DNA of 64,000 nt from Novacetimonas hansenii JCM 7643 (GTDB lineage: Bacteria; Pseudomonadota; Alphaproteobacteria; Acetobacterales; Acetobacteraceae): the NCBI RefSeq assembly GCF_000964405.1, contig NZ_BANE01000096.1, positions 1 through 64,000 of the forward strand, in the 5' to 3' direction. The number at the start of each line of letters is the position of its first letter. Positions within the stretch are counted from its first letter, which is position 1. The translations under genes and the position numbers were made by a program. Under the pieces are notes generated by a model. It made no database searches, was not told the DNA's origin, and saw only the letters and a program-made list of their open reading frames with translations. Positions 1 through 64,000 of the stretch are shown here, one piece after another.

Positions 1-377
1 CCCACGCGATGCACCTGAAGCATGTCGAGCGTGGCCAGTGCCCAGTCCTGTCGCTGGAAAAACACGTCGGCGTCGATCACGGCCAGATACTTCGCGTCGG
101 CCGGCAGGCGGCTGACGCCATAGCGGATCAGCCCTTCCTTCAGCCAGTTCTCCTGCCGACTGTCGCCGCGGACCTGGAACAGGCGCACCCCGGCCAAGTC
201 CGGGTCATCAGGATCCAGCACGAAATCGCGCTCGCCCATCACATGCTCGACCATCGTCAGGGTCACGCCCGACGCCTGCATATGGGGAATGAACCTGCGC
301 AGCAGACGCTCACGCGAGCGCCAGCGCCGGTTGTTGGAGAAAACGGAGACAACGTGCAGGTCGGAAGGCTTGAGCAT
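1..377 (-). CDS. Glycosyltransferase-like protein, 3' end cut by window edge
   Basis: Reading the minus strand from the ATG at 377 gives an open frame that runs off the window start. The protein begins MLKPSDLHVVSVFSNN and later carries LAVIDADVFF, the acidic nucleotide-sugar pattern (D-x-D) of GT-A fold glycosyltransferases; NWLKEGLIRYGVSRLP precedes it, as in enzymes that report on a witnessed sugar donor site. It lies one base after the stop of a small membrane-protein frame, at the end of the late operon. A role in sugar modification of the host surface or of the virion is possible. The family call is inference from one motif and overall style. Confidence 0.6.
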   Translation of the reverse strand, partial: MLKPSDLHVVSVFSNNRRWRSRERLLRRFIPHMQASGVTLTMVEHVMGERDFVLDPDDPDLAGVRLFQVRGDSRQENWLKEGLIRYGVSRLPADAKYLAVIDADVFFQRQDWALATLDMLQVHRV

Positions 378-378
378 G

Positions 379-471
379 TCAGAGATACCAGGAAGAGAGG
401 ACCATGAAAGCGGCGGCACCGAATACGGCACCCCCGACGAACGCCGCCAGCGCGACGCAGGCGATCAGCAA
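379..471 (-). CDS. Possible 30-aa membrane protein
   Basis: Between the lipoprotein stop (474) and the glycosyltransferase-like start (377) the minus strand holds a frame of about 30 residues that is almost wholly hydrophobic (LLIACVALAAFVGG, then AVFGAAAFMVLSSWYL). A TTG at 471 is preceded at a good distance by AAGGG, which overlaps the end of the lipoprotein gene. The stop leaves one base before the next start. It reads as a single transmembrane segment with little tail. A lysis accessory or small membrane anchor would fit the place, but no family was recognised and the non-ATG start is uncertain. Confidence 0.35.
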   Translation of the reverse strand: MLIACVALAAFVGGAVFGAAAFMVLSSWYL

Positions 472-473
472 CG

Positions 474-1106
474 TCAGCCCTTGACGGCGACCGGCGGCAG
501 GCCATGCCGCGCAAGGATGCCGTTGACCTGCAGCATGCGGGCCTGCGTCGGGGTCAGCGTGCTCGCCTGCGCGCCCAGCGACAGTCCCGCCGTTGTCCGG
601 ACGATGCTGGAGACGATCGCCGCAAGCGACGCGATGTCCGACGATACGGAGGTGATTTTGGACGTCAGGGTGGTGCCGAGGGTGGCCGCCTCCGACGTCG
701 CGACGTTTCCGATGGTCGTGGCGGCATTCTGCAGCGCTGCGATCACGCTGGACGCTTCCGTCGGGACGCTGGTGGCGTCAAAAACGACCGTCTGCTTGCC
801 GCTGCAATATTTGTCCCAGGTGGCCAATGCCGCCTCGACACCGTCGATCGCATCATCCACGACATCAGCAACGGCCAGCGGCAGACCGGTGAACGCGAGA
901 ACGGTTTTGAGGATATTCAATGCGGCCGTGCCGTCGGTATCGATCTCGGACACGTTGACGGTGATGGTGGTGACGTTGCCATCCTTACTGGACGAGCACC
1001 CGGGCAGCGCCGCAAGGGAGGCGACGGCCAGGCCGGACAGGAACGCGAAGCCGAGAAAATTGCGGCGTGTGCCGCGCACGGCTTCGATTTTGACGAGATC
1101 GGGCAT
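474..1106 (-). CDS. Lipoprotein with Tat-type signal
   Basis: A 210-aa protein. Residues 11-37 form an export signal: twin arginine with GTRRNFLGF, a hydrophobic stretch, then ALPGC with the lipobox cysteine at about 37, followed by SSSKDG. The mature part is rich in Ala, Thr and Ser (VASSVIAALQNAATTIGNVATSEAATLG) and probably helical; no enzymatic motif is visible. Phage-encoded lipoproteins act in lysis (Rz1-like, though these are much shorter), in superinfection exclusion or as lysogenic surface proteins; nothing here separates these. A late-type TCGTGAC box lies 54 nt before the start, which points to late expression. Confidence 0.7.
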   Translation of the reverse strand: MPDLVKIEAVRGTRRNFLGFAFLSGLAVASLAALPGCSSSKDGNVTTITVNVSEIDTDGTAALNILKTVLAFTGLPLAVADVVDDAIDGVEAALATWDKYCSGKQTVVFDATSVPTEASSVIAALQNAATTIGNVATSEAATLGTTLTSKITSVSSDIASLAAIVSSIVRTTAGLSLGAQASTLTPTQARMLQVNGILARHGLPPVAVKG

Positions 1107-1146
1107 GATGCGGCCTCATGACGATGATGGGAACGGGATGCCCCAG

Positions 1147-1160
1147 CCTATCGTCACGAT
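1147..1160 (-). promoter_or_regulatory. Late-box copy (ATCGTGACGATAGG)
   Basis: On the minus strand this reads ATCGTGACGATAGG, nearly the same as the box 22 nt before the 1506-aa gene (ATCGTGACGATATC). Here it is 54 nt before the lipoprotein start. Its function is inferred only from recurrence at late genes. Confidence 0.5.
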
Positions 1161-1202
1161 CCGCCGTTTACCGGCGATAACTGTTATTCTCGCCGGTTTT
1201 TA

Positions 1203-1406
1203 TCAAAGGGTTATCTGTTTCGTCTTGAGATACCGGTCAATGTGGTTCCGTATCAGATCCAGTGCATGCGCTTCGCTCTCGGTCGTGCTTCCGCTTTTAA
1301 TAGGTTTCGCGGCAGCACCCGTCCCGTTGTAGGCCGTCCATTCCCAGTAACTGCGTCTTATTTTCCTGATCGAATAATCACATTCCCTGTACTGCGGTGG
1401 CATCAT
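1203..1406 (-). CDS. Small hypothetical protein (67 aa)
   Basis: A short protein, MMPPQYRECDYSIRKIRR, then SYWEWTAYNGTGAAA and a helical C-terminus (SEAHALDLIRNHIDRYLK). Its start overlaps the stop of the HTH gene upstream by four bases (ATGA), so the two are translated together. Small proteins of this shape accompany phage and plasmid HTH regulators, but I recognise no family. A lone 96-base gap follows before the lipoprotein unit. Confidence 0.55.
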   Translation of the reverse strand: MMPPQYRECDYSIRKIRRSYWEWTAYNGTGAAAKPIKSGSTTESEAHALDLIRNHIDRYLKTKQITL

Positions 1407-1633
1407 TTCGTCCTTTCAGCCTGGGCAAGAAGCGCCGCGCGTTGCCCTTCATCCAGCATCTCCCAGACGATTATAATTGCCCGGAGATAGGCCGGAACAC
1501 CTTTCTCCCACTCCCCGCGCAACCCGCGCGACACCGAGTTCGGCGCAAGGCCAGTCAGTGCCGCGAGTGTCTTCTGGTCAAGGCCTGCGTCGCGTGCGCG
1601 ACGTCCCCACGGTGATGTCGGTGCTCGTCCCAT
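1403..1633 (-). CDS. Small HTH DNA-binding protein
   Basis: A 76-aa protein with a helix-turn-helix pattern in residues 13-45 (ARDAGLDQKTLAALTGLA, then PNSVSRGLRGEWEKG) and a hydrophobic C-terminal helix (AIIIVWEMLDEGQRAALLAQ). It resembles short XRE/Cro-type regulators of prophages. First gene of a two-gene minus unit whose promoter must lie between 1634 and 1800, facing the DUF4942 gene. Likely acts on that divergent region, by inference. Confidence 0.6.
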   Translation of the reverse strand: MGRAPTSPWGRRARDAGLDQKTLAALTGLAPNSVSRGLRGEWEKGVPAYLRAIIIVWEMLDEGQRAALLAQAERTK

Positions 1634-1683
1634 TCCTCAACTCTATGGGCCAATAATAATCAACGCAACGTGTTTTATTTTCC

Positions 1684-1714
1684 TTGCCTTTTTAATATAC
1701 GTCACGTATATAAT
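1684..1714 (+). promoter_or_regulatory. Promoter with odd-centred inverted repeat
   Basis: Positions 1695-1711 read ATATACGTCACGTATAT, an inverted repeat with a single central base. A consensus -10 (TATAAT, 1709-1714) overlaps its right arm, with a weak TTGCCT at 1684-1689. The intergenic region is AT-rich and separates the small HTH operon from the DUF4942 gene, so this looks like an operator over the rightward promoter. Confidence 0.5.
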
Positions 1715-1805
1715 GAGTATGCGGCGGACAGGAAATACCCTGATCCCCGGTTCTTCCGGAAATCATCGCCGCACCCCATTACCGACAATCGAAGAGGGGC
1801 AGAAA

Positions 1806-2816
1806 ATGACCCAACAACTTGCCATCAAGGCCTCTGTCGATGAGCTGTGCGCGAACCGGGCGAAGGCGATCCAAGGCTTTCTGTCTGGCGTGGAACAGAT
1901 CCGGCAGGCGCGTGCGGACATGCAGGGCGCCTGCGTGGGCACAAATGCCGTGGGCAGTAAGATCGACCAGGTGATCGAACGATCCCTGAAAGGCTGGTCG
2001 GACAACAAGTGCTTACCAGAGCAGGTCCGCATCGAGGTGGACCGGGCCATGTGGCGGTCATTCGTGATCGGCACCCCACTGTGGGGCATGATGGACGCAA
2101 CCGCACGCGCCCAGTTCGAAAAAGACATGGAGGGCGTGCCGCCGGAGGCCAGTCCCGACAACCTGCGGGTCACGATGGAAGGGCTGTTTGCAGAGTCCGA
2201 CATGATTTTCCGGCGTGGTCTGGTTGAGGTATTCCGGGGGCTCTGCCGGGAATACCGGTCCAACAACGGGTTCCGGCTGGCCAAGCGGATCGTCATGACC
2301 GGCGTCCAGACCTCCTACGGGTTGCTTAACTCCTACCGGGACGATTCAATTCGTGATCTGGACCGGATTTTCTATGTCCTGGACGGCCGGGAGCCACCCA
2401 CCAGCTATAATGAAGGTCTGCGTGGCGCGCTGGCAGCAGCTATACAGACGTCTTCTTCCTTCTCTCCCGGTGCTGGCACTGTCGAGACCGACTATTTCCG
2501 GGTGAAGTTCTTCAAGAACGGCAATGCGCAGTTCTATTTCCTCCGGCCCGACCTCGTGGAAAAGGCCAACAGGATTATCGCTGAATTTTACGGTGAGACG
2601 ATTGGTGCCGGACCGGATGCCGCAGGTGCCAGGCGAAAGGCGGACCCGACCGCCGGGCGCAAGGATACATGGTCGGAGGATTTCTACCCTACCCCGGTCG
2701 ATACGGCCGAACGCATGGTCGATCTGGCGGATATAGACGATGGCATGTTCAAGGCGGCGGGCACGATGATCAGCACCCGGATCGTGGTGCTGGATAAGCC
2801 GACAAGCTCCGCATAG
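1806..2816 (+). CDS. DUF4942 protein, methyltransferase domain apparently lost
   Basis: A 336-aa protein from the ATG at 1806, chosen because GAAGAGGGGCAG lies just before it. Residues 1-270 fit the DUF4942 region commonly found before an adenine methyltransferase domain (RGLVEVFRGLCREYRSNNGF; GFRLAKRIVMTGV; YFRVKFFKNGNAQFYF). The C-terminus starts the methyltransferase entry motif (DFYPTPVDTAERMVDLADI) but then passes straight to FKAAGTMISTRIVVLDKP, a stretch that looks like the end of such enzymes. No SAM-binding glycine motif and no NPPY are present. I infer an in-frame internal deletion leaving only the non-catalytic region. It is the only plus-strand gene in its neighbourhood and has its own promoter. 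Confidence 0.7.
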   Translation: MTQQLAIKASVDELCANRAKAIQGFLSGVEQIRQARADMQGACVGTNAVGSKIDQVIERSLKGWSDNKCLPEQVRIEVDRAMWRSFVIGTPLWGMMDATARAQFEKDMEGVPPEASPDNLRVTMEGLFAESDMIFRRGLVEVFRGLCREYRSNNGFRLAKRIVMTGVQTSYGLLNSYRDDSIRDLDRIFYVLDGREPPTSYNEGLRGALAAAIQTSSSFSPGAGTVETDYFRVKFFKNGNAQFYFLRPDLVEKANRIIAEFYGETIGAGPDAAGARRKADPTAGRKDTWSEDFYPTPVDTAERMVDLADIDDGMFKAAGTMISTRIVVLDKPTSSA

Positions 2817-2848
2817 GGGCTTCTATCCGCGATAAGAGAGTTTCCCGT

Positions 2849-2869
2849 CGGCTGACATTCGATCAGCCG
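2849..2869. terminator. Weak hairpin between convergent genes
   Basis: CGGCTGA and TCAGCCG, separated by seven bases, can pair between the end of the DUF4942 gene and the end of the minus-strand membrane gene; the right arm includes that gene's stop. There is no clear T-run on either side, so it is only a possible bidirectional terminator. Confidence 0.3.
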
Positions 2870-3096
2870 CGCTTCGACTTCATGATCAGAAACCATGGAT
2901 ATGTGAGAGATGCGATAAGCATACAGAGGCAACCGGCCGCCTGCACAATATACTCCCGACCTATGAAATCCGGCCGGCAGGCCAGTTCGTTCATTTTCTC
3001 ACGCATGCCCATCTGGAATTTCTTTCTTGAAACCAGATACATGCCGAACGCCCAATACAGAGCAAATATGGTGGTGACATAGGGAGGACTGGTCAT
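2863..3096 (-). CDS. Small two-helix membrane protein
   Basis: A 77-aa protein from the ATG at 3096, which overlaps the upstream stop as ATGA. Two hydrophobic segments are visible: YVTTIFALYWAFGMYLV near the N-terminus and YIVQAAGCLCMLIASLTYP near the C-terminus, with a charged loop (SRKKFQMGMREKMNEL) between. It forms a pair with the next upstream membrane gene. No family recognised; a phage membrane accessory protein such as an exclusion or holin-type factor is possible but not shown. Confidence 0.55.
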   Translation of the reverse strand: MTSPPYVTTIFALYWAFGMYLVSRKKFQMGMREKMNELACRPDFIGREYIVQAAGCLCMLIASLTYPWFLIMKSKRG

Positions 3097-3293
3097 TTCC
3101 GTTCCTGCCATATTTTCATGACGTTTTCTGAGGAAAATAGCGCGACAGCAAAACATGCTGCGGTATTGACGTAGAAATACATCGCAATCCAAGGTCTCGA
3201 AAGCAAAATACTATTGGCTGCACACAGATCAAAGCTTCCGACCCATGCAGAAATTAAAACAAGCCACAAATAGAGGAATATTTTGTCAAACAT
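3093..3293 (-). CDS. Small two-helix membrane protein
   Basis: A 66-aa protein with hydrophobic helices FLYLWLVLISAWVGSF and WIAMYFYVNTAACFAVALF and a basic tail (MKIWQERK). It is coupled to the following 77-aa membrane gene by ATGA, and its own start lies inside the end of the upstream zinc-binding gene. The two adjacent small membrane proteins probably work together. Local base composition is lower in GC than the replication genes downstream. Function unknown. Confidence 0.5.
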   Translation of the reverse strand: MFDKIFLYLWLVLISAWVGSFDLCAANSILLSRPWIAMYFYVNTAACFAVALFSSENVMKIWQERK

Positions 3294-3690
3294 CCCCGTT
3301 CTCCGCGTTCATGGCGGCGTCAATGGCGGCACGTAAGGTGTCGCCAGTTCCTATCGTTTCCGCCGTGTCGCCGCTCATAGATAGAATTTCCCATTGCCCA
3401 TTTACCTTCATGGCATCGATCTGCGTATGTTCCATGAAGTCCAACCGGCAGGTATCATCCGTTTTTCTCTCCGCGCGCTCCTGTTCACGCCCGCGCTGGA
3501 AGGCTTCGTCTACCTGCTTGCGTGCATATTCCCGCACTTCCGATGGGCCGTTCCATATGGCGCCTCCTGCACCACTACCGGATAGACGCCGGTAGCATGG
3601 GAGGCATTCCGGATTGTTGTCACGAAAAACAAACTGACTGGTGAGTGTGGATGCAACCCCACAACGAGAACAGACCATGAGAGTGATCAT
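3286..3690 (-). CDS. Hypothetical protein with N-terminal zinc ribbon
   Basis: A 134-aa protein. Cysteines in CSRCG (residues 7-11) and CLPCY (about 29-33) make a compact zinc ribbon; the middle is a charged helix (VREYARKQVDEAFQRGREQER), and the C-terminal part NGQWEILSMSGDTAETIGTG looks like a small beta-rich domain. The start overlaps the upstream stop by four bases (ATGA). No family recognised. It is one gene in a chain of small coupled early genes. Confidence 0.5.
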   Translation of the reverse strand: MITLMVCSRCGVASTLTSQFVFRDNNPECLPCYRRLSGSGAGGAIWNGPSEVREYARKQVDEAFQRGREQERAERKTDDTCRLDFMEHTQIDAMKVNGQWEILSMSGDTAETIGTGDTLRAAIDAAMNAENGDV

Positions 3691-4151
3691 CCCGCTGCTC
3701 CTTCGTCGCGAGTTGCGCGGGCGATCTCTGTCATTTTAGCACCAATCCCGTACCCGTCTTCGGGGCTGATTCCGCCGTCGTCGGGGACCGCCATGATCCG
3801 CGTTAATCCGTCTCGCAACCGCGCAATCTCCGCATCCTTCTCAGCCGCCACACGGGCAACCTGCGCCTCCATGTCGGTGCGGCGGACTAATTCATTTATT
3901 GGATAGTCAACCGGGTAAGACATTCCGGTCATCTCATCGACTTCAATACACGTTTTCATTTCATGGGTTATTGTCTCCACATCCGCGCACGGCTGGATGG
4001 GGGTGGCGATGGCCGTCATGTAGGCATGGAACTCGGGCCACGTAATTTGGTGCCCATACCTGTCAATTACGACTGTTTCCGCCCGATGTTCCTGCTCGGG
4101 CGTTGCTTGATCCGGCACGAGATACATCTTCACTTCGTTTGCCATGGTCAT
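3687..4151 (-). CDS. Hypothetical early protein with C-terminal coiled coil
   Basis: A 154-aa protein with acidic N-terminal half (MYLVPDQATPEQEHRAETV) and a helical stretch that is likely a coiled coil (NELVRRTDMEAQVARVAAEKDAEIARLRDGLTRIM, described in two pieces: RRTDMEAQVARVAAEKD and AEIARLRDGLTRIM). The end (GYGIGAKMTEIARATRDEG) resembles the small phage proteins that carry a helical repeat with no known function. Coupled downstream to the zinc-ribbon gene by ATGA. No function can be given. Confidence 0.5.
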   Translation of the reverse strand: MTMANEVKMYLVPDQATPEQEHRAETVVIDRYGHQITWPEFHAYMTAIATPIQPCADVETITHEMKTCIEVDEMTGMSYPVDYPINELVRRTDMEAQVARVAAEKDAEIARLRDGLTRIMAVPDDGGISPEDGYGIGAKMTEIARATRDEGAAG

Positions 4152-4189
4152 TACCTTCGGGAATATGAATTATCGTTGCCAGTCGGCGT

Positions 4190-5176
4190 TTATTCACACA
4201 GACCATATTGAGAGGAGCATTCGGATCTGGGCATAAAATGTTCGAGGTCGAACTGCTGACCACCGCGGCTTGTCTGCGACCAAGCGACCGCCTGCCGAAT
4301 ATTGTTGGCCTGATAATGCTCGATGTCGGTCCGTCCTTCTTTAGAGTCAAAGAAAAAGAAGGTTGCAAGCTGCCTTTTCGAGCATTTTCTAACAATAAAC
4401 TCCCATTTTTCTATCTTTTCGATTACGAATGGCCAGCGTGACTGAACATTAGAAATTTCAGATTTGCTTGTATTGATGCACATCATGCATCCAACACGTG
4501 TACATCCAAACGAATAGAGTGGATTGCTCTTGATTCCGTGGCGGCGCGCAATATCAAACGTGTCCTGAGCTGTCCACGTCGCAATCGGCCGGTGAATCCA
4601 GAGACCACAATCCCCGTCCTCCCAGACCAGCGCATTTTTCCGGGCAGATGATTCGTCACGGCGCACGCCCTGCCAGTTTTCGACGTAGAGATTTGTGCTC
4701 CGGGCGATATCGAACAATGCGCGCGTGAGCGGCCTGGTTTTCAGTTCCTGTGTGCAAAACTGGGCACGGCGGGAGGGAAACCTCCCTTTCCATACGCACA
4801 GATCAAGAAAAGGAATGCCTGTTGGGACAAGAAATTCGAGCGCTGTTTTGATGGTATCTTCGGCGACACCTTCATCGCGCCAGACCGTATCAATGTATGT
4901 GCGTTTCCGTTCGATTTCCTTTGAAAAATCAGCACGCACCGTCTCGATTGTTACACCCAGTGCATCAGGCAGATATTCGTAAACATACTCCTCGACCAAG
5001 GGATGTTCGTTTCCTGTGTCCGCATACTGCAATCGCACCCGATCCCGGCCGTGCCGTTCGATCGCCAGCAATGCGGTCGCGAGGCTATCTTTCCAGCCAG
5101 ATAGCGATACGACCGGCAGGGCCAGTTCACGGGGGTAAGAGGGGACTGGATTACCGTCATTATCGGCTGGTTTCAT
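4190..5176 (-). CDS. PAPS-reductase family (ATP-pyrophosphatase fold) protein
   Basis: A 328-aa protein from the ATG at 5176, which overlaps the Dcm stop as ATGA; a longer frame upstream is only the Dcm shadow. The PP-loop reads VVSLSGWKDS (residues 22-31), a variant of SGGKDS with Trp in place of Gly. Later come FCTQELKTRPL, the basic ENWQGVRRDES and a cysteine cluster CTRVGCMMCINT near residue 245-257, as in phage 3'-phosphoadenosine-5'-phosphosulfate-reductase-like proteins. Such proteins in phages are thought to act on nucleotides, tRNA or DNA rather than on sulfate, but the substrate is unknown. Its place directly after a DNA methyltransferase suggests, without proving, a role in modification. 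Confidence 0.75.
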   Translation of the reverse strand: MKPADNDGNPVPSYPRELALPVVSLSGWKDSLATALLAIERHGRDRVRLQYADTGNEHPLVEEYVYEYLPDALGVTIETVRADFSKEIERKRTYIDTVWRDEGVAEDTIKTALEFLVPTGIPFLDLCVWKGRFPSRRAQFCTQELKTRPLTRALFDIARSTNLYVENWQGVRRDESSARKNALVWEDGDCGLWIHRPIATWTAQDTFDIARRHGIKSNPLYSFGCTRVGCMMCINTSKSEISNVQSRWPFVIEKIEKWEFIVRKCSKRQLATFFFFDSKEGRTDIEHYQANNIRQAVAWSQTSRGGQQFDLEHFMPRSECSSQYGLCE

Positions 5177-6546
5177 CGTATTTCCCTCACCTGGGCAATC
5201 TCCCGCTCCACGCGCGTCAAGATCCAGTGCAACACCGGCACGGGCATTGAATTGCCCAGTGCCTTGTATCGTGGGCCGTCTGCCGCCGGCCTGTTGCCAT
5301 TGGGCACGTCGGTATGGTCGTCGGCGAAACCCTGCAGGCGTTCGCACTCGACGGGCATCAGGCGTCGTACGGCACTGGTCAGGACGTGCGGTTTGTCCGA
5401 CCCGCCCTGACTGGCGCGCAGGGTGTGTGCCACATCGTCGCCAACCTCGATCTGGCTGCCACCGTCCCGGCCACGCAATGCGACGGAAAGCGGCTGCATG
5501 ACCGCCAGATGACCGCCGCCGTTGGAATAGCTGCCTGCGTGCCCCATCGCGCGCATCGTGCTGGCAATATCGCCTACGCCAAAACCGTTTTGTCCCGACG
5601 CTTTGCAGTCGAACGCAACCGGGACCAGAGGTGTCCCGCGTCCGGTACCGTCTTCACTGGCGTCAAATCCTTCGCCGCGCAGGGTATGGGTGATGAACGT
5701 TTCAGTTTCAAAATCCTGATGAAGGCCACTCGTTAAAAGCGATCTCGCCACATCGATCGGACCCGAGCAGTTTCCGCCACCGAATGCGACCGGGTGTACC
5801 TGCAGGCTCTCTACCGTGTCGGCATCTAACCCGTAGACGCGACCGCCTGGAGAGCCGCGTGCAACTGTCGGGGCAATGTTTTCCCCCGTGCCGCGGCGCG
5901 GCGCAGGATTCCCCGGCAGGCTTTCGGGCTCAAAAAGTATCGCTGTGGGATCTGCCCCCCCCACAGCACCTGCCACAACGAACACACGCTCGCGTCGTTG
6001 GGCCAGGCCGAAATATTGAGCGTCCAGCACACGCCATGTGACTGTTCGTCGGGGTCCAGCAACCACACCCGCGCGGGTCCAGTGCAGTCCTGATGGCGGA
6101 ACGATGGGGGTCTCGCATCCTGCAAGCGCTGCAATGATATTTCCGAACGCGTTGGTTTTGTCCGACAGGACGCCGGGAACGTTTTCCCAGACGTAGAGGG
6201 GCTCAGGGCGTCCAGCAGATCGGGCTGCATCACAGTGGTCCTCGTATATCTGGATTGCGCGCAGGCTCAGGTTCCCGCGCATGCCATCCAGCCCGTCGCG
6301 TGGGCCTGCCACGCTGAAATCCTGACAGGGTGTGCCGGCGACCACTACGTCGAGAGGCCCCAGCGCGCACGACCGGGCGCTGAAATCTTCTGCCATCAGG
6401 TCGCCCATGTTGACCGACCCGGGAAACCTGCGGGCGAGGACACGCGCAGGGAATGGCTCGATCTCGGCACACCAGCGCCAGTCCCAGCCGGGCATGGCCG
6501 CTTCTGGCGCGCCGATACCACTGCACATTGTCGCGGCATGGATCAT
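5173..6546 (-). CDS. dcm: DNA (cytosine-5-)-methyltransferase
   Basis: A 457-aa C5 cytosine methyltransferase. Visible motifs: MCSGIGAPEAA (SAM-binding motif I, residues 7-17), GTPCQDFS with the catalytic Cys at about 74 (motif IV), ENVPG at 121-125 (motif VI), QRRERVFVVA at 183-192 (motif VIII), a long variable target-recognition region (about 200-400), ERLQGF, and RYKALGNSM near 430 (motif X). All parts needed for activity are present. No restriction partner is next to it, so it is likely an orphan modifier that shields the element from host restriction. Starts one base into the DnaN stop (TGATG). Confidence 0.93.
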   Translation of the reverse strand: MIHAATMCSGIGAPEAAMPGWDWRWCAEIEPFPARVLARRFPGSVNMGDLMAEDFSARSCALGPLDVVVAGTPCQDFSVAGPRDGLDGMRGNLSLRAIQIYEDHCDAARSAGRPEPLYVWENVPGVLSDKTNAFGNIIAALAGCETPIVPPSGLHWTRAGVVAGPRRTVTWRVLDAQYFGLAQRRERVFVVAGAVGGADPTAILFEPESLPGNPAPRRGTGENIAPTVARGSPGGRVYGLDADTVESLQVHPVAFGGGNCSGPIDVARSLLTSGLHQDFETETFITHTLRGEGFDASEDGTGRGTPLVPVAFDCKASGQNGFGVGDIASTMRAMGHAGSYSNGGGHLAVMQPLSVALRGRDGGSQIEVGDDVAHTLRASQGGSDKPHVLTSAVRRLMPVECERLQGFADDHTDVPNGNRPAADGPRYKALGNSMPVPVLHWILTRVEREIAQVREIR

Positions 6547-7676
6547 CAGACGCGCATTGGCATGACAACGAACAGTTTGTTCGCATCATCCACGTCGCGC
6601 ACCACGGCTGGCGCCGTTTCATTGTGCAGATGAAATTCAACGGTTTCGCCGACATGCTGCAGGACATCCAGCACATAGCGCGCCTGGAAACCGATTTCCG
6701 TCCGGCGGCCGCGCAGGGAATATCCTTCCTCCACGACGTCAACAGCGCTGCCGCGCTCGTCCTGCGACGCCACGGTCAGCGTATCGGAAAACGTCATCTT
6801 GACCGGTTTGCTGCGCTCCTGAATGACAGAGGACGCGGCCTGCACGCAGTGTTCCAGAGCACGCGCAGGCATCCGGGCCGTATTGGGGTGATCTGTCGGG
6901 ATCACCCGCGCGTATTCGGGATATGTGCCGTCAATGACTGTCGAGGTCAGATAGTAATTCCCGATCCAGATCCCGACGCGGCGTCCCCAGATTTCCAGCG
7001 TAACGCTATCATCGCTTTTGTCATCCAGATGCGCCAGCATCTCGGTCACGAGCCGTGTCGGCAGGATCACCGGATCGGGCGCACTGGCCATCTTCTCGGG
7101 CACGTCCTGACACCACGCCAGGCGATGGCCATCGGTGGCGACGGTACGGACCATGGCCACGCCATCCGGACCGTCAACCGGGTGCAGGTACACGCCGCAC
7201 AGGTAGTACCGTGTTTCTTCCGTAGACGCGGCAAACCGGACTGTTTTCAGCAGACGCACCAGCCGCGACTGGGGCAATGCGATGCCGATGGCTTTCTCCT
7301 GACCAACTGCTCCTGCCAGACTGGGGAAATCATCCGGCTCATAGGCGCTCAGGTGGCTGGAAAATTTCCCGCTGCGGACTGTGACACGGCCCGTCTGGTC
7401 CTCAATGCCAACGGATACCGTGCGATCGCGCGGCTGGGATTTCAGGGCCTCCAGGAGCGCCCCGAGCGGCACGGCCACGCTGCCATCCTGCGTCCTGTCC
7501 GCCTGGATGCGGATTTCCGCGCGGATCATCATGTCCGTAGCCGTCAGCACCACGCCCGACGGACGCACGGCGATCAGGACGCATTCCAACACCGGGATGG
7601 TGTGCGCCTTCGATATCGCCCCCCTGATCGCGGACAGCGCCCCGATCAGGGTGTCATTGCGCGCCTCAAGAAACAT
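6546..7676 (-). CDS. dnaN: DNA polymerase III beta subunit (sliding clamp) homologue
   Basis: A 376-aa protein, the normal length for a bacterial beta clamp; the ATG at 7676 (MFLEARNDTL) is chosen over a longer frame that would be unusual in composition. The sequence shows three repeated clamp domains: IRGAISKAHTIPVLECV and VVLTATDMMIRAEI in the first, PDDFPSLAG and YYLCGVYLHP with VATDGHRLAW in the second, IDGTYPEYARVIP and the end KLFVVMPMRV in the third. It should encircle DNA and tether polymerase. It is divergent from host DnaN in style, and sits in the early replication operon between Dcm and small unknown genes, so it probably favours element replication. Confidence 0.9.
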   Translation of the reverse strand: MFLEARNDTLIGALSAIRGAISKAHTIPVLECVLIAVRPSGVVLTATDMMIRAEIRIQADRTQDGSVAVPLGALLEALKSQPRDRTVSVGIEDQTGRVTVRSGKFSSHLSAYEPDDFPSLAGAVGQEKAIGIALPQSRLVRLLKTVRFAASTEETRYYLCGVYLHPVDGPDGVAMVRTVATDGHRLAWCQDVPEKMASAPDPVILPTRLVTEMLAHLDDKSDDSVTLEIWGRRVGIWIGNYYLTSTVIDGTYPEYARVIPTDHPNTARMPARALEHCVQAASSVIQERSKPVKMTFSDTLTVASQDERGSAVDVVEEGYSLRGRRTEIGFQARYVLDVLQHVGETVEFHLHNETAPAVVRDVDDANKLFVVMPMRV

Positions 7677-8325
7677 CGTCGCTCTCCTGCGCCTTTGACG
7701 CGAGCAACTGCTCCATCGCGACGCGCGACAACGTCGATACCTGCACACCCGAAGGGATCAGGCAAACGGATACGGAAAGCAGCCCGTGGGCCTGCAACTG
7801 CTTGGCGAACTGCCTGGCGAGGTATTCCATATCCTCCGGCTCCAGAGGACTGGGGGGCGTGACCAAAATGGCTCCGGCAAAATCCGTCGGGATCTGGTCA
7901 ATGACCTTGAGGACGCTCCGCAGATCATCCTGTTTTTTACCGGCGAGAAGTTCACTTATCACCGCATTCCCGGAAACCGGTTTTGTCCGTGAGGACGCAA
8001 GGGCACTTCCGAACCTCCAGAGGAGGGGCCGGTTTACCTCCAGCGCATTGGTTAAACGAGATCGCAACATCCCATGCGACAACAACCAGTCCGTGGCACC
8101 CCTGAAATGCCCACAGATGCTGAGGACGTCCGATTTCGTAAGCACTGTCAGCGGGCACCGCAGTAGGTCAGCCAACATGGCAATTTCCGGCCAGCCGAAC
8201 ATGACGTCCGCCATCGGGCAGCTCATGGGATTTTCATCGGAATTTCGCGCCGGCTTCCCATCCTCGCCATTCCCATGCGCTTTCCCATTTTCCCATTCTG
8301 GATGGGAACCGTTCCCATTGCTCAT
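7666..8325 (-). CDS. Hypothetical replication-operon protein (219 aa)
   Basis: A 219-aa protein with a polar, Gly/Asn-rich head (MSNGNGSHPEWENGKAHGNG) and a folded part from about residue 40 (WPEIAMLADLLRCPLTV; LSICGHFRGATDWLLSHGML). The C-terminal region (DFAGAILVTPPSPLEPEDME) looks alpha/beta. It overlaps the start of the beta-clamp gene by 11 bases and the upstream gene by ATGA, so it belongs to the replication operon. No family recognised. Confidence 0.55.
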   Translation of the reverse strand: MSNGNGSHPEWENGKAHGNGEDGKPARNSDENPMSCPMADVMFGWPEIAMLADLLRCPLTVLTKSDVLSICGHFRGATDWLLSHGMLRSRLTNALEVNRPLLWRFGSALASSRTKPVSGNAVISELLAGKKQDDLRSVLKVIDQIPTDFAGAILVTPPSPLEPEDMEYLARQFAKQLQAHGLLSVSVCLIPSGVQVSTLSRVAMEQLLASKAQESDDVS

Positions 8326-8870
8326 GCTTTTGCGCCTGTTTTCAGTTGTTTACGTGCTATTTGAGTTGGGAATTGATGAAGGTCTGCGCCCGGCCATTCC
8401 TGCACGGCGGCCCACTCGTCCGAGTGCGGTCCAGCCATCAGATCGCGGTAGATCAGGGGCTCATTGTTCTCCAGCCAGACAAGCCAGATACGAGCAGAGC
8501 GGATTTCCTGCGGGCGCAGTTCTTCCGGTCCCCGCTGGATGGCGACACGTCGCCTCTCCATGACCCGCAGCCAGTAATTCCTCTTGCCGTCATCCGGCGC
8601 GGTCGCCGGGTCCAGTTCAAGCTGGTATTCCCGCAGGCGCTGCGCGATCACCTCGCACGCCGGGAAATATCCACGCCCCTCTCCAATGGCCGCCCGTTGC
8701 AGGGCAGCGTCCGTGAAGATATGGTCTCCGAACTCCGCTCCGAGTACCTTCGCGTAGAGGCGCAGCCGCTCCGGCGTCACAGCGCCATCCGCAATGAACA
8801 GGAGCGCCAGCTGCATCAGCCACTCGATCACGACACGACTGACGGTGGTTTTCTCTGCCACACTGTTCAC
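8322..8870 (-). CDS. Hypothetical replication-operon protein (182 aa)
   Basis: The GTG at 8870 overlaps the upstream stop as GTGA and is preferred over a start inside the previous gene. The 182-aa product is mainly helical: TTVSRVVIEWLMQLALLFIA, then PERLRLYAKVLGAEFGDHIF, PACEVIAQRLREYQ and basic NYWLRVMERRRVAIQRGP. Placed directly after the replication-initiator-like gene, as loader or accessory proteins are in phage replication modules, and the pattern resembles small phage proteins with a replication-fork partner role. No loader motif (Walker A) is present, so this is not a DnaC-type ATPase. Function not assigned. Confidence 0.55.
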   Translation of the reverse strand: MNSVAEKTTVSRVVIEWLMQLALLFIADGAVTPERLRLYAKVLGAEFGDHIFTDAALQRAAIGEGRGYFPACEVIAQRLREYQLELDPATAPDDGKRNYWLRVMERRRVAIQRGPEELRPQEIRSARIWLVWLENNEPLIYRDLMAGPHSDEWAAVQEWPGADLHQFPTQIARKQLKTGAKA

Positions 8871-9793
8871 GCGACACCCTCCAGACACTGGCGGCGCCAC
8901 TCCTCGTTGCCCAGCGTGCGTGCAGTTTTCAGGGCAGGCGTCCGGTCTGCGTACGCGCCTTCCATCAGGCGCGTGAAGCGATCAGGCGTCAGCAGATCGT
9001 CCAGCGTGATTTTCCAGCCGTTGGCCCCGCCCCCTTTCAGGAATGCGCTGCCCGCGACCTTCTCCAGCGCTGCGTTCCATCCGGACAGGCCGCCGGCATC
9101 TGCCAACCGGGCGCGGATGGACCTGCTGCGCCGCGTCGTCAGGCGCTGTGCCACCGGCAGGCCTTCCCGTTCCGCCAGCGCGTTCCAAGCGGCAACGGCC
9201 TGCCGAACAGCATCGCCTACCTGACCTGTCAGGTTAATAACGTCGGCATCCACGCGCTCTCGGCCGGGAGAAGTATCTTCTATTCTGTTCTTATTCTTAT
9301 CTTCTCTGGGGTTAACCCCCTTATTTAAGGCTTCGCGCACAGACTGAAGGTCATGCTTCTCAGTGAGGTCGAGTTCTTCCTGCGCCGCATGCGCGGCGCG
9401 CGCGCGACGACGGCCAAGCAGTGCCGGATTGCCGCCCGTGCGGCCGTTCGCCCGATCGCGCTCCAGGCGCTCACGGTCACGGACCATGCGGCGACTGTAG
9501 ATCACGCCTTCTGCATCACGTGCGAGGACGCCCTGGTCCTCCAGTTCATGCAGCAGGGGCATAACCTCGTCCGCTGTGCCACCCACCACGCGTAGGAGGC
9601 GGTCAATCGGCAGGGCACGCCCCTTGTGAATCAGGTATCCATGCCGTTCCGCACGGGCCATGAAACACAGCATTCGCATCCAGAGCCCCTGCGCCGCGAA
9701 CGAACACACGAGCAGATCGGGATCACGCTCGTAATCTGCCCAGTGGAATTTCGACCAGGGCAGTTGCTCCCCCAGGTCTGTATGTCCTGTCAT
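8867..9793 (-). CDS. Phage replication organizer (O/DnaD-like)
   Basis: A 308-aa protein. The N-terminal 100 residues (PWSKFHWADYERDPDLLV, AQGLWMRMLCFMARAE, then LLHELEDQGVLARD) have the winged-helix pattern of phage replication initiators such as lambda O-like and DnaD-like organizers; a basic linker rich in Arg follows (RRRARAAHAAQEEL), then a C-terminal domain (AWNALAEREGLPVAQRL; FLKGGGANGWKITLDDLLTPD) often seen in these proteins. It probably marks the phage lytic origin. A lytic origin is often inside such a gene; I did not see clear iterons in it, so this is left open. The plasmid initiator at 58 kb is a separate replicon. Confidence 0.75.
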   Translation of the reverse strand: MTGHTDLGEQLPWSKFHWADYERDPDLLVCSFAAQGLWMRMLCFMARAERHGYLIHKGRALPIDRLLRVVGGTADEVMPLLHELEDQGVLARDAEGVIYSRRMVRDRERLERDRANGRTGGNPALLGRRRARAAHAAQEELDLTEKHDLQSVREALNKGVNPREDKNKNRIEDTSPGRERVDADVINLTGQVGDAVRQAVAAWNALAEREGLPVAQRLTTRRSRSIRARLADAGGLSGWNAALEKVAGSAFLKGGGANGWKITLDDLLTPDRFTRLMEGAYADRTPALKTARTLGNEEWRRQCLEGVA

Positions 9794-9796
9794 AGA

Positions 9797-10009
9797 TCAG
9801 GCTCCTTTCGGCACGGGCGCTGGCAGCGCCAGGCGCGCGGGGCCAAGGGATTGGTGAGGCTCGGGAGGATGTGGGACGGCAATGACACCGCATCCGTCGC
9901 ATGCGTGGCAGATCGCGAGGGCTGGCACCGTCTTACGCGACAGGAGATCACCACCAGTCCATGTAGTGTGGTACCAGCCGTTACCTGCGCATGGCGCGCA
10001 GGTATTCAT
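9797..10009 (-). CDS. Small zinc-finger protein (DnaJ-type Cys pattern)
   Basis: A 70-aa protein from the ATG at 10009, overlapping the upstream stop as ATGA. It has CAPCAGNGWY and CHACDGCG, two C-x-x-C-x-G-x-G-like units typical of the DnaJ zinc domain and common in small phage regulators. The rest is Pro-rich. It probably binds nucleic acid or protein in early expression; no further function can be read. Confidence 0.6.
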   Translation of the reverse strand: MNTCAPCAGNGWYHTTWTGGDLLSRKTVPALAICHACDGCGVIAVPHPPEPHQSLGPARLALPAPVPKGA

Positions 10010-10290
10010 GACCGGGACCTCCCCGTCGCGCGGCACGCCAGCAGCAGCATGATCCCGTTCCCGGCGCGTTTCTGAGAGGTCAGATAGAGTCCCATTTCGC
10101 GCTGTACCGCCAGAACCGGCCCCAGACCCCGGAATGTGTGGGTCCATTTGTTGGTTTCCGGATCCAGAGCGCCAACAGCGACCCATGTTGGCCCGATCTG
10201 GTCGAAGCTATAGGCGGCCGGAAATGGACTGAAACCAGAAACCAGACTTTCAAAGGATGCAACCATTTGTTTCCCCATCAATAAAACCAT
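10006..10290 (-). CDS. Hypothetical early protein (94 aa or slightly shorter)
   Basis: A small protein with a beta-rich middle (GPTWVAVGALDPETNKW, HTFRGLGPVLAVQREMG). The frame opens at 10290, but MGKQMVASFESL (start 10278) is an equally good start. It couples downstream to the zinc-finger gene by ATGA. No family recognised. Confidence 0.45.
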   Translation of the reverse strand: MVLLMGKQMVASFESLVSGFSPFPAAYSFDQIGPTWVAVGALDPETNKWTHTFRGLGPVLAVQREMGLYLTSQKRAGNGIMLLLACRATGRSRS

Positions 10291-10320
10291 TATGAACGTG
10301 GTTTTGACGTGATTTTCACG

Positions 10321-10998
10321 TCAGGGAGGTTCGTCACGGTCCGGATAGACCATTTCCTCGATCAGGATCTCTGTCCGCGCAGTCTGCTGGCTGCTGCGAA
10401 ATCCGAGAGCAATCTGGAAACAATGGCGGGGGCTGTCGTCGCGGATAAAGCCGAGACCATACGGATTGCGCATTTTCACCGCTGTCGCACCTTTTTTCAT
10501 GCGCATCGGTATGGGCGTCGTCAGGCAGTCGATCACCGGCTTCGCGCCGCCCTCCACTCCATCCTTGTCGGCGGTTCCAGGGGAGTAGCGGTGGATCGTG
10601 ACACGGGCATAATCGAATGGCTGCGCATGGTCTGGCGGCGTCACGGTCGCCATTTTGATGTCCCACACCAGCGAGCGCATATATTTCCGCCGTGCTGACC
10701 AGTGCAGGCGCAGGTATGGGTTCAGCAGCAGGTAGGGCCGGGGCAATGTAAAGCGGAGGGATCGCGCTGGAATCCGACCCTCCAGCATCTGTTCGGCCTC
10801 GCTTTTCTCGTTGAGCTTGCGCTGACGAAATGCGTCCATGAACGCCAACACCTTTGCCCGGGTGCGCGAAAAATTCTCGCGACCGTTACGCAGATGCGCG
10901 ACATAATGCTCGTCATTAACGGCCATTTTCCCAAACGTGCTGGGGGCCATCCCCTGCTCGGTCAGGAACGCATCGATCTGGGTTAATATATCGTCCAT
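10321..10998 (-). CDS. Cro-like HTH fused to RusA-type Holliday junction resolvase
   Basis: A 225-aa protein with two parts. Residues about 12-56 (EQGMAPSTFGKMAVNDEHYV, then HLRNGRENFSRTRAKVLAFM) form an HTH of Cro/CI style. Residues about 82-215 match RusA resolvases: the catalytic pattern KDGVEGGAKPVIDCLT (Asp 146, Lys 153, Asp 157) and later GLGFIRDDSP (paired Asp near 187-188). RusA cuts Holliday junctions to finish recombination and prepare DNA for packaging. The gene faces the CI-like repressor across a 72-base gap, the place of cro, so a switch regulator seems to have been joined to a nuclease. Confidence 0.75.
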   Translation of the reverse strand: MDDILTQIDAFLTEQGMAPSTFGKMAVNDEHYVAHLRNGRENFSRTRAKVLAFMDAFRQRKLNEKSEAEQMLEGRIPARSLRFTLPRPYLLLNPYLRLHWSARRKYMRSLVWDIKMATVTPPDHAQPFDYARVTIHRYSPGTADKDGVEGGAKPVIDCLTTPIPMRMKKGATAVKMRNPYGLGFIRDDSPRHCFQIALGFRSSQQTARTEILIEEMVYPDRDEPP

Positions 10999-11070
10999 CC
11001 GTGGTTATTAAACCATTACGCCAACCATAACAATGTTATTTATGTCTGGTTTGATCCATCGTTCGCCCAT
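10999..11070. promoter_or_regulatory. Divergent switch region between cro-rusA and CI-like genes
   Basis: This AT-rich 72-base gap separates two divergently transcribed regulator genes. It contains TAACAATGTTA (11028-11038), an odd-centred inverted repeat, plus repeated AACCAT words at about 11010 and 11023. These are the best candidates for CI/Cro operators. Exact -35/-10 boxes are not clear. Confidence 0.45.
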
Positions 11071-11763
11071 ATGACGGAACGCATGGAAACGAACGAAAAA
11101 AGCCTTGAAGGGCAAAAAAAACTGGATTCGGCGCGTCTGTTGATACGTGATGCCCTGGACTACAAACGCATGAGCCTGGTCAGCCTGAGTCGTGCGGTTG
11201 GCAAAAGCGACGGCTATATCCACCAGTATCTGACCCGTGGAGTGCCGCGATATCTTCCGGCGGAAATACGCGAGGCCGTTGGCGTAATTCTGGAACTTGA
11301 TCCTGCAGACCTCGCGGACCCTGACGCGCACAAACAAATCCCGGTTTTCGCGTCGATCACGTCCGGACGCATCAGTGAACGCCCCATCGCGGAGGGGCGG
11401 CCTGTACCATCATCGGCAGGCGATATTCCCGCATTCCGTGAAACGGATAACCTGGACCAGCCTCCTCCCACATACGCTATAAAACCAGGTGCCCGTGTGC
11501 CTGCCACCGATCTGTTGGCCGTCTGGATCAGCACACCGCGCGGGAGACTTCGTGCAGGCGATATTGCGTACGTTGACCTGACCCGTTCTCCGCGCATCGG
11601 CGACACGGTCGTAGTCGTGCGGGACGGGAACATTGAGACGATAGGCGACCTGACAGAACAGACCGAGGGCATGGCCGTTGTCTGCCCGGCCCCCGGCAAT
11701 GAAACAACGGTTGACCTGTCAGCCAGCAAGGCCCTCAAGGTGCGGTGGATTGAGGTACCCTGA
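11071..11763 (+). CDS. CI-like repressor with degenerate S24 domain
   Basis: A 230-aa protein. An N-terminal HTH (LDYKRMSLVSLSRAVGKSDG, then YIHQYLTRGVPRYLPAEIR) is joined by a linker to a LexA/CI-type C-terminal fold: RLRAGDIAYVDLTRSP and RIGDTVVVVRDGNIETIGDL follow the usual GD...D and GD..VV pattern. The Ser could be in WISTP, but the expected catalytic Lys after the last strand is not obvious (ETIGDL), so self-cleavage is doubtful. It would maintain the prophage-plasmid state. Convergent with a small minus-strand gene that overlaps its last 29 bases. Confidence 0.78.
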   Translation: MTERMETNEKSLEGQKKLDSARLLIRDALDYKRMSLVSLSRAVGKSDGYIHQYLTRGVPRYLPAEIREAVGVILELDPADLADPDAHKQIPVFASITSGRISERPIAEGRPVPSSAGDIPAFRETDNLDQPPPTYAIKPGARVPATDLLAVWISTPRGRLRAGDIAYVDLTRSPRIGDTVVVVRDGNIETIGDLTEQTEGMAVVCPAPGNETTVDLSASKALKVRWIEVP

Positions 11764-12064
11764 TCAGATCGGACTCTATCGTTTCCAGTAACTGGCCCAC
11801 CTTGAAACTGGCATCAGGGTTGGCCAGCATGACACGGGCAAGCCCAAGTTTGGCCAGAATGTCCGCCCGACTGCCCGATGGCGCAGAGATCGCGGCATCC
11901 TCAATGGACGCCATCTCCCCACAGACAAGTTCTAGTTCGCTGCAGATATGCAGGCATGGCATCGCGCGATCAGAAGACGCACCCTCAAGTTTTTGTAGCC
12001 TCCGGTTCAGTTCAATCCATTTATTTTTCTGATCTATGAAATGCATAACTTCCCCGCATTGCAA
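11735..12064 (-). CDS. Small helical hypothetical protein
   Basis: A 109-aa, or 103-aa if started at MHFIDQKNK (12046), mostly helical protein (KWIELNRRLQKLEGASS; LCGEMASIEDAA-like and ADILAKLGLARVMLANPDAS). Its 3' end overlaps the end of the repressor gene tail to tail. It probably is transcribed from the same AT-rich region as parA, in the opposite sense. No family recognised. Confidence 0.45.
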   Translation of the reverse strand: MQCGEVMHFIDQKNKWIELNRRLQKLEGASSDRAMPCLHICSELELVCGEMASIEDAAISAPSGSRADILAKLGLARVMLANPDASFKVGQLLETIESDLIRVPQSTAP

Positions 12065-12339
12065 TAAACGTAAAATATCAGAAATACCGGTAAGTCTCTA
12101 AATTGAAATAACACCACATATTTACATCGTAAAGTGATTTTGCATATTTTTGTTTCATTTCTTTATTTTTTGTATCTGCCTATCTTTCTTTATAAAATAT
12201 GCGCCCCATCTTAATTCTATATTTACGGCATGCTTTAATCGCAGCGTTCTTCCGCATACCCGGATTATATCGCTTCCACTTGCATGCATGCATGCAATCT
12301 GGCAGATGTGCTGGCATAGATTGTTGCTCGGAGGGCGGA
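12065..12339. promoter_or_regulatory. AT-rich region before parA, possible centromere/promoter zone
   Basis: A 275-base gap between the divergent small gene and parA. The first 170 bases are very AT-rich with possible -10 words (TATAAA near 12191). The end holds four TGCA units (12281-12296). No good array of direct repeats of the kind used as parS is evident, though partition centromeres for small ParA systems often lie just before parA. The parA ribosome site is GGAGGGCGG just before 12340. Confidence 0.4.
12280..12300. repeat. TGCA palindrome, copy 1
   Basis: Four TGCA units flanked by T and AATCT form a self-complementary stretch 40 bases before parA. Read on the minus strand it starts AGATTGCATGC, the same oriented edge seen at 20.2, 29.3 and 49.2 kb. 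Unlike the other copies it is not next to a stop codon. Confidence 0.6.
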
Positions 12340-13011
12340 ATGACGGCTCGAATCATCGTGGTCGGAAACGAAAAAGGCGGGTCGGGCAAAACCACGATTG
12401 CCACGAACCTGGCCGTCCTGTCGGCGCTGAATGGTATCGACACCCTGCTGGTAGACGCGGACCCAGGCCAGAAATCGAGCGCATTGTGGGCGTCGCATCG
12501 TCTGGAAGGGCATCCGGACTATCCCCGCATCAGTTGCGTCGAGCGGTCCGACGGCCGCACGATCGGTCCCGTGATTGAAGATCTGGCGACACGGTACCAG
12601 ACCCTGATTGTTGATACGGGGGCTGTGGATTCACCTGCCCTCCGGGCATGTGCAATGGTTGCCGATACCTTGGTCGTACCAGTGCAACCAGACGCGCTGG
12701 ACGTCTGGGCGCTCCCGACGATCGCCAATATATATGACCGGGCACAGCAACTGAATCCCAAACTCCAGGCGCGCATTGTCGTCAACCGGATCCTGCACCA
12801 ATCTGCGGAACGCGCACCCGCCGAACTGCGCGAATGGATGTTGCAGGAAACGCCCACGCTGGCCACCCACCCGTTTACCACCCTGGTCGCGCGCGCGGCG
12901 TATGGCCGCGCAACCGGAGAAGGGGTCGGTGTATGTGAATTGAAGGGGCGCGAGCTGGACGCAAAAGCGGCGAACGAAATGCGTGCTGTCTATGAGGCTA
13001 TTTCACAATGA
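12340..13011 (+). CDS. parA: ParA-type partition ATPase
   Basis: A 223-aa ParA without an N-terminal HTH (type Ib size). The start at 12340 is chosen over a longer upstream frame because of the GGAGGG ribosome site and because the protein begins normally (MTARIIVVGNEKGGSGKTT). Walker A is KGGSGKTT at 12-19, Walker A-prime/switch is DADPGQKS near 40-47, and LIVDTGAVDSPAL holds Walker B. It should drive segregation of plasmid copies with the partner encoded next. The pair is a strong sign that the element is kept extrachromosomally. Confidence 0.93.
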   Translation: MTARIIVVGNEKGGSGKTTIATNLAVLSALNGIDTLLVDADPGQKSSALWASHRLEGHPDYPRISCVERSDGRTIGPVIEDLATRYQTLIVDTGAVDSPALRACAMVADTLVVPVQPDALDVWALPTIANIYDRAQQLNPKLQARIVVNRILHQSAERAPAELREWMLQETPTLATHPFTTLVARAAYGRATGEGVGVCELKGRELDAKAANEMRAVYEAISQ

Positions 13012-13322
13012 GCATCCCGAAAAAACTCCCCTCCCTTCCCTCTACGCAGCCCTCCTCTGCCGAGGCAGAGGCATTTATTGGCGGCGCTCCCAACAAGGAA
13101 ATTTATCCATGGGAGCATCAGGACGTGCGTTCTGACCTGCTGGTCAGCATGAGCACGCGTGTGCCGGAAAAACTGATGCTGCAGATGGAGTGGCTCCTGA
13201 GTAAATCAGCAGGACGGCGGCTGCATGCCCGGCAGTACAAGCAAACGTTCGTGATTGCGGCGGTGGAGGCCTACGTGCACAAGGAATTGACCAAGCGCGG
13301 CGTCCCCTCCGACCGGCAGTAA
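13008..13322 (+). CDS. ParA partner, probable centromere-binding protein
   Basis: A 104-aa protein overlapping parA by ATGA. The N-terminus is disordered and Pro/Ser-rich (KKLPSLPSTQPSSAEAEAF), followed by YPWEHQDVRSDLLVSMSTRV and a helical basic end (QMEWLLSKSAGRRLHARQYK, then VIAAVEAYVHKELTKRG). Size, order and basic helical C-terminus fit the small DNA-binding partner of type Ib ParA systems. No classic ParB motif is present. Its DNA site has not been located. Confidence 0.7.
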   Translation: MSIPKKLPSLPSTQPSSAEAEAFIGGAPNKEIYPWEHQDVRSDLLVSMSTRVPEKLMLQMEWLLSKSAGRRLHARQYKQTFVIAAVEAYVHKELTKRGVPSDRQ

Positions 13323-13328
13323 CACGGC

Positions 13329-13751
13329 ATGCGTCCGCGGGTGATCGGGATCGGTCCTGTGATCTCGGGAAAAAAGGGCAGCGATGATGCGTTCCACGTT
13401 GATACACTCCATGCCGACGGTCGCGTGTGGCGTATCAGCTGGGCGCGCCAGGCGCATATTACCCGGGGCCACCTCAAACGGTCCGTGCAGATACAACGAC
13501 AGCGCCTCATGCACGAGTGTCGGGAGAGTGGACCGGTGATTGTTCTGCAGGATCAGGCATCATTCGATGCGCTGGTGCAGATCACAAGCGCCGGTCAACC
13601 AAACGCTTTGTGCCAAACCCAGGTGCCGAACTCCCCCCAGCCGAGAAGTGCTCCGACAATTTCAATCAGCAATGTCAGCGCTCCGAGCAGAAATGGCACA
13701 GCCAGCGCAGCGAGCGCCCATTTGATCAGCAACAGCCCCCCGAGGATCTGA
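13329..13751 (+). CDS. Uncertain small gene after the par operon
   Basis: This frame starts six bases after the par partner. The first 90 residues look protein-like (VIGIGPVISGKKGSDDAFHV, DGRVWRISWARQAHITRGH, GPVIVLQDQASFDALVQI), but the last 50 lie opposite the end of the minus-strand coiled-coil gene and become Ser/Ala-rich, and no ribosome site is clear. It may be a real gene with convergent overlap, or a chance frame. Confidence 0.35.
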   Translation: MRPRVIGIGPVISGKKGSDDAFHVDTLHADGRVWRISWARQAHITRGHLKRSVQIQRQRLMHECRESGPVIVLQDQASFDALVQITSAGQPNALCQTQVPNSPQPRSAPTISISNVSAPSRNGTASAASAHLISNSPPRI

Positions 13752-14029
13752 TCCGTCTGGGTGGCGACTTTGCCGATCTTTTCATCCCGCGCGCGCGCGG
13801 CTTCAGTATCGTATTTTCTGGCCTCGTCCCAGCGGCCGCGCATCTCGCCCGCAAAATCTGCAAACGTGCGCCTCTGCTCCTCCTGACTGCGTTCCACGCG
13901 CAGTTCAATCTGCCGGAAGTCCTCCCGCAGTTCTGAAATGTTTCTGCGGTTATCATTGATTTCGTGGGAATGCCTTCCCACGACCTCGGCCAGATCGTCG
14001 TCGTCAGCCATTATGGGACACCCGCTCAC
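13595..14029 (-). CDS. Coiled-coil protein with C-terminal membrane segment
   Basis: Up to 144 aa; a GTG at 14029 overlaps the upstream stop as GTGA, and an ATG at 14011 (MADDDDLAEVV) is an alternative. It has a long charged coiled coil (NRRNISELREDFRQIELRVE, then RSQEEQRRTFADFAGEM) and one or two hydrophobic helices (ILGGLLLIKWALAALAVPF, LLGALTLLIEIVGALLGW). The shape matches XhlA-like hemolysin/holin-associated proteins and small tail-membrane proteins. Placed next to the tail-fibre genes, it may take part in lysis or in contact with the membrane. Confidence 0.6.
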   Translation of the reverse strand: MSGCPIMADDDDLAEVVGRHSHEINDNRRNISELREDFRQIELRVERSQEEQRRTFADFAGEMRGRWDEARKYDTEAARARDEKIGKVATQTDQILGGLLLIKWALAALAVPFLLGALTLLIEIVGALLGWGEFGTWVWHKAFG

Positions 14030-14223
14030 GTCGTCGTGCTTGTCGCGGGATCATAAGTGCTGCCGATCGGGTATTTGCGATCGGGATCGGCGACGACGGC
14101 GGTCCCTTCCGGAGGCGTCCATGCGGACGCGCCATCCCACAGGACATTATCAACCACGTATCCAACAGAGTTGGTGCCGGTTGCCGTGGTCAGATATACG
14201 GCGTACGTTTCAACTGTTGCCAT
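14026..14223 (-). CDS. Small virion-associated protein after the tail fibre
   Basis: A 65-aa beta-rich, Thr-rich protein (ETYAVYLTTATGTNSVGYV, LWDGASAWTPPEGTAVVAD) ending in TSTTT. It lies directly behind the tail-fibre gene, where tail-fibre assembly or fibre-tip proteins are usually placed. Coupled to the coiled-coil gene through GTGA. Function is inferred only from place. Confidence 0.5.
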   Translation of the reverse strand: MATVETYAVYLTTATGTNSVGYVVDNVLWDGASAWTPPEGTAVVADPDRKYPIGSTYDPATSTTT

Positions 14224-14235
14224 TTCAACGCTCCA

Positions 14236-15372
14236 TCAGGGCAGCCATTTGTAAAGAAATTCCCCCGGCGCTCCGTTGCCACCAGGATAATTGTTCCCGG
14301 TAAAACCGGTATCGTAGGCCCCGCCGCCACCTGCTCCGGGAGCAGAGCCATTTTGGCCGCCCTGCAGGCCGGATCGCGCACCGCCGAGGCCTCCAGGTCC
14401 CAGACCGCCAGCACCAGACAGCTGCGCGGTCCCGGCCTGTCCATCCTGGCCGTCGTTTCCCGCATCGTTGCGGAATGTGCCGGACACGTCTGACGTACCC
14501 TGACCTGCCCCGGCACCACCCGCAGTGTTCGTCGTACTGGATTTTGTCCCGGGACTGGCGCTAGGGAGGGATTGCAGGCGTTCCCCCGCGCCATTCACGC
14601 ACGATGTTACGCCCCCGGTATATCCTGAGCCTGGGCCAATGTTTCCGGCCCCTCCGGCACCGATCGTGAATGTCAGTTTATCGCCGGGAGTGACAGCGTA
14701 GATGCCCTCCATTTCTCCGCCGCCGCCGCCGCCCGCGCCAGAATAAGTCTGGGTGTTCGACGTCGCCGCACATCCCGTTGCGCCTGCGCCTGCCCCCTTG
14801 CCACGCAGGTAAACTTTTGTCACCCCGGCGGGAACGAGCACGGTCGTAGATGCGGTGATCGGATAGAACGTGTTGATGATGATGGTAATGTTTGATGCAA
14901 GAGCAGATTCCGCTGCTTCGGCACGGGTGGTTTCGGCGGAGATACCGCTCGACAGCGTGGACTCTGCGGCTTCCGCCCGCGTCGTTTCCGCCGACAGAGC
15001 ACTCTGGAGGGAGGATTCCGCTCCTTCGGCACGGGTGGTTTCGGCGGAGATACTGCCCGAGAGCGTGGACTCTGCGGCTTCCGCCCGTGTCGTTTCCGCC
15101 GACAGCGCACTCTGGAGAGACGAGTATCCAGACGACAGTGATGCGAGCGATGCCTGGAGCGCAGTCGTCTGCTGCAACAGATACTTCGTTCGGTTGGCCA
15201 ACCCCTGCGCCTGATAATTTGCAAGCCCCCCCGGCCCCCCCAGCACCGGGTCATCAGTCGCAATCTGGTAGATCCCCGCCTCAAAATCGGCAGTTTCGGT
15301 CAGCGAGGTAAAACCGGTCGGCGGGAGCGATGAAGATGTCGTGGATGACGTAGTGCTTGTAGTTCCCGACAT
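14236..15372 (-). CDS. Tail fibre with 18-aa repeats and Gly-rich tip
   Basis: A 378-aa fibre. The Thr/Ser head is followed by DDPVLGGPGGLANYQAQGLANRTKYLL (conserved in phage fibre N-termini; here split as VLGGPGGLANYQAQG and LANRTKYL), which attaches to the baseplate. Residues 86-157 are four 18-aa repeats around SAETTRAEAAES, likely a trimeric coil. A beta segment (STTVLVPAGVTKVYLRG) leads to a glycine-rich tip (GAGGGGGGEMEG, GAGGLGPGGLGG) ending GEFLYKWLP, similar to Gly-rich receptor-binding domains. It is the likely host-recognition protein. Its start lacks the 22-nt late box but has one at 43 nt. Confidence 0.82.
   Translation of the reverse strand: MSGTTSTTSSTTSSSLPPTGFTSLTETADFEAGIYQIATDDPVLGGPGGLANYQAQGLANRTKYLLQQTTALQASLASLSSGYSSLQSALSAETTRAEAAESTLSGSISAETTRAEGAESSLQSALSAETTRAEAAESTLSSGISAETTRAEAAESALASNITIIINTFYPITASTTVLVPAGVTKVYLRGKGAGAGATGCAATSNTQTYSGAGGGGGGEMEGIYAVTPGDKLTFTIGAGGAGNIGPGSGYTGGVTSCVNGAGERLQSLPSASPGTKSSTTNTAGGAGAGQGTSDVSGTFRNDAGNDGQDGQAGTAQLSGAGGLGPGGLGGARSGLQGGQNGSAPGAGGGGAYDTGFTGNNYPGGNGAPGEFLYKWLP
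14902..15117 (-). repeat. Four 54-bp tandem repeats in the fibre gene
   Basis: Four in-frame units of 54 bp code for alternating versions of an 18-residue block with SAETTRAEAAES as core; units 1 and 3 are nearly identical, as are 2 and 4, making a higher 108-bp period. Such arrays can gain or lose units by slippage and so change fibre length. Confidence 0.8.
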
Positions 15373-15401
15373 GTCTTCGCTCCCGATCTATCTCTCCTGT
15401 C

Positions 15402-15415
15402 TATTCAGTCACGAT
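15402..15415 (-). promoter_or_regulatory. Late-box copy (ATCGTGACTGAATA)
   Basis: On the minus strand this reads ATCGTGACTGAATA; the first base is 43 nt before the tail-fibre ATG, the same distance as at 49.2 kb. Confidence 0.5.
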
Positions 15416-15421
15416 ATGGGA

Positions 15422-15637
15422 TCAGCAATGGTCCCGAGAGCCGATTACGAATGTCAGGGTGTCGCCTGGCCGAACCTCGTAAACGTAACTTTCCCCTCTC
15501 TCCGCGCCCAGGAAGCCCGGACCTCCGCGACCATTCGCCACCATGACGATGGCGCCCCCGGAATGGTCTTTCATGTGACCTTGACCGCCATCACCACTCG
15601 ACGCCATAAACTTTCCCTTCTTTTTACGATTGGCCAT
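15422..15637 (-). CDS. Orphan Gly-rich fibre-tip fragment or small fibre protein
   Basis: A 71-aa protein starting MANRKKKGKF. Its end, GESYVYEVRPGDTLTFVIGS, parallels the fibre sequence GIYAVTPGDKLTFTIGAGG, and its middle is Gly-rich (AIVMVANGRGGPGFLGAERG). It thus resembles the first beta unit of the fibre's glycine-rich tip with the rest missing. It may be the remnant of an older fibre or a separate capping protein. It ends just before the late box of the fibre gene. Confidence 0.55.
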   Translation of the reverse strand: MANRKKKGKFMASSGDGGQGHMKDHSGGAIVMVANGRGGPGFLGAERGESYVYEVRPGDTLTFVIGSRDHC

Positions 15638-15670
15638 GCAGTTCTCTCCCTCTCTCTCTCTGCGTAAAAT

Positions 15671-16123
15671 TCAGAACGTGATCTGCCATGTCCCGCTGAA
15701 TGACAGGTCAGAGGCCTTCAACAGCGGCAGATCCCGCACCCTTCGCGCGAACAGCACACCGTTTGCTGACAGGAGGCCATATTCGGAAATACTGATTCCA
15801 TTCGCCTCCGTCGCAGCCAGTGAAAAAGCCACGGTGAGCTGTCCCGTCGCTGAATTGGGTGTGATACCATCTACCGGTTTGACATATGCGCCAGTCAGCG
15901 CACTGTCCGTCTCCTGCGCAGCGGCGGCATTGGTCCCGAACCCGATCTGGGCTATCGCGTATTTCCCGGTTGTATCGCCCGACAGCAGCGCCGCTTTCAT
16001 ATTGGCTGCTCCCTCGACAATCAGGTTGCTGTCGGTTTCATGCGCGATCAGCACACCAGCACGCCAGATTTTCAGATCTACGCGCCCATGTTCCCTGCGC
16101 ATTTTCTCGGATAAGTGCACCAT
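15671..16123 (-). CDS. Tail/baseplate protein, fibre-attachment type
   Basis: A 150-aa protein from the ATG at 16123; the ribosome site CTGGAGG inside the end of the upstream gene fits this start better than the ATG at 16135. The chain is beta-rich (VDLKIWRAGVLIAHETDSN; KYAIAQIGFGTNAAAAQETD; GISISEYGLLSANGVLFARR) and ends SFSGTWQITF, similar to phage tail proteins that follow gpI. Its place between gpI and the fibre suggests a fibre socket. It should be virion-associated. Confidence 0.6.
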   Translation of the reverse strand: MVHLSEKMRREHGRVDLKIWRAGVLIAHETDSNLIVEGAANMKAALLSGDTTGKYAIAQIGFGTNAAAAQETDSALTGAYVKPVDGITPNSATGQLTVAFSLAATEANGISISEYGLLSANGVLFARRVRDLPLLKASDLSFSGTWQITF

Positions 16124-16124
16124 A

Positions 16125-17210
16125 TCAGTTTCCATCCTCCAGATCGCTGACGACCGCTTCTCCCCGGAACGCCGCGCTACCGTCGTATTTGCGCACGCCG
16201 TCATAGGTCGTGTTCCATGCCTCCGTCAGTGCGAATGCACTGTCCGACGTGACCGGGTCGGCATCGGTCAGGGCCGGATCTGCATTGTCGATAACCGTGT
16301 TCCGCAGGTACGTCCCCGCTGCCCTCAGGCTGTTCGCAATCCAGATGATGGCCGCCCGGAAATCAGTAGGGGACACGCCGGATGCGGCCGTATCGTAATT
16401 GGCAGCAATATCGAACAATCCATAAATCGGCGTTGTTGCCGGATTATCGTACGTCTGGCTTCCGTCGAAACGGAAAGTCCCGCCATAAACCACGGACGTC
16501 GCCGGTGCCTGGGCAGAATTGGTGACACGCGCCGACTGCCCGGAGTAAGCCTCTATCGCCAGTTCAAGCGCCTTGTTGTTGCACGCCGGGCGTAAAATGG
16601 TGGAAATGATGCGCGCCCCGTAGGTCACGTCTGGCTCATCAGTGTTGCGCGCAATATTCCCGTAGATCGCACCCAGATAATTCAGCCAATCGTCCTCGGC
16701 TGACGGAATGGCCATCTGGTTCGGAGCAATCCTGATCAGATCGCGAGCAGCCTGCAGTTCCGCCCTCGGGCCGTCCAGCAGTCCCCAGTTGTCGCTGGTG
16801 AACACTGTCAGTGTCTGGAGGGGGTACGAGGCGTCAACCCAGAGCGCCCCACCGAGGCAGTCATTTCCTCCAGGATATGCGGTATCCGAAAACCGGTATC
16901 CGGCGCTGCCCGTCACGCTGCCGGTTCCGACAATGCAACGCAGCGCGCTCATGGCGGAAACATTTGCCCCGATGTCATTCAGGACAAAAAAACCGGGCAC
17001 CGCGCTGATCGCCATGGCAAGGCCCATTACCGTCAGATCGGTCAATGTGATCGTCACGGTTCCACGGCCGGAGGGAGACAGCACCAGCGCATCATCCGCC
17101 AGTTCCCAGCCAAAATCCAGCATGGCGCCAAATGACAGGGCCTGCCGCCCGCGTGGGGAAACGTCATATGCCCGGGTCAGACGACCGAGCAGTCGTTTCA
17201 GGATGCTCAT
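16125..17210 (-). CDS. Baseplate wedge protein, gpI-like
   Basis: A 361-aa protein whose ATG at 17210 overlaps the gpJ stop (ATGA). The order gpV, gp25/W, J, I, fibre is the P2/Mu pattern, and this protein fills the I slot. The region AEDDWLNYLGAIYGNIARNT followed by YGARIISTILRPACNNKALELA matches tail protein I style; the C-terminal half (VVYGGTFRFDGSQTYDN) looks like an added beta domain. Longer than P2 gpI, so it may combine the wedge with a peripheral domain. Confidence 0.65.
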   Translation of the reverse strand: MSILKRLLGRLTRAYDVSPRGRQALSFGAMLDFGWELADDALVLSPSGRGTVTITLTDLTVMGLAMAISAVPGFFVLNDIGANVSAMSALRCIVGTGSVTGSAGYRFSDTAYPGGNDCLGGALWVDASYPLQTLTVFTSDNWGLLDGPRAELQAARDLIRIAPNQMAIPSAEDDWLNYLGAIYGNIARNTDEPDVTYGARIISTILRPACNNKALELAIEAYSGQSARVTNSAQAPATSVVYGGTFRFDGSQTYDNPATTPIYGLFDIAANYDTAASGVSPTDFRAAIIWIANSLRAAGTYLRNTVIDNADPALTDADPVTSDSAFALTEAWNTTYDGVRKYDGSAAFRGEAVVSDLEDGN

Positions 17211-18322
17211 GTATAGGTGCCCGTGCCGGGCATCGGCTTTGTCCACGCCGTAGTTGCCACGACATCCGCCGCCGGCGCGGTACGCACGAAATTCTGGACG
17301 CCATCTATTCCCATGGCCAGCGCATCGAGTTTTGCGACTTCAACCGTGGCTCCTAGCGGCAACGCCAGAATGTATGCCTGATGTGCGGCCTGCACCAATG
17401 CGTCCAGATCCGCGACCGTATATCCGGTTTCAGCGGTAATGCTCCCGGCTACGGCGACGAGCATCTCTGGCGCAGCCTGGGCGATAAACGTTACGCCCGC
17501 CGCCACGTAGCCCGGTACGGGTGTGCCATCAGTCTCGTAATAGCCGTCTATCGTCGATTGCGCCTCTGCCACCAGCGCCGTTGATGTGCTCCCGACGCCA
17601 TTGTGGATATACCCGTAGATCTTCGCGGTCGGCTGCGTCGGATCGGTCAGATACGGCTCATACACGTACTGGAATTTGGCTGCCTCCGTGACATTCCCGT
17701 TTGAATCCGTCAACTGGACGGTGGACAGTCCCGTTGTCACGCCCGCCGTCGTGCTGCGGGCCAACCCAAGGATGAAACGCGCGAACCGCGCCTGTCGCGC
17801 CTGCGCCGTCTCTGCCGGCGCGCCATTGGAGAAAAGGGTGCCGTTGACCGCAGACACGAACCCCGCGACCGGTGCCCCCATGGAAAATGTCGTGCCTGCC
17901 GCCACATTCCCGGCGGTCCCCGTCGTGGTGCACGCGACCTGGACGATCCCCGTGGTCAGGCCGGCCGGAATCGTCACGGCCGCCACGCTGGCATAGGTCA
18001 ACGTCCCCTCCGCCGGCGTGAAGACGCTCCCGGCCGGGATTACCGTATCGCTGGACTGCACGCTGATCGTCACGGTCAATGTACCGGACGCCGCCACGGC
18101 CGCAAGGGCGGGAAAATCAAAGGTCGTATAGGTCGAGGTCTGGATGGCATCCTTCAGGGCCAGGACCAGATCCTGATAGAGGCGATCAATCTCCTGCGCG
18201 ACGGCATCCAGAAACGTCCGCATGACGCCGCCGACGTTATAATCTGTCAGCGAGCATACCATGCGGGCGCGGTTGATCATGGAGGCGAGGATCGAAAGCC
18301 GCGATTTGATCTGGAATGCCAT
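17207..18322 (-). CDS. Baseplate J-like protein
   Basis: A 371-aa baseplate wedge protein of the gpJ family. N-terminal VVRTFLDAV-like region (NVGGVMRTFLDAVAQEIDRL), then GTLTVTISVQSSDTVIPAGS-V and AEGTLTYASVAAVTIPAG mark the typical J core with its jelly-roll arm; ARQARFARFILGLARSTTAG is the conserved Arg-rich helix. It ends PMPGTGTYT. It joins the wedge to the hub when the tail contracts. Coupled to gpI downstream by ATGA and to the gp25-like gene upstream by a one-base overlap. Confidence 0.85.
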   Translation of the reverse strand: MAFQIKSRLSILASMINRARMVCSLTDYNVGGVMRTFLDAVAQEIDRLYQDLVLALKDAIQTSTYTTFDFPALAAVAASGTLTVTISVQSSDTVIPAGSVFTPAEGTLTYASVAAVTIPAGLTTGIVQVACTTTGTAGNVAAGTTFSMGAPVAGFVSAVNGTLFSNGAPAETAQARQARFARFILGLARSTTAGVTTGLSTVQLTDSNGNVTEAAKFQYVYEPYLTDPTQPTAKIYGYIHNGVGSTSTALVAEAQSTIDGYYETDGTPVPGYVAAGVTFIAQAAPEMLVAVAGSITAETGYTVADLDALVQAAHQAYILALPLGATVEVAKLDALAMGIDGVQNFVRTAPAADVVATTAWTKPMPGTGTYT

Positions 18323-18975
18323 CAGTTCCCCCCTCCGGTCAGTACGCCGCCGACCGGAACCGACTTGCCTCCGATCGTCATGTATTGCCCATCCACGTCC
18401 AGACTGCCTCCGTTCACCCCGACCGTGATCGACGTGATCGAATCAATGCGGGGATCGGCCGAGATGCAGCGTCCGACAAACACACCTGCCAGGTCGGCAT
18501 TGATGGGATCGGTTGACCGTCCGAGCAGCGCGTAGACCCCGTTCCCGTAGGACGGCTCGTAGACGAGATCACCCGGCTGGCTGGCCATGCGGTTGTCAAC
18601 TGCCTGCACCAGGTTACTGACCCCTGACACGGTCGCCAGATCTCCGTTCTCCCCAGTGGTAACGACGCCACCGGTCAGGGCAATATCGGTTCCGAACAGG
18701 TCACTGCTGTCCGCCACGCCGGTTGGCGTCGTACCCGTGGCCGGAACCACGATCTCATCCTGCCCTGCCAGAAGGACGGTGTCGGACCTGTGCGCCGGGT
18801 TGTCGGTGATATAGGGCGCGCGGAGGCCATTGAGCCAGATCAGCGTGTACCAGTTTGCGGCATCCCCGGTTTCACGCAGGGCGATGCGTTCGGGCGTATC
18901 GCCAATCAGGGTCCGGGCCTTGCGCGTGCCACTGAGCGGACCCGTCCACTGTGGCGTAGAGGTGTCTGTCGTCAT
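18322..18975 (-). CDS. Baseplate wedge protein, gpW/gp25-like
   Basis: A 217-aa protein. The second half has the gp25/gpW pattern LVQAVDNRMASQPGDLVYEP, YGNGVYALLGRSTDPIN and CISADPRIDSITSITVGVNG. The first half (TRKARTLIGDTPERIALRET, NWYTLIWLNGLRAPYI) resembles the LysM-like extra domain found in front of gp25 in many phages. gp25-type proteins initiate sheath polymerisation at the baseplate. The start overlaps the upstream hub gene stop as ATGA. Confidence 0.75.
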   Translation of the reverse strand: MTTDTSTPQWTGPLSGTRKARTLIGDTPERIALRETGDAANWYTLIWLNGLRAPYITDNPAHRSDTVLLAGQDEIVVPATGTTPTGVADSSDLFGTDIALTGGVVTTGENGDLATVSGVSNLVQAVDNRMASQPGDLVYEPSYGNGVYALLGRSTDPINADLAGVFVGRCISADPRIDSITSITVGVNGGSLDVDGQYMTIGGKSVPVGGVLTGGGN

Positions 18976-20126
18976 GCTGCCACCTGCACACCGTTGCCCA
19001 TTGCATCAAAATTGGAGATCACGTCATCGGAATGGCCGATCAGGAGAAGCGGGTCGAGGCGCAGCCCTGAGATAGCCGCCTGGGCCCCTGATGAGACGGT
19101 CAAGATTGAGGTGCCCGGGTCAAGCATCGATTCAAATGGCGACGTGTTGTCCAGCATGAACTGGCTTGCAGCGTCCCCTCCGCCGGTGGAGGAACACATC
19201 GATGCTCCGAACAGGGGCGTGATCAGCGGAATGGTCTGATTGACGTTGAACCCGTTGGCCATCGTGCATGCACCGTCCGCAAACGTGGACGCCGCCTGCA
19301 TCAGCGCGATCCGGTCATCCATCGGCAGCGTGCTGTCGGCACCGAGCGCTTCAAGACCGCTGGTCGCTGCAAGCGCATATTGCGTCGAGAATTCCAGCAA
19401 CAGGGAATTCTGCCCTGTGAAAATGCCCTCCGTCTCGCCCGCGATATCCGCCACACCCTGAAACAACTGGATGGCGGTATCCACCAACTGCGCGAGCACG
19501 CCGCGCGCTGCCCCCAGTATGTTCAGGCCCTGCGTCAGATAGTCCTGGAACTGCCCCAACATCGTCACGACGTTGCCCAGTCCTGTCTGAGCCAGCAGCC
19601 AGCGCAGGGGATTGGACAGGGCATCCGTGATCTCGTCCGACAGCGACAGCGCGGTGGTCGCGTCGCGCAGCACGTCCAACTGGATGCTGTACTGCATCAG
19701 CAGGGGGCGCGAGCGGCTCCTGTGCAGCGAGAACGTGCGCGGCACCACCACGTCGTGGATACCGTCGAGATTGTCCGTAAAAATCAGTTCTACCGCGGAT
19801 GGATCCTGACCGGATGCCAGCAGCAGGCGACGCCGTTGGTGCCAGCCGTCATATACGGCCTGCCGTAGGGACAGGAACATGTCCTCCCCACTTTGCAGCA
19901 GGCCGCCCCGCCAGCCGTTATTCCCTGTCAGCGTGATGGTGCGGATGCCACGGCCGAACACGTCAGTCCACGCGCCGCCAAGGGTCTGGTTGGTGGTCAG
20001 GCGCGTGGGGTCGGTAACGCTCAGTTCCTCCGGCCGCAGGGCAAACGTGAATTGCACGTCCGCGCCCGATCCGCCTGTCAGCAGGAATGAAATCTGCCGA
20101 TATCTCTGTGACGGAGGTGCTGCCAT
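18972..20126 (-). CDS. Tail/baseplate hub protein (384 aa)
   Basis: A 384-aa protein in the baseplate cluster. Residues about 20-150 (RPEELSVTDPTRLTTNQTLG, WTDVFGRGIRTITLTGNNGW, LLASGQDPSAVELIFTDNLD) match the beta-rich head of phage tail proteins near the hub; the rest is mainly helical (LAQLVDTAIQLFQGVADIAG). It is first in a unit that starts after a 92-base gap carrying the late box (22 nt before the ATG) and a TGCA palindrome. The protein probably forms the inner baseplate or tail tip. Confidence 0.6.
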   Translation of the reverse strand: MAAPPSQRYRQISFLLTGGSGADVQFTFALRPEELSVTDPTRLTTNQTLGGAWTDVFGRGIRTITLTGNNGWRGGLLQSGEDMFLSLRQAVYDGWHQRRRLLLASGQDPSAVELIFTDNLDGIHDVVVPRTFSLHRSRSRPLLMQYSIQLDVLRDATTALSLSDEITDALSNPLRWLLAQTGLGNVVTMLGQFQDYLTQGLNILGAARGVLAQLVDTAIQLFQGVADIAGETEGIFTGQNSLLLEFSTQYALAATSGLEALGADSTLPMDDRIALMQAASTFADGACTMANGFNVNQTIPLITPLFGASMCSSTGGGDAASQFMLDNTSPFESMLDPGTSILTVSSGAQAAISGLRLDPLLLIGHSDDVISNFDAMGNGVQVAA

Positions 20127-20134
20127 CCCTCAAT

Positions 20135-20148
20135 GCTGCCGTCACGAC
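20135..20148 (-). promoter_or_regulatory. Late-box copy (GTCGTGACGGCAGC)
   Basis: On the minus strand GTCGTGACGGCAGC starts 22 nt before the ATG at 20126, at the same distance as three other late genes. It heads the second baseplate transcription unit. Confidence 0.6.
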
Positions 20149-20187
20149 AGTCATCCAGAAAGATCGATGTCCTGCTCGAAGGCATAT

Positions 20188-20220
20188 TTGCATGCAAGCA
20201 TGCAATTTCGCATGCAATCT
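20188..20220. repeat. TGCA palindrome cluster, copy 2
   Basis: Two near palindromes, TTGCATGCAAGCATGCAA and GCATGCAAT, directly behind the stop of the spike gene (TAG at 20221-20219). On the minus strand it begins AGATTGCATGC like other copies. Confidence 0.6.
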
Positions 20221-20917
20221 ATCCCGTTGGCTTGCTGGTTGTCCCGCCTGTGCTCTCGGTGTGCGTATGGTCGTCCAGACTGACGCCATTCGCCGTGACG
20301 TCTCCGCTGGCCGTAATGCTGTCTTTCACCGTCAGAGGGCCGTCTAGCTCGACCGGTCCGGTCATTTTCCACGACGTATATTTGGTGGTGACGTTTCCGC
20401 CCGGCGCTACGACAAACGAGAAATTCGGCGTCGCCAGCGTAACAGTTGGCTCCGGGGCTTCAGCCGGGGTGACCCATTTCGCAGCGCATAGAGCCGTGAG
20501 GTCCTCGTGCCCTCCCGTTCCGATCCTGAAGTACGTACCCGATGGATGCCATGCCTCGATCGACCCGTCGGGCGCGATGGTGGTGTAGGCCCCGCTTGCG
20601 GCATGGCGCGTGATGGTACGGTCCTGCTGTTTGAAAACAATCTGGCTGCCTGCAAACCGTGCAAACCCATGCACGACCGCCCGCGCCCCCGCCCCGAATT
20701 CGTACGCTGCGATCATGGTGCGACCGTCTGGGTTGATACCGCCAACCCTGCCGGCTGGCGGCCGCGGAACGTCAGGGATCGACCATGACCCCCCGTCGGT
20801 TGACCCGTCGGCCGACAGCACGATGGCATTGCCCACAGGTATCCCGGAATCCAGATCAACCAGGTCAACCCGGCCGATTTCAGGGTAGACGGCAACAACC
20901 TGCCCGAACCGGATCAC
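20219..20917 (-). CDS. Baseplate spike, gpV-like
   Basis: A 232-aa protein of the gpV/gp45 spike family. The N-terminal OB-like part (FGQVVAVYPEIGRVDLVDLD, FGAGARAVVHGFARFAGSQI) precedes a beta-helix end with repeated short strands (TVTLATPNFSFVV, SITASGDVTANGVSLDDHTH). The DHTH histidines typically bind iron at the spike tip. It pierces the outer membrane as the tail contracts. It overlaps the hub gene upstream by ATGA and ends in a TGCA palindrome. Confidence 0.85.
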   Translation of the reverse strand: MIRFGQVVAVYPEIGRVDLVDLDSGIPVGNAIVLSADGSTDGGSWSIPDVPRPPAGRVGGINPDGRTMIAAYEFGAGARAVVHGFARFAGSQIVFKQQDRTITRHAASGAYTTIAPDGSIEAWHPSGTYFRIGTGGHEDLTALCAAKWVTPAEAPEPTVTLATPNFSFVVAPGGNVTTKYTSWKMTGPVELDGPLTVKDSITASGDVTANGVSLDDHTHTESTGGTTSKPTG

Positions 20918-22371
20918 GGCGTTCCTCCCGTTTCACGCACACTGACGCGCCCGCGTCGTGGCGCGTAAACACCCGGCCGCCCCTCCGCCCAACCGGGGCG
21001 CACACCGGCCATCGTCGCCCGGTCAACATAACTCATCCCGCGCTCCAGCTGGACGGAACACGTCCACGATGCCGTTGGCATGATCGTATGCTCCACCGCC
21101 GGCATGTAGCCACGCAGCGTGGTCGCCCCGAATGCGACCTCTAGTTCCTGCCCACAGGCCAGATCCTCGCGCCCCATGCATGTCAGCGAGCCGCTTTCAA
21201 ACACCACATTGTCGCGGTTCAGCATCTTGAGATCGGTCGCCCGTTTCGTGATCCAGTCGTCAATCAACTGCGGTGCCTGCTGCTGCAGGTCCGCTGGCAT
21301 CATCGACGGCGCACACGCAAACCCGGTTGGCAAGAGATAACTCGACGTGCTCATCAGGCGCAGCCCGAGTATTTCCGGGCGGTTGTTGGCGTAGGACATG
21401 TCGGACTGGCTGTCGATATAGGCGATCGTGGCAGCAAACTGCCCATCGAGGGAGGCGGCCCCGGGAGGAACCCAGAAATAGTTGGCCGCCCCGTCGTCGC
21501 TGCGCCCTACCTCGCAACTGCTCACCGTGCGGTCCGAAATGCTGACCAGGCCCGGGTCTGCCGCGCCGTCCATGATCAGTTTCCCGTTCAGATCCCGGAA
21601 AGGTACCGGCCTGAACACCAGTGACGGCCCCGCCTCCGTCGTACGGACGAACATTTCATTCCACGGCGCGTCGCGCGCGGCGGCCAGCAGGTCCGCAACC
21701 GATCCCTGGAAGGTCATGGTGTTGAACGGGCTGAACGACCCCTCCGCGACGGTAATGTCGGAGGTCAGGAAGGGCTTGATCGCGCCAGTTGAAAACGCGG
21801 CCATCTGGTTGATCTTGGGATTGATGATCTTCGTCACGACCTCACGCACGAAATCGCCCACCCCTTCGATCACCGGGGAAATGCCGAACTGCGCCTGCAG
21901 GGGAAACTGATCCAGATACTGCTCCCCCTTGGTATTGAGGAGCGGATAGAGGATCTGGTTGGTTTCCAGCAGCCGCCCGCAATCCTTCCCCTCAATCACC
22001 ACCGTCTGCATGGGCGCCCCCTCCCCCTGCATGGCGCGGGGCCGGCGCACGCGGCGCACGAACCCGCGCATCAGCAGAGGCAGCTTCTGGCCCTGATATT
22101 TCCATGGCTTCCGGCTGGCACGGATCTCGATCAGGTCCATGGGCGCCACATAGGCATAGATGGAATCCGCCAGATCGGGAGGGATACGATCGGAGAACGA
22201 TACGGAAAACACGTTTCCCACCAGGCTACGCACGGAGGTCGCCATGCGCACGCTCCCGCCGTCCCCCAGGTATGGCGTCAGGTCGTATGCCTGAATGACA
22301 CGCCCTGGCGTTCCCCCCGCCGTCACCTTGTAGAGCATGACCGAAACGCTGAACGCGTGCAGGTCCACCAT
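20914..22371 (-). CDS. Baseplate hub, gpD/gp27-like
   Basis: A 485-aa protein between the tape measure and the spike, the usual hub slot. It shows the gpD-like order: DLTPYLGDGGSVRMATSVRS and SFSDRIPPDLADSIYAYVAP near the N-terminus, VVIEGKDCGRLLETNQI, FRPVPFRDLNGKLI in the centre, and LRGYMPAVEHTIMPTASWTC near the end. This protein holds the spike trimer and the tape measure end. The start overlaps the tape-measure stop by one base. Confidence 0.75.
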   Translation of the reverse strand: MVDLHAFSVSVMLYKVTAGGTPGRVIQAYDLTPYLGDGGSVRMATSVRSLVGNVFSVSFSDRIPPDLADSIYAYVAPMDLIEIRASRKPWKYQGQKLPLLMRGFVRRVRRPRAMQGEGAPMQTVVIEGKDCGRLLETNQILYPLLNTKGEQYLDQFPLQAQFGISPVIEGVGDFVREVVTKIINPKINQMAAFSTGAIKPFLTSDITVAEGSFSPFNTMTFQGSVADLLAAARDAPWNEMFVRTTEAGPSLVFRPVPFRDLNGKLIMDGAADPGLVSISDRTVSSCEVGRSDDGAANYFWVPPGAASLDGQFAATIAYIDSQSDMSYANNRPEILGLRLMSTSSYLLPTGFACAPSMMPADLQQQAPQLIDDWITKRATDLKMLNRDNVVFESGSLTCMGREDLACGQELEVAFGATTLRGYMPAVEHTIMPTASWTCSVQLERGMSYVDRATMAGVRPGWAEGRPGVYAPRRGRVSVRETGGTP

Positions 22372-25286
22372 CAGTAGACCCCCTGCCGCCGGGGCTGTCC
22401 GTACGCACTGGCCTCGTGCGACGGCATCCCTGCGGGCGTAGGGGAGACTGGAGGACCGCTCGCGAGGGAGAACATGTTGAGCGGCACATCCTGCGTAGCC
22501 CCGTTGGGATATAGCAGAGTAACAGATCCCCTGACGTGGTGGGTGGTATCGCCCGATCTGCCACCACCAACACTCCCCTGCCCGGGCTGCCCTGAGGAGC
22601 GCATCGCCTTTGGCATCGCCGGATCCGCAGGACGCAGATCCCGCGGCAGGTTGTTCAGGACGTCTGCGTACCCTCCGCGCGCGCCTTCAATGCCGTATCC
22701 TTCATATCCATGACCAAACGAACGTGAGGCAGCCCCTATGTCTGCGTAAGGCCCCAAGGATTGCAGTTGATTTAACTGGGCTCGATATTTCGTATTCAGT
22801 TCGCGGTGGATAAAATCTAACTGCTGCTCCTCAGTAGAATGGCGCAGGTCTACGCCCTCGGCAACTGCAAACGCACGCACACGGCTGGGGTCTGTCCACT
22901 GGCCCAATCCATATCCAGAGCCACCGACCTCCGCACGGTTTGCCTGCAGACCAGATTCCTGCATCAGTCCTCCGACGAGCACAGATGCCCCAGCATGGGT
23001 CAAATGATCCCGCCGCTCGAAATACGTCATCATCTGACGTGCCTTAGCAATTTGCTCCGGGTTGTTCCGAAATGCCTGGATATTCTGTTGCTGCCGATAA
23101 CTCTGGTATCCCCCCACCACGCCTGGAACAACGGCCCCCAACCCAACCCCCGCCGTCACCGCAGCGCCAGCCCCCACTGCGGCGCCTGCAGCGGCCGCGC
23201 CACCCTCGACGGCTTTGGCTCCGGCACCAGCAGCGCGGGCCGCACCGAACATGCCCCGGAAACCAGACGTCAGGACTTTTCTTGCAATCCCAGGCCCAAG
23301 GATCCCGGCGGCGCCCGCCGTCATCCAGCCCGCCACGGACGTAAGACTTTCGCCAGTTGTTCCGTCTCCCAGATGCTCGGCAATCGTCTGCACGGGTCCC
23401 TGCAGTTTGCCGATTTCCTCACGCAACTGGGTAATCGGCCCCACCAGTGTACTCGCCGCATTGGTCAGGACATTGGAAGCATCAGCACCGGAATCCGCGA
23501 CACGACGCCCCATGGTATTTTCCAGACCGGAGTTGGCAAACGCACGCACCTCCGCAGCACGCAAGGCTTCAGGGTTATTCGTCCCGGCATCCCTGAGGGC
23601 GGTGCGGTCTGCCGTGCTCAGGTCTGTACGGGCCATCAGCCGCTGACGGATCGCCCCAAGGTCCGCGTGGCTGTCCATGGTCTGCATGATATCGTTCAGG
23701 CCGCTCATATTGAGCGTACTTGCGTCAACGCCGATTTTACGAAGATATCCGTCCACGCCCCCGTTCGCAGCCTGAGATGTCTGGGCACTCCTCCAGTACC
23801 GTTCGAATTGCTGGTAATGTGCGGGGCTCATGCCCATGTAATTGCCCCCACCGACGAACCTGTCCTCATCGGGGCGTCCACGATACATCTGGCTGATCGT
23901 GCCCATGATGTCGTCGAGCACCATGGAGCCATCCGGCGCGCGCGCGAACATGCCCTGCGACAAAAGATACTGGGACTGGTAGACACTGCGCGATCCGTGC
24001 CGCGACATCGACATCAGCGACATCACCTGCCCCGCCATCCCTGCCCCGCCGCCGTGGGAAATGGCGGCATTCGCTGTGTTGATCAGGTTCTCCCCGTTCT
24101 CACCACGCACCGCCGGATCGCCGCTGGCGTTCATGGCGGTCATCAGATGTGCGAAATCACCCAGTCCACGTTCCTGCCCCTGCCGGTTCGCGTTCTCCGA
24201 CCAGCGCAGCATGGACTGCATGACGTTTTCCATCTGGCCGTTCATGTGGCCGTCCTGGACCGCGTCCGCCAGCATCAGCGCGAACCTGCGCGGGTCCTCC
24301 CCCGCGAAGCTTGCCCGGGCGAAACCCTGCACCATGGTGGAGGGGGCAACGCCATACCCGCGGGCGACATTCCCCGCCATCTCGACATTGGCCAACGCCG
24401 CACCGGACCGGCTTTCGTTCGCAATCCTGACCCACTCCTCGGTCAGGGACTGCCCCTCCGTCTGCAGGACATGCAGCGACGACGACACGTTGCGCACGTT
24501 ATGCAACAGTTCCGCGAACCCGGTGCTGGTGTCTCCCATGCGCCGCATCAGGCTGTCATTCATGACCTGTTCGCGCTCGGCCTGCTGGACATGCGACGTG
24601 ATGGACCGCAGGCCGCCGCCAATGCCCGCCGCCCCCAGCATCGCGCCGACAACGGGGCCGCCCCGGAAACGGGACAGGGCAGCGAGTTTGGGATCGACCC
24701 CGCCTCCGGCCCCTCCCGCGCCTCTTGATGCTCCCCCTGCTGCGCCGCCCGCCCCGCCAGCGCCGCCAGCATTGATGACGGTCGGTTCGGGCGCTGGCCC
24801 GGATCCAGACCGGACACGGTTTTCGGCCTCTCCCTCCTCCCGGTCGTTTTCCTTTTCCTCGGACGTCTCGGCAGGACCACTTCCGCCGGTTGGCGCGCGA
24901 CGGGGAACAGGGGTCAGGTCGGGATCAAAACGCGTTCCCTCCAGAACACGCCCCAGCACATTGTCGATATAGGCCCGCTGCTGCGCGGGATCGGGCACCT
25001 GCCGGGCTGCGCCGGCAGGAAAGTCGAGCGGTCCCGTGAACGCGCCCTCCGCGACGCCCTGCTGGACCCGCTGGCTGGTCTGCCCCTGTTTCAGGCGCAG
25101 GACATCTTCCCACTGCTTCTGGATCCGGGTGAGGTCCGCCTGCAACTCCTTCAGTTCCGGGTGGCTGAAATCGACATCGGACAGCTTCTGCGCCTGCTGC
25201 CCGGCCCGGCTCAGGGCGGCCGCGATCTGGTCGATTTCACGGACGGACTGCTGGACGTCCGCCTCAATGGGGATCTTGACGCTCAC
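22371..25286 (-). CDS. Tape measure protein with C-terminal tail lysozyme
   Basis: A 971-aa protein. Residues 1-100 are a coiled coil (EADVQQSVREIDQIAAALSR, ELKELQADLTRIQKQWEDVL); 150-230 are Gly/Ala-rich; the central part is helical with GAAGILGPGIARK and AAAGAAVGAGAAVTAGVGLG as membrane-like stretches near 690-720. Residues about 745-880 carry a phage lysozyme_2 type domain (HAGASVLVGGLMQESGLQ, GSGYGLGQWTDPSRVRAF), with the Glu in QESG as likely acid. The domain would cut peptidoglycan when DNA is injected. It sets tail length; this is a medium-long tail. Confidence 0.88.
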   Translation of the reverse strand: MSVKIPIEADVQQSVREIDQIAAALSRAGQQAQKLSDVDFSHPELKELQADLTRIQKQWEDVLRLKQGQTSQRVQQGVAEGAFTGPLDFPAGAARQVPDPAQQRAYIDNVLGRVLEGTRFDPDLTPVPRRAPTGGSGPAETSEEKENDREEGEAENRVRSGSGPAPEPTVINAGGAGGAGGAAGGASRGAGGAGGGVDPKLAALSRFRGGPVVGAMLGAAGIGGGLRSITSHVQQAEREQVMNDSLMRRMGDTSTGFAELLHNVRNVSSSLHVLQTEGQSLTEEWVRIANESRSGAALANVEMAGNVARGYGVAPSTMVQGFARASFAGEDPRRFALMLADAVQDGHMNGQMENVMQSMLRWSENANRQGQERGLGDFAHLMTAMNASGDPAVRGENGENLINTANAAISHGGGAGMAGQVMSLMSMSRHGSRSVYQSQYLLSQGMFARAPDGSMVLDDIMGTISQMYRGRPDEDRFVGGGNYMGMSPAHYQQFERYWRSAQTSQAANGGVDGYLRKIGVDASTLNMSGLNDIMQTMDSHADLGAIRQRLMARTDLSTADRTALRDAGTNNPEALRAAEVRAFANSGLENTMGRRVADSGADASNVLTNAASTLVGPITQLREEIGKLQGPVQTIAEHLGDGTTGESLTSVAGWMTAGAAGILGPGIARKVLTSGFRGMFGAARAAGAGAKAVEGGAAAAGAAVGAGAAVTAGVGLGAVVPGVVGGYQSYRQQQNIQAFRNNPEQIAKARQMMTYFERRDHLTHAGASVLVGGLMQESGLQANRAEVGGSGYGLGQWTDPSRVRAFAVAEGVDLRHSTEEQQLDFIHRELNTKYRAQLNQLQSLGPYADIGAASRSFGHGYEGYGIEGARGGYADVLNNLPRDLRPADPAMPKAMRSSGQPGQGSVGGGRSGDTTHHVRGSVTLLYPNGATQDVPLNMFSLASGPPVSPTPAGMPSHEASAYGQPRRQGVY

Positions 25287-25295
25287 GCTACTTCC

Positions 25296-25622
25296 TCACA
25301 CCACCGGGTCGATGAAATCATCAGGGATATCCGTCCCTCCATCAGCAGGGGACGCCGGGTCCCTGGCAGCCTCTGCTTCCAGACGCGCCAGTTCCTCATC
25401 AAAGTCGTCGGTGATCATCGTGGCCCGGGTTTCGGGGTGGTCGAGGAACTGGTGGCACAGAAGGTCCTCCAGCATCTCGCCCACCGTCATTTCAAGGTAT
25501 CGCGGGTCCGTCGGGGGCAGGTTGTACTGGCGCCGCCACCGGAACCGGATCTGATCGCACCGCTCCAGCGCCCGTTCCCGCGCCATTCGTGGCAGTGACG
25601 CCACGAAATTCGTCCTCCGCAT
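25296..25622 (-). CDS. Tail assembly chaperone, second frame (T-like)
   Basis: A 108-aa frame lying in the last 131 bases of the upstream chaperone gene and one base ahead in phase. The useful part begins FRWRRQYNLPPTDPRYLEMT, VGEMLEDLLCHQFLDHPE, which is the pattern of the gpT-like partner in tail chaperone pairs before tape-measure genes. It may be made as a G-T fusion by a -2 or +1 slip (see findings) or from its own start at 25622, where GGGGAG sits nine bases upstream. Confidence 0.6.
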   Translation of the reverse strand: MRRTNFVASLPRMARERALERCDQIRFRWRRQYNLPPTDPRYLEMTVGEMLEDLLCHQFLDHPETRATMITDDFDEELARLEAEAARDPASPADGGTDIPDDFIDPVV

Positions 25623-25899
25623 TGCGGAGGGCTCCCCATACCTTCAGGATGTCCTTCGATGCGTCCCGATCCAGCGGGTCCAGGGCCTCCGCATTCCACC
25701 CCGGCGGCCCCTCCTGCAGAAGAATGGAAATCGTGGCGAAGGATTCCGCGCGCACCACCGCGACCTCCCCCACTTCACCCGCATCACCTCCCAGCAGTCG
25801 CCCGATCTCCGCCTGGATGCGGATATCGTCGCGCATCGTGCGATGGCGGAATACGAAATCACCGATCCCCTCGACCGGCACCGACAGCGTTTTGTTCAC
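25492..25899 (-). CDS. Tail assembly chaperone (G-like)
   Basis: A 135-aa protein: MNKTLSVPVEGIGDFVFRHR, then DIRIQAEIGRLLGGDAGEVG, ESFATISILLQEGPPGW and a C-terminal tail of Ala/Pro (VPVAAPVQPAPDGPAIP). Its position between tube and tape measure, followed by an overlapping second frame, is that of gpG. It should coat the tape measure during tail assembly. Coupled upstream to the tube gene by ATGA. Confidence 0.7.
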   Translation of the reverse strand: MNKTLSVPVEGIGDFVFRHRTMRDDIRIQAEIGRLLGGDAGEVGEVAVVRAESFATISILLQEGPPGWNAEALDPLDRDASKDILKVWGALRNAEDEFRGVTATNGAGTGAGAVRSDPVPVAAPVQPAPDGPAIP

Positions 25900-26327
25900 A
25901 GGTCAACCCCCGCTGCATCAAGGGCGTAGAGCGTCCCCTCCTCCATCGTGATCCGGTTGGCGCTGACATCAACCGCGCCACGCCCCCACGAGCAGCTGAC
26001 GTATTTCCGCATGACCTCGCCACTGTCGCGGCTGAAGAAAAGGATGTCGAACACCAGACCCTGAAGCGCGTTATCGCCGTTGATGGTGGCAATCCCGAGA
26101 TTGCGCAGCGACTGAGTGATCAGCATCATCCGGCGAACGGACAGGGTATGCCGCGCAAGCGTGGGCACCCACTCCGACACATGGATGTCACCCACCCCTG
26201 TCGCAGGTTCCAGACCGTAATCGTCGCTGGGGGAGCAGCTCTGGATCAGCCCGACCCGCGCGCCGCCCATCTCGATGATGATGCGGTTCCCCGACTGGGT
26301 ATGGACGTTCGTCCGTGTGGTGATCAT
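25896..26327 (-). CDS. Tail tube protein
   Basis: A 143-aa protein directly after the sheath gene. It is beta-rich (NRIIIEMGGARVGLIQSCSP, GDIHVSEWVPTLARHTLSVR, GLVFDILFFSRDSGEVMRKY) with the compact size of contractile-tail tube proteins. The tube forms the inner channel for DNA. The order sheath, tube, chaperone pair, tape measure is diagnostic. Confidence 0.78.
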   Translation of the reverse strand: MITTRTNVHTQSGNRIIIEMGGARVGLIQSCSPSDDYGLEPATGVGDIHVSEWVPTLARHTLSVRRMMLITQSLRNLGIATINGDNALQGLVFDILFFSRDSGEVMRKYVSCSWGRGAVDVSANRITMEEGTLYALDAAGVDL

Positions 26328-26338
26328 GACGCGCTCCC

Positions 26339-28129
26339 TCAGCTGCTGGTCGTGCCGCCGGAGGCGCTACCGGTGGACGAGACGTTGACGGTTACCGTGC
26401 CCGTGTAGGGGCGCAGGGCATTGTTGGTTTTGATGAAATTCAGCGGGATAACCGGCTGCGAATTGAACGTGATCTCAATGGTGTCGCCACTGGCAACCGC
26501 AGTAAGGGCATCCCATGCCGGGGAACTGGAATCGCCGACGATCACCCCGGGACCAAGCGGACGCGGCGTCGCGCAATAGTTCAGGGCCGTTTCGGCATCG
26601 GACAGGCAGCCGTTCATCGTGACAGGAGAAACGCCCGTTCCCTGCGCGGCATCCGACCCCAGGCGCGCCTCCACGGCGCTCCTGACCTGCTGGTTGGTGA
26701 AATCGGCCGCAGCCCCGGTGCTGACCTCGACCCGGTCGTAATAATTGTCGTTCAACCAGGAGGTAATCGCCCGCACCACAATCGTCGTGCCGCTGCGTCC
26801 CTGCGCAATGGGCGTGATCCCGGCCGGGATCAGCACGTCGGTATCCGTCGGGATGTTCACCGCGACCTCCGGCCCGATGACGTCCAGCGCGACGTTCGTC
26901 ATAGTCTGTCCCGGCGAAAGGCCGGCAAATCCCGATGCGATCAGCGCCGCGGTCATATAGGGCGGATAGAGCGTCTCGTTGCCGTTCGCGTCGTAGCCGT
27001 AGAAACCGGGCCATGCGATGGACACGCGATCGCTGTTGAGCTGCACGCCGAGTGCCGCCGCATCCGACAGGGACATCCCCACATCCGGCCCGACCCACGC
27101 CCGCCGCTCCCGCTGTGCGGTCTTGGACATGTACTGCACATGCGCATCCACGGCGGCCCATACCGCCGGGTTCGGCGACAGGATCGCCAGCCAGTTCACG
27201 TCCGAGGACTGCAGCATCGTCAGGGCATTCGTCCAGTCCGTCACCAGTGGCGCAGGCACCGTGACCGGCGCGGGCGACTGCCATCCGGCGGGGGCCGCAG
27301 GTCCTGTGGCCGTGGTCGCGCGCGTCGCGGTGAAAATACCGCCGCCTGCGGTGCTGTTGAGGAAATCGATCTGTGCCTGCAGGTTGGCCGTGACAGCGTA
27401 TGGCGTGGATGTCAGCGCCTCCGCCGTGACAGGATCGAGAGAGTTGAGCGCCGTCTGGTTGACCGCTGTCGCGACGATCGTCGCCTCAAACCCGGAGACG
27501 GTGTTGATGGCATCCACCAACTGCGCGATGGACTGATACTGGTTCAGGTCCAGTACGGTGGTAGTGGTGCCGACGGCGAGCGTCACGCTTTCGGACGCCA
27601 CGGTGATCGTAGCACCCGTTCCCGCCCCCGTGTAGGCGACCCCAAACGCACCCCGGGCAATATTGTCCTGCGTGATGGCCTGCTGCCCGGCATAGCCCAC
27701 GCTGATCTCGCTGCCCTGCACGGTCCCGGCATAAACCGCGATCTGAGCGGTATTGGCGACCGTCCCATACTGGTCCGTGACCAGATTGATCGCGTCGTTC
27801 CCGGCGGTGTCCTTCAGGGTCAGCGTCCCGGCAGGAGCCGATCCCACGTTGACCGCATAGATGGTCGAGGGCGCGTCCACCTGGTCGGAGACGGAAAAAC
27901 ATTTCTGGACCGCCGTCAGCAGTTCTCCGCCCACAAGGACGTCCGCTGCCGCCGCCGGCGTCGCGAACGGCCCGAGCAGCGTGTTCGGCTTTCCACCAGT
28001 GGAAATCCCCATCACGCATAGGATATTGCCTGTCCCGGCCGAAACCGGGTTCATCGCCGTGTCGGAGGTGGAGGAGAAAACGCCCGGCGTGTATGTCGCC
28101 GATCCGTTGATCAGGGTGCTGTCCGCCAT
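26339..28129 (-). CDS. Tail sheath protein
   Basis: A 596-aa contractile sheath. N-terminus ATYTPGVFSSTSDTAMNPVS, then VMGISTGGKPNTLLGPFATP and GGELLTAVQKCF form the usual sheath head; a large variable insertion (about 120-250) follows; the conserved C-terminal part has ALGVQLNSDRVSIAWPGFYG, TSWLNDNYYDRVEVSTGA and NFIKTNNALRPYTGTVTVNV. It establishes this as a myovirus. It overlaps no neighbour; two bases separate it from the upstream small gene. Confidence 0.9.
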   Translation of the reverse strand: MADSTLINGSATYTPGVFSSTSDTAMNPVSAGTGNILCVMGISTGGKPNTLLGPFATPAAAADVLVGGELLTAVQKCFSVSDQVDAPSTIYAVNVGSAPAGTLTLKDTAGNDAINLVTDQYGTVANTAQIAVYAGTVQGSEISVGYAGQQAITQDNIARGAFGVAYTGAGTGATITVASESVTLAVGTTTTVLDLNQYQSIAQLVDAINTVSGFEATIVATAVNQTALNSLDPVTAEALTSTPYAVTANLQAQIDFLNSTAGGGIFTATRATTATGPAAPAGWQSPAPVTVPAPLVTDWTNALTMLQSSDVNWLAILSPNPAVWAAVDAHVQYMSKTAQRERRAWVGPDVGMSLSDAAALGVQLNSDRVSIAWPGFYGYDANGNETLYPPYMTAALIASGFAGLSPGQTMTNVALDVIGPEVAVNIPTDTDVLIPAGITPIAQGRSGTTIVVRAITSWLNDNYYDRVEVSTGAAADFTNQQVRSAVEARLGSDAAQGTGVSPVTMNGCLSDAETALNYCATPRPLGPGVIVGDSSSPAWDALTAVASGDTIEITFNSQPVIPLNFIKTNNALRPYTGTVTVNVSSTGSASGGTTSS

Positions 28130-28130
28130 A

Positions 28131-28442
28131 TCAGGCCTCCGTCTTCAGGACGTCCGCGACACGCGCGTCAAAATCCGCCACCGTTGCAAAATGCAGGTTG
28201 TTTTTCGCGCAATAGGAGCGGAAAAGCCCCGCGATCTCCTGCCCGCGCGTTCGTGCAAGCCGCGCGCAGTACATGGCGGCCGACATGCGGGGCTGCGCCG
28301 GGGATGCGCCCGCGCGCGCCGCAGGGACCGCAGTAGATTGGGCGGCTGCGCCCCCCGTGCCGGAAGCAGAGGATGCTGCCGGTTTGGCATTCGCCGTTGC
28401 ACTCGATGCGGCAGTGGCGGATTGGGTGGACTCATCGGTCAT
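28131..28442 (-). CDS. Small Ala-rich structural-region protein
   Basis: A 103-aa protein with a disordered head of Ala, Ser, Thr and Gly and a helical end (MSAAMYCARLARTRGQEIAG, FRSYCAKNNLHFATVADFDA). It lies between a connector-type protein and the sheath. No family recognised; chaperone or minor virion protein by location. Confidence 0.5.
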   Translation of the reverse strand: MTDESTQSATAASSATANAKPAASSASGTGGAAAQSTAVPAARAGASPAQPRMSAAMYCARLARTRGQEIAGLFRSYCAKNNLHFATVADFDARVADVLKTEA

Positions 28443-28456
28443 CGTGTGTTTCCCGG

Positions 28457-29278
28457 TCAGGCATATTTCACGGTAATTGACTGGAGTTTCGGCACGATCT
28501 CGGCTGTCCAGTGCATCATCTGGAAGGAGATGACCCCTTCCGAAATGAACAGGGGGCAGTTCTTCTGCTCAAGGTCCTCGGAATCCCGCTGCGACAGCGT
28601 GGCGTTCATGAACCCCAGATCAGCGAGCAGCAGGCGATTGGCCTCGAAGATGCGCCAGATCATCTTGCGCAATGACAGCCTCTCGACCTCGTTGGGAGAC
28701 CATCCGGAGACCGTGACGTTGTAATCGTAGATCTCGCCCTTCCAGACCGACACAGTCCCGTCGCCGTTGTCGGTCGGAGGGCGCACCTCGTCACCCACGA
28801 ACTGGGCAAACGGCGTGCTGCTGTTGAGGTGGACGACCACCATCGGCCACGTGGCGCGGCCGTCTGACATCAGCGGAGACGACACGACCTTGATTTCCCC
28901 GGAGGGAACCTGCATCCGGGCCGCCGCCAGTTCTGCCGCTACCCCTTTGCGGAATCGCTCCAGCAGAACGGAAACGGGCTCGACTGCATCGAAATCCATG
29001 GCCTGCGCAGGCGTTGCCTGGGCCGTATCCGGCGCGCTCCACTCTGACCCGTCCCAATAATAGACGGCGTAGCTGTAGGGCGTCCCGTCAGTCAGCCCCT
29101 GCCAGTCCAGCCGGTCCGTCACTGTGCTGCACGACGCCAGCACCGTGGCGGCCTGATCGTCAGGGCCGGTCGGGGCAACCGTGCCACGCAGCAACCGCCA
29201 GTACCGTGCCCCTATAGGAGGCGAAACAATCAGGCGCACGGCAGAACCACAGGCCAGGGGAGATGCGACAATGCTCAT
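28457..29278 (-). CDS. Virion protein, tail-terminator region
   Basis: A 273-aa protein. The N-terminal 90 residues look like a fibronectin III domain (SPPIGARYWRLLRGTVAPTG, GLTDGTPYSYAVYYWDGSEW); the second part (MVVVHLNSSTPFAQFVGDEV, EIYDYNVTVSGWSPNEVERL, RKMIWRIFEANRLLLADLGF) resembles tail completion proteins. Domain order suggests a decorated tail terminator. A late box starts 22 nt before the ATG, making it first gene of the sheath unit. Confidence 0.6.
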   Translation of the reverse strand: MSIVASPLACGSAVRLIVSPPIGARYWRLLRGTVAPTGPDDQAATVLASCSTVTDRLDWQGLTDGTPYSYAVYYWDGSEWSAPDTAQATPAQAMDFDAVEPVSVLLERFRKGVAAELAAARMQVPSGEIKVVSSPLMSDGRATWPMVVVHLNSSTPFAQFVGDEVRPPTDNGDGTVSVWKGEIYDYNVTVSGWSPNEVERLSLRKMIWRIFEANRLLLADLGFMNATLSQRDSEDLEQKNCPLFISEGVISFQMMHWTAEIVPKLQSITVKYA

Positions 29279-29286
29279 GCCCGCAT

Positions 29287-29300
29287 GATGCCGTCACGAC
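29287..29300 (-). promoter_or_regulatory. Late-box copy (GTCGTGACGGCATC)
   Basis: On the minus strand GTCGTGACGGCATC begins 22 nt before the ATG at 29278, heading the sheath transcription unit. Confidence 0.6.
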
Positions 29301-29348
29301 ATGGCGGCCAACAGTCAATCAGTCCTCGCTGTCGTCTTGCTGGTTGGA

Positions 29349-29369
29349 TTGCATGCATGCATGCAATCT
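29349..29369. repeat. TGCA palindrome, copy 3
   Basis: Four TGCA units (29350-29365) with flanks ATT and AATCT lie 30 bases behind the stop at 29399 and about 50 bases before the late box. Minus-strand edge AGATTGCATGC is as in other copies. Confidence 0.65.
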
Positions 29370-29398
29370 TCCCGTCTCAATACCAAGCGGGCACCATG

Positions 29399-30250
29399 TC
29401 AGGATGCTTCGCCGCCGACCAGGCTGGTGATGTCGGTTTCCAGCGCCTTCGACAGAATCTCCTCCATCGCAGGCTCCATCTGTTCGGAGACCGTTCTGGC
29501 AGGCCACTTTCCGGGCTGCGCGGGCCGGATCCAGCCGGTTGAGCCCTCCGACATGACGCGGAACGTCAGGTATTTCGAATGCGCGCCGCCCCCGTTACCG
29601 CCGGGCTTTCGGAAATTCACCATGCCCGCCATGCGCGCACCCAGCTTCGTCCCGCCGTGGCCGAGTTGATCAAGGGTGTCTCCGGTCAGCCGGTCACCCC
29701 ATTTATATTTCCAGGCATCGACCGTCACTCGCCGCCGGGTCCGCATGTCGTATATGCCGGTGCCCGACGGACGGCTGGTATGCAGGGTGATATGCGACCG
29801 CTCCCGCTTTCCCTTCCACCAGCCATGGACCGACTTGGGCATGTTGTTGCCCATCACGGACCCGGGTGTTCCCCACCGGAAAGGAATGATCAGGTACCGG
29901 CGGCCGGCCTTTGAGACGCGGACCTTGATCGAACTGTCCAGCATCTTCTTCATGTCATATTCGGGACAGCCTTCCTCAATCACCCTGGCGTAGGCCAGAT
30001 CGGAATAAACCTCCGCAGAAAATGCGTTCAGCCGCCGGATATTGATCGAGCGCGCGTATTCCCCGGTGCGTGACCGGATCACGCCGCCGCCCGGCAGCGG
30101 GGCACCGTTCGCATACGACTTCCACATGTCCTGTGCCTGCTCCGCCAGAACGGAAACGGCGTGCGCGACAGTCGGGAACTCCCCCCCCAGGTCTCCGATA
30201 CCACGCAGCAGGTTCAGGTCTGTCAGGACAGAGGCCCGGATGCGGCTCAC
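29399..30250 (-). CDS. Tail completion / virion morphogenesis protein
   Basis: A 283-aa protein. It has the HK97 gp10 / Mu gpG-like start (VAHAVSVLAEQAQDMWKSYA, GVIRSRTGEYARSINIRRLN, AYARVIEEGCPEYDMKKML) and a basic middle (SIKVRVSKAGRRYLIIPF). Such proteins close the head-tail joint or tail end. The C-terminus adds WGDRLTGDTLDQLGHGG and TGWIRPAQPGKWPARTV. Coupled upstream by ATGA; followed by a TGCA palindrome. Confidence 0.65.
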   Translation of the reverse strand: MSRIRASVLTDLNLLRGIGDLGGEFPTVAHAVSVLAEQAQDMWKSYANGAPLPGGGVIRSRTGEYARSINIRRLNAFSAEVYSDLAYARVIEEGCPEYDMKKMLDSSIKVRVSKAGRRYLIIPFRWGTPGSVMGNNMPKSVHGWWKGKRERSHITLHTSRPSGTGIYDMRTRRRVTVDAWKYKWGDRLTGDTLDQLGHGGTKLGARMAGMVNFRKPGGNGGGAHSKYLTFRVMSEGSTGWIRPAQPGKWPARTVSEQMEPAMEEILSKALETDITSLVGGEAS

Positions 30251-30918
30251 CGCGTCACCCCCCCCTGCGTTGCACCCAGCAGGTCGAATTTGCGCAACAC
30301 GACGCGGCGCGGCAATTGTAAGCCAGACGCGTGCTCGCGATCCTGGGGGAAGTCACGGAACAGGAAATACAGCGGCGACCGGCGACCGGTCATGGTGAAG
30401 GTCTGCCCTGCCGCCGGCACTGGCAGATCCGCAGGCCACGTCAACGTCCCGTCCGCGTTCACCACGGGAATGCCCCCCGTGATGATCTCGCTGCCATCGG
30501 CTGAGAGCCAGAACACACGATCAATGCTCAGGGGTGTGAACGCCAGGCGGTCGTTCTCTCCCACGGTAATGGTGCGCCCGAATGGCTCGCTCGACTGCGA
30601 GAGGGTGACGCGGTCATACTCTCCTGCTGCAAAAAATGGGGAATCGGACGGGATAGACATGACGATGTCGCCACTCATCCATTCCCCGTACTGCGCCCAT
30701 TGCCGGACCAGTTTCATGGAGGTCATCGCCGACCAGGCAGCCTGCGCCGCGAACCAGATATGGCCGATGCCATGACATTGCGGGCAGTTGGGCTGCGGGG
30801 CGTTCAGCGTGCCGCCAATGCACGGGCACGGCGCAGACGGTTCCCACGAAATGTTCTGCCCCAGACCGCCGGTGGAGGATAACAGGGCATTGCATACCGC
30901 GACATTCGGCAGCATCAC
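30247..30918 (-). CDS. Head-tail connector region protein with Cys motif
   Basis: A 223-aa protein with CPCIGG and CPQCHGIG (residues about 32-50), likely a zinc site, then VVNADGTLTWPADLPVPAAG in a beta-rich body and PLYFLFRDFPQDREHASGL near the end. It sits between two connector genes and couples to both by ATGA. Virion or assembly role from place only. Confidence 0.5.
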   Translation of the reverse strand: MMLPNVAVCNALLSSTGGLGQNISWEPSAPCPCIGGTLNAPQPNCPQCHGIGHIWFAAQAAWSAMTSMKLVRQWAQYGEWMSGDIVMSIPSDSPFFAAGEYDRVTLSQSSEPFGRTITVGENDRLAFTPLSIDRVFWLSADGSEIITGGIPVVNADGTLTWPADLPVPAAGQTFTMTGRRSPLYFLFRDFPQDREHASGLQLPRRVVLRKFDLLGATQGGVTR

Positions 30919-31730
30919 ACAAACCCCATGCGGATTCCGTTCAGCCGTCCTTCGATCACGCTCTCACGCCCCTCCAGAGACTGCGCCAGCCCCGCGACCT
31001 GAACGGACAGGCTCTGCGAAATCCCGTCGATTGAAACTGATCCGGACTGGGGCAGGAACTGGTCCTCGATCAACGACAGCACGGCGCGCTTGAGCACGTA
31101 ATCTGGCACCTCCGGACATGTCAGGAACGGGTTGGTCAGGCCTGCCTGATAAACGACCTGCAGCATCAGGGGGATGGTGCGGCCGCCCGACAGTGCCCCC
31201 ATGACAAATACGTTCAGCGGCAGGCTGGACGGCGTCTGGGTGGCGACGATGTTGATCCGGCCATATTTCCGGTCATACCTGATCCAGTCCGACGGAACGA
31301 CGTAGAGCGGCGCCTGCGGATTGGGGTAGCAGAACCGCAATTCCTGCACCGTCACGATGTGCGTCCGGCGCAGCTGGAGGAACCCCCACTCGTCACCCGA
31401 GAAAAATCCCGGATCGTAATCGTATCCCGGCTCCTCCAACGTTGGATAACCCGCCGTGTTCAGGGCCGCCAGAGCCGTCTGGTCGTAGCCCTGGGGAAAC
31501 ATCTGCCTGGGATGGAAGAAGGTGCGGAAACGCGCTTCCGCCAGTGATTCCTCCGCCCGAAGCTTCTCCCACAAGAAGTCGTCGCTGATTTCAACCTGCG
31601 GAAAATAACGCGCGGCGACGGACAGCAGGCGGTTCTGTCGCAGCAGTGGCAGGGCCTTCGCACGATCAAACATGCTGGGCTCCTGCGCGACGGTGCCCGT
31701 CGTGCCCGCTGCCGTCGTGCTTTCGCTCAC
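30915..31730 (-). CDS. Head-tail connector / structural protein (271 aa)
   Basis: A 271-aa protein after the capsid. It has a helical N-terminus (LPLLRQNRLLSVAARYFPQV, DFLWEKLRAEESLAEARFRT), a beta middle (SDWIRYDRKYGRINIVATQT) and a helical end (VPDYVLKRAVLSLIEDQFLP) similar to phage head-tail connector proteins. This fits an adaptor placed on the portal. Coupled to its neighbours by ATGA. Confidence 0.55.
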   Translation of the reverse strand: MSESTTAAGTTGTVAQEPSMFDRAKALPLLRQNRLLSVAARYFPQVEISDDFLWEKLRAEESLAEARFRTFFHPRQMFPQGYDQTALAALNTAGYPTLEEPGYDYDPGFFSGDEWGFLQLRRTHIVTVQELRFCYPNPQAPLYVVPSDWIRYDRKYGRINIVATQTPSSLPLNVFVMGALSGGRTIPLMLQVVYQAGLTNPFLTCPEVPDYVLKRAVLSLIEDQFLPQSGSVSIDGISQSLSVQVAGLAQSLEGRESVIEGRLNGIRMGFV

Positions 31731-31942
31731 TGAGGATCAAACCCCGGCAGTGTCAGCGGCGTGGGCAGCGTATCGGCCGTGATGCCCGTGATCCCGGCCG
31801 CAGCCAGTTGCTCAATGATGGCATTCTGGTTCTGCACCAGACCAAACAGCAGGTCACCCAGCCCCACGGACCGGGCGATCGGCATGCAGCGGTTCAGTTC
31901 GTCCTGCAGGGTCGCGGTCGGCTTGAACGTGTTGGACGTCAT
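31727..31942 (-). CDS. Small structural-region protein
   Basis: A 71-aa protein (ATLQDELNRCMPIARSVGLG, DLLFGLVQNQNAIIEQLAAA) with a helical body and Pro-rich end. It precedes the connector gene with an ATGA overlap. Function unknown. Confidence 0.5.
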   Translation of the reverse strand: MTSNTFKPTATLQDELNRCMPIARSVGLGDLLFGLVQNQNAIIEQLAAAGITGITADTLPTPLTLPGFDPQ

Positions 31943-31968
31943 GAAGGCGGCTCCTCGTTAAATACGCG

Positions 31969-32265
31969 TTACGCAGCGGGCGCAGCCGGTTCTTTGCCGC
32001 CGGCGGGGTCGTCCTTGCTGGCGTCGGTTTCACTGTCCGTCCCGGCCTCGCCGCCCGTTCCTGCGCCGTCGGTCTTCCCGGCGGCCTTGCTTACAGCGGG
32101 CGTGCTCTTCTTGTCCTCGACCACGCGATAGCCCTTGATCCCCTTGAAATGGGCGGCGACGTCGTCGCTGACCTCCTCGGAAACCATCTGCCCCTTGTCG
32201 GGGCTGAACTTCACACCGTTCACCTCCGACGAGGTATGCGGGATCTTGCTTACAATGCGCGGCAT
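31969..32265 (-). CDS. Small acidic structural-region protein
   Basis: A 98-aa protein. The first half (MPRIVSKIPHTSSEVNGVKF, GYRVVEDKKS) is folded; the tail is disordered and acidic (GGEAGTDSETDASKDDPAGG). Lies between the capsid gene and connector genes, the place of head decoration or completion proteins. No family recognised. Confidence 0.5.
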   Translation of the reverse strand: MPRIVSKIPHTSSEVNGVKFSPDKGQMVSEEVSDDVAAHFKGIKGYRVVEDKKSTPAVSKAAGKTDGAGTGGEAGTDSETDASKDDPAGGKEPAAPAA

Positions 32266-32330
32266 CGGCGCGTCTCCTCAGGACTGGTGGGGAAATCGGA
32301 AAAGGGGCGACCGATGCCGCCCCCTCCCCG

Positions 32331-33824
32331 TCAGCTATTGGCGTGCGGGCGCCAGACGTCGTTGTTCGACAGGATGTTCTTGAACACCGCGATCTGCTTG
32401 CGCTTGGACAGGCGCAGGTATCCGAACAGCATCTGGGCCCACGGGATCACCGCCTGGTTGGTCGGATACAGCGGGAACTTGATCATCGGTAGCAGCTGAC
32501 GCCAGACCACCGCGCTGTTTCCGGGCCGCATCGGCAGCAAGAATGCCTTGGACGTGCCCGGGATATCCTGGTTCAGGTCCGTCCAGACTGTCGTGGCTCC
32601 GGCGCAGGGGATACGGCAGACCAGACGGAAATCGCTGCCCTGCCCCGGCACGGACCCGGCAACCACGCCCGGACCGTTCTGGCGGGAACGATAGATCGCA
32701 TAACCGGTCTCCTGGGCACCTGTGCTGCGCTTGATCGTCAGGGTCGCCCCCATGCCAGACGCGATCGCTACCTGGGCGGAGATGACGCCGGTGGACTGCC
32801 CGGATGCATTCACGCCCGCCACCAGATAGTAGTAGTTCCCCGCCTGCGCCGCCGTAAACTGGGACGAAACATCCGCGTCCGCCAGCGCAACGGGCGTGAC
32901 TGCCGACGGTGCGATGGAGGCCTGCGCCGCCGCAATCGCCGGATAGATCACCTCGAACGGCTGCTGCATCTCGGAATCAGGGATGAACACGTCCGGGTCG
33001 TTGGAGATATTGCCGAACGAGGTCCGGATACCGTTGACGGGCGCACCCAGCTTCAGGCCACCATCCGAAACACCCGTCAGCGGCACGCGATAGGCCGGGT
33101 CGAGGTTCGTGTCGAAATCCGCCTGCGTGTTGTAGGAGCAGAACAGGTTGGTCGCGCGACCGAAGTTTCCGTACCCGGCCACCTTCGCTGCTGCCTTGTT
33201 GACCAGGTTGACGCTGGCCAGCTGCTGCCCGCGGCAGTCAAGGATATTGCCGGGATCGACCTGCCCCGCCGCTACGCCATAACGGATCTGCGCCTCAATG
33301 CCGTCGAACTCGGTCGGCACCACGGCGGAATCACCGCTGAACGACAGGTATTCAGCGTCGGTCAGCAACTGCAGCGCGCCGTTGTTCTGCTCAACGGCCT
33401 GTGAATCGGAAATCGTGTTCTGCAGGGTCTGCACGAACGACACCTGACGCTGGGTCATCAGGAATTTGACCATGCCCACGCGCCGGTTGTAATCACCAAC
33501 AGAGTTGGGAATGTTCCCCATTTCCGAATTGGTGCTGCCGCCGAGGAAGCCGCCGACGCTATCCTGTTCGGTCCATTCGTCAACGGTTGCCCCGGCCCCC
33601 TGCTTGAGGAGCATGTTGAACAGGCGGAAATCCTCGTTCGACTGGATGGTGGACTGCATCGTCATATCCAGCGACTGGATACGCAGCGCGGCACCCCCGG
33701 TCAGCTGCGAGACGTCGGTGCCGTATCCCGCCTCAAGGGCTTTGCGAAGCCCTTCAAGGTCTTTCACCGACATCATGCCGGAACGGGCATCACTCGGCTG
33801 GATCAGCGCAGGGTTGAAATTCAT
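32331..33824 (-). CDS. Major capsid protein
   Basis: A 497-aa protein that follows the scaffold and protease genes. HK97-type features include TVDEWTEQDSVGGFLGGSTN, VGMVKFLMTQRQVSFVQTLQ and VFKNILSNNDVW at the end. Residues about 300-420 (PVALADADVSSQFTAAQAGN, ATLTIKRSTGAQETGYAIYR, SDFRLVCRIPCAGATTVW) look like a fibronectin/Ig-like insertion displayed on the shell. Residues 27-48 share RKALEAGYGTD and GGAALR with the protease C-terminal region. The N-terminal segment is probably removed on maturation. Confidence 0.8.
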   Translation of the reverse strand: MNFNPALIQPSDARSGMMSVKDLEGLRKALEAGYGTDVSQLTGGAALRIQSLDMTMQSTIQSNEDFRLFNMLLKQGAGATVDEWTEQDSVGGFLGGSTNSEMGNIPNSVGDYNRRVGMVKFLMTQRQVSFVQTLQNTISDSQAVEQNNGALQLLTDAEYLSFSGDSAVVPTEFDGIEAQIRYGVAAGQVDPGNILDCRGQQLASVNLVNKAAAKVAGYGNFGRATNLFCSYNTQADFDTNLDPAYRVPLTGVSDGGLKLGAPVNGIRTSFGNISNDPDVFIPDSEMQQPFEVIYPAIAAAQASIAPSAVTPVALADADVSSQFTAAQAGNYYYLVAGVNASGQSTGVISAQVAIASGMGATLTIKRSTGAQETGYAIYRSRQNGPGVVAGSVPGQGSDFRLVCRIPCAGATTVWTDLNQDIPGTSKAFLLPMRPGNSAVVWRQLLPMIKFPLYPTNQAVIPWAQMLFGYLRLSKRKQIAVFKNILSNNDVWRPHANS

Positions 33825-33857
33825 GGTCTGTATTTCCTTGCTGTGATCAGGCCGACG

Positions 33858-34595
33858 TCAGACGGACTGAATCGCCTTGACGAGGGGTTCGGGGATCTCG
33901 GCGCCCTGGTTCAGGCACCCTTCGATCATCGACACGTCCACGGCCGAGATGAGGCCCTTCTTCATGGCCTGCATCGACGCCTGCATGATTTCGGCCCGCG
34001 ACGCGCCCTGCGGCTGGGCCGGGGCACCGGCAGGCTGGCTCTTTTCCATGATGCTCAGGACCGAAGCGCGCCCGCGGCCCTGCGCGCCGAACGTATCGAG
34101 ACGATCGGACAGGGACTTGATGACCGTGTCCTGATCCTTCACCAGCCGCAGTAGCGACTGCATGCCAGACAGGGCCTTGACCATCTCGCCGGCATTCTCT
34201 GCGCGAACGGCTGCCAGTTCGCTGGCCAGCGCCGTGTTCTGCCCCTTGAGGAAACGCATGCCCGTGACAAGGGCCGCACCGTCAACAACTTCGGCTGTCT
34301 CGCCGCCTTCCAGCGTCACGGTCAGCGACTTGCCGAACATCTCGGCGTCATCGTCATCCTCTTCCCCGCCTTCTCCGGCCTTGCGGCGCGCTTCCTCGGC
34401 CGCCCTGGCCTCCGCCTCTTTTTTCTTGCGGGCCTTTTCAAGTTCCTCCTCGGTCAGGGGCTTTCCCCCTTCCTTCGGATCGTCCTTGCCCTTATCCGTG
34501 GTGCGCGACTTGCGCATTTCCTCGATCCCGCTCAGATCATTGAGCAGCGCGTCAAAGCCCCCCGCCGTGGGCGCCGGGTTGGTTTTTTCAGTCAT
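33858..34595 (-). CDS. Scaffold protein
   Basis: A 245-aa protein from the ATG at 34595; the longer frame is inside the protease gene. It is highly charged with a long coiled coil (LTEEELEKARKKKEAEARAA, EEARRKAGEGGEEDDDDAEM) and helical C-terminus (SRAEIMQASMQAMKKGLISA). Scaffold proteins of this sort guide capsid assembly and are then digested. It lies between the protease and the major capsid gene and overlaps the protease stop by eight bases. Confidence 0.72.
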   Translation of the reverse strand: MTEKTNPAPTAGGFDALLNDLSGIEEMRKSRTTDKGKDDPKEGGKPLTEEELEKARKKKEAEARAAEEARRKAGEGGEEDDDDAEMFGKSLTVTLEGGETAEVVDGAALVTGMRFLKGQNTALASELAAVRAENAGEMVKALSGMQSLLRLVKDQDTVIKSLSDRLDTFGAQGRGRASVLSIMEKSQPAGAPAQPQGASRAEIMQASMQAMKKGLISAVDVSMIEGCLNQGAEIPEPLVKAIQSV

Positions 34596-35451
34596 GTCTT
34601 GTCCTTTGTTCTCGGCCCCTCTGGAGGTCGCCCAGGAACCGTTCGACCAGCTCCGAGGCCCGGTCCGGATCCACGTCAAAAGCCTGCGCGACGTGCGCGA
34701 CGAGCGCATCGACGGACGGCTTCACCCGACCGGCGCGGATGTCCCCCGCCAGCCTGTCCCTGAAATCCCAGTAATTCTGGAGGTGCGGATCCGGCATTTC
34801 GGAGCGCAGCGCTGCCCCTCCGCTCAGTTCCGCCATGTCCGTGCCGTAGCCAGCTTCCAGCGCCTTACGCATGCAAAACGCCCCGGCGGCCATGCTCTTG
34901 GCCAGCGCCCCGAACGGCACGACCGCCACGGTGGGCACGTGCAGGTTCACCGGCGTCCCGCTCATCCCGATATTGGTCCAGCGCACCCGATCGATGACCG
35001 GGCGCTGCCGCCCGGTTTTCGGGTCCGCGATCTTGCTCCGGTGGCAGTCTCCTCCCACCGACGGGAACCAGTGCTTCGGCGGACGCTGGCGCGTCAGGGA
35101 ATCCCAGAACATGTTCGCATGCTCGACGGTCGGCCCCTCCCCGCCATAGATTTCGGCCTTCACGAACGTCTTTTTGCCATCTGCCCGTACGTCCACAGGC
35201 TTGCCGATCTCGAACAGATGGTGTGACGGCTGCCCGGCCACCGGCCCCATCTGGGTGCGATGATCGAGGTCTATGTTCCCGTATTTCAGGAAGTAGGGCG
35301 CGCTTTCCTGAAGCGCTTTCGACAGGACAACTTCGCCCTGATGATCCACGCTCTCGTCCGACGCCTGCATGTAGACAAAGCGCCGGCCACCCTCTTCACG
35401 CGGCTGGGCCTTGAACATGCTGTCGATGCAGAAAAACTCTTGATCGCTCAT
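34588..35451 (-). CDS. Prohead protease
   Basis: A 287-aa protein with the serine protease pattern of HK97/U35 prohead proteases: KYGNIDLDHRTQMGP (His near 64), and KHWFPSVGGDCHRS (Ser near 131). Residues 195-216 carry RKALEAGYGTD, MAELS and GGAALR, also seen near the N-terminus of the major capsid protein. The C-terminal part is helical (LVAHVAQAFDVDPDRASELV). It should cleave scaffold and capsid. The gene is first in the capsid unit, with the late box 22 nt before its ATG. Confidence 0.78.
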   Translation of the reverse strand: MSDQEFFCIDSMFKAQPREEGGRRFVYMQASDESVDHQGEVVLSKALQESAPYFLKYGNIDLDHRTQMGPVAGQPSHHLFEIGKPVDVRADGKKTFVKAEIYGGEGPTVEHANMFWDSLTRQRPPKHWFPSVGGDCHRSKIADPKTGRQRPVIDRVRWTNIGMSGTPVNLHVPTVAVVPFGALAKSMAAGAFCMRKALEAGYGTDMAELSGGAALRSEMPDPHLQNYWDFRDRLAGDIRAGRVKPSVDALVAHVAQAFDVDPDRASELVERFLGDLQRGREQRTRHD

Positions 35452-35459
35452 GCCCCAAG

Positions 35460-35473
35460 GCTGCCGTCACGAT
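35460..35473 (-). promoter_or_regulatory. Late-box copy (ATCGTGACGGCAGC)
   Basis: On the minus strand ATCGTGACGGCAGC starts 22 nt before the protease ATG, the head of the capsid unit. Confidence 0.6.
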
Positions 35474-35552
35474 ATGAGTCATTCCAGCCGGAAGGTCATC
35501 TCGGATCGCAGCCTTATGCCTTTCCGGCGAGGCGCACTGCCGTCATTCTTGT

Positions 35553-35578
35553 TTGCATGCATGCATGCATGCATGCAA
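35553..35578. repeat. TGCA palindrome, longest copy (six units)
   Basis: Six TGCA units at 35554-35577 bounded by T and A make the longest member of the family. It lies about 80 bases before the late box of the protease gene. Different copy number (six here, four elsewhere) shows the units vary. Confidence 0.7.
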
Positions 35579-35606
35579 TTTATCGGGCTGGATGTCTGTC
35601 AGTCGC

Positions 35607-35653
35607 GGGTGCCTGGGTGCCTGGGTGCCTGGGTGCCTGGGTGCCTGGGTGCC
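35607..35653. repeat. 8-bp tandem repeat, unit GGGTGCCT
   Basis: Five complete units of GGGTGCCT and a sixth of seven bases. The last unit runs into GCACCC, so GGGTGC-C-GCACCC (35647-35659) can fold as a hairpin. The array sits in the non-coding 298-base gap between the protease gene and the 93-aa gene and was probably made by slippage. Confidence 0.8.
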
Positions 35654-35682
35654 GCACCCTTCCGGCCTGATTGGCAAGTTGC

Positions 35683-35720
35683 AAGAAAGGCGTCGGAAGG
35701 AAAATTCCGACGCCTTTCTT
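35683..35720. terminator. Strong intrinsic terminator, bidirectional
   Basis: A 16-bp perfect stem (35683-35698 pairing with 35705-35720) around loop GGAAAA; one arm reads AAGAAAGGCGTCGGAA. A T-rich run (CTTTTT) follows on the plus strand and TTTCTT closes the stem on the minus strand. It would end transcription of the 93-aa gene unit 30 bases behind its stop, so the capsid unit needs its own promoter downstream. Confidence 0.85.
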
Positions 35721-35749
35721 TTTACCCCTCCCACACAAGCGGCAATTCC

Positions 35750-36031
35750 TCAGGTGCCAGCGGCCTCCAGCGCGGCCTGGGCGTCCGCGATGACCAGCAG
35801 CAGTTTGCCTCTCTCACGAATCAGATCCAGAAACCTGTCGCGGCCTTCATCGCTCAGTAGGGATGCCATCCGGGCTGATTCGATCCTACGCTCCACGACC
35901 ACAAGCTGGTTCTGCGCCGCCGAAAGAATGGCCTGGTCAGCCGCCCGGATCCGTGCCTGCCTTTCCCCAAGGCTCCCCAGCATTCCGCTGATTTCGGTTG
36001 CGGCCTGGGTGGGGTTATTGCGCTCTGTCAT
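35750..36031 (-). CDS. Small helical hypothetical protein (93 aa)
   Basis: From the ATG at 36031 (MTERNNPTQAATEISGML), with AAAGG before it; the longer frame is likely non-coding. It is helical (RIRAADQAILSAAQNQLVVV, ERRIESARMASLLSDEGRDR, FLDLIRERGKLLLVIADAQA) and probably coiled coil. It follows the helicase gene after a perfect palindrome and is followed by a strong terminator. A small assembly or virion protein by location. Confidence 0.6.
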   Translation of the reverse strand: MTERNNPTQAATEISGMLGSLGERQARIRAADQAILSAAQNQLVVVERRIESARMASLLSDEGRDRFLDLIRERGKLLLVIADAQAALEAAGT

Positions 36032-36053
36032 ATGTGCTGCCTTTCTTTCTGAT

Positions 36054-36075
36054 TTGCTTGCAAGCTTGCAAGCAA
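36054..36075. repeat. Perfect 22-bp palindrome (TTGCTTGCAAG half)
   Basis: The stretch is its own reverse complement; its half-site is TTGCTTGCAAG. It lies 33 bases behind the stop of the 1506-aa gene and 23 bases before the 93-aa ATG. The same words (TTGCTTGCAAGC) recur at 48751, so it is a variant of the TGCA family. Confidence 0.75.
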
Positions 36076-36107
36076 GGCGTCGTGGCGGGTTGCTTCGGAG
36101 GCATGCA

Positions 36108-39100
36108 CTATGCCGCGCGCGAGGCATGATCGCGGCGTTCGGAGCGTGCCTGATGCAGGTATCCGGCGATTCCCGTTTCATCCAGCCCCTCAAGGGGTGA
36201 CGTCACGATATCGCGGAGATTGTATTTCTCCGTCAGCCGCCGTCGGTTGCGGCGCTCGACCGGATGATCTGCAAGGATGTCGATCAGTTCGACATCACTG
36301 GTCTGACCCACACGGTTGATGCGCCCGTCGCGCTGCGCATGCAGCATTGCCGTCTGTGGCGTGTCATACTGCGCCAGCCATTTCCCGCGCTGAAGGTTCG
36401 CGCCCACTGCCGCAGCATCACTGGCAACCATGATGTCATGCTCGCCAGCCTGGTAGGCCCTTTTTTTCCGGTCCTTCTCGGCAGAGGAATCAGCCCCCGT
36501 CAGGGTCACGACCCGGTGCCCTTCCGCGCGCAGGCGTGACGCGATGTCATGGACCCGGTCCAGCGACCGCGCGAACACCACGCCCGGCCTGCCGCGACGC
36601 TGTTCCGCAACGGTGACGGTGCGATTGGTTTTCGCTTCGCCCCCCAAAGCCTGCATGATGGCGGTGTTGCGCAGGATCCCGATGGAGGGGTTCATCCGTT
36701 CGGCAATCGCGCGATGGTCGGCATCGTCGGCCGCGCTGAACGCGGCGGGCGCCAGCTTTTTCATCGCCTCCACATCCACATCGCCCTTCATGCGCGCGAT
36801 CCGCGCCCTGGCCGACGCCTGCTCGACCTCCGCCAGACGGGACCTCTCCGCCGCGCCCAGGGGCACGACTTCCTCCGTCTTGGTGGCGTTCACGCCCGAG
36901 GCGATGCGCCCGGTGTAGAAGTGGCGGGCCATCTCGCGCCGCAGGCCTTCACGCGCGGCGCTGGTATCGCCGCCGTATTTGCGCATGAAGGCATCCCGGT
37001 CGCCGTAGCGTTTGCGATCCATCTTCGACAGCACGTCAAACGCCTCGGACGCGTCATTCTTGACCGGGTCTGCTGTCATGTTGACGTAGTACGGGGTGCT
37101 GTCCGCCACGGCGTCAACCACGTTCGCCAGGCTGGAGTTTTTCTTGCCTGCCCGGTTGAGCAGGTTATGCCCCTCGTCCACGTTCAGGTAATCGTGGTGG
37201 ATGCCCTCCCGGTCCAGAACGCCGCGCACGTAATTCATCCGCCCGTCGGCATCCATGCCATCCAGTTTCTGGGTGATCTCGGCAGGCGATACGCCTTCCT
37301 GCCCCGCCGCCATGTGCAGGACGTCATCGCGGAACGCCTGATGGGTGACGACCGAAAAATGCACGTCCGGGTTTTTATAGGCCGCGATCCGCTGCTCCCG
37401 GTTTGCCGACGGATCCGCATGCCAGCGGAATTTCCCGGGCTGGAGCAGGGTAAGGGCCTCTCCATGGAACTGCCCCTGCACGATGGACGGTACCAGAAAT
37501 AGCCCGCGCTTTGCCTTCCCCTGACCCTGCAGATGCGTGAACCCCGCCAACCCGATGGAGGTCTTTCCCGAGCCCACTCCCAGGCCGGCGACCACCCGCC
37601 TGTTGTGCTCGATCAGCTTGACCGCCCGCTGCCGCCCGACGAAACGTCCGCTCATGTCCGGGCGCCACAACTTCACCGGCTGCCCGGCACGGAACTGGGA
37701 ACCGACATGCGGCATCATCTGTGCGATCGTCTGTTCCGCCGCATGACCCACAGACCACCGTTCCCCAAGCGCCGGCCCCTCCGCACCGACAGGGGAGGGG
37801 GCCGCGTCGGCACCAAAGAACTGCATCTGCGCTTCGCCGCGTCCCTCCTCCGCCGCACGCGCGGCATCCAGCCGGTCCGCTACGCCGCCCGCGGCATATC
37901 GCCCGTTCTCGCGCTGGCGCAGCGCATCAATGCGCTCGCGGTGTTCGGCCATGCGCCGTTCCCGCGCACCGGGATCGAGCGCATCCAGATGGCGCAGGTC
38001 GTGCGCGATGACCGTCTTTCCGACCGCCAGCGGCGCATCGGGGCGCAGGCGGTTGTAATGGTCCGCGAAACGCCCGATCACATGCGAGCGCGCCACGTCC
38101 TGCATGGCGGCGTAGGCGTTCGCGGGGCCGCCCATGGCATCGCTGTATTTTCCCCACGACATCGTGGCCCGGTCCAGCACGGCCGCCTTCTCGTCGTGCG
38201 CCTTCTTCCAGTCACGCCACTGCGGATTGACGGACGTGCCGAACATGTCCTGCGTCTCGCGCTCGGGCTCCTGCCCGGCATGCGCCTCCAGATCCGCGCG
38301 CATCTGCGCCACCTTCGGGTCGGAGCGCGCGAAATCCTCCGCAAAGCGCGCACGCAGGCCCCGCCGCTCCGCATCCGTGAGATCGCCAATCGGCTTGAAC
38401 GCTGCCGCCCCGTCTGGATGCTCCGCCAGCGCGCGATGCAGAGCATCCACAGATGTCTCGTCCACCGGGAAATTCTGACGCTGCAGGGATGTCCGTGCCC
38501 CCCCGAGGGAGGCGACATGCTCATCCGCCATTTCCTCGAAACGGGGGCGATGCTCCTCCGCCCGGACCATGTTCCCGGCGGCGTCATACTGGGGGGCCTG
38601 CCGCCCCAGCGCCTGCATGAAGGCCTGCCGGTCGCCCGCGCGCCGCATGGTCGTTTCCGACAGCAGGTCGGCCAGCGCCTTCGCCGGGGTTTCCCCGTCG
38701 GCAATACGACTGCCGATGAACGAACGGATCGCCGCCTCGTGCCCCTCAACCGACGTCGTATCGTCCGGGGTGGCATAGGGCGCGGCCAGGCGCGGCAGCA
38801 CGCCCGGCTGGCTGTCCATCGCCATATCTGGCCGGTTGGCCACGCCATGGGGCAGCCATCCATCCTCGTCGTGCCGCCCCTCGATGATGTCGAGCGCCCC
38901 GCGCACATGCGCCAGATCCTGCGGATCGACAGGTTTCGTCAGGCGCTCGATGCCCGACCGGTTCAGCGTGACGATGGTGGATGCCCCCGCCTTGCCCACC
39001 TCGTAATCGCCCTTCTGCAGGCCCAGCGCATGCAGCTGCACGATCGCGGTTTCCAGGGAGGTCTTGCCCATCGGCACCTGGACGTGATCCTTGCGCCCCT

Positions 39101-40628
39101 GCTTCATGGCCATGACCATGGCGGCGTTGGCCTCCATCTCGCCATAGGCAGTGCCAAGCCTGCGCTGCGCCCCGCTGACCAGATCCTTGCGCTTCGTGTT
39201 GAGTTCCTGCGCAACGGTCAGGTCCGAGGCGTCCATGGCGGGCGAAAGGTCGATGGCCTGCGCCTGGTCGTGCATTTCCCGCGCATCGGCCAGCGCGCGG
39301 CGTGACGTGTCCATGTAATGGTCGGTGTGGAACCTCTCCATCGCCGTGGCGGCGTCGGCCATGTCCCCGGGCGACAGGTCGCCATGCATCCGCTGCGCCA
39401 GCACCTGCGCCGCGCCCGCGATGCCCAGCACGTCCACCACGGACCGGTCCATCTGCGATGCGCCCGTGCTGGCCAGCGACAGGGCGTTCATGGCGTTGTA
39501 GGCCCCGGATGCAACATGGCGTTCCAGCGCCTCCCGGCCGCCCATGCGGCTGGCCTCGTTCAGGAAGGACCGCGTGCCGATGGTGCGCAGGTCCTTCTCG
39601 ATGTCCGCCGCCACCGCGCCGTGGCTGGCCGGCTGCGCCTCGATGACGAAGGACTTGGGCTCGACCGGGGCCTCGGACGTGGAAATTTCGCGCAGTTTTT
39701 TCCGCGCGTCGGCCTTTGCCGTCTTCAGGGTCTTTTCCGCGCGCAGCAGGTCGATCGCCCGCCTCCCGTCAATCTCCCACCCTGCCTTCAGCGGCGGCGG
39801 GTTCTCGCGCACCTTGTCCAGTTCACGCCCGATCCGGTCCGCTGTCACCTTCGGGAGGCCTTCGGGCAGGGAGGCCTCCCGCGCTTCGTTGACCTCCTGC
39901 TCCAGCCCCTCCGGCGTCAGGCCGTTCGCCTCCGCCCGGTCGCGGTAATGCGCGGTGAAACCAAGCCCGCCCCCCGACGGCGCGGACGGGTCCAGATCCT
40001 GCATGCTGATGGTCTGGTCGCTCTCCGACGCCATCGGCACTTCGCCCAGCCCAGCCTTGCGCCGCAGGTCCGCATCCGCCAGCAGTCGCTTGCGCTGCAT
40101 GCCCACCGCCTCCCGCGCGCGGGACAACAGCATCTGCGCATGCGCGTTGCGCGCCCGGGTCTTCTCCGCTTCGGTCGCGCCGCTGAACTGTTCCTCCGGG
40201 AACCGTGTCTCGGCCTCGGTCCAGCCCAGCGCATCGCCAACCTGCTTGACGAACGCGTCTTCATGCGCGCGTTCCTGCGCGCGCACGGCGTGGGTAGCTT
40301 CGTCCTTGGAGGGGGTCAGGCCCTTTTCGCGGTCGGCCTTGCGCCGTTCTTTCTCCCGCGCGCGGTGCTCCTGCGCCCGCTGGGCCGCTTCCTCGCGGTA
40401 CTGCGCCTCGCTGCGCACGCCGGTCAGGCGCAGGTGGTTCAACGCCCCGCCCGCGCCGCCGATCACCTTGGCGCTGCCGTCCTTCTGCACCTGCACAAGG
40501 ACGTGCACACCCTTGTCATCCCGCCCGTTGGGATGAACCGTCAGCCACCGCTCCCCCGGAGCCAGGGCCTTGAGAAGGCTGGTGCCGATCAGCACCAGCC
40601 TCTGCTTCACATCGCGGAATACCTGCAT
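36108..40628 (-). CDS. 1506-aa polyvalent-type protein with SNF2-like helicase
   Basis: The N-terminal region (GERWLTVHPNGRDDKGVHVL, GGALNHLRLTGVRSEAQYRE) and the Arg/Glu-rich helical linker that follows are typical of polyvalent proteins of phages and conjugative elements. The middle 900 residues are mostly helical with several Ala-rich domains I could not name. From about 1000 there is a superfamily 2 helicase: Walker A GVGSGKTS (near 1018), LFLVPSIVQGQFHGEA, DE-box NVDEGHNLLNR (near 1151), FARSLDRVHDIASRLRAEGH, and motif VI QRDGRINRVGQ (near 1436). It lies inside the head-gene region and has a late box 22 nt before the ATG, so it is probably packed in the head and injected. DarB-like protection against host restriction is a possible role. 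Confidence 0.8.
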   Translation of the reverse strand: MQVFRDVKQRLVLIGTSLLKALAPGERWLTVHPNGRDDKGVHVLVQVQKDGSAKVIGGAGGALNHLRLTGVRSEAQYREEAAQRAQEHRAREKERRKADREKGLTPSKDEATHAVRAQERAHEDAFVKQVGDALGWTEAETRFPEEQFSGATEAEKTRARNAHAQMLLSRAREAVGMQRKRLLADADLRRKAGLGEVPMASESDQTISMQDLDPSAPSGGGLGFTAHYRDRAEANGLTPEGLEQEVNEAREASLPEGLPKVTADRIGRELDKVRENPPPLKAGWEIDGRRAIDLLRAEKTLKTAKADARKKLREISTSEAPVEPKSFVIEAQPASHGAVAADIEKDLRTIGTRSFLNEASRMGGREALERHVASGAYNAMNALSLASTGASQMDRSVVDVLGIAGAAQVLAQRMHGDLSPGDMADAATAMERFHTDHYMDTSRRALADAREMHDQAQAIDLSPAMDASDLTVAQELNTKRKDLVSGAQRRLGTAYGEMEANAAMVMAMKQGRKDHVQVPMGKTSLETAIVQLHALGLQKGDYEVGKAGASTIVTLNRSGIERLTKPVDPQDLAHVRGALDIIEGRHDEDGWLPHGVANRPDMAMDSQPGVLPRLAAPYATPDDTTSVEGHEAAIRSFIGSRIADGETPAKALADLLSETTMRRAGDRQAFMQALGRQAPQYDAAGNMVRAEEHRPRFEEMADEHVASLGGARTSLQRQNFPVDETSVDALHRALAEHPDGAAAFKPIGDLTDAERRGLRARFAEDFARSDPKVAQMRADLEAHAGQEPERETQDMFGTSVNPQWRDWKKAHDEKAAVLDRATMSWGKYSDAMGGPANAYAAMQDVARSHVIGRFADHYNRLRPDAPLAVGKTVIAHDLRHLDALDPGARERRMAEHRERIDALRQRENGRYAAGGVADRLDAARAAEEGRGEAQMQFFGADAAPSPVGAEGPALGERWSVGHAAEQTIAQMMPHVGSQFRAGQPVKLWRPDMSGRFVGRQRAVKLIEHNRRVVAGLGVGSGKTSIGLAGFTHLQGQGKAKRGLFLVPSIVQGQFHGEALTLLQPGKFRWHADPSANREQRIAAYKNPDVHFSVVTHQAFRDDVLHMAAGQEGVSPAEITQKLDGMDADGRMNYVRGVLDREGIHHDYLNVDEGHNLLNRAGKKNSSLANVVDAVADSTPYYVNMTADPVKNDASEAFDVLSKMDRKRYGDRDAFMRKYGGDTSAAREGLRREMARHFYTGRIASGVNATKTEEVVPLGAAERSRLAEVEQASARARIARMKGDVDVEAMKKLAPAAFSAADDADHRAIAERMNPSIGILRNTAIMQALGGEAKTNRTVTVAEQRRGRPGVVFARSLDRVHDIASRLRAEGHRVVTLTGADSSAEKDRKKRAYQAGEHDIMVASDAAAVGANLQRGKWLAQYDTPQTAMLHAQRDGRINRVGQTSDVELIDILADHPVERRNRRRLTEKYNLRDIVTSPLEGLDETGIAGYLHQARSERRDHASRAA

Positions 40629-40636
40629 CCCGGCAG

Positions 40637-40650
40637 GATATCGTCACGAT
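40637..40650 (-). promoter_or_regulatory. Late-box copy (ATCGTGACGATATC)
   Basis: On the minus strand ATCGTGACGATATC starts 22 nt before the ATG at 40628. An A-run precedes it. No TGCA palindrome is near. Confidence 0.55.
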
Positions 40651-40706
40651 TTTTTTTGCGATCTAACATAATTCACTCATAACGATGGACGAGACAATTA
40701 ATAAAT

Positions 40707-41213
40707 TTATCTATTTTCTTTATACCAAAGGACAAACTGCGTAGGAGTTCCACCCGTAACTTCGCATATTTTATTCATGATATCCCTATATTCTGGCAGA
40801 ATTCCGCCAGAAGGTGCGGGTGCGCTAGTAACGGTGCCATACACCGGCCTTCCAAATTTATCATGCCCGCTGGGGGGTGGAAATAAAGCTTCATTGTATT
40901 CTTTAAATACATCGTTTACTTTTTCTTTTGTATATTCCTTCTCGATTTTTGTTATATTTTCTTCCATAATTTGTTTTACTACCCAAGGGGAATATTCTCT
41001 TTTTCCAACTTCGATACTTAGCTTTTTAAGCTCATCCTCAATCAAATCCATTTTTTTTATCAATAATTTGCACGCCATGTATGGATCAAAATCTATATGC
41101 AGATTATTTATCGTCAGTTTCTGATCTCCGGGACTAAATGTATAAATCACTCTACCAAGTTCCTCTAGCTCTAGAGCAAGGGCATTAGCTTTACGCAATT
41201 CAGAAATATTCAT
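40707..41213 (-). CDS. AT-rich cargo gene, unknown function
   Basis: A 168-aa protein with Lys/Glu-rich helices (LLIKKMDLIEDELKKLSIEV, ENITKIEKEYTKEKVNDVFK) and an end FGRPVYGTVTSAPAPSGGIL, PTQFVLWYKENR. The DNA is clearly lower in GC than the flanks, so it was probably acquired separately. It lies next to the recombinase gene at the edge of the accessory region. No family recognised. Confidence 0.55.
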   Translation of the reverse strand: MNISELRKANALALELEELGRVIYTFSPGDQKLTINNLHIDFDPYMACKLLIKKMDLIEDELKKLSIEVGKREYSPWVVKQIMEENITKIEKEYTKEKVNDVFKEYNEALFPPPSGHDKFGRPVYGTVTSAPAPSGGILPEYRDIMNKICEVTGGTPTQFVLWYKENR

Positions 41214-41228
41214 TTATTATCTTCCTTT

Positions 41229-42185
41229 TCACAAAAACGCTGAACCAGCGTGGTTCCTGAACAGATCCGCATCCCGCACATACGCGTTCAGCGTCTCCAG
41301 ACTTTTGTGCCGACTGACGTCGCGCATCTTGAAGATCGTCGCCCCGGCGCGCGCCGCGCTGGTCAGAAAGCCTGACCGCAGGGAGTGCCCCGAAAACTGC
41401 GCCGGGTCTTCGTTGATCAGCAGGCACCGTTCCTTCACGATCTCCGCCACGGCCGCCGGGCGCAGGGGTTGCGCGCCGACCTTGCCGCCCCGGCGCACGC
41501 GGCGGAACAGGGAGCCGCTTTCGATCCCGGCCGCCGCCATCCACGCCTCGATGGCCGGGCCGGGGCGCAGGCGGTTGCCGCGCGGGATCGCGATGGTCTG
41601 GCCCTGCCCCTCCTGGTCGGTCTTCGACTTGCGGATCAGCACCCGGTATCCGTCATCCGTGCGCGACAGATCCTCCACGCGCAGCGCGACCAGCTCGCTG
41701 CGCCGGAACGCCCCGGCAAAGCCCAGCGCGAGGATCGCCCGGTCGCGCAGCCCCTTCAGGCTGTCATCGCAGGTGTCGATCATGCGCTCCACGATATCCG
41801 CCGTGGCGGCGGCCTTGCGGTCCGGCGCGCCGCCCATCTCCCGCCGGATGCCTTTCAATGTCTTCGACACCAGTTCGGACCGGGTCGGCGTTTCCTCGTC
41901 CGCCAGCCGGTGCAGGTAACGGATCGCCGCCACCCGGCGCCCGATCGTGGACGGCCGCAGGCCCTGCTCCGCTGAATCGGCGATGAAATTGGCCACCGTC
42001 TCCGGCGCGGCGGGCATGGGGCTGACCCCGCGCGCCGTGCACCAGGTGGTGAAGGTGTTGATGTCGGTCATGTAGGCGCGGCGCGTGCTCGGGGCCTCGG
42101 CCTCCAGGATGAAGCGGCGGGCGCGCGCGGACGGCACGATGGCGATGGCGGTGTCGGGCTGGGTCGGAACAATAATCTGGTTCAT
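41229..42185 (-). CDS. Tyrosine recombinase/integrase
   Basis: A 318-aa recombinase. The N-terminal SAM-like core-binding domain (APSTRRAYMTDINTFTTWCT) precedes the catalytic part: Arg in GAFRRSELVAL (near 162), Lys in IRKSKTDQEG (near 187), H-x-x-R in SGHSLRSG (267-270), His in SRHKSLETL (near 293) and Tyr in NAYVRD (302). All catalytic residues are present. On a plasmid element it could resolve dimers or move the neighbouring island. No att-like direct repeats were found next to it. Confidence 0.88.
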   Translation of the reverse strand: MNQIIVPTQPDTAIAIVPSARARRFILEAEAPSTRRAYMTDINTFTTWCTARGVSPMPAAPETVANFIADSAEQGLRPSTIGRRVAAIRYLHRLADEETPTRSELVSKTLKGIRREMGGAPDRKAAATADIVERMIDTCDDSLKGLRDRAILALGFAGAFRRSELVALRVEDLSRTDDGYRVLIRKSKTDQEGQGQTIAIPRGNRLRPGPAIEAWMAAAGIESGSLFRRVRRGGKVGAQPLRPAAVAEIVKERCLLINEDPAQFSGHSLRSGFLTSAARAGATIFKMRDVSRHKSLETLNAYVRDADLFRNHAGSAFL

Positions 42186-42255
42186 CTCGAAATCCTGTTC
42201 GTATCTGGGTGCTCCCCCGCCGTGGCGGGGAAGCGGGAAGGGGGATCAGGTCGGG

Positions 42256-42618
42256 TTACGTTCCGTGATCCGACCCCTCCGCCAGCAGACGCCGCATGTC
42301 ATCCTCAATCGATGCCACCATATCGCGCACCAGATCAAGACAGTCCGGGTTGCGGGACAATGCCCGCACTACGCCGATTTTCAGCATGACGCCCCCGAAC
42401 GTGGGCGATGCGGTGTCCATGATGTCGCGCTCGACGGCCTTCATCTCCGCAAAGACCTGCGTCAGCTCGTCGTCGCGCCAGTCCTCTGCATCCGGGCGCG
42501 ACAGCATCGCCTCCAGCCGCGCCGCGGCCTCTTGCGTCAGCGTCCACAGCGGCGCAAGGAAGGAGAGGGGATAGTTCGCCGCCAGCAGGCCGGGCGGCAT
42601 CGTGGTATCGGCGCTCAT
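42256..42618 (-). CDS. Small helical hypothetical protein
   Basis: A 120-aa protein starting at the ATG that overlaps the antirepressor stop (ATGA). It is helical (FLAPLWTLTQEAAARLEAML, FAEMKAVERDIMDTASPTFG, CLDLVRDMVASIEDDMRRLL). Co-translated with the Rha-type gene, so it may belong to the same regulatory unit. No family recognised. Confidence 0.55.
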   Translation of the reverse strand: MSADTTMPPGLLAANYPLSFLAPLWTLTQEAAARLEAMLSRPDAEDWRDDELTQVFAEMKAVERDIMDTASPTFGGVMLKIGVVRALSRNPDCLDLVRDMVASIEDDMRRLLAEGSDHGT

Positions 42619-43406
42619 CGTGCCACCCCCCATCCGTGCAACATCTCCCCCAGGCGGGAGATGCCTTTCGCGGTCACCCGCAGGCGGGTCACAATTTTCG
42701 TCCTCCCTGACTCCTGATGCAGGGTGACCAGCTTGTGCTCCAGCAGGCCACTGTCCAGCTTGGTCTGGTACGCCAGCCAGTGCTCGCCCTTGCGGTAGAT
42801 CCAGCGCCGGTCGCGCATGAAATTGCGCAACAGGATCGGCTTGACCTGCAGGTTCTTCGCCGCCTGCCGCATATCGATCGACCCCTCGGTCCCCGCAATG
42901 CGCGCCAGCGCGGAGACCTTGGGCGCGTCACGTTCGATCCGCACCTGCTGCTGCGCGATCGTGTCCGCCTGCGCCGCGATCCGGTCCTGCTGGTCGGCGG
43001 CAAGGCGCAGCGCCTCCGACAGGGTGCGCGGCACACGCGGGTCCGGGATGGGCGACGTCGAGGCCTCCAGTTCCAGCCAGCGGTCGATGATTTTCAGCCG
43101 CATGTCCGCCCGGTAGCCGGTGATGAGGTTGAGCGTCAGGTTTTTGGGGAGATTGTAGCACTCACGTGCCTTTCCTTGGGCATCGAGATAGGTCGATCCA
43201 AACTTGGATTGGCCCTCTCCAACCTGTTCCAGCATGGCACGGATGTCACGCATAACATGGGCATGCTGTTTCCCAGTCAGTTCCGAGATCTCACGACTGG
43301 ACATAGTAAGGGAAGCTAAATCGCCAGTGTCAGGCGCAATGCTGTCAAAAAGGGTGGGCGACGAACGCCCCTTGGAAATGTTATGAAAATGATCAGCCGG
43401 TGGCAT
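42615..43406 (-). CDS. Rha-type antirepressor with KilAC domain
   Basis: A 263-aa protein. Residues about 30-115 match Rha (SSREISELTGKQHAHVMRDI, ARECYNLPKNLTLNLITGYR, MRLKIIDRWLELEA); a coiled coil (ADQQDRIAAQADTIAQQQVR) leads to a KilAC/ANT domain (SIDMRQAAKNLQVKPILLRN, WIYRKGEHWLAYQTKLDSGL). Such proteins counter repressors and promote lytic growth. It may connect to the CI-like switch at 11 kb. Transcribed away from a small RHH protein gene with an 83-base shared region. Confidence 0.85.
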   Translation of the reverse strand: MPPADHFHNISKGRSSPTLFDSIAPDTGDLASLTMSSREISELTGKQHAHVMRDIRAMLEQVGEGQSKFGSTYLDAQGKARECYNLPKNLTLNLITGYRADMRLKIIDRWLELEASTSPIPDPRVPRTLSEALRLAADQQDRIAAQADTIAQQQVRIERDAPKVSALARIAGTEGSIDMRQAAKNLQVKPILLRNFMRDRRWIYRKGEHWLAYQTKLDSGLLEHKLVTLHQESGRTKIVTRLRVTAKGISRLGEMLHGWGVAR

Positions 43407-43489
43407 GGGGTACTTTCCCTTGCTGTTGGTTAGGGCCGGGGCAAGGGGGCAACCTTGCTTCGGCCTGTTTTTTTACGTAGACATAAAAT

Positions 43490-43690
43490 ATGAAGCCGTC
43501 AATTACCGTGCACGTAAAAAGAAGAGGACGCCCAGCAACGGGAACCAACCCCCTTATCTCGGGAAGAGTCCCTGCTGAACTGGTGCAGGCCGTTCATGCT
43601 TACGCAAAAGAAATGAACATCACGCGATCAGAAGCACTTCGTCGCCTGCTCCAGTTAGGGCTTGAAGCAGCAAAGCTGCATCCAGCATAA
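43490..43690 (+). CDS. Ribbon-helix-helix (CopG-type) regulator
   Basis: A 66-aa protein with short beta strand SITVHVKRRGRPATG and helices VPAELVQAVHAYAKEMN and SEALRRLLQLGLEAAK. This is the RHH fold of small repressors and antitoxins. Divergent from the Rha gene; TTTACGT before the start and ACGTAAAA in the first codons form arms of a possible own-operator. No toxin partner follows directly. Confidence 0.75.
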   Translation: MKPSITVHVKRRGRPATGTNPLISGRVPAELVQAVHAYAKEMNITRSEALRRLLQLGLEAAKLHPA

Positions 43691-43832
43691 GCATCCCTGT
43701 CATGCCGTCCTGTTAACGCGCTCCCGAAATGTTCTGTGATATCGGAAGATCAGAACAGTAGGGAACATGGATCATGGCGATGGATGGTAGGATTGATGCA
43801 CGGTATCTCTTGCAGATGATCGGCTGAACTCC

Positions 43833-45053
43833 ATGCAGTTGTCCCCCATGAGATTCGCAGCAATCATCACTGCCAGCCTCATAGCAGGAGGCGGTCTGAC
43901 ATATGTGTCGTGGACGGCTCTATCTACACATATGACCGCGCAACATACGACTGCACGTGCAGGTGCCGTCAACATACGCGCATCCCACGAGGAACCCGCA
44001 TCGGGACATTCCAGCGCTGCAGTTCCAGGAATTCCTCGGCCCCTTCCTGAAGCCAAAATGCACTTCAATAATTATGTCCCGTATTATATGAAAGTCCCAA
44101 TAAACGAGACAAATTTTGAAGGTGACCGAGTAATAGAAAGCACGGGATTTTGGGATGTCATGATGATGTCTCAATCCCATGACCTTGCTTTACATGGTCA
44201 TTTTGGGCCAATCAATCTCTATATTCTTTCTGAGGGCCTGCATGGAATATATATAAATCTTCTTATAAATGGGACCTCAGACCCAACACATATACTTCAG
44301 ATCGGAAATGACAGCATCGTCCTGAAAAGGTCTAATTTTACAACAGAGTCTAATATAGTATCATCATTATACGAAAAAACACTGTTTGGTGACGATGCTT
44401 ATAAGTTCGCAAAATCCATAAAAAACAGTTCATACATTACTGTCGGGCCAAATAAGAAAGTTTTTATGCCACTAATCGGAAATGGATTATCACAGGCAGC
44501 AACAGACATGGTATATTATGCCGTGAAGAATAATATTATTATGTCCGATAAATTTTTTTATACGTTCTCGCCTTATTTTCTCATAAGCGACGAGAAAGAT
44601 GACCCGTCTGAAACAGACAATGGCTGTATTGGAACCATCACAAAGCCTATTGAAAACAATGACTATTACAAAGTCGGCATGAAAGCAGATCATCTGAACC
44701 TGCTTGAAGCTACTCCAGACGGCTCTCCGATAGCATATGGACAACATGGGGGCATCGTGTTCCCGGCGGGGACCATCCAGTTACAGAACTGCCACGTCGT
44801 GCATGCTCCCAAGGTGTACCCTGACGATCTGGGTTTCAGCCTATATTTCGACCATCCAGAACAGCACAAGACAGAAATTCGCGCCAATGATGCAATCGAG
44901 AAACTCATTGACGCCGGCATGTGCACTGCCTGTGCCTCTCAGGGTGCATATGCTTACCTTGATCGCGAACCAAGTGACTGTGGTGACGTTGCGCGCGCAA
45001 TTCTAAGCGGTGCCATACAGTCTGCGCCTTCTTCGAATTGCAGTTCACACTGA
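43833..45053 (+). CDS. Membrane-anchored exported protein of unknown function
   Basis: A 406-aa protein. Residues 7-30 (FAAIITASLIAGGGLTYVSW) make a signal anchor, then a Ser/Ala-rich stretch, and a large outer domain with lower-GC codons (HFNNYVPYYMKVPINETNFE, LHGHFGPINLYILSEGLHGI, NLLINGTSDPTHILQIGNDS). The end is Cys-containing (LIDAGMCTACASQGAYAYLD, APSSNCSSH), suitable for periplasmic disulfides. It is in an accessory region and has its own upstream gap; ATG at 43848 is an alternative start. No homology recognised. A surface or exclusion role is one option. Confidence 0.6.
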   Translation: MQLSPMRFAAIITASLIAGGGLTYVSWTALSTHMTAQHTTARAGAVNIRASHEEPASGHSSAAVPGIPRPLPEAKMHFNNYVPYYMKVPINETNFEGDRVIESTGFWDVMMMSQSHDLALHGHFGPINLYILSEGLHGIYINLLINGTSDPTHILQIGNDSIVLKRSNFTTESNIVSSLYEKTLFGDDAYKFAKSIKNSSYITVGPNKKVFMPLIGNGLSQAATDMVYYAVKNNIIMSDKFFYTFSPYFLISDEKDDPSETDNGCIGTITKPIENNDYYKVGMKADHLNLLEATPDGSPIAYGQHGGIVFPAGTIQLQNCHVVHAPKVYPDDLGFSLYFDHPEQHKTEIRANDAIEKLIDAGMCTACASQGAYAYLDREPSDCGDVARAILSGAIQSAPSSNCSSH

Positions 45054-45108
45054 ATACCGACGAACGGGGATGCGTACAGGCGGACACTCACGAGTGAAGC
45101 TACCCCAC

Positions 45109-45137
45109 TTGACGGTACGTCAAAAAATACCTATTTT
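45109..45137 (+). promoter_or_regulatory. Promoter with operator-like repeat for the DUF4258/HTH pair
   Basis: TTGACG (45109-45114) and TATTTT (45132-45137) are spaced by 17 bases. TTGACGGTACGTCAA (45109-45123) is an inverted repeat covering the -35 box, a good site for autorepression by the HTH antitoxin-like protein encoded downstream. Confidence 0.65.
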
Positions 45138-45149
45138 CACGACGAGGAC

Positions 45150-45449
45150 TTGATAACGGTGCCGCACGATGCAGAACGTCGCAGATTGCAGAACGCTATC
45201 ACGCAAGGGGCAAGGATCGTATGGACGCACCATGCGACACAGCGTTCACGGGAACGCCATATCTCCAAGCTGATTGCTGAGCGCGTGCTCCGTCGCGGCA
45301 ACATTGATCAAATCGAAGCACCACTGGACGGTGATGAAACCTGGCGCGTGGTCGGGACCGACAATGACGGTCGCCGGATAGGCGTGGTTGTCACTTTGAA
45401 AGATGACGTCTGTATCATTCGTATCATCACGGTCATGGCGCTCCGCTGA
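45150..45449 (+). CDS. DUF4258 protein, possible toxin
   Basis: A 99-aa protein with the DUF4258 pattern: IVWTHHATQRSRERHISKLI, AERVLRRGNIDQIEAP, WRVVGTDNDGRRIGVVVTLK, VCIIRIITVMALR. The start may be TTG at 45150 or GTG at 45159. DUF4258 genes often sit before an MqsA-like HTH gene, as here, in arrangement like RelE/HigB-type pairs; an RNase-like toxin function is an inference. Confidence 0.7.
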   Translation: MITVPHDAERRRLQNAITQGARIVWTHHATQRSRERHISKLIAERVLRRGNIDQIEAPLDGDETWRVVGTDNDGRRIGVVVTLKDDVCIIRIITVMALR

Positions 45450-45461
45450 AAGGAAGAATTC

Positions 45462-45989
45462 ATGTTCAGAACACTGCCCTCGTACGAGGAAGACGGCCTG
45501 GGGCTGCCTTACGCGGTGACGCTGATTGACGCCGCGGAAGAGGAAATTGACGAAACCACCGGGGAAGTGATCGGAGTTTCCGTGCCCGACATGGAAGGGC
45601 TTGCGGCCGCCGTGGCGATGGCGCGTGTCCTGATCCCGACCGGCCTTCTGCCGCTGGAGATCCGGTTCCTGCGCGACGTGCTGGACCTGTCTTCGGGGGA
45701 TATGGCAAAGATCCTGATGATGAACCCGGCCACCTATTCCCGTTGGGAGAATGGCAAGCAGGAAGTCGGCCAGTGGGCTGACAAGCAGCTGCGCATGGTG
45801 GTGGTGACCACGCTACGTGACCGTTTCCCGCATTTCAGCGTGGACCCGAAAACCGTGACATCGCTTTCCCCGCTCAAGCCACGTGCCAGCCAGACCGCTC
45901 CACGGATCCGGATGGTCCGGCGCGCCCTACCCGCTGAGGTCACACAACTGGACGAGTGGGATACGGTTCCCCAGGCCATCGCTGCCTGA
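45462..45989 (+). CDS. MqsA-like HTH antitoxin/regulator
   Basis: A 175-aa protein following the DUF4258 gene by 12 bases. HTH residues about 65-110: EIRFLRDVLDLSSGDMAKIL, MMNPATYSRWENGKQEVG. Such proteins belong to the MqsA/YgiT-like antitoxin group, here without the Cys4 zinc head. It is expected to bind the repeat at 45109. An acidic start (YEEDGLGLPYAVTLIDAAEE) may wrap the toxin. Confidence 0.75.
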   Translation: MFRTLPSYEEDGLGLPYAVTLIDAAEEEIDETTGEVIGVSVPDMEGLAAAVAMARVLIPTGLLPLEIRFLRDVLDLSSGDMAKILMMNPATYSRWENGKQEVGQWADKQLRMVVVTTLRDRFPHFSVDPKTVTSLSPLKPRASQTAPRIRMVRRALPAEVTQLDEWDTVPQAIAA

Positions 45990-46021
45990 TCTCAGGCGGT
46001 ATTGGAACTGAGGCAGCCAGA

Positions 46022-46717
46022 TTATTCCTCAATCTTGCGCGGGCTTGTCGGCTTCAGATGATGCTTGCGCAGGATCTCATCCATCCATTCCACGAACTCC
46101 GGCGATACGCGCGGGTCGGCTTTGGGGATCGCTGACCAGTTGCCCCGGCACCCCACATGCTGCAGCCCTGCGGCCGGGAACCAGTGCGGCTGCGCCCACG
46201 CCTGATCGTATCCTTCATCGTCTGGACCATATCCCGGGCCGGGCACGCAACCGATATTAGATTTCCCTACCCAGACATCCGTCCGGGCATTCCTGTCCGG
46301 GCTATCCGGCGCGACGACCCTGAATGTCTTGCCATTGAGCGCCGTGCAGCTGGGACAGCCGTCGCAGGCGTCACGCCATCGTACATGTGCTCCCGGCTCC
46401 TGCGCCGCGATCATGCCCTGATTGCGCGCCTCTCCCATTTCCGTCGCAGCGATTTCCTCGAAATCCAGATTCAGGACCGCGAACTCCGCGAACAGGGCGG
46501 ACGCCAATGCCCGATGCGTGCCCTGCTTCATCCCGAAGGCATCCGCCTTGACGTGCTCCACCAGGAGCGCCTTCATCTGCGCCCTGTCCGCACCGGACAC
46601 GTCCTCCACGCTACGCATGCCGAAGACCTCGGCCATTTCGATGGTTTTCATCTCGGCACGTGTCAGCGCCTTTTCGGGCGCGCGACCGATGTTCGATTTT
46701 CCGACCCAGACATCCAT
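46022..46717 (-). pseudogene. Second MuF-like gene, 5'-truncated and mosaic
   Basis: This 231-aa frame starts MDVWVGKSNIGRAPEKALTR and continues into the central and C-terminal parts of MuF: FEEIAATEMGEARNQGMIAA, CDGCPSCTALNGKTFRVVAP, FPAAGLQHVGCRGNWSAIPK, DEILRKHHLKPTS. It matches the full gene at 49.2-50.4 kb in order but lacks the first 180 residues. Its opening VWVGKSNIG is repeated later in its own sequence, where it belongs, so the 5' end came from the C-terminal part of another copy. An AGGAGC site before 46717 could still allow expression. Probably a remnant of a tandem duplication. Confidence 0.7.
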
Positions 46718-46763
46718 TCGGGCGCTCCTGTCCAACTGTCCGGCGCGTCCTACTCTTATAGAA

Positions 46764-47015
46764 TTAATTTTTTTCCTTTTCCAATTCACTCGCAATGAGA
46801 CGAAAATCGTGATCTGAAATATTCATTATATTTCCTTCACATAATTGCGCTTTTAACAATAAAATTTCTATTTCCTTTCTTTTGGGTCCTATTTCTTCGA
46901 TTCCTGAAATTTTTTGCAGTCTATTAAAAATAACTAACAAATCAGCATCACTGTTTTGGAGTGCTGCAATGCAGGCGTCTTCAACGCGTTTTTTACAAAC
47001 GGGAACTTCTGTCAT
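46764..47015 (-). CDS. Small AT-rich hypothetical protein
   Basis: An 83-aa helical protein (VCKKRVEDACIAALQNSDAD, LVIFNRLQKISGIEEIGPKR, ISDHDFRLIASELEKEKN) in low-GC DNA. Lies just upstream of the truncated MuF copy, similar in style to the AT-rich gene at 40.7 kb. No family recognised. Confidence 0.5.
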   Translation of the reverse strand: MTEVPVCKKRVEDACIAALQNSDADLLVIFNRLQKISGIEEIGPKRKEIEILLLKAQLCEGNIMNISDHDFRLIASELEKEKN

Positions 47016-47048
47016 TAGATATCACCATATGTCATTATTGTTTCCGAA

Positions 47049-47477
47049 TTATCCATGATCGTACACATCAAACGCGCGGTCAATCCAGACGACATAGAAA
47101 ACCCGGCCGCCCCGATAACCGACCATCGGCGCCATCCCCGCACATCGAAAAGCGATTATTGGCGTTTCTTCAGTGATGAATGGCGGAATAGCCACCTTCA
47201 TGGATGATCGGCCGATCTTCTCGTATCCAAGTCCGTGACGACCGGATGCGCGCAGTTCGTTCCACGTTAATTTGGAGCGTTTGGCGATTGCCACAGCGAA
47301 CCTTGCCCGCTCATTCTCCTCGCAGCATTCGATATCATGCGATGGCTGCAGGTTTTCCAGACTGAAATGGGGCTTCAGGTGATCAGTACTGCCGCTTGAT
47401 GACTGCGGCGCAGCAATTCTTCCCGATGTCCGCGCTGGGGCACTGGCGATACGCTTTTTGTTTTTCTTGGCCGACAG
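47049..47477 (-). CDS. Panacea-partner protein (toxin candidate), probable CTG start
   Basis: A 142-aa frame. The part from 47294 has a GTG start, but the same frame runs upstream to 47477 with normal protein sequence (SAKKNKKRIASAPARTSGRI, HFSLENLQPSHDIECCEENE, RARFAVAIAKRSKLTW). There is no ATG, GTG or TTG at the upstream end; CTG at 47477 has GAAGGA eight bases before it, overlapping the stop of the Panacea gene. The C-terminus (CAGMAPMVGYRGGRVFYVVW, IDRAFDVYDHG) resembles small proteins often encoded beside SocA/Panacea antitoxins. Toxin role is inferred from the pairing. Confidence 0.6.
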   Translation of the reverse strand: MSAKKNKKRIASAPARTSGRIAAPQSSSGSTDHLKPHFSLENLQPSHDIECCEENERARFAVAIAKRSKLTWNELRASGRHGLGYEKIGRSSMKVAIPPFITEETPIIAFRCAGMAPMVGYRGGRVFYVVWIDRAFDVYDHG

Positions 47478-47481
47478 GACG

Positions 47482-47925
47482 CTAGTCCTTCAGCCGCCTC
47501 TTGAAGAATTTTTTCATAGCTGACTGGGAGATCACGTTATTTGCACCGCTCTTGTCAGCGTTGCGCCACGGCGCTTCCTCATGCGTCATATTGCGCAGTT
47601 TCCACGCGGAAAACTGCCCATACTCGTCATAGACTTCGTTCAGCAGTTCCCGGTCATCCTCGTCATATACCGAGAAATCCAGCCCCACAGGACATGGAAT
47701 CCCTTGTGACCCATATATCTTGAACGCATGGTAAATTGATTCCACCACGGGGCCATGCTGCCAAGCGACAATCGGCTCCATAAACAGGGGCGTGTCGTTC
47801 AAAGCCAGGCTGAACCCCTGCGCGTAATAGCAGAGCTTCTGGAGCTTCAGATTGGAAATCTCATCCCCAACGTCTGGATCCGCCAACGTCAGAAAATAAT
47901 CAGCGACCTGCCTCGCGCTCAGCAT
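47482..47925 (-). CDS. Panacea / SocA-like (DUF4065) antitoxin
   Basis: A 147-aa protein matching the DUF4065 pattern: MLSARQVADYFLTLADPDVG, SNLKLQKLCYYAQGFSLALN, PIVAWQHGPVVESIYHAFKI, then AWKLRNMTHEEAPWRNADKS. SocA of Caulobacter belongs here; it neutralises SocB, a toxin acting on the beta clamp, and the Panacea domain serves many toxins. The partner follows at four bases. An element that carries its own beta clamp and a SocA-like antitoxin is notable, though a link is speculation. Confidence 0.85.
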   Translation of the reverse strand: MLSARQVADYFLTLADPDVGDEISNLKLQKLCYYAQGFSLALNDTPLFMEPIVAWQHGPVVESIYHAFKIYGSQGIPCPVGLDFSVYDEDDRELLNEVYDEYGQFSAWKLRNMTHEEAPWRNADKSGANNVISQSAMKKFFKRRLKD

Positions 47926-48041
47926 AACCGTGCCCCCAGTCTTGATACGCGGCGACGGAGATGGTCCGTGATACCACGATGATCGTAATAGGTAGTGGTC
48001 GTCGCCGGTCTGGTCAACATACCAGACAGCCTGCCAGCCCC

Positions 48042-48176
48042 CTATTTTTTACGACCCGGGCGCCGCTGGCGACGGGACGCCTCTATGATCGCGGCCCATG
48101 CCCGTGTCCGTGCGCGTTCCTCGCGGACCAGCAGCCAGATCAGTGCGCGCCACATTCTATGACGCGGCGCAATCAT
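48042..48176 (-). CDS. 44-aa basic protein coupled to the InPase-like gene
   Basis: This short frame starts at the ATG overlapping the InPase-like stop (ATGA). The protein is very basic with a hydrophobic core: MIAPRHRMWRALIWLLVREE, RARTRAWAAIIEASRRQRRP, GRKK. The coupling and the ordered amphipathic pattern favour a real gene. It could be a small virion or DNA-binding protein. No family recognised. Confidence 0.5.
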   Translation of the reverse strand: MIAPRHRMWRALIWLLVREERARTRAWAAIIEASRRQRRPGRKK

Positions 48177-48724
48177 GCCGGGCTCTCACGCCCAAGCACG
48201 ATAAAGCATTTTCTCACCGGTTTCGGACCCCGCAGTTTTCCTCCGTTCTCCTTGGTCGCCATGACCTGTCGCTTGAAGATGTCGAACGGCATCTCGCGGA
48301 TTGCCCCCAGGAAGGCAGGATTGTCGTAATGACGCAGGAAGCTGGCCCGGGCCTCGCTTTCGCTGCCAAAGCCGAGCATCGCCTTTTCCTCGTCCTTCTT
48401 GCGAAAATCAGGCGGCGCCATGGTCTGGATGATCCAGACACGCCGTGACTTTTCGTCCGGGCCGATGAACACGTCATAATGGTCGCCGTCCGCCCCCACG
48501 GTGCCCCGGATATATCCGTAATGGCACGTCATGGTGGTGGCCCATTCCTTACCGCCATGATCGCGACCGCGCCGGACACTTCCGGCCTCGTTCTCGATGG
48601 TGATCGGCAAGCCTCCGAAATCGGTTTTTGTCTTACGATAATTTCCGGCCCGCTTCTGCCCCTCCGTGGGTTCATGGAAGCATGACAGGGGATGCTGCGG
48701 CATGGCTTTGAGGAGGATCAGCAT
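48173..48724 (-). CDS. InPase-like domain protein of polyvalent type
   Basis: A 183-aa protein from the ATG at 48724, where GAGG precedes at nine bases; a TTG at 48760 is possible too. The pattern ITIENEAGSVRRGRDHGGKE, MTCHYGYIRGTVGADGDHYD, VFIGPDEKSRRVWIIQTMAP, FDIFKRQVMATKENGGKLRG matches the inorganic-pyrophosphatase-like domain found in polyvalent proteins of phages. The Asp-rich GADGDHYD would hold the metal. In this window it stands as a single gene next to MuF and zeta genes, so it may be injected or act in head assembly. Confidence 0.7.
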   Translation of the reverse strand: MLILLKAMPQHPLSCFHEPTEGQKRAGNYRKTKTDFGGLPITIENEAGSVRRGRDHGGKEWATTMTCHYGYIRGTVGADGDHYDVFIGPDEKSRRVWIIQTMAPPDFRKKDEEKAMLGFGSESEARASFLRHYDNPAFLGAIREMPFDIFKRQVMATKENGGKLRGPKPVRKCFIVLGRESPA

Positions 48725-48750
48725 GGCAGAATGCCTCGGCGCTTGCCGAT

Positions 48751-48769
48751 TTGCTTGCAAGCATGCATG
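48751..48769. repeat. TGCA-family palindrome between structural genes
   Basis: TTGCTTGCAAGC followed by ATGCATG, directly behind the stop of the secreted protein gene (48770). It shares one half with the palindrome at 36054 and the other with the TGCA copies. Confidence 0.6.
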
Positions 48770-49129
48770 TCAGCCTCCAAACGCGCTGTAGGTCTGGCCT
48801 GCTTTCGCGCCATAGACCGTAATGGGGCCGCTGACTGGCCCCCACCGGAATATGCCGGGGTTCGTCGCCGATGCCGGATAGACGGCAATCGCTGTGGAAC
48901 CAAGATCGCCCCCCGCGCATCCCGTCAGACAGATATACTCCACCGCCGCAGAGGTGTTCTGGAACACGCCGCCATGATTTTGGGTGCCAGCCGGGAAAAT
49001 CTCCTGCCACGTGGCTGCGGCCATGATCGCCGGAGCCTCGGGCATCATGGGACTGGACGGCCCCACGCTCGCCGCCAGGGCAAGCACAGGGCAGGCCAGA
49101 ACCGCAAGGAAAGTCAGAAAACCGCGCAT
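48770..49129 (-). CDS. Small exported structural-region protein
   Basis: A 119-aa protein with a clear signal peptide (MRGFLTFLAVLACPVLALAA, cleavage likely after ALA). The rest is a compact beta-rich domain with a short Cys pair (YICLTGCAGGDLGSTAIAVY, FRWGPVSGPITVYGAKAGQT). It sits after the MuF gene with a late box 43 nt before the ATG. An exported protein expressed late may act in superinfection exclusion or lysis. A longer upstream start at 49145 in another frame is not used because of the signal. Confidence 0.6.
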   Translation of the reverse strand: MRGFLTFLAVLACPVLALAASVGPSSPMMPEAPAIMAAATWQEIFPAGTQNHGGVFQNTSAAVEYICLTGCAGGDLGSTAIAVYPASATNPGIFRWGPVSGPITVYGAKAGQTYSAFGG

Positions 49130-49158
49130 AATCGCTCCGCTGCATGATGATGTCCCAT

Positions 49159-49172
49159 CATGCCGTCACGAC
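49159..49172 (-). promoter_or_regulatory. Late-box copy (GTCGTGACGGCATG)
   Basis: On the minus strand GTCGTGACGGCATG starts 43 nt before the secreted protein ATG at 49129. It lies 12 bases from a TGCA palindrome. Confidence 0.6.
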
Positions 49173-49183
49173 AGACGCGTGTT

Positions 49184-49204
49184 TTGCATGCATGCATGCA
49201 ATCT
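49184..49204. repeat. TGCA palindrome, copy next to MuF stop
   Basis: Four TGCA units (49185-49200) just behind the MuF stop (TAG at 49209-49207). Minus-strand edge is AGATTGCATGC, as in copies at 12.3, 20.2 and 29.3 kb. Confidence 0.65.
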
Positions 49205-49206
49205 GG

Positions 49207-50418
49207 CTACGTTGGTTGCTGCCCGCTTGGTCTGCCGACTGGCTTGAGACTATGCTTGCGCAGGATTCCGTCCATCCAGTTGACGAATTCAGGGGAAACA
49301 TCAGGTCCCGGATCCGTAACCGTGACCCAGCTGCCCCGGCAGTTCGGGTGCTGGACGCCGGCGGCTGGCCACCACATCTCGTTTTCGCTGCGGGGCATCA
49401 GCCCTTCGTCAGTGCGACGCCGCGAAGCGGCAGAGCGCCCGATATTGGTTTTCCCGACCCAGACCTGCGTCTGGCCATTCTGCTCCGGCGCGTCGGGCGC
49501 AACGACGGTAAAGATTTTCCCGTTGATCGATTTGCAGAACGCGCACGCGCCGCGATAAGCTTCCACGCGCTTGACCCGCTGCCCGGGCGAGAGGGTGGCG
49601 ATCAGGCCCTGGTTGCAGGCCTCCCCCGCCTCGGTCACTGCAATGCGCCGGAAATCTCGGTTCAGTTCCCCGAACGCATCAAAAAGGCTCTGCCGCAGTG
49701 CGGTGAACTGACCCTGCTTCATCCCGAACATCTGCGCTTCCATGTGCTGGATGATCAGGTTCTTCATCTTGTGGCGCGCCACGTCGGTGACGGCGGAGAT
49801 GTTCTCGGCCGCGCGTGCCCGCGCAATCTCGATGGTCTTCATCTCGACTGGCGTGAGGATCTTGCGCGGAACCGCCCCGAACCCCGTGGGCATGTATTCC
49901 GCCATTTTCGCGATGCTCTCGGCATCCCGGATGCCCCGCGCCTCGAACGCAGCCTGCGCCTTTCCCGCGAGCGTAGCCCGTACCGTCAGCCAGTCCCCCC
50001 AGTCCACCGCCACGTCATGCGGCAGGTATTCCTGCATCAGCAGCTCGACCAGCAGCATCCAGTCATCAAGGGTATAATCTTCGGGAGGATGCCGCTCCAG
50101 ATGCGCCCGGGCCTCCTGCTCCTGTTCAGGCGTCCACCGTCCCCATCCAGGGGATAGCGCCTTCTGGAGCGAGCCTGTGCCCTTCCCGGTAAGGATCTGG
50201 CCAAAGCGGTCCTGCAGTTGCTTCAGGACCGCCTGATATTTCTGGGTGAACAGTTCGACCAGCCTGCGGATGATCGGATTGGGAACGTCATCCCACAGCA
50301 TGGTGGGGTTCCGGGCTGGCGTTTCCGTCGCGGCCTTGAACAGGCTTTCCAGCGCATCATCGCACTGGCATGACGCTATACCTCCAATATCGACCAGAAT
50401 TTCCGCGCGCCTGGTCAT
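49207..50418 (-). CDS. MuF-like phage head morphogenesis protein
   Basis: A 403-aa protein. Residues about 200-330 show the MuF/SPP1 gp7 pattern FRRIAVTEAGEACNQGLIAT, CAFCKSINGKIFTVVAPDAP, WWPAAGVQHPNCRGSWVTV; the cysteines and His of this region are typical. It ends MDGILRKHSLKPV. MuF proteins lie near the portal and are injected or act in head assembly. It overlaps the zeta gene stop as ATGA; its 3' end is marked by a TGCA palindrome and a late box. Confidence 0.85.
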   Translation of the reverse strand: MTRRAEILVDIGGIASCQCDDALESLFKAATETPARNPTMLWDDVPNPIIRRLVELFTQKYQAVLKQLQDRFGQILTGKGTGSLQKALSPGWGRWTPEQEQEARAHLERHPPEDYTLDDWMLLVELLMQEYLPHDVAVDWGDWLTVRATLAGKAQAAFEARGIRDAESIAKMAEYMPTGFGAVPRKILTPVEMKTIEIARARAAENISAVTDVARHKMKNLIIQHMEAQMFGMKQGQFTALRQSLFDAFGELNRDFRRIAVTEAGEACNQGLIATLSPGQRVKRVEAYRGACAFCKSINGKIFTVVAPDAPEQNGQTQVWVGKTNIGRSAASRRRTDEGLMPRSENEMWWPAAGVQHPNCRGSWVTVTDPGPDVSPEFVNWMDGILRKHSLKPVGRPSGQQPT

Positions 50419-51593
50419 GCACGCCGACAGTCAGGAAGCAGCACCAGAATACGGGCTGAAGGGATCAGTCCTTTCGTGAGGCGGTCGCGTCGGCTTCCGC
50501 CCGCATCTGCCGCGCCTTCCTGACGCGTTCCTCCCAGGCCGTCTCTGCCTCCGGAGACAGCTTCACGCGGCTCTCCCTGGCTATGTCCACCGTGTCCGGA
50601 TAATCCCACGTTTCGGGATTTTTCAGTACGGTCATCTTTCTTCTCCGATATCAGGGCAGGCGGACTGCCCCGCGCCACCAGATTGCTGCGAAATGACCAG
50701 CTGTCCGCCAGGTCTTTCACGGCATCAAAACTTGCTTCGTTTGTCAGGTTTCCGAGCACCACGGAAGGAGGGACCAGCCGCCCGTCTTCGATATATCTGC
50801 TCACGGCGCGACGTGCTGCATCAAGCCGCGGCAGAAACATGTAATGCACTTCCAGCCGATAATGATCCGCTTTCATCGACTTTGCAAGGGCTACAGCCCT
50901 GGCTGTCGTGCGCATGGTGGAATCATAAACGATATTGGCTTTGATCGCCTTCAGACGCCGCATCAATTCTTCTGCGATGTCTGACGATTCCTCATGATAG
51001 AGATGTGCGTTCGTCCCGTCATAACCAGGCAGGCGCGCCTTGATGCCGTCTGCATCGATGACAAGCGCGTCGTCGCCATATGCGATACCCCGCAACGCGG
51101 ATTTCCCGGAACCACCACGGCCGCCAAGGAAAATGAAGGTCGGCGCTTCCCCTTCGGCAGGGAAAGCCTTGGATAGGCGCTCTGCCGACGTATAATCGGC
51201 CAGTATCCTCTCATGAAGTGCTGCACGCTCAGGCGTGTAGACACCGTCATGGCAGAACAGTTCAACCGTCGTCGGCTTCTTGGCAAGTTCGTCAGCAGAC
51301 TGATCCAGCCGGGCCTGCGTATCGGCCGGAAATCCGTGATAGACCTCCGGCAACGACACAGCATGATCGTTATAGGGCGCTGCGAAATCCACCGCGTTGA
51401 AATGTTCCGGCGGAATGGAGCGATGCACGCCACCTTCCTTTTCGGCTGCGGCATGGACATGGGCGGGGGGAGCATCCGGCGCGGCGACCCGCTTCCAGCG
51501 CCGCATGCGCCGCCCGCGGCGATCCGTCCCGTAAACCAGCGCCATGCCGGGCCGGTTCGCGATCGTGGCTTTTAGAAGGATGTAAATTCTCAC
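50415..51593 (-). CDS. Zeta-type kinase of phage head region
   Basis: A 392-aa frame. Residues about 150-320 are a zeta toxin-like P-loop kinase: PTFIFLGGRGGSGKSALRGI (Walker A near 160), DALVIDADGIKARLPGYDGT, IVYDSTMRTTARAVALAKS, RLEVHYMFLPRLDAARRAVS. Zeta enzymes phosphorylate UDP-N-acetylglucosamine or nucleotides; phage MuF-linked copies are often part of polyvalent sets. The N-terminal 140 residues (HFNAVDFAAPYNDHAVSLPE, LSKKPTTVELFCHDGVYTP-like) are unassigned. The last 75 residues look like a non-native reading of the nested 56-aa gene. It lies between portal and MuF. Confidence 0.8.
   Translation of the reverse strand: MRIYILLKATIANRPGMALVYGTDRRGRRMRRWKRVAAPDAPPAHVHAAAEKEGGVHRSIPPEHFNAVDFAAPYNDHAVSLPEVYHGFPADTQARLDQSADELAKKPTTVELFCHDGVYTPERAALHERILADYTSAERLSKAFPAEGEAPTFIFLGGRGGSGKSALRGIAYGDDALVIDADGIKARLPGYDGTNAHLYHEESSDIAEELMRRLKAIKANIVYDSTMRTTARAVALAKSMKADHYRLEVHYMFLPRLDAARRAVSRYIEDGRLVPPSVVLGNLTNEASFDAVKDLADSWSFRSNLVARGSPPALISEKKDDRTEKSRNVGLSGHGGHSQGEPREAVSGGRDGLGGTRQEGAADAGGSRRDRLTKGLIPSARILVLLPDCRRA
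50465..50635 (-). CDS. 56-aa protein nested in the 3' end of the zeta gene
   Basis: A second frame within the last 200 bases of the zeta frame: MTVLKNPETWDYPDTVDIAR, ESRVKLSPEAETAWEERVRK, ARQMRAEADATASRKD. It starts at the ATG at 50635 with GGAGAAG upstream. Its sequence is balanced and helical, while the zeta frame over the same DNA is Gly/Arg-rich and unlike a fold. I think this nested frame is the main product here. It could be the zeta partner, but no antitoxin family was recognised. Confidence 0.6.
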   Translation of the reverse strand: MTVLKNPETWDYPDTVDIARESRVKLSPEAETAWEERVRKARQMRAEADATASRKD

Positions 51594-51617
51594 CGTCGGG
51601 AAGTCCTGTTATCGGGC

Positions 51618-53297
51618 CTATTCGACCGTGTAGACAGTGGCCAGGGATTTCCTGACCGGCTCGGGATCATCGGTTTCTAGAGGCGTATCCGCGTCACCAT
51701 CGGGAGGAGGATCGGACGGACGGCCGGGATCGCCCGGGCGCTGATCATCGTCGGTACCTGCGCCTGCGAACCGCTGTTTGTTCAGTTCCATCCATGGCTG
51801 GATCAGGCTGGGATTGAGCGGCGCGTTGCCCAGCACGGGGTCAGGGAAGGGCGCGTCACCGCGGCGGCCACGCAGTTCGTTGACCGTCATGACAGACTCG
51901 TCTTCCTTCGCCTTGGCCCCGGCATCCTCGCTATCCAGCCCGACGAAGCGGAAACACCAGTCATCGTTGAAGGCCGACACGATGAAATCGCTGAACGTAG
52001 CCTCATAGAACGCAAGCAGTGGCAGCAGCCCCGTGTCCTGCCCGTTCTCCAGCTTGGCCTCCGTATCGCTGCCAGACAGGGAGGACTTTGACGCGGAGAA
52101 ACTCTCGAAATTGATCTCGTCCGGTGCCATGCCGTAGATCGCGCATGCGATGGATGTCAGGAACGTCATCCATTTGGCGAAATGCATCTCGTTGAAGTCG
52201 GTGTCGAACTTCTCGAACGCGACCTTGCTCTGCGCGTCCTTCGCCACCATGACAGGAAGGGCCCAGGTGTTGGCCGTCCCCTTGACCATGGCGTTCCAGT
52301 ATCGCTTGAACGCCGCGATATCTTCCTGCCCGTAATCGCCGATCAGCTGCAGGATGCCCTTGGGGATGGAATTTTCGTCGAACCCGGCATTGTTGTAGGA
52401 CATGGCGTTCAGGATGCCCGTGATGACCTTGATCATCACCTCCGGCTCCGCCTCACCGTATCCACCCGTGTCAACGTCGGTGCGCGGATTGCGAACCTCG
52501 TAGATCAACTGATCAATCGTGTAGGTGGTCCCGATGCGCCCATCGATGACCTGCAGGGCATAAATCGGGTCATCCCCCTCGTAATGCTGCTCGGAACACA
52601 GCCGGATCGTGGCACCGTCCACGGCGTAGAACCCGTCAAGCCCCAGTTCAGCGTTCCGACGCATCTCCGTCTCGATGGGGCATGAATCCAGCGTCAGGGA
52701 ATCCCGCACCGACTTGGCCATGAACTGGCGGAAATTGTCGCGGTGCATCAGCTTGCGCCGGCGTGGATTGAACTCCCAGCCGCAGTTGAGGAAAAACCGC
52801 GCCAGATGCGCGGCGGCATCGGCCTCCGTCCCCTTGAGCAGATGGTTGCGATCCTTGTGCCGGATTTCAAACCCGAGGCCGCCATCCTCGCTGATCTGGG
52901 CAAACCTACTGACCTGGCGCACACGCCGGCGCACGATGGCGCTGAGGATCGGCGTCTGCGCCACGATCGCGCGCAGTCCGGTGAAATCCAGCGCGGACGG
53001 CCTCTCAAAATACCGCGCCTGGGAAAATATCTTCTGGGGGTCCAGCCGCACTGACCGCATGCGGCCGCCCGTGTCATTGCCGTCGCCCAGCCGGATGATC
53101 TGCCGCGGGGTTGCCTTGTAGAACTCAGCGTCCATCAACCCATTGTTGATGTAGTCAATCACAGGGCGCAGGTTTTCAGGCGGGATCAGTTGGGACGCCA
53201 GCGGGCGATACGCCTTGTGCATCTCCACGGACGCGTCGAAACGTTCGTCAGGCGGGGTATCGAGGCCGAGGGCCAACTGTCGCACGGTTTCGTTCAT
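51618..53297 (-). CDS. Portal protein
   Basis: A 559-aa protein directly after the large terminase. Portal features include LDFTGLRAIVAQTPILSAIV, RRRVRQVSRFAQISEDG, DEINFESFSASKSSLSGSDT and LPLLAFYEATFSDFIVSAFN; the end is disordered and acidic. It forms the twelve-part ring through which DNA enters the head. Its late box overlaps the terminase stop and begins 23 nt before the ATG. Confidence 0.85.
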   Translation of the reverse strand: MNETVRQLALGLDTPPDERFDASVEMHKAYRPLASQLIPPENLRPVIDYINNGLMDAEFYKATPRQIIRLGDGNDTGGRMRSVRLDPQKIFSQARYFERPSALDFTGLRAIVAQTPILSAIVRRRVRQVSRFAQISEDGGLGFEIRHKDRNHLLKGTEADAAAHLARFFLNCGWEFNPRRRKLMHRDNFRQFMAKSVRDSLTLDSCPIETEMRRNAELGLDGFYAVDGATIRLCSEQHYEGDDPIYALQVIDGRIGTTYTIDQLIYEVRNPRTDVDTGGYGEAEPEVMIKVITGILNAMSYNNAGFDENSIPKGILQLIGDYGQEDIAAFKRYWNAMVKGTANTWALPVMVAKDAQSKVAFEKFDTDFNEMHFAKWMTFLTSIACAIYGMAPDEINFESFSASKSSLSGSDTEAKLENGQDTGLLPLLAFYEATFSDFIVSAFNDDWCFRFVGLDSEDAGAKAKEDESVMTVNELRGRRGDAPFPDPVLGNAPLNPSLIQPWMELNKQRFAGAGTDDDQRPGDPGRPSDPPPDGDADTPLETDDPEPVRKSLATVYTVE

Positions 53298-53306
53298 GCC
53301 GTTCAG

Positions 53307-53320
53307 TGTCGCATCACGAT
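53307..53320 (-). promoter_or_regulatory. Late-box copy (ATCGTGATGCGACA)
   Basis: On the minus strand ATCGTGATGCGACA starts 23 nt before the portal ATG and contains the TGA stop of the large terminase. This is the most diverged copy. Confidence 0.45.
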
Positions 53321-55395
53321 GTCACGTCGTCCGCAGCGGGCTCGTAGAACACGCAACCCGGGTCCAGCGCACCAACGCGCAGATCCCGTTCCGAACAGGT
53401 GCCCCCTCCGAAATACCGGCATTTCCCGCAGGCACCCTCCGGGGCGCTTCCCATCATTTCTGCCAGCCGCGACGTCAGGTTCTGGGCTGCGGACGGAGAC
53501 GGCGACTGGGCGGTACCCACGCCTGCCAATCCAGCATCAGGAAGGATGAACGTGGAATTGCCCTGCACACGTGCCCATGCCGCATCACATAGCATCAGTG
53601 CAAAACTGAAATGCGGGTCCAGCCCGATCTTCTGGACAGTGCGCCGTGTCTTCCCTGTTTCCGGATCTGCAACCGTGACCAGGGCAGTACGGGAAAAATG
53701 CAGGAAAACCCAGTCGTAGAGGATCGCGATGCGCCGCTTCCTGCCGTTCTCGATGACTTCCTGCTCCAGCCCGTTGGGGTCGGGAAACAGGCAGATACCG
53801 TCGCGAATGCGGTACAAGGACGTCTGCATGCATTTGTATCGGTCCAAGCGAACTGTGTAGCGCGTCCGTTCTTCCTCGCTGGTCATACGCTCCGACCGCG
53901 ACAGGCTGTCCCCCCAGTGCATGGATTCATCGCCCATGTCCTGATAGCCGGTGCACAGGAACACGCGGCCGGGGAAGCGGTTGGCGAATTTGCGCGCATC
54001 GTTGAAATTCGGCAGCTGTTCGACGACACAGACCTCAACCCCGTACTGCCGCATCAGATCAGCACACCGGTCAAACGGGGACAGGTCGAACACAGCCTCC
54101 ACATGGATCACCGCCTGCCGGTTGTCAGGCAGCCGCTTCTTGATGATGACGGCGTTAAAGCCCCCCATCTGGTCGATCCCCATGTAGGTCCCGCTGCCCG
54201 TTTCCTCCCATGTCACGCCAGCGGCACGTCCGCGCTCCACGCCCGCCTGGCAGACCTCGTAGGAAACTGGGATCTGGTCTGGATCAACATAGGGGCGCGC
54301 CAGCGTGCGATTGAAGAAACTCTGTTTCTGCGCTCCTGTCGATGCAAACCCGAAATCGGTGAACATTTCCCGGGCGGTCATCCTCGGGCTGATCGTCCGG
54401 GGCAGCAGGAATGAGCGGATATCATTTCCAGCACCGGGATTCTGGGCAATATAGTCACCATATTGCGGGTCGGGGATGTAGCCCTGGCACTCCGGGCAGA
54501 CCCACACATAATCATCAACAGGCGGCGCGTGCTGGGCCGTTTCGCCGGGATATGGCGGGGCAGGGCGGACCTGACCCTTGTTGAAAACGATCGAGCGCGA
54601 CGGGAATATGCCGTTGGGATCGGACAGGTCCGACAGCGCCCCGCAACCGGGACATCGCGTGTGCCACACCTCCTGCGTGCCACGCTTGTACCAGTTGTTG
54701 ATATCCTCGTCCGGCATGTTCGCCGTGGACAGCAGCATCTTGAAACGCACGTCGCTGTCACCCATTCGGGCTGCGACCTTGTCAATTTCCTCCAGGCTCA
54801 TACCCTGGACTTCGTCCAGACTGACGATATCCATGGGCCGGGATTCCGTGGAGACCTTGCCCGACGTCCACAGGAACATCAGGAGCGACCCCGCGATCTC
54901 GCGCGTCAGGACATTGCCTTCACCGATCTTCTGCCGGCCGCCCTTGCCGTCATAGCGATAGATCAGTTCCGATAGCAGCTGTGGCGACGACCGGATGATC
55001 GGCATGAACCGTCGTTCGGACTTGAACGCCGCCGTGTTCTGGTCGGGCAGGAACATCCCGATATTCACCGGCGACCATTTCTTGGCCATGTAAAGGTCGG
55101 CCAGCACTTCCCACACGGTAAGGCCCAGCTGGGTCGCCTTCTGGATCACGAGAGTCTTGCCATAGGCCTGCTGGCGGGTGGTCGGGATTGCATCGTAGAT
55201 CGGGCGCAGGGCCGGCCGGTTGTCCAGGCGGAAAGGGCGTCCGTCAATTTTCAGCCCCTTTGCCGCCAGGTCCTCGCACCACTCCAGAAACCCCATGGCC
55301 TCCGGGATCGAGCCCGTCCCGCCATAGCCCAGCCGTGCCGCAGTTTCCTCCAGCATCATGAGCTGGCAGTCGAGAGAACGCTGCAGCAGGTTCAT
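53314..55395 (-). CDS. Terminase large subunit, GpA-like
   Basis: A 693-aa packaging motor/nuclease. ATPase region: VIQKATQLGLTVWEVLADLY (Walker A variant near 86-93) and DIVSLDEVQGMSLEEIDKVA (Walker B, DE at 194-195). A zinc pair follows (CPGCGALSD, CPECQGYIPD), then the nuclease part (GTYMGIDQMGGFNAVIIKKR, VEQLPNFNDARKFANRFPGR). An unusual C-terminal addition, CGKCRYFGGGTCSERDLRVG and ALDPGCVFYEP, is a further Cys cluster. It works with the small subunit encoded upstream. Overlaps that gene by ATGA. Confidence 0.9.
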   Translation of the reverse strand: MNLLQRSLDCQLMMLEETAARLGYGGTGSIPEAMGFLEWCEDLAAKGLKIDGRPFRLDNRPALRPIYDAIPTTRQQAYGKTLVIQKATQLGLTVWEVLADLYMAKKWSPVNIGMFLPDQNTAAFKSERRFMPIIRSSPQLLSELIYRYDGKGGRQKIGEGNVLTREIAGSLLMFLWTSGKVSTESRPMDIVSLDEVQGMSLEEIDKVAARMGDSDVRFKMLLSTANMPDEDINNWYKRGTQEVWHTRCPGCGALSDLSDPNGIFPSRSIVFNKGQVRPAPPYPGETAQHAPPVDDYVWVCPECQGYIPDPQYGDYIAQNPGAGNDIRSFLLPRTISPRMTAREMFTDFGFASTGAQKQSFFNRTLARPYVDPDQIPVSYEVCQAGVERGRAAGVTWEETGSGTYMGIDQMGGFNAVIIKKRLPDNRQAVIHVEAVFDLSPFDRCADLMRQYGVEVCVVEQLPNFNDARKFANRFPGRVFLCTGYQDMGDESMHWGDSLSRSERMTSEEERTRYTVRLDRYKCMQTSLYRIRDGICLFPDPNGLEQEVIENGRKRRIAILYDWVFLHFSRTALVTVADPETGKTRRTVQKIGLDPHFSFALMLCDAAWARVQGNSTFILPDAGLAGVGTAQSPSPSAAQNLTSRLAEMMGSAPEGACGKCRYFGGGTCSERDLRVGALDPGCVFYEPAADDVTS

Positions 55396-56030
55396 CCCGC
55401 CCCTCCGCGCTGGGTTGCGTTCAGTTGCCGCAAACGCCCGAGGATCGTCTCCGCCACGATCGGATCAACGTCACGGATGACCTCGAAAATCGTCTTGTGG
55501 AACGTCTCAACCTGTTGGTACGCGATCATCATTTCATACAGGCGTGCCATCGTATCGACCGAGCGGCGCAGGTGCTCCGACGCGGACAGGGCCAGCTTGG
55601 CGTTGCGGGGCTTACCGTCGTCATGGAAACTGTGCTTGAGGATCCTGCGTGCGACATTCATGCACATCTGCATCTGGTCAACGATCTTGCCGACGCCCAG
55701 CCCCACGATCTCGTCAGGATCGGGCACCACCGGCAGTTCGGCGACGATATCCGCGCCGATCGCTACCGCAGGCTCTTGGCTGGCCTGGCTGCGTTCGCGC
55801 ACGTTATCTCGAACCTTCTCGGCAAATGCACGGCCCGGGGCGCCCGATGATTTGATGGCGTCAAACCAGCGATACAGGCTCGACGTGTTGAGCCCAGCAG
55901 CCGTGTATTTGCGCATGAGGGCGGATTTGTCGAAATCGGGTCCAAAATTGGCGAACGCGGCCATGACCTCCTTTTCAAATTCGGCACGCAATTCCTTCTT
56001 GCGGACGCGGTCCAGCGCGGGTCTCGCCAT
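55392..56030 (-). CDS. Terminase small subunit
   Basis: A 212-aa protein directly before the large terminase. The N-terminal part is HTH-like (SALMRKYTAAGLNTSSLYRW, FDAIKSSGAPGRAFAEKV) and the rest helical (DEIVGLGVGKIVDQMQMCMN, AKLALSASEHLRRSVDTMAR). It should recognise the packaging site. Coupled to the large subunit by ATGA and to the metallopeptidase gene upstream by one base. Confidence 0.75.
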   Translation of the reverse strand: MARPALDRVRKKELRAEFEKEVMAAFANFGPDFDKSALMRKYTAAGLNTSSLYRWFDAIKSSGAPGRAFAEKVRDNVRERSQASQEPAVAIGADIVAELPVVPDPDEIVGLGVGKIVDQMQMCMNVARRILKHSFHDDGKPRNAKLALSASEHLRRSVDTMARLYEMMIAYQQVETFHKTIFEVIRDVDPIVAETILGRLRQLNATQRGGAG

Positions 56031-56563
56031 CAGGTCACGCCCCCGATCCGCGCGGCGTCTACGAAGGCTCCGATCTCTCCGCTCCAGTCGCCATATCGCC
56101 GGACCACCTCGCGGAACTCTTCGAGATCATGGCCTTTCAGGCTCCAGACCGGGCGTCCTTCATCATCGAATTTCAGTTCCCCATCCCTGTCCACGGCATG
56201 CTCTGCGTGCATCAGTTCGTGGAAGACCAGTGCTTCCTGTGCTTCCGGACGTGCGCCATCCCACCAGTCCTGGTCGATCATCAGGATGTAATCCGGTCCC
56301 TGAAACCACGTTGCGCGCTGCAGAAGCCATGAACCAAGGCGGGCAAGCCCCCCCTGGAACCGTGGCAATGCCAGTTCGCCCAATACGATCCGTCCCTGCT
56401 TTTCCTTCGGAAAATGCCTCATGAACACGGCAATCCGGACTTCACCGGTTTTCAGGAAGGAAAACATCCCCTCGGTGTCAATCAGGCGTGTCATCACGCC
56501 CAGCGGACTGTCTTCAGTCTCAGGGGCAGCCGAAAAGGCCTCAAATTCCTCGTCGTCAGACAT
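56030..56563 (-). CDS. Putative phage metallopeptidase
   Basis: A 177-aa protein with HELMH at residues 115-119 in ALVFHELMHAEHAVDRDG and IVLGELALPRFQGGLARLGS upstream. This is the HExxH zinc pattern of the phage metallopeptidase family found before terminases. Substrate unknown; it may process a host or virion protein. The first residues are acidic (MSDDEEFEAFSAAPETEDSP). Overlaps the zinc-binding gene by eight bases. Confidence 0.8.
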   Translation of the reverse strand: MSDDEEFEAFSAAPETEDSPLGVMTRLIDTEGMFSFLKTGEVRIAVFMRHFPKEKQGRIVLGELALPRFQGGLARLGSWLLQRATWFQGPDYILMIDQDWWDGARPEAQEALVFHELMHAEHAVDRDGELKFDDEGRPVWSLKGHDLEEFREVVRRYGDWSGEIGAFVDAARIGGVT

Positions 56564-56837
56564 TTCTGGGAATTTCCGATTTTTCCGGCCGGTAGCCGAT
56601 CACAATTTCAACCGGGTCAGCAGCCGATTTCCGTGGATTGGGCATGCATATAAATGGCCGGTCCTTGCCTACGCGCATCCCGCAGCCACACAGGGCCGAG
56701 ACTTTTCCCCGTGCCCGGCGGTCGCATCCCGAGCAGCGCAGTTCCTCTCCCCGCTGAAGCATGCGTCCTTGGCAGACGGCACAGACGTGCCGCGTTATCG
56801 ACCATCCATGTGCGTCCGGATCGGCAGGAAGATTCAT
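56556..56837 (-). CDS. Small Cys-rich zinc protein
   Basis: A 93-aa protein from the ATG at 56837, which overlaps the upstream stop (ATGA). It has CAVCQGRMLQRGEELRCSGC and CGCGMRVGKDRPFICMP, a dense zinc-binding pattern. It probably binds nucleic acid or RNA polymerase. One of several Cys-rich proteins between 56.5 and 60.5 kb. Confidence 0.55.
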   Translation of the reverse strand: MNLPADPDAHGWSITRHVCAVCQGRMLQRGEELRCSGCDRRARGKVSALCGCGMRVGKDRPFICMPNPRKSAADPVEIVIGYRPEKSEIPRNV

Positions 56838-57343
56838 AGTGGCAATGACAGTTGCAGCCCCGGAACGGGGATGTTCAACCGTCGCCGCGCGGTAAACCAC
56901 AGGTTTTCCGTTGCGGTATGAAGTGCCTGGAGCATCAGTTCGCTTCGGTTCAGAACTGTGCTGGTAACGGTGTAAGATCTGCTGGAATTGTGGACGTCAA
57001 TGCTGTCGGTGTACAGTTGATCTGCCAGTACGGGACGATGTCCGTTCCTGTCACGTCCACGACGGGCCTCTCCCTCGCGATTGTAGCACGAGATGCACAG
57101 GCGGTTCTGGATCACTCTTTCCGCCTGTTTGTGACAGCGTACGCAGATACGGGCCACACGCATTGGAGGCGTCGCTGCTTTCTCAGGAGCGACGCCAGCA
57201 CGCATCGCTCCTAGCGCGCATCCCCTGCAGGCCTGCCGTCCTTCCCACGCCTGTGGTGGCCTGATGCGGGTTGATTTCCACAGGGCGGCGCATCCTGCCT
57301 CCGTGAGTTTCAGCTGTCGCGTCGGACATTCGACAAGCTCCAT
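56834..57343 (-). CDS. Cys-rich early protein with two zinc motifs
   Basis: A 169-aa protein from the ATG at 57343, which has GGAGG five bases before it. CRGCALGAM (near 38-46) and CVRCHKQAERVIQNRLCISC (near 67-86) are zinc sites. The end is hydrophobic and helical (LMLQALHTATENLWFTARRR). First gene of the terminase unit after the origin region. May regulate late transcription, but nothing shows this. Confidence 0.55.
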   Translation of the reverse strand: MELVECPTRQLKLTEAGCAALWKSTRIRPPQAWEGRQACRGCALGAMRAGVAPEKAATPPMRVARICVRCHKQAERVIQNRLCISCYNREGEARRGRDRNGHRPVLADQLYTDSIDVHNSSRSYTVTSTVLNRSELMLQALHTATENLWFTARRRLNIPVPGLQLSLPL

Positions 57344-57467
57344 GGATGCCTCCCCTATGGTCAACCATGGTTATCTAACCAGATACCCACGTAAAACCAA
57401 GAGAAAGAACCGGAAAATTGTTGATTGTCAGGCCAAAAGCGGCAGGCGTGATGACAATAATGTCTGG

Positions 57468-57476
57468 TTATCCACA
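57468..57476 (+). promoter_or_regulatory. DnaA box (TTATCCACA)
   Basis: An exact consensus DnaA box, 20 bases before the AT-rich segment. A weaker one, TTTTCCACA, lies at 57659-57667 next to the iterons. Confidence 0.8.
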
Positions 57477-57565
57477 GACCATTATCGTTAAGAGGTTATT
57501 TAAATTTGTTAAAACAGTTACGGGTCTGAAAACCGGTTTCGAATCAGCATATTGCGCGTTTTTCA

Positions 57566-57648
57566 GTCCATAAAACCACGACATACGGTCCGTGATGTTA
57601 CGACGCTTCAGTCCGCGATATTACGACGCCCGGTCCCGGATATACGAC
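57566..57648 (+). repeat. Iterons 1-4 of the replication origin
   Basis: Four 16-17 base direct repeats: 57566 (GTCCATAAAACCACGAC), 57588 (GTCCGTGATGTTACGAC), 57611 (GTCCGCGATATTACGAC) and 57633 (GTCCCGGATATACGAC, one base short). Common edges are GTCC and ACGAC. Spacing is about 22 bases, two helical turns, as in initiator-bound iteron arrays. Confidence 0.85.
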
Positions 57649-57808
57649 AAAAATCTGATTTTCCACAGGAAATGGCAGAAATCCCGCCTCTGGTGACGCC
57701 GCCAGAGGCTATTCCACGCATGAGCGGCATCAGGGCCGTTCATTGACTGCCATCAGGACAGCCAGGTTTTGATAAAAACCCTTTATAAACAAGTGGATGG
57801 TCTGTTGG

Positions 57809-57825
57809 GTCCGTAAAACCACGAT
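57809..57825 (+). repeat. Iteron 5
   Basis: GTCCGTAAAACCACGAT, eight bases beyond the rep stop. It links the origin cluster to the gene. Confidence 0.75.
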
Positions 57826-57832
57826 GGATGGG

Positions 57833-58669
57833 TCAAACCCTGTCCCTATGCGAAAATACGACCTGCACACGTCGCGGCGGTACGCGCACGATCCCGGGCG
57901 GTGCCTCCAGGTTCATCTGGTAATGGATCAGGCTGTCGCGGCGGCATATCTCGACCAGTTCCGCCTTCAGCTTCTTTAATTCCATCTGCGTGCCAATTTT
58001 CTCTGCCAGGCGCGGAAGCGAGATCATCCACGTCTGCTGGTTGCCCAAATGCTTGCGTACCAGTTCATACAGCCGACGTTCCATTGCCATGGTCAGTTCG
58101 AAATATTTGGAATCCATCGCGAGAACGCGGCGCTCCTTGACGATGGCGCGGTACATCCAGTCGCTGAGGGTAACTTCAATGGCCTCCATGACCCGGTTGC
58201 CGTCCTTGCGCATGCGCTTGACGATGCGCCACGCCTCGATCCAGCCAAAACCGCGCTCCTCCTCCTCTCCGGCCGACGCGATTGACGTGGTGATCGTCGT
58301 TGAGCGCAGGCGGAACAGCGCATCCTTCAGCTGCTCATAGGATTTTCCGGATGTCCCGCGGCCCGCCACGCGCAGAAAATCCACGGCCGCGAACTGAATG
58401 GTCCGGCCGGGCTCGATTCCACGCTCCAGCTGCTCGTTCATCAGGGACGTCACATAGATCAGAATGTCCTTGTCCCAGATGGTCGCGATGCCCCGTTCTC
58501 CGGGCGAGACGCGTATCATCACCCGCCCATCGTCATAAGTGATGGGCGTGTGACGGGGGCGCTTGGCCAATGAAAAGAAAGGGAATTCCATCAGGGCGCG
58601 GTCCCCGCGCAGGGTCTGCCCCATCATGGAATCAAGAAAAAGATCAACCTGCTGCGCCGCCACATCCAC
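57833..58669 (-). CDS. repA: Plasmid replication initiator, RPA family
   Basis: A 278-aa protein. The pattern FPFFSLAKRPRHTPITYDDG, IATIWDKDILIYVTSLMNEQ, AAVDFLRVAGRGTSGKSYEQ, DALFRLRSTTITTSI and WMYRAIVKERRVLAMDSKYF, RRLYELVRKHLGNQ matches RPA-type initiators of plasmids. The first GTG (58669) touches GGAGG, so GTG at 58663 is a likely start. It should bind the iterons on both sides of the gene. Two iterons in its promoter region (58698-58769) give autoregulation and copy control. Confidence 0.9.
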   Translation of the reverse strand: MDVAAQQVDLFLDSMMGQTLRGDRALMEFPFFSLAKRPRHTPITYDDGRVMIRVSPGERGIATIWDKDILIYVTSLMNEQLERGIEPGRTIQFAAVDFLRVAGRGTSGKSYEQLKDALFRLRSTTITTSIASAGEEEERGFGWIEAWRIVKRMRKDGNRVMEAIEVTLSDWMYRAIVKERRVLAMDSKYFELTMAMERRLYELVRKHLGNQQTWMISLPRLAEKIGTQMELKKLKAELVEICRRDSLIHYQMNLEAPPGIVRVPPRRVQVVFSHRDRV

Positions 58670-58697
58670 CTCCGGATCTGATGCCCGGACCGCTTAG

Positions 58698-58769
58698 GTC
58701 CCTGAAACCACGACAGCCTAACGTCGCGGATACCGAACGACAACAGATTTTGGTCCCCGAAACCACGAC
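58698..58769 (+). repeat. Iterons 6-7 upstream of rep
   Basis: GTCCCTGAAACCACGAC (58698-58714) and GTCCCCGAAACCACGAC (58753-58769), spaced 55 bases, lie in the rep promoter region. They match the origin iterons in edges and centre. Confidence 0.85.
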
Positions 58770-58788
58770 AGCAGGAGATCGGCAGGGG

Positions 58789-59172
58789 CTACCCTCGGGA
58801 AAAGGGGTTATCGGCGATATTGAAAGTCACCGACAGGGTCATTTCTGCTCCTGCGAGATAGTCTTTGCGCACAGATTTACAATAGCGGGTAATTGTTACC
58901 TTGCGACCATCATCACTATTTTTTATTTTGTCTTTTGAGAGTTGATCGGGCACAAACCCCAGATCATGGCACAGTTGATCCAGGCGCTTCTTGTCGTATC
59001 CCCCCTGCAATGGAATTATATTGACTGGAATGCTCAGGTGACCAACTTGAGGGGTGACAGCCTCATGGCGATATGAAGAACTGGGGACTTCAAGTTCTTC
59101 ATCATGTTTGAGGCGCGTCCTTACTTCCGCAAAAAAATTGTCAGCCGGGTTGTCGTTCTGGGTCACGATCAT
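58789..59172 (-). CDS. Hypothetical early protein (127 aa)
   Basis: From the ATG at 59172 (MIVTQNDNPADNFFAEVRTR) with AAAGG before it; 59247 is a less likely start. The chain has VGHLSIPVNIIPLQGGYDKK, RLDQLCHDLGFVPDQLSKDK and LAGAEMTLSVTFNIADNPFS. It is in lower-GC DNA and its 3' end lies next to the rep-upstream iterons. No family recognised. Confidence 0.5.
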   Translation of the reverse strand: MIVTQNDNPADNFFAEVRTRLKHDEELEVPSSSYRHEAVTPQVGHLSIPVNIIPLQGGYDKKRLDQLCHDLGFVPDQLSKDKIKNSDDGRKVTITRYCKSVRKDYLAGAEMTLSVTFNIADNPFSRG

Positions 59173-59551
59173 TCCTTTCATCGTCATTATTTTGGGGATC
59201 AGAATTTTTAAGTCTCGTGCATCTACCGTTTGATGCAGGAACTTCATTTTTTATTGTTCCCAAATCAGGACAGTCCCGCAACCCTTGCGGCAGTTTTTCG
59301 CTCTGGAACACCATATCGATTCTTCTCCGGTCGTAGGGATGTAATGCGTGTGCAGGGCCAACGGCCAGGGCATGGAAGGCAGCACCGCAATGTTCGCAGT
59401 TGATGTAGGAAAGTGGCCCGATGCCCTCGCCGCCCTCCGGCCAGAACAGGCCTGCGTCATCCTCTGCTGCCAGAACGCTGATCGTCATGTCGCAGTCGGG
59501 GCAGGGGGCGCACAGACTTTCGGGGAGCATCTGAAGGCGTCTAGGAGGCAT
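59141..59551 (-). CDS. Zinc-ribbon early protein
   Basis: A 136-aa protein from the ATG at 59551. CPDCDMTISV and CEHCGAAFHALAVG make a zinc ribbon; the end is disordered and charged (DPQNNDDERNDRDPERQPG). Overlaps the upstream gene by 11 bases and the following start by about 30. Regulatory role possible. Confidence 0.55.
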   Translation of the reverse strand: MPPRRLQMLPESLCAPCPDCDMTISVLAAEDDAGLFWPEGGEGIGPLSYINCEHCGAAFHALAVGPAHALHPYDRRRIDMVFQSEKLPQGLRDCPDLGTIKNEVPASNGRCTRLKNSDPQNNDDERNDRDPERQPG

Positions 59552-60044
59552 CGTCCACATCCATCTCCATATCGCAGGTCCCGTACTGGCACCTGCCGTA
59601 ATGGTGGCAGTCCGCCGCCGGTGACTGGCAGCGCACAGCGGCTTCCGCCGCCAGACGTGGCGCATCGCTGGTCAGCCAGCTCTCCCGGCAGCCGCCCGCA
59701 GCCAGCAGGGCACGGCAGGCCCGCGACCCGATCTTCGGGCGGCGGCGCGCGGGAATGTCCTCGCGGATCCTGTGCCCGTAGCGCGCAGCCCATGCATGCA
59801 CCCAGACACGCGCGGCGGCGAAAGATGGCAGGTCGATGTTTTCGGTCCGTGATACACACCATTGCCGTGCAACGTCCCGCGTTTCTGCCACACAGACCCA
59901 GATTTCCACGCCCGCGCGCCCACGATGCGTCAGCGAGAAAACCACCCCACGCACCCCATGGTCTCCCCTGATGACGCAGGCACGCGCCGGGATCGGCATG
60001 GGCTGCACCATGCGTCGGCCGATCAGATCGACAGGCTTCCCCAT
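59541..60044 (-). CDS. Cys-containing early protein (167 aa)
   Basis: A 167-aa protein with start at 60044 coupled by TGATG. It shows GVEIWVCVAETRDVARQWCV, IDLPSFAAARVWVHAWAARY and a Cys/His-rich end (CQSPAADCHHYGRCQYGTCD), probably a zinc knuckle. No family recognised. Confidence 0.5.
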   Translation of the reverse strand: MGKPVDLIGRRMVQPMPIPARACVIRGDHGVRGVVFSLTHRGRAGVEIWVCVAETRDVARQWCVSRTENIDLPSFAAARVWVHAWAARYGHRIREDIPARRRPKIGSRACRALLAAGGCRESWLTSDAPRLAAEAAVRCQSPAADCHHYGRCQYGTCDMEMDVDDAS

Positions 60045-60553
60045 CACATCAGCCCCAGCTTGCGCTGGCGTGCCCAGAACATGCGCAGGAACCCGCTGCA
60101 CATCCGCATCTTCGCGGTGTCCCAGGCCCCATCCGCGCGCTGCGGAAACAGGAAATTCCCCGGTCCCTTGCTCATGTCGATCGGCACGTGCTTGTGACAG
60201 TAGAACCTGCCGGTGAACATGCCATCCCCGTCCACCTGCAGGCTGTCCAGTAGGGATTTCCAGGTCTCCGGATCGGCCTGCTCCGGCGCGCCGGGCCGGA
60301 ATGCACAGTTATCACATGGCTCCGCGCAGACCGGGTCCGCGATATACTGCGGGGGGAAAACCTCCCATATCGCCCGGCATGACCCGCAGAATCCGACCTC
60401 CTGTGGCAGTCCCAGTTCCCGCAGGCGCGCATTGGTCTGAACCGTCGTGGTTTCACGGACCCCGCATGACGGACATTCCGTCGGGCGCGGGACGGGCAGT
60501 CCCTCCGCTGTTCGGCTCTCCTGCAACTCGCGGCGACGCTTTGCCTCACCCAT
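60044..60553 (-). CDS. Cys-rich early protein (169 aa)
   Basis: A 169-aa protein starting MGEAKRRRELQES, with CPSCGVRE, CGSCRAIW and CAEPCDNCAFRPGAPEQ. The latter resembles Cys clusters of phage proteins linked to Gp37/Gp68. It overlaps that gene by eight bases. May cooperate with it. Confidence 0.55.
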   Translation of the reverse strand: MGEAKRRRELQESRTAEGLPVPRPTECPSCGVRETTTVQTNARLRELGLPQEVGFCGSCRAIWEVFPPQYIADPVCAEPCDNCAFRPGAPEQADPETWKSLLDSLQVDGDGMFTGRFYCHKHVPIDMSKGPGNFLFPQRADGAWDTAKMRMCSGFLRMFWARQRKLGLM

Positions 60554-61436
60554 GGCCGCTTTCCTTCAGGGAGGGGAATTCCTTCCATTCCCGCCCATCC
60601 AGCAGCGCGCCTGAGCGCTTTTTCCCGACGCGATTTCCTTCCGCGTCATGTTCGCCCCACTGCTTGAAAAAGAACGGAATTCCGTATTTTTCGCACTGTT
60701 CTTGCAGTTCCGAGACCCAGTCCCGCGCCATTGGTCGGGCGTGCGGTCCGCTTTCGCCGCCAACGATTACCCAGTTGATGCATGGGTCAAAGCCGTCGCC
60801 CTGGGTCCCCCGCCAGTCGGCATCGCTAGGACATGGCTGGCAACGGCACTCCGGTTCGCCGCCACAGCACGCCCCCGTTGGATCCAGCCATTCCAGCAGG
60901 TCTACCTCGCCGAGGAGCGGTTCGATGGACAGGAACCGGCAAGAGGCCGGCACCTTCAGAAGGGTCGGCACATTGCGCTCTGCCTCGACCTGGTTGGCGA
61001 TGGTCGCCCCCAGCCAGACATTGTGCCAGCCCATGCCCCATGCCGGCGCGTCGTCCTGACCATCAGGCAGGAACTTCGTGAAGTTCTGCGGACGCTTCGT
61101 CAGCAGCAGCCAGTCCAGATGCGGTGTCTGCGCGATCAACGCCCACAGATCCCGCCGCCACGCGTGCGGCACCTGGTTGTCAAACACGTCCGCCAGCGAC
61201 GCGCAGAACACCCGGCGCCTTACGCCTGCGTCCCGTGCCTCCCGGTCCCATTTGAGGGGCTGCCGCCAGTTGGTCCCTGATGTACGACGACGATCGCCCT
61301 GCCACAACTGCGGCGCGCCGGTGCGCTTCGCCCAGGCCTCCGCATAGCAGTGGTCGCAGGCGGGGCTGATCGCGGTGCATCCGACCCACGGATTGAACGT
61401 GTGGTCGGTCCATTCGATCGCGGAATTGCGTCCCAT
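60546..61436 (-). CDS. Phage Gp37/Gp68 family (DUF5131) protein
   Basis: A 296-aa protein of the DUF5131 family: NSAIEWTDHTFNPWVGCTAI, SPACDHCYAEAWAKRTG (radical-SAM-like Cys triad C-x-x-x-C-x-x-C), VFCASLADVFDNQVP, WLLLTKRPQNFTKFLPDG, WVIVGGESGPHARPMARDWV. Widespread in phages and plasmids with unknown substrate. It lies first in a set of Cys-rich proteins. Full length. Confidence 0.88.
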   Translation of the reverse strand: MGRNSAIEWTDHTFNPWVGCTAISPACDHCYAEAWAKRTGAPQLWQGDRRRTSGTNWRQPLKWDREARDAGVRRRVFCASLADVFDNQVPHAWRRDLWALIAQTPHLDWLLLTKRPQNFTKFLPDGQDDAPAWGMGWHNVWLGATIANQVEAERNVPTLLKVPASCRFLSIEPLLGEVDLLEWLDPTGACCGGEPECRCQPCPSDADWRGTQGDGFDPCINWVIVGGESGPHARPMARDWVSELQEQCEKYGIPFFFKQWGEHDAEGNRVGKKRSGALLDGREWKEFPSLKESGHG

Positions 61437-61480
61437 GCCCGTTTTTTACCTTCGATAATGACAATTCCCGTCGGGATCTG

Positions 61481-61702
61481 TCAGCGTGATTTCCAGAGGG
61501 TGACGCGGCCGGATACTGTCCGCTCGGCACGCCGGCGGCGCACGAGGGATTTCAGGCAATACCGGACGGCAGATGCGTTCATCTCGCCGTCCATGGCCTC
61601 GATAACGTCTTCCGATGCGACCCAGAGACCGGAACGCGCCCGCAGAAAGCTGGCGATCTGCTCCATCCGCGCATAGGTCGGTCCGTGATGTTCGACGTTC
61701 AT
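61481..61702 (-). CDS. Small winged-helix protein
   Basis: A 73-aa protein: YARMEQIASFLRARSGLWVA, SEDVIEAMDGEMNASAVRYC, LKSLVRRRRAERTVSGRV. Winged-helix pattern with basic recognition helix. Overlaps the Dam stop by one base. Likely an early regulator. Confidence 0.6.
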   Translation of the reverse strand: MNVEHHGPTYARMEQIASFLRARSGLWVASEDVIEAMDGEMNASAVRYCLKSLVRRRRAERTVSGRVTLWKSR

Positions 61703-62217
61703 CAGACGGTATCCTTTCTATAAATTTTCACTGTGATTCCGAGCCCTGCTTTCTGAGCGCGCGCCAATGCAGAAACAGCCCGTTTCCCCATCCCGATCAG
61801 CACAATGCCATCGCCTGGCGCGTTCCCACGCGAGCCATCCGGCCTGATGAATTTTGTCTTGCCCCGGGGGAAAAGCATCGCATCGGCTTTGGGCGTGCAA
61901 TCGTGGAACCAGCCAGCACTGGTCCGCGCATATACGCAGGCAATCCCATTCCCGTGGCGCATGAAGCGCGCCAGCCATGGCACGACGCCATTGCGCGCCC
62001 CAAATGGGGGATTCATCCAGACGAACCCATCCCATGCACTGGAAAGGCCATCGTTTTTCATGGTCAGAAACCGACGGCATGGCACGGACAAATATTCCCG
62101 GCCGGTTTCGGGCTGGGAAACATCCAGATCAAATGTCTCTCCCAGTGCCTCAAAAATTTCCGGGGGCGTAAACCACTCGTCTGACCGTCCCGTCATGGCG
62201 TGGTATGGCTTTGTCAT
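61702..62217 (-). CDS. dam: Phage DNA N6-adenine methyltransferase (Dam type)
   Basis: A 171-aa protein: DEWFTPPEIFEALGETFDLD, GLSSAWDGFVWMNPPFGARN with catalytic NPPF near 69-72, then VVPWLARFMRHGNGIACVYA and MLFPRGKTKFIRPDGS. This matches the phage Dam family (PF05869 style). It would methylate adenine, shielding DNA from restriction. Together with Dcm it gives the element two modifications. Overlaps the neighbouring gene by ATGA. Confidence 0.88.
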   Translation of the reverse strand: MTKPYHAMTGRSDEWFTPPEIFEALGETFDLDVSQPETGREYLSVPCRRFLTMKNDGLSSAWDGFVWMNPPFGARNGVVPWLARFMRHGNGIACVYARTSAGWFHDCTPKADAMLFPRGKTKFIRPDGSRGNAPGDGIVLIGMGKRAVSALARAQKAGLGITVKIYRKDTV

Positions 62218-62957
62218 GCCTCAGTGCTCAGAGGAACAGCTATCCAGCCCGCGAACCAATCGTCAGGAAAACCTCCGTGCCCGACAGGCGCGACCATTCC
62301 CCAGCCAACATCCAGACCGTCGGACAGAATGCCGGGGTGCGCGACCTCGATTACACGGCCGTTCCACGTCTTCAGATCGGCTCTGTCAGGCCTGACGCGC
62401 GGGAACAAATCGTCATGGATTTTCGCGAGGACCGGACTGCCATTTTTTTTGGCAGTCTCAATAGGGTTCCACGGGTTCTTCTGCGCCACCACTTCATATC
62501 CACGAAGGCGCAATATTCCCATCAATTCGAGAGCATGCTCATTCTGATGCTTGGGAGTTTCATAAACGGATGTCCTGCCGAGGGCAGCACCGACGATCTC
62601 AATAATCCGGGGATCAGACATCCCTACATCGAGGTCTGCCAATGCCACACCAGGCTTTGGCAAGATCGTGTAATCGACGCCGGAACGAAAGTTCCAGGCC
62701 CAACTTTCGTCATCGCCTTCGCAATGCTTGAGATGGCCATCACCGCGCGTTGCACGGTCGTGATAAAAACCACAGCCATGCCAACATTCCAGACCGGCCT
62801 TGATATAGGCAACAGCCGCATCAGACGGCAGCTCTGTTCCATCATGGTTTTTAACGGCCTGGATGATGGCCTTCGCGCTCCAGTTTCCTTTTGCGAGGTA
62901 CGCCAGCGTTTTTTCGCATGGGGACAATACGGTTTCTATTACGGGTCGCTGCGTCAT
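62214..62957 (-). CDS. Hypothetical early protein with DUF551-like end
   Basis: A 247-aa protein. The first half is helical (LSPCEKTLAYLAKGNWSAKA, AAVAYIKAGLECWHGCGFYH). The end, NPWNPIETAKKNGSPVLAKI and GFPDDWFAGWIAVPLS, resembles the DUF551 family of small phage proteins of unknown role. Coupled both ways by ATGA. Confidence 0.55.
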   Translation of the reverse strand: MTQRPVIETVLSPCEKTLAYLAKGNWSAKAIIQAVKNHDGTELPSDAAVAYIKAGLECWHGCGFYHDRATRGDGHLKHCEGDDESWAWNFRSGVDYTILPKPGVALADLDVGMSDPRIIEIVGAALGRTSVYETPKHQNEHALELMGILRLRGYEVVAQKNPWNPIETAKKNGSPVLAKIHDDLFPRVRPDRADLKTWNGRVIEVAHPGILSDGLDVGWGMVAPVGHGGFPDDWFAGWIAVPLSTEA

Positions 62958-63451
62958 GACATGCTGACCTTTTCAAGAACCCGGACCTCTCTTCTCCAGA
63001 CTACATAAGCAGGAAGCCCCAGCTGCGCCGCATCCCATTTGATGTGACAGCCATCCCGATATGGCGTCCGGATTTGTCCGTCAGGCCCGTGTTCCACCGG
63101 CGAAGAACATCTTGTCCAGCCCATGGGAATGGCCATAAAGCAACTGCGCTTCTCATCGCCCACTTCGCGTCTGATATCGCCGCTCTGAAGCCGCAGGATC
63201 AGTTCGTAATGACAGATGGTCCCACTGTCTGTCCATCGAAGCTGAAGGCGTGGAACTGGCAGTTCTTCGTAACCTGCGCCATCTCGGTTCCAGCATGCCA
63301 GCGATTTGTGTTCGATGAGGTAATCGTCTGCGATCAAGGCCCGGAACGCACGGCGTACGGCATCCTTCTCCCGTTCCGTCATTTCAGGATCAGCCCGCAT
63401 GGCGACACGCATCAGTTCGGTTACATCGCTCATGATGCTATCTCGCTCCAT
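62954..63451 (-). CDS. Hypothetical early protein (165 aa)
   Basis: A 165-aa protein with VTELMRVAMRADPEMTEREK, DAVRRAFRALIADDYLIEHK and a beta-rich end (YRDGCHIKWDAAQLGLPAYV, VWRREVRVLEK). The ATG at 63451 lies within the upstream gene's end; MSDVTELM (63433) is an alternative. No family recognised. Confidence 0.5.
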   Translation of the reverse strand: MERDSIMSDVTELMRVAMRADPEMTEREKDAVRRAFRALIADDYLIEHKSLACWNRDGAGYEELPVPRLQLRWTDSGTICHYELILRLQSGDIRREVGDEKRSCFMAIPMGWTRCSSPVEHGPDGQIRTPYRDGCHIKWDAAQLGLPAYVVWRREVRVLEKVSMS

Positions 63452-63974
63452 ATAGAGGGACGAGCGAAAGCGCGACGTGCTTACCCAAGGCAGTCAGGCG
63501 GAAATACACATTCGTATCTTCCCAGCACGGTGCTTTGCCCGGATGCATGAGACCTTTTTTCACCAGCCCTAAAAGGGTTTCATTTTTGGAGGACGTGAAG
63601 AAATAGTCGCGGTAGCCAGACTTCCACGGTTCGTATTCGTTCAGGCCAAAGGCATGCACCAAACATCCCCTTTCCTCTGTAGAAAGAGTGTCGGCAATAG
63701 GATCCTGCTCCGGTAATTTCTGATCTTTCTCGGGCCATCTTCGGACGCGGATATCGATGATCCGACCGTGATCGCAATCCATTGCACGCCAACAGTCCAT
63801 CCGCGCATGCCCGGCAGTATGGGCAAAATAGGCGTTCTCGCCATCGTGGCCTTTAACGCTGACGCGCCATGCCTTGCGCAGGCGCACAGACGTTTCCGCA
63901 ATCGTGCTGCCGTATTTCAAATGGGGAAACACAACCCGTGAATTCTGTTGAGGAGAAGCACGATCAAACACCAT
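63438..63974 (-). CDS. Hypothetical early protein (178 aa)
   Basis: A 178-aa protein: VRLRKAWRVSVKGHDGENAY, GHARMDCWRAMDCDHGRIID, LVKKGLMHPGKAPCWEDTNV, YFRLTALGKHVALSLVPLYG. The C-terminal part looks like a winged helix. Overlaps the downstream gene by 14 bases. No family recognised. Confidence 0.5.
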   Translation of the reverse strand: MVFDRASPQQNSRVVFPHLKYGSTIAETSVRLRKAWRVSVKGHDGENAYFAHTAGHARMDCWRAMDCDHGRIIDIRVRRWPEKDQKLPEQDPIADTLSTEERGCLVHAFGLNEYEPWKSGYRDYFFTSSKNETLLGLVKKGLMHPGKAPCWEDTNVYFRLTALGKHVALSLVPLYGAR

Positions 63975-64000
63975 TTCCGCCCTCCGCTTTCACCAGCGGA
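63964..64000 (-). CDS. End of an upstream gene, cut by window edge
   Basis: The frame PLVKAEGGNGV with TGA at 63966-63964 overlaps the ATG at 63974 in the same manner as other genes of this operon. Only 11 residues are visible, so this is weak. Confidence 0.25.
   Translation of the reverse strand, partial: PLVKAEGGNGV

Follow-up and report, generated by a model that had tools for sequence, protein, structure and literature searches.

Probable maintenance of a contractile-tailed phage of Novacetimonas hansenii as a circular plasmid with an RPA-type iteron replicon

Background

Phage-plasmids are a recognised kind of element, and phages with RPA replicons have been reported before. One comparison is P1, which combines a contractile tail with a Cre-type recombinase, a plasmid initiator and ParA. 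A second is the 112-kb RHOApe of Rhodovastum atsumiense G2-11 (NZ_OW485606.1), whose record calls it a plasmid and which PLSDB lists as linear. The Rhodobacter phages RcRhea, RcCronus and RcSaxon are described as encoding an RPA-type RepA and a partition protein, and their authors propose that they form extrachromosomal prophages (PMC4882933). Among the ten typed phage-plasmid groups of PMC12977533, as they appear in its main text, the group described here is not named, and that text contains neither the word "alphaproteobacteria" nor the word "acetobacter". A search of the open-licence literature at listing level found no phage-plasmid of acetic acid bacteria.

Here we describe a stretch of 64,000 nucleotides (the window) from Novacetimonas hansenii JCM 7643, a member of the Acetobacteraceae, in which an initial annotation made from the letters alone had proposed an iteron replicon inside a myovirus genome. 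We conclude that the window very probably represents most of a temperate contractile-tailed phage of about 75.66 kb which persists in the lysogen as a circular plasmid of low copy number. The features on which this reading draws are collected in Table 1.

Results and discussion

The element closes as a circle

The window comprises bases 1-64000 of a 75,702-base contig; the host draft genome totals 3.71 Mb and is split into 467 contigs. In this draft assembly the first 44 bases of the contig recur exactly at its end, and the repeated sequence is present at those two places only in the whole host genome. The same element is recorded in IMG/VR as G397 (75,718 bases), with an alignment that covers the entire contig and a single 8-base difference: G397 has one unit fewer of a tandem TGGGTGCC repeat located at approximately 35621-35653 in the window. 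It is opened at another point and has its own 68-bp end overlap, and each assembly spans the junction of the other. This reciprocal bridging by two assemblies shows that the ends join to give a circle of about 75.66 kb, an extrachromosomal circular molecule at the level of assembly. G397 may derive from the same strain as the window, and we count it as a second assembly, not as a second isolate.

Exact end repeats are found in 7 of the 15 records that we examined (the window contig, G397, G398, G400, G403, G404 and G243C1). Circular ends alone are no proof of a plasmid, because G403 and G404, which carry integrase-family genes, also have end overlaps. Phage DNA that is circularly permuted or replicating could give the same circular assembly as a plasmid.

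Table 1. Features of the phage element, in window coordinates
Feature	Position	Strand	Evidence or remark
Contig end overlap	1..44	+	exact; second copy at contig 75659-75702, beyond the window
parA, partition ATPase	12340..13011	+	AAA_31, MipZ, CbiA; phrog_164 ParA 2.3e-32
104-aa ORF overlapping parA, candidate partition partner	13008..13322	+	neighbour matches in G400, G243C1
Tape measure protein	22371..25286	-	phrog_9570 3.9e-12
Tail sheath (contractile tail)	26339..28129	-	phrog_279 5.9e-40
Major capsid protein	32331..33824	-	phrog_752 3.5e-85; 48.8% to Dolphis
Capsid maturation protease homologue	34588..35451	-	44% to Dolphis gp8, so annotated; deleted in G398
Cre-type tyrosine recombinase, candidate dimer resolvase	41229..42185	-	Cre homology
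Portal protein	51618..53297	-	PF04860 8.2e-11; all but start deleted in G398
Terminase large subunit	53314..55395	-	PF05876 1.1e-14
DnaA box TTATCCACA	57468..57476	+	exact; sole copy in window and on 75.7-kb contig
AT-rich stretch between DnaA box and iterons	57477..57565		64% AT vs 39.7% for contig; candidate unwinding element
Iteron 1	57566..57582	+	exact
Iteron 2	57588..57604	+	exact
Iteron 3	57611..57627	+	exact
Iteron 4, 16-nt variant	57633..57648	+	22 bp from iteron 3
Iteron 5, ends ACGAT	57809..57825	+	just downstream of repA
repA, RPA-family initiator	57833..58663	-	276 aa from GTG 58663; 278 aa from GTG 58669
Iteron 6	58698..58714	+	exact; upstream of repA; likely repA operator
Iteron 7	58753..58769	+	exact; upstream of repA; likely repA operator
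Perfect iteron outside cluster, inside an ORF	60444..60460	-	0 mismatches; kept in G398

Virion genes and their neighbours

Matches to PF05876, PF04860, phrog_752, phrog_279 and phrog_9570 place predicted genes for terminase, portal, capsid, tail sheath and tape measure on one molecule, as expected of a phage-plasmid and in agreement with the initial report of capsid, tail, portal and terminase on the same DNA. The reading frames of these genes, as well as those of the capsid protease and the baseplate region, are open, and all have counterparts in the isolated Pseudomonas phage Dolphis. The protease homologue has no match in NCBIfam. A large helicase (36108-40628) was considered as a homologue of P1 DarB, an identity that we rejected since tblastn returned 11 records, none of them from P1.

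Several genes of other kinds are present on the element. A SocA/Panacea-type antitoxin gene (47482-47925) scores below the NCBIfam cut-off, and the same element encodes a DnaN beta clamp (6546-7676). In Caulobacter the SocB toxin targets DnaN, and by analogy a link between the antitoxin and the beta clamp of the phage is possible. The portal gene is adjoined by a gene for a zeta-toxin-like ATPase (50415-51593), which has matches in 4 of the 11 tabulated relatives other than G398; a search of plasmids with this protein returned nothing informative. A C5 DNA methylase gene (5173-6546) overlaps the gene for a PAPS-reductase-domain protein (4190-5347) that is weakly similar to the defence proteins SspD and BrxP. 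The phage also carries a pair consisting of an S24 peptidase, UmuD-like by position, and a UmuC-like polymerase (L003 12072-13726).

An iteron array with an adjoining AT-rich stretch

The direct repeats surrounding repA had been described as seven 17-base iterons flanking the initiator gene. The flanking arrangement holds, and the seven are not identical: five are exact 17-mers of the form GTCC-N8-ACGAC, and two are variants, namely iteron 5, which ends in ACGAT, and iteron 4, a 16-nt GTCC-N7-ACGAC. The first four (57566-57648) have start-to-start spacings of 22, 23 and 22 bp. One strand holds six GTCC-N8-ACGAY sites in a stretch of 1.3 kb, as against a largest cluster of two in 300 Markov-1 randomised contigs. 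When up to two mismatches are permitted, GTCCNNNAAACCACGAC is found seven times in the window compared with 0.41 expected, and a count of seven was reached in none of 100 shuffles; three of these seven matches fall outside the replicon. Six of the seven iterons were used to build a weight matrix, which was applied to the contig and to 100 randomised contigs. Above 12 bits it finds 13 sites in the contig (randomised mean 4.1, maximum 9), and it separates the iterons less sharply at the lower cut-off of 9 bits, with 45 sites (mean 26.6, maximum 40). A screen for 11-mer arrays flagged neither the iterons of the window nor those of G398; of the genomes that carry an initiator, G400 and RHOApe were picked up, in each case at the initiator gene.

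The DnaA box and the AT-rich stretch of the initial annotation are both present. The single exact TTATCCACA is not significant alone: 18 of 100 shuffles also contain one, and we rejected it as a separate line of evidence. Together, helically phased direct repeats adjoining AT-rich DNA and a DnaA box have the organisation predicted for an iteron replicon, and the clustered iterons beside a PF10134 gene look like a plasmid-type initiator with its cognate origin, as a phage-plasmid would possess.

Iteron-like sites are also located beyond the replicon. In addition to the perfect copy at 60444-60460 there are weaker ones at 47964-47980 and 56296-56312, and all have counterparts in G398. These outlying sites could titrate RepA or be chance occurrences within coding DNA.

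The RPA-family initiator

The assignment of the initiator to the RPA type is borne out by a match to PF10134 (7.3e-72; 242 bits against a cut-off of 27 bits). The protein also matches phrog_23447, a replication initiation protein, and more weakly Rep3_N (6.8e-6). No relative below E 0.48 was found in a sequence search of solved structures. An AlphaFold model based on four sequences is of modest quality (mean pLDDT 61, pTM 0.45). A structure search with this model retrieved RctB (E 1.2e-9) and the initiator pi in complex with iteron DNA (3e-4), with TM-scores of just 0.23-0.36, and a second alignment matched the WH1 domain of pPS10 RepA (Z 10.2, 116 residues aligned, 3.9 A) as well as RepE. The rmsd to most two-domain structures exceeds 11 A, which indicates that the domain arrangement is poorly modelled. 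The model nevertheless suggests that RepA has the twin winged-helix Rep fold of iteron initiators, like RctB, pi, pPS10 RepA and RepE.

A similar anatomy is seen at other RPA loci. RepA of G400 is 58% identical to that of the window, its gene has repeats of its own (TCGGTATTTCGCGAACCT and variants) on both sides, and a parA match adjoins. The viral contigs L138-L140 likewise carry RPA genes, each flanked on either side by repeats of other sequence, which are fewest in L140. Because the anatomy is the same at these loci, the window iterons are the expected partner of the window initiator. L138-L140 gave no match to the window terminase in a search run without a positive control.

The same host contains a second RPA replicon, on contig G000:C390 (L032-L034), with 36.7% identity to RepA of the window. 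Approximately 7.3 kb of this contig, with efflux and other genes, is common at >99% to plasmids of Acetobacter, Gluconobacter or Kozakia, which points to an acetic acid bacterium as the host. A near search of window 40001-64000 against the plasmid collection returned just two short matches.

A relative that has lost virion genes

G398 (68,276 bases) is a circle with a 68-base end overlap that aligns with the window element in 13 pieces, twelve of which are 90.8-99.8% identical and one, a short piece, 80.7%. Among other stretches it lacks window 34231-38403, with loss of the capsid protease gene and truncation of the large helicase, and window 51460-53087, with loss of nearly all of the portal gene. 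The terminase and capsid frames are still open. Judging from these deletions, an element of the G398 type should not make virions. In the replicon (57381-58900), only 3 of 1520 bases differ from the window; repA has one silent change, and the RepA proteins are identical. A replicon that is kept while portal and capsid protease are lost, on a molecule that is still a circle, favours plasmid replication, as seen here in one assembly.

The window element might itself have arisen by fusion of a plasmid with a prophage and have ceased to function as a phage. Both the RPA and the Cre-type genes have plasmid relatives, and phage-plasmids are described as capable of decay into plasmids (PMC10879196), of which G398 looks like an example. 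However, the capsid, protease, portal, terminase, sheath, tape measure and baseplate-region genes of the window are intact as reading frames and matched in Dolphis, and we consider such a fusion improbable.

A Cre-type recombinase and the question of integration

The tyrosine recombinase mentioned in the initial annotation is present, and it resembles Cre rather than a typical phage integrase. Among solved structures in the PDB the closest is Cre (2.2e-19 over residues 36-307), followed by XerD (1.1e-8); in NCBIfam the nearest models are XerD and XerC, with scores far below their cut-offs. The 15 matches listed from at least 5000 plasmid records are 46.0-52.5% identical and include a 4.6-kb plasmid, whereas the top match of 69 phage records is 33.5% identical. 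Across the 12 relatives tabulated, the recombinase is found in G398 alone (tblastn, E 1e-4). The 75.7-kb contig contains no whole tRNA gene. An att search of the 3.3 kb around the recombinase revealed no strong second match within the host genome, with 22 further weak ones at E <=1, the best at 0.0055. Lox-like sites were also sought, and several short inverted repeats were found, none distinctive. Given the homology to Cre, the closer plasmid relatives, the weakness of the second genome places and the lack of a tRNA gene, the recombinase more likely resolves dimers than integrates, and we rejected its identity as a typical phage integrase.

These data bear on the alternative that the element is an ordinary integrating temperate phage, its recombinase an integrase and its circular contig an excised or replicating form. 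The recombinase does match the phage integrase family phrog_1, integrase-bearing relatives also assemble as circles, and one relative is itself integrated. In Rhodovarius crocodyli a 143.8-kb contig carries an integrase gene (approximately 1030-2052) beside a tRNA-Ser gene (851-940), and a 43-bp, 95% repeat lies about 86 kb from the latter, followed by about 57 kb of other genes that we read as chromosomal from the starts of their translations; on the other side just ~0.85 kb is visible. From this arrangement the Rhodovarius relative is judged to be integrated at tRNA-Ser. Linkage to chromosomal genes with att sites at both ends had been named at the outset as the pattern that would speak against a plasmid. 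It is seen in Rhodovarius, in a relative with another integrase and no RPA gene. In the window element the recombinase is closest to Cre among solved structures and, in the collections searched, to plasmid proteins; the 3.3 kb around it has only weak second places in the host genome, the contig has no tRNA gene, the recombinase is shared with G398 alone among the 12 relatives tabulated, and a complete iteron replicon and ParA are present. An integrating phage is therefore very unlikely as an explanation of the window.

ParA and a candidate partner

The initial annotation placed a ParA operon 45 kb from the replicon. The parA gene is indeed located there, at 45 kb on one arc of the circle and about 30 kb on the other, and is overlapped by an ORF of 104 aa. 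In G400, parA and repA adjoin. Against the NCBIfam model ParA_partition the protein scores 129 bits, under the cut-off of 180. The 104-aa ORF has no family in Pfam-type, phrog or NCBIfam profile searches; its matches adjoin the parA match in G400 (34%) and in G243C1 (28%). In G243C1, whose ParA match stands at 50%, a search for initiators of the RPA, TrfA and RepA_C families found none. Both ParB and parS were sought and neither was identified, with no candidate parS near parA.

Relatives and their lysogeny modules

A search with the capsid protein returned 603 phage records, of which the best is Dolphis (48.8%), with PHB04 (47.1%) and Aeromonas ST4 (45.8%) also matched, and two plasmid records, RHOApe being one. 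Of 397 genomes drawn from the family, 8 have a capsid match at E <=0.001: four are full-length at >50% (the window's own included), one is at 29%, one is a fragment and two are short and weak. Within the genus, the terminase is present in one of four genomes, the window's own.

The capsid led to 21 genomes or records, and 6 of these have a match to the RPA initiator family. Three are above the cut-off (G397, which is the window element, G398 and G400), and the three below it are the carriers of TrfA, an initiator found in 3 of 23 (G409, G410 and G412). RepA_C is found in 2 of 23, the Rhodovastum genome, at eight places that include RHOApe, and G416, where the count is per genome and does not imply a location on the phage contig. 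Integrase-family genes are present in 7 of the 12 records searched: G397 and G398, in which they are the Cre homologues, and G400, G403, G404, G406 and Rhodovarius. The last four gave no match to any of the three initiator families; many of the relatives' records are fragments, and such absences are weak. These relatives appear to live both as plasmids and integrated, and the phage group is not plasmid-only.

In a tree of the capsid proteins the TrfA carriers occupy one branch, the RPA carriers group together in just 58% of 200 bootstrap trees, and the integrase carriers need three changes; the number of module exchanges is not settled by the tree. On balance we favour an undescribed group of contractile-tailed temperate phages in which one virion set is combined with an exchanged maintenance module, either an RPA, TrfA or RepA_C replicon or integration. 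The window would be the RPA member, and G398 a member turning into a plasmid.

A model for maintenance

The plasmid is the most likely dormant form of the window element because of its plasmid-type origin and closed-circle assembly. Lysogeny as an autonomous plasmid, proposed from the start, gains further support from the bridged end overlaps, the retention of the replicon in G398, the lack of a tRNA gene on the contig and of a strong second site for the 3.3 kb around the recombinase, and the related plasmid RHOApe. We propose that RepA would bind the phased iterons at 57566-57648, that DnaA would load at the adjoining box and the AT-rich stretch open, and that host replication proteins would then start theta replication. 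Binding of RepA to the two iterons upstream of repA would limit its own synthesis. ParA and its small partner would segregate the copies, the Cre-type recombinase would resolve dimers, and upon induction the virion genes would package the same molecule. Low copy number and its control, as well as stable maintenance, are likewise proposed.

That RepA and the iterons instead form an origin for lytic growth is very unlikely: the element encodes its own beta clamp and so engages the replisome, and iteron initiators could serve either phase, but G398, in which lytic growth is implausible without portal and protease, keeps the replicon nearly unchanged, and maintenance as a plasmid is what ParA and a Cre-type recombinase would fit.

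Plasmid lysogeny of the window element would add a contractile-tailed phage-plasmid group in the Acetobacteraceae. With three plasmid initiator families or an integrase in one group, comparisons in which the virion stays the same could be used to ask how lysogeny switches between the plasmid and the integrated form. Being small, the RPA replicon could also be used as the origin of vectors for acetic acid bacteria.

Comparison with known systems

RHOApe shares related virion and terminase genes with the window element (capsid 54.9%), as well as plasmid form and an initiator of its own with flanking repeats. However, its initiator is RepA_C (PF04796) rather than RPA, its repeats are different, and it has no match to the recombinase or ParA of the window (tblastn, E 1e-4). 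Pseudomonas phage Dolphis, Bordetella phage vB_BbrM_PHB04 and their relatives are similar in the capsid (47-49%), Dolphis additionally in its head and tail genes and PHB04 in the large helicase (48.9%). In contrast, neither is among the 8 phage records with an RPA match, and the annotation of Dolphis includes an integrase and a primase/helicase. P1-type phage-plasmids have the same combination of contractile tail, Cre-type recombinase, plasmid initiator and ParA, although P1 is absent from the best 25 of 603 capsid matches and from the 11 helicase matches.

The Rhodobacter phages RcRhea, RcCronus and RcSaxon have an RPA-family RepA that is 32.8% identical to that of the window, but their genomes, at ~36 kb, are half the size, and none is among the best 25 of the 603 capsid matches. 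The initial annotation had considered RPA replicons uncommon on contractile-tailed phages. The replicon type is already known from these smaller phages, while its occurrence with a contractile virion, like the phage group and the host lineage, is apparently new.
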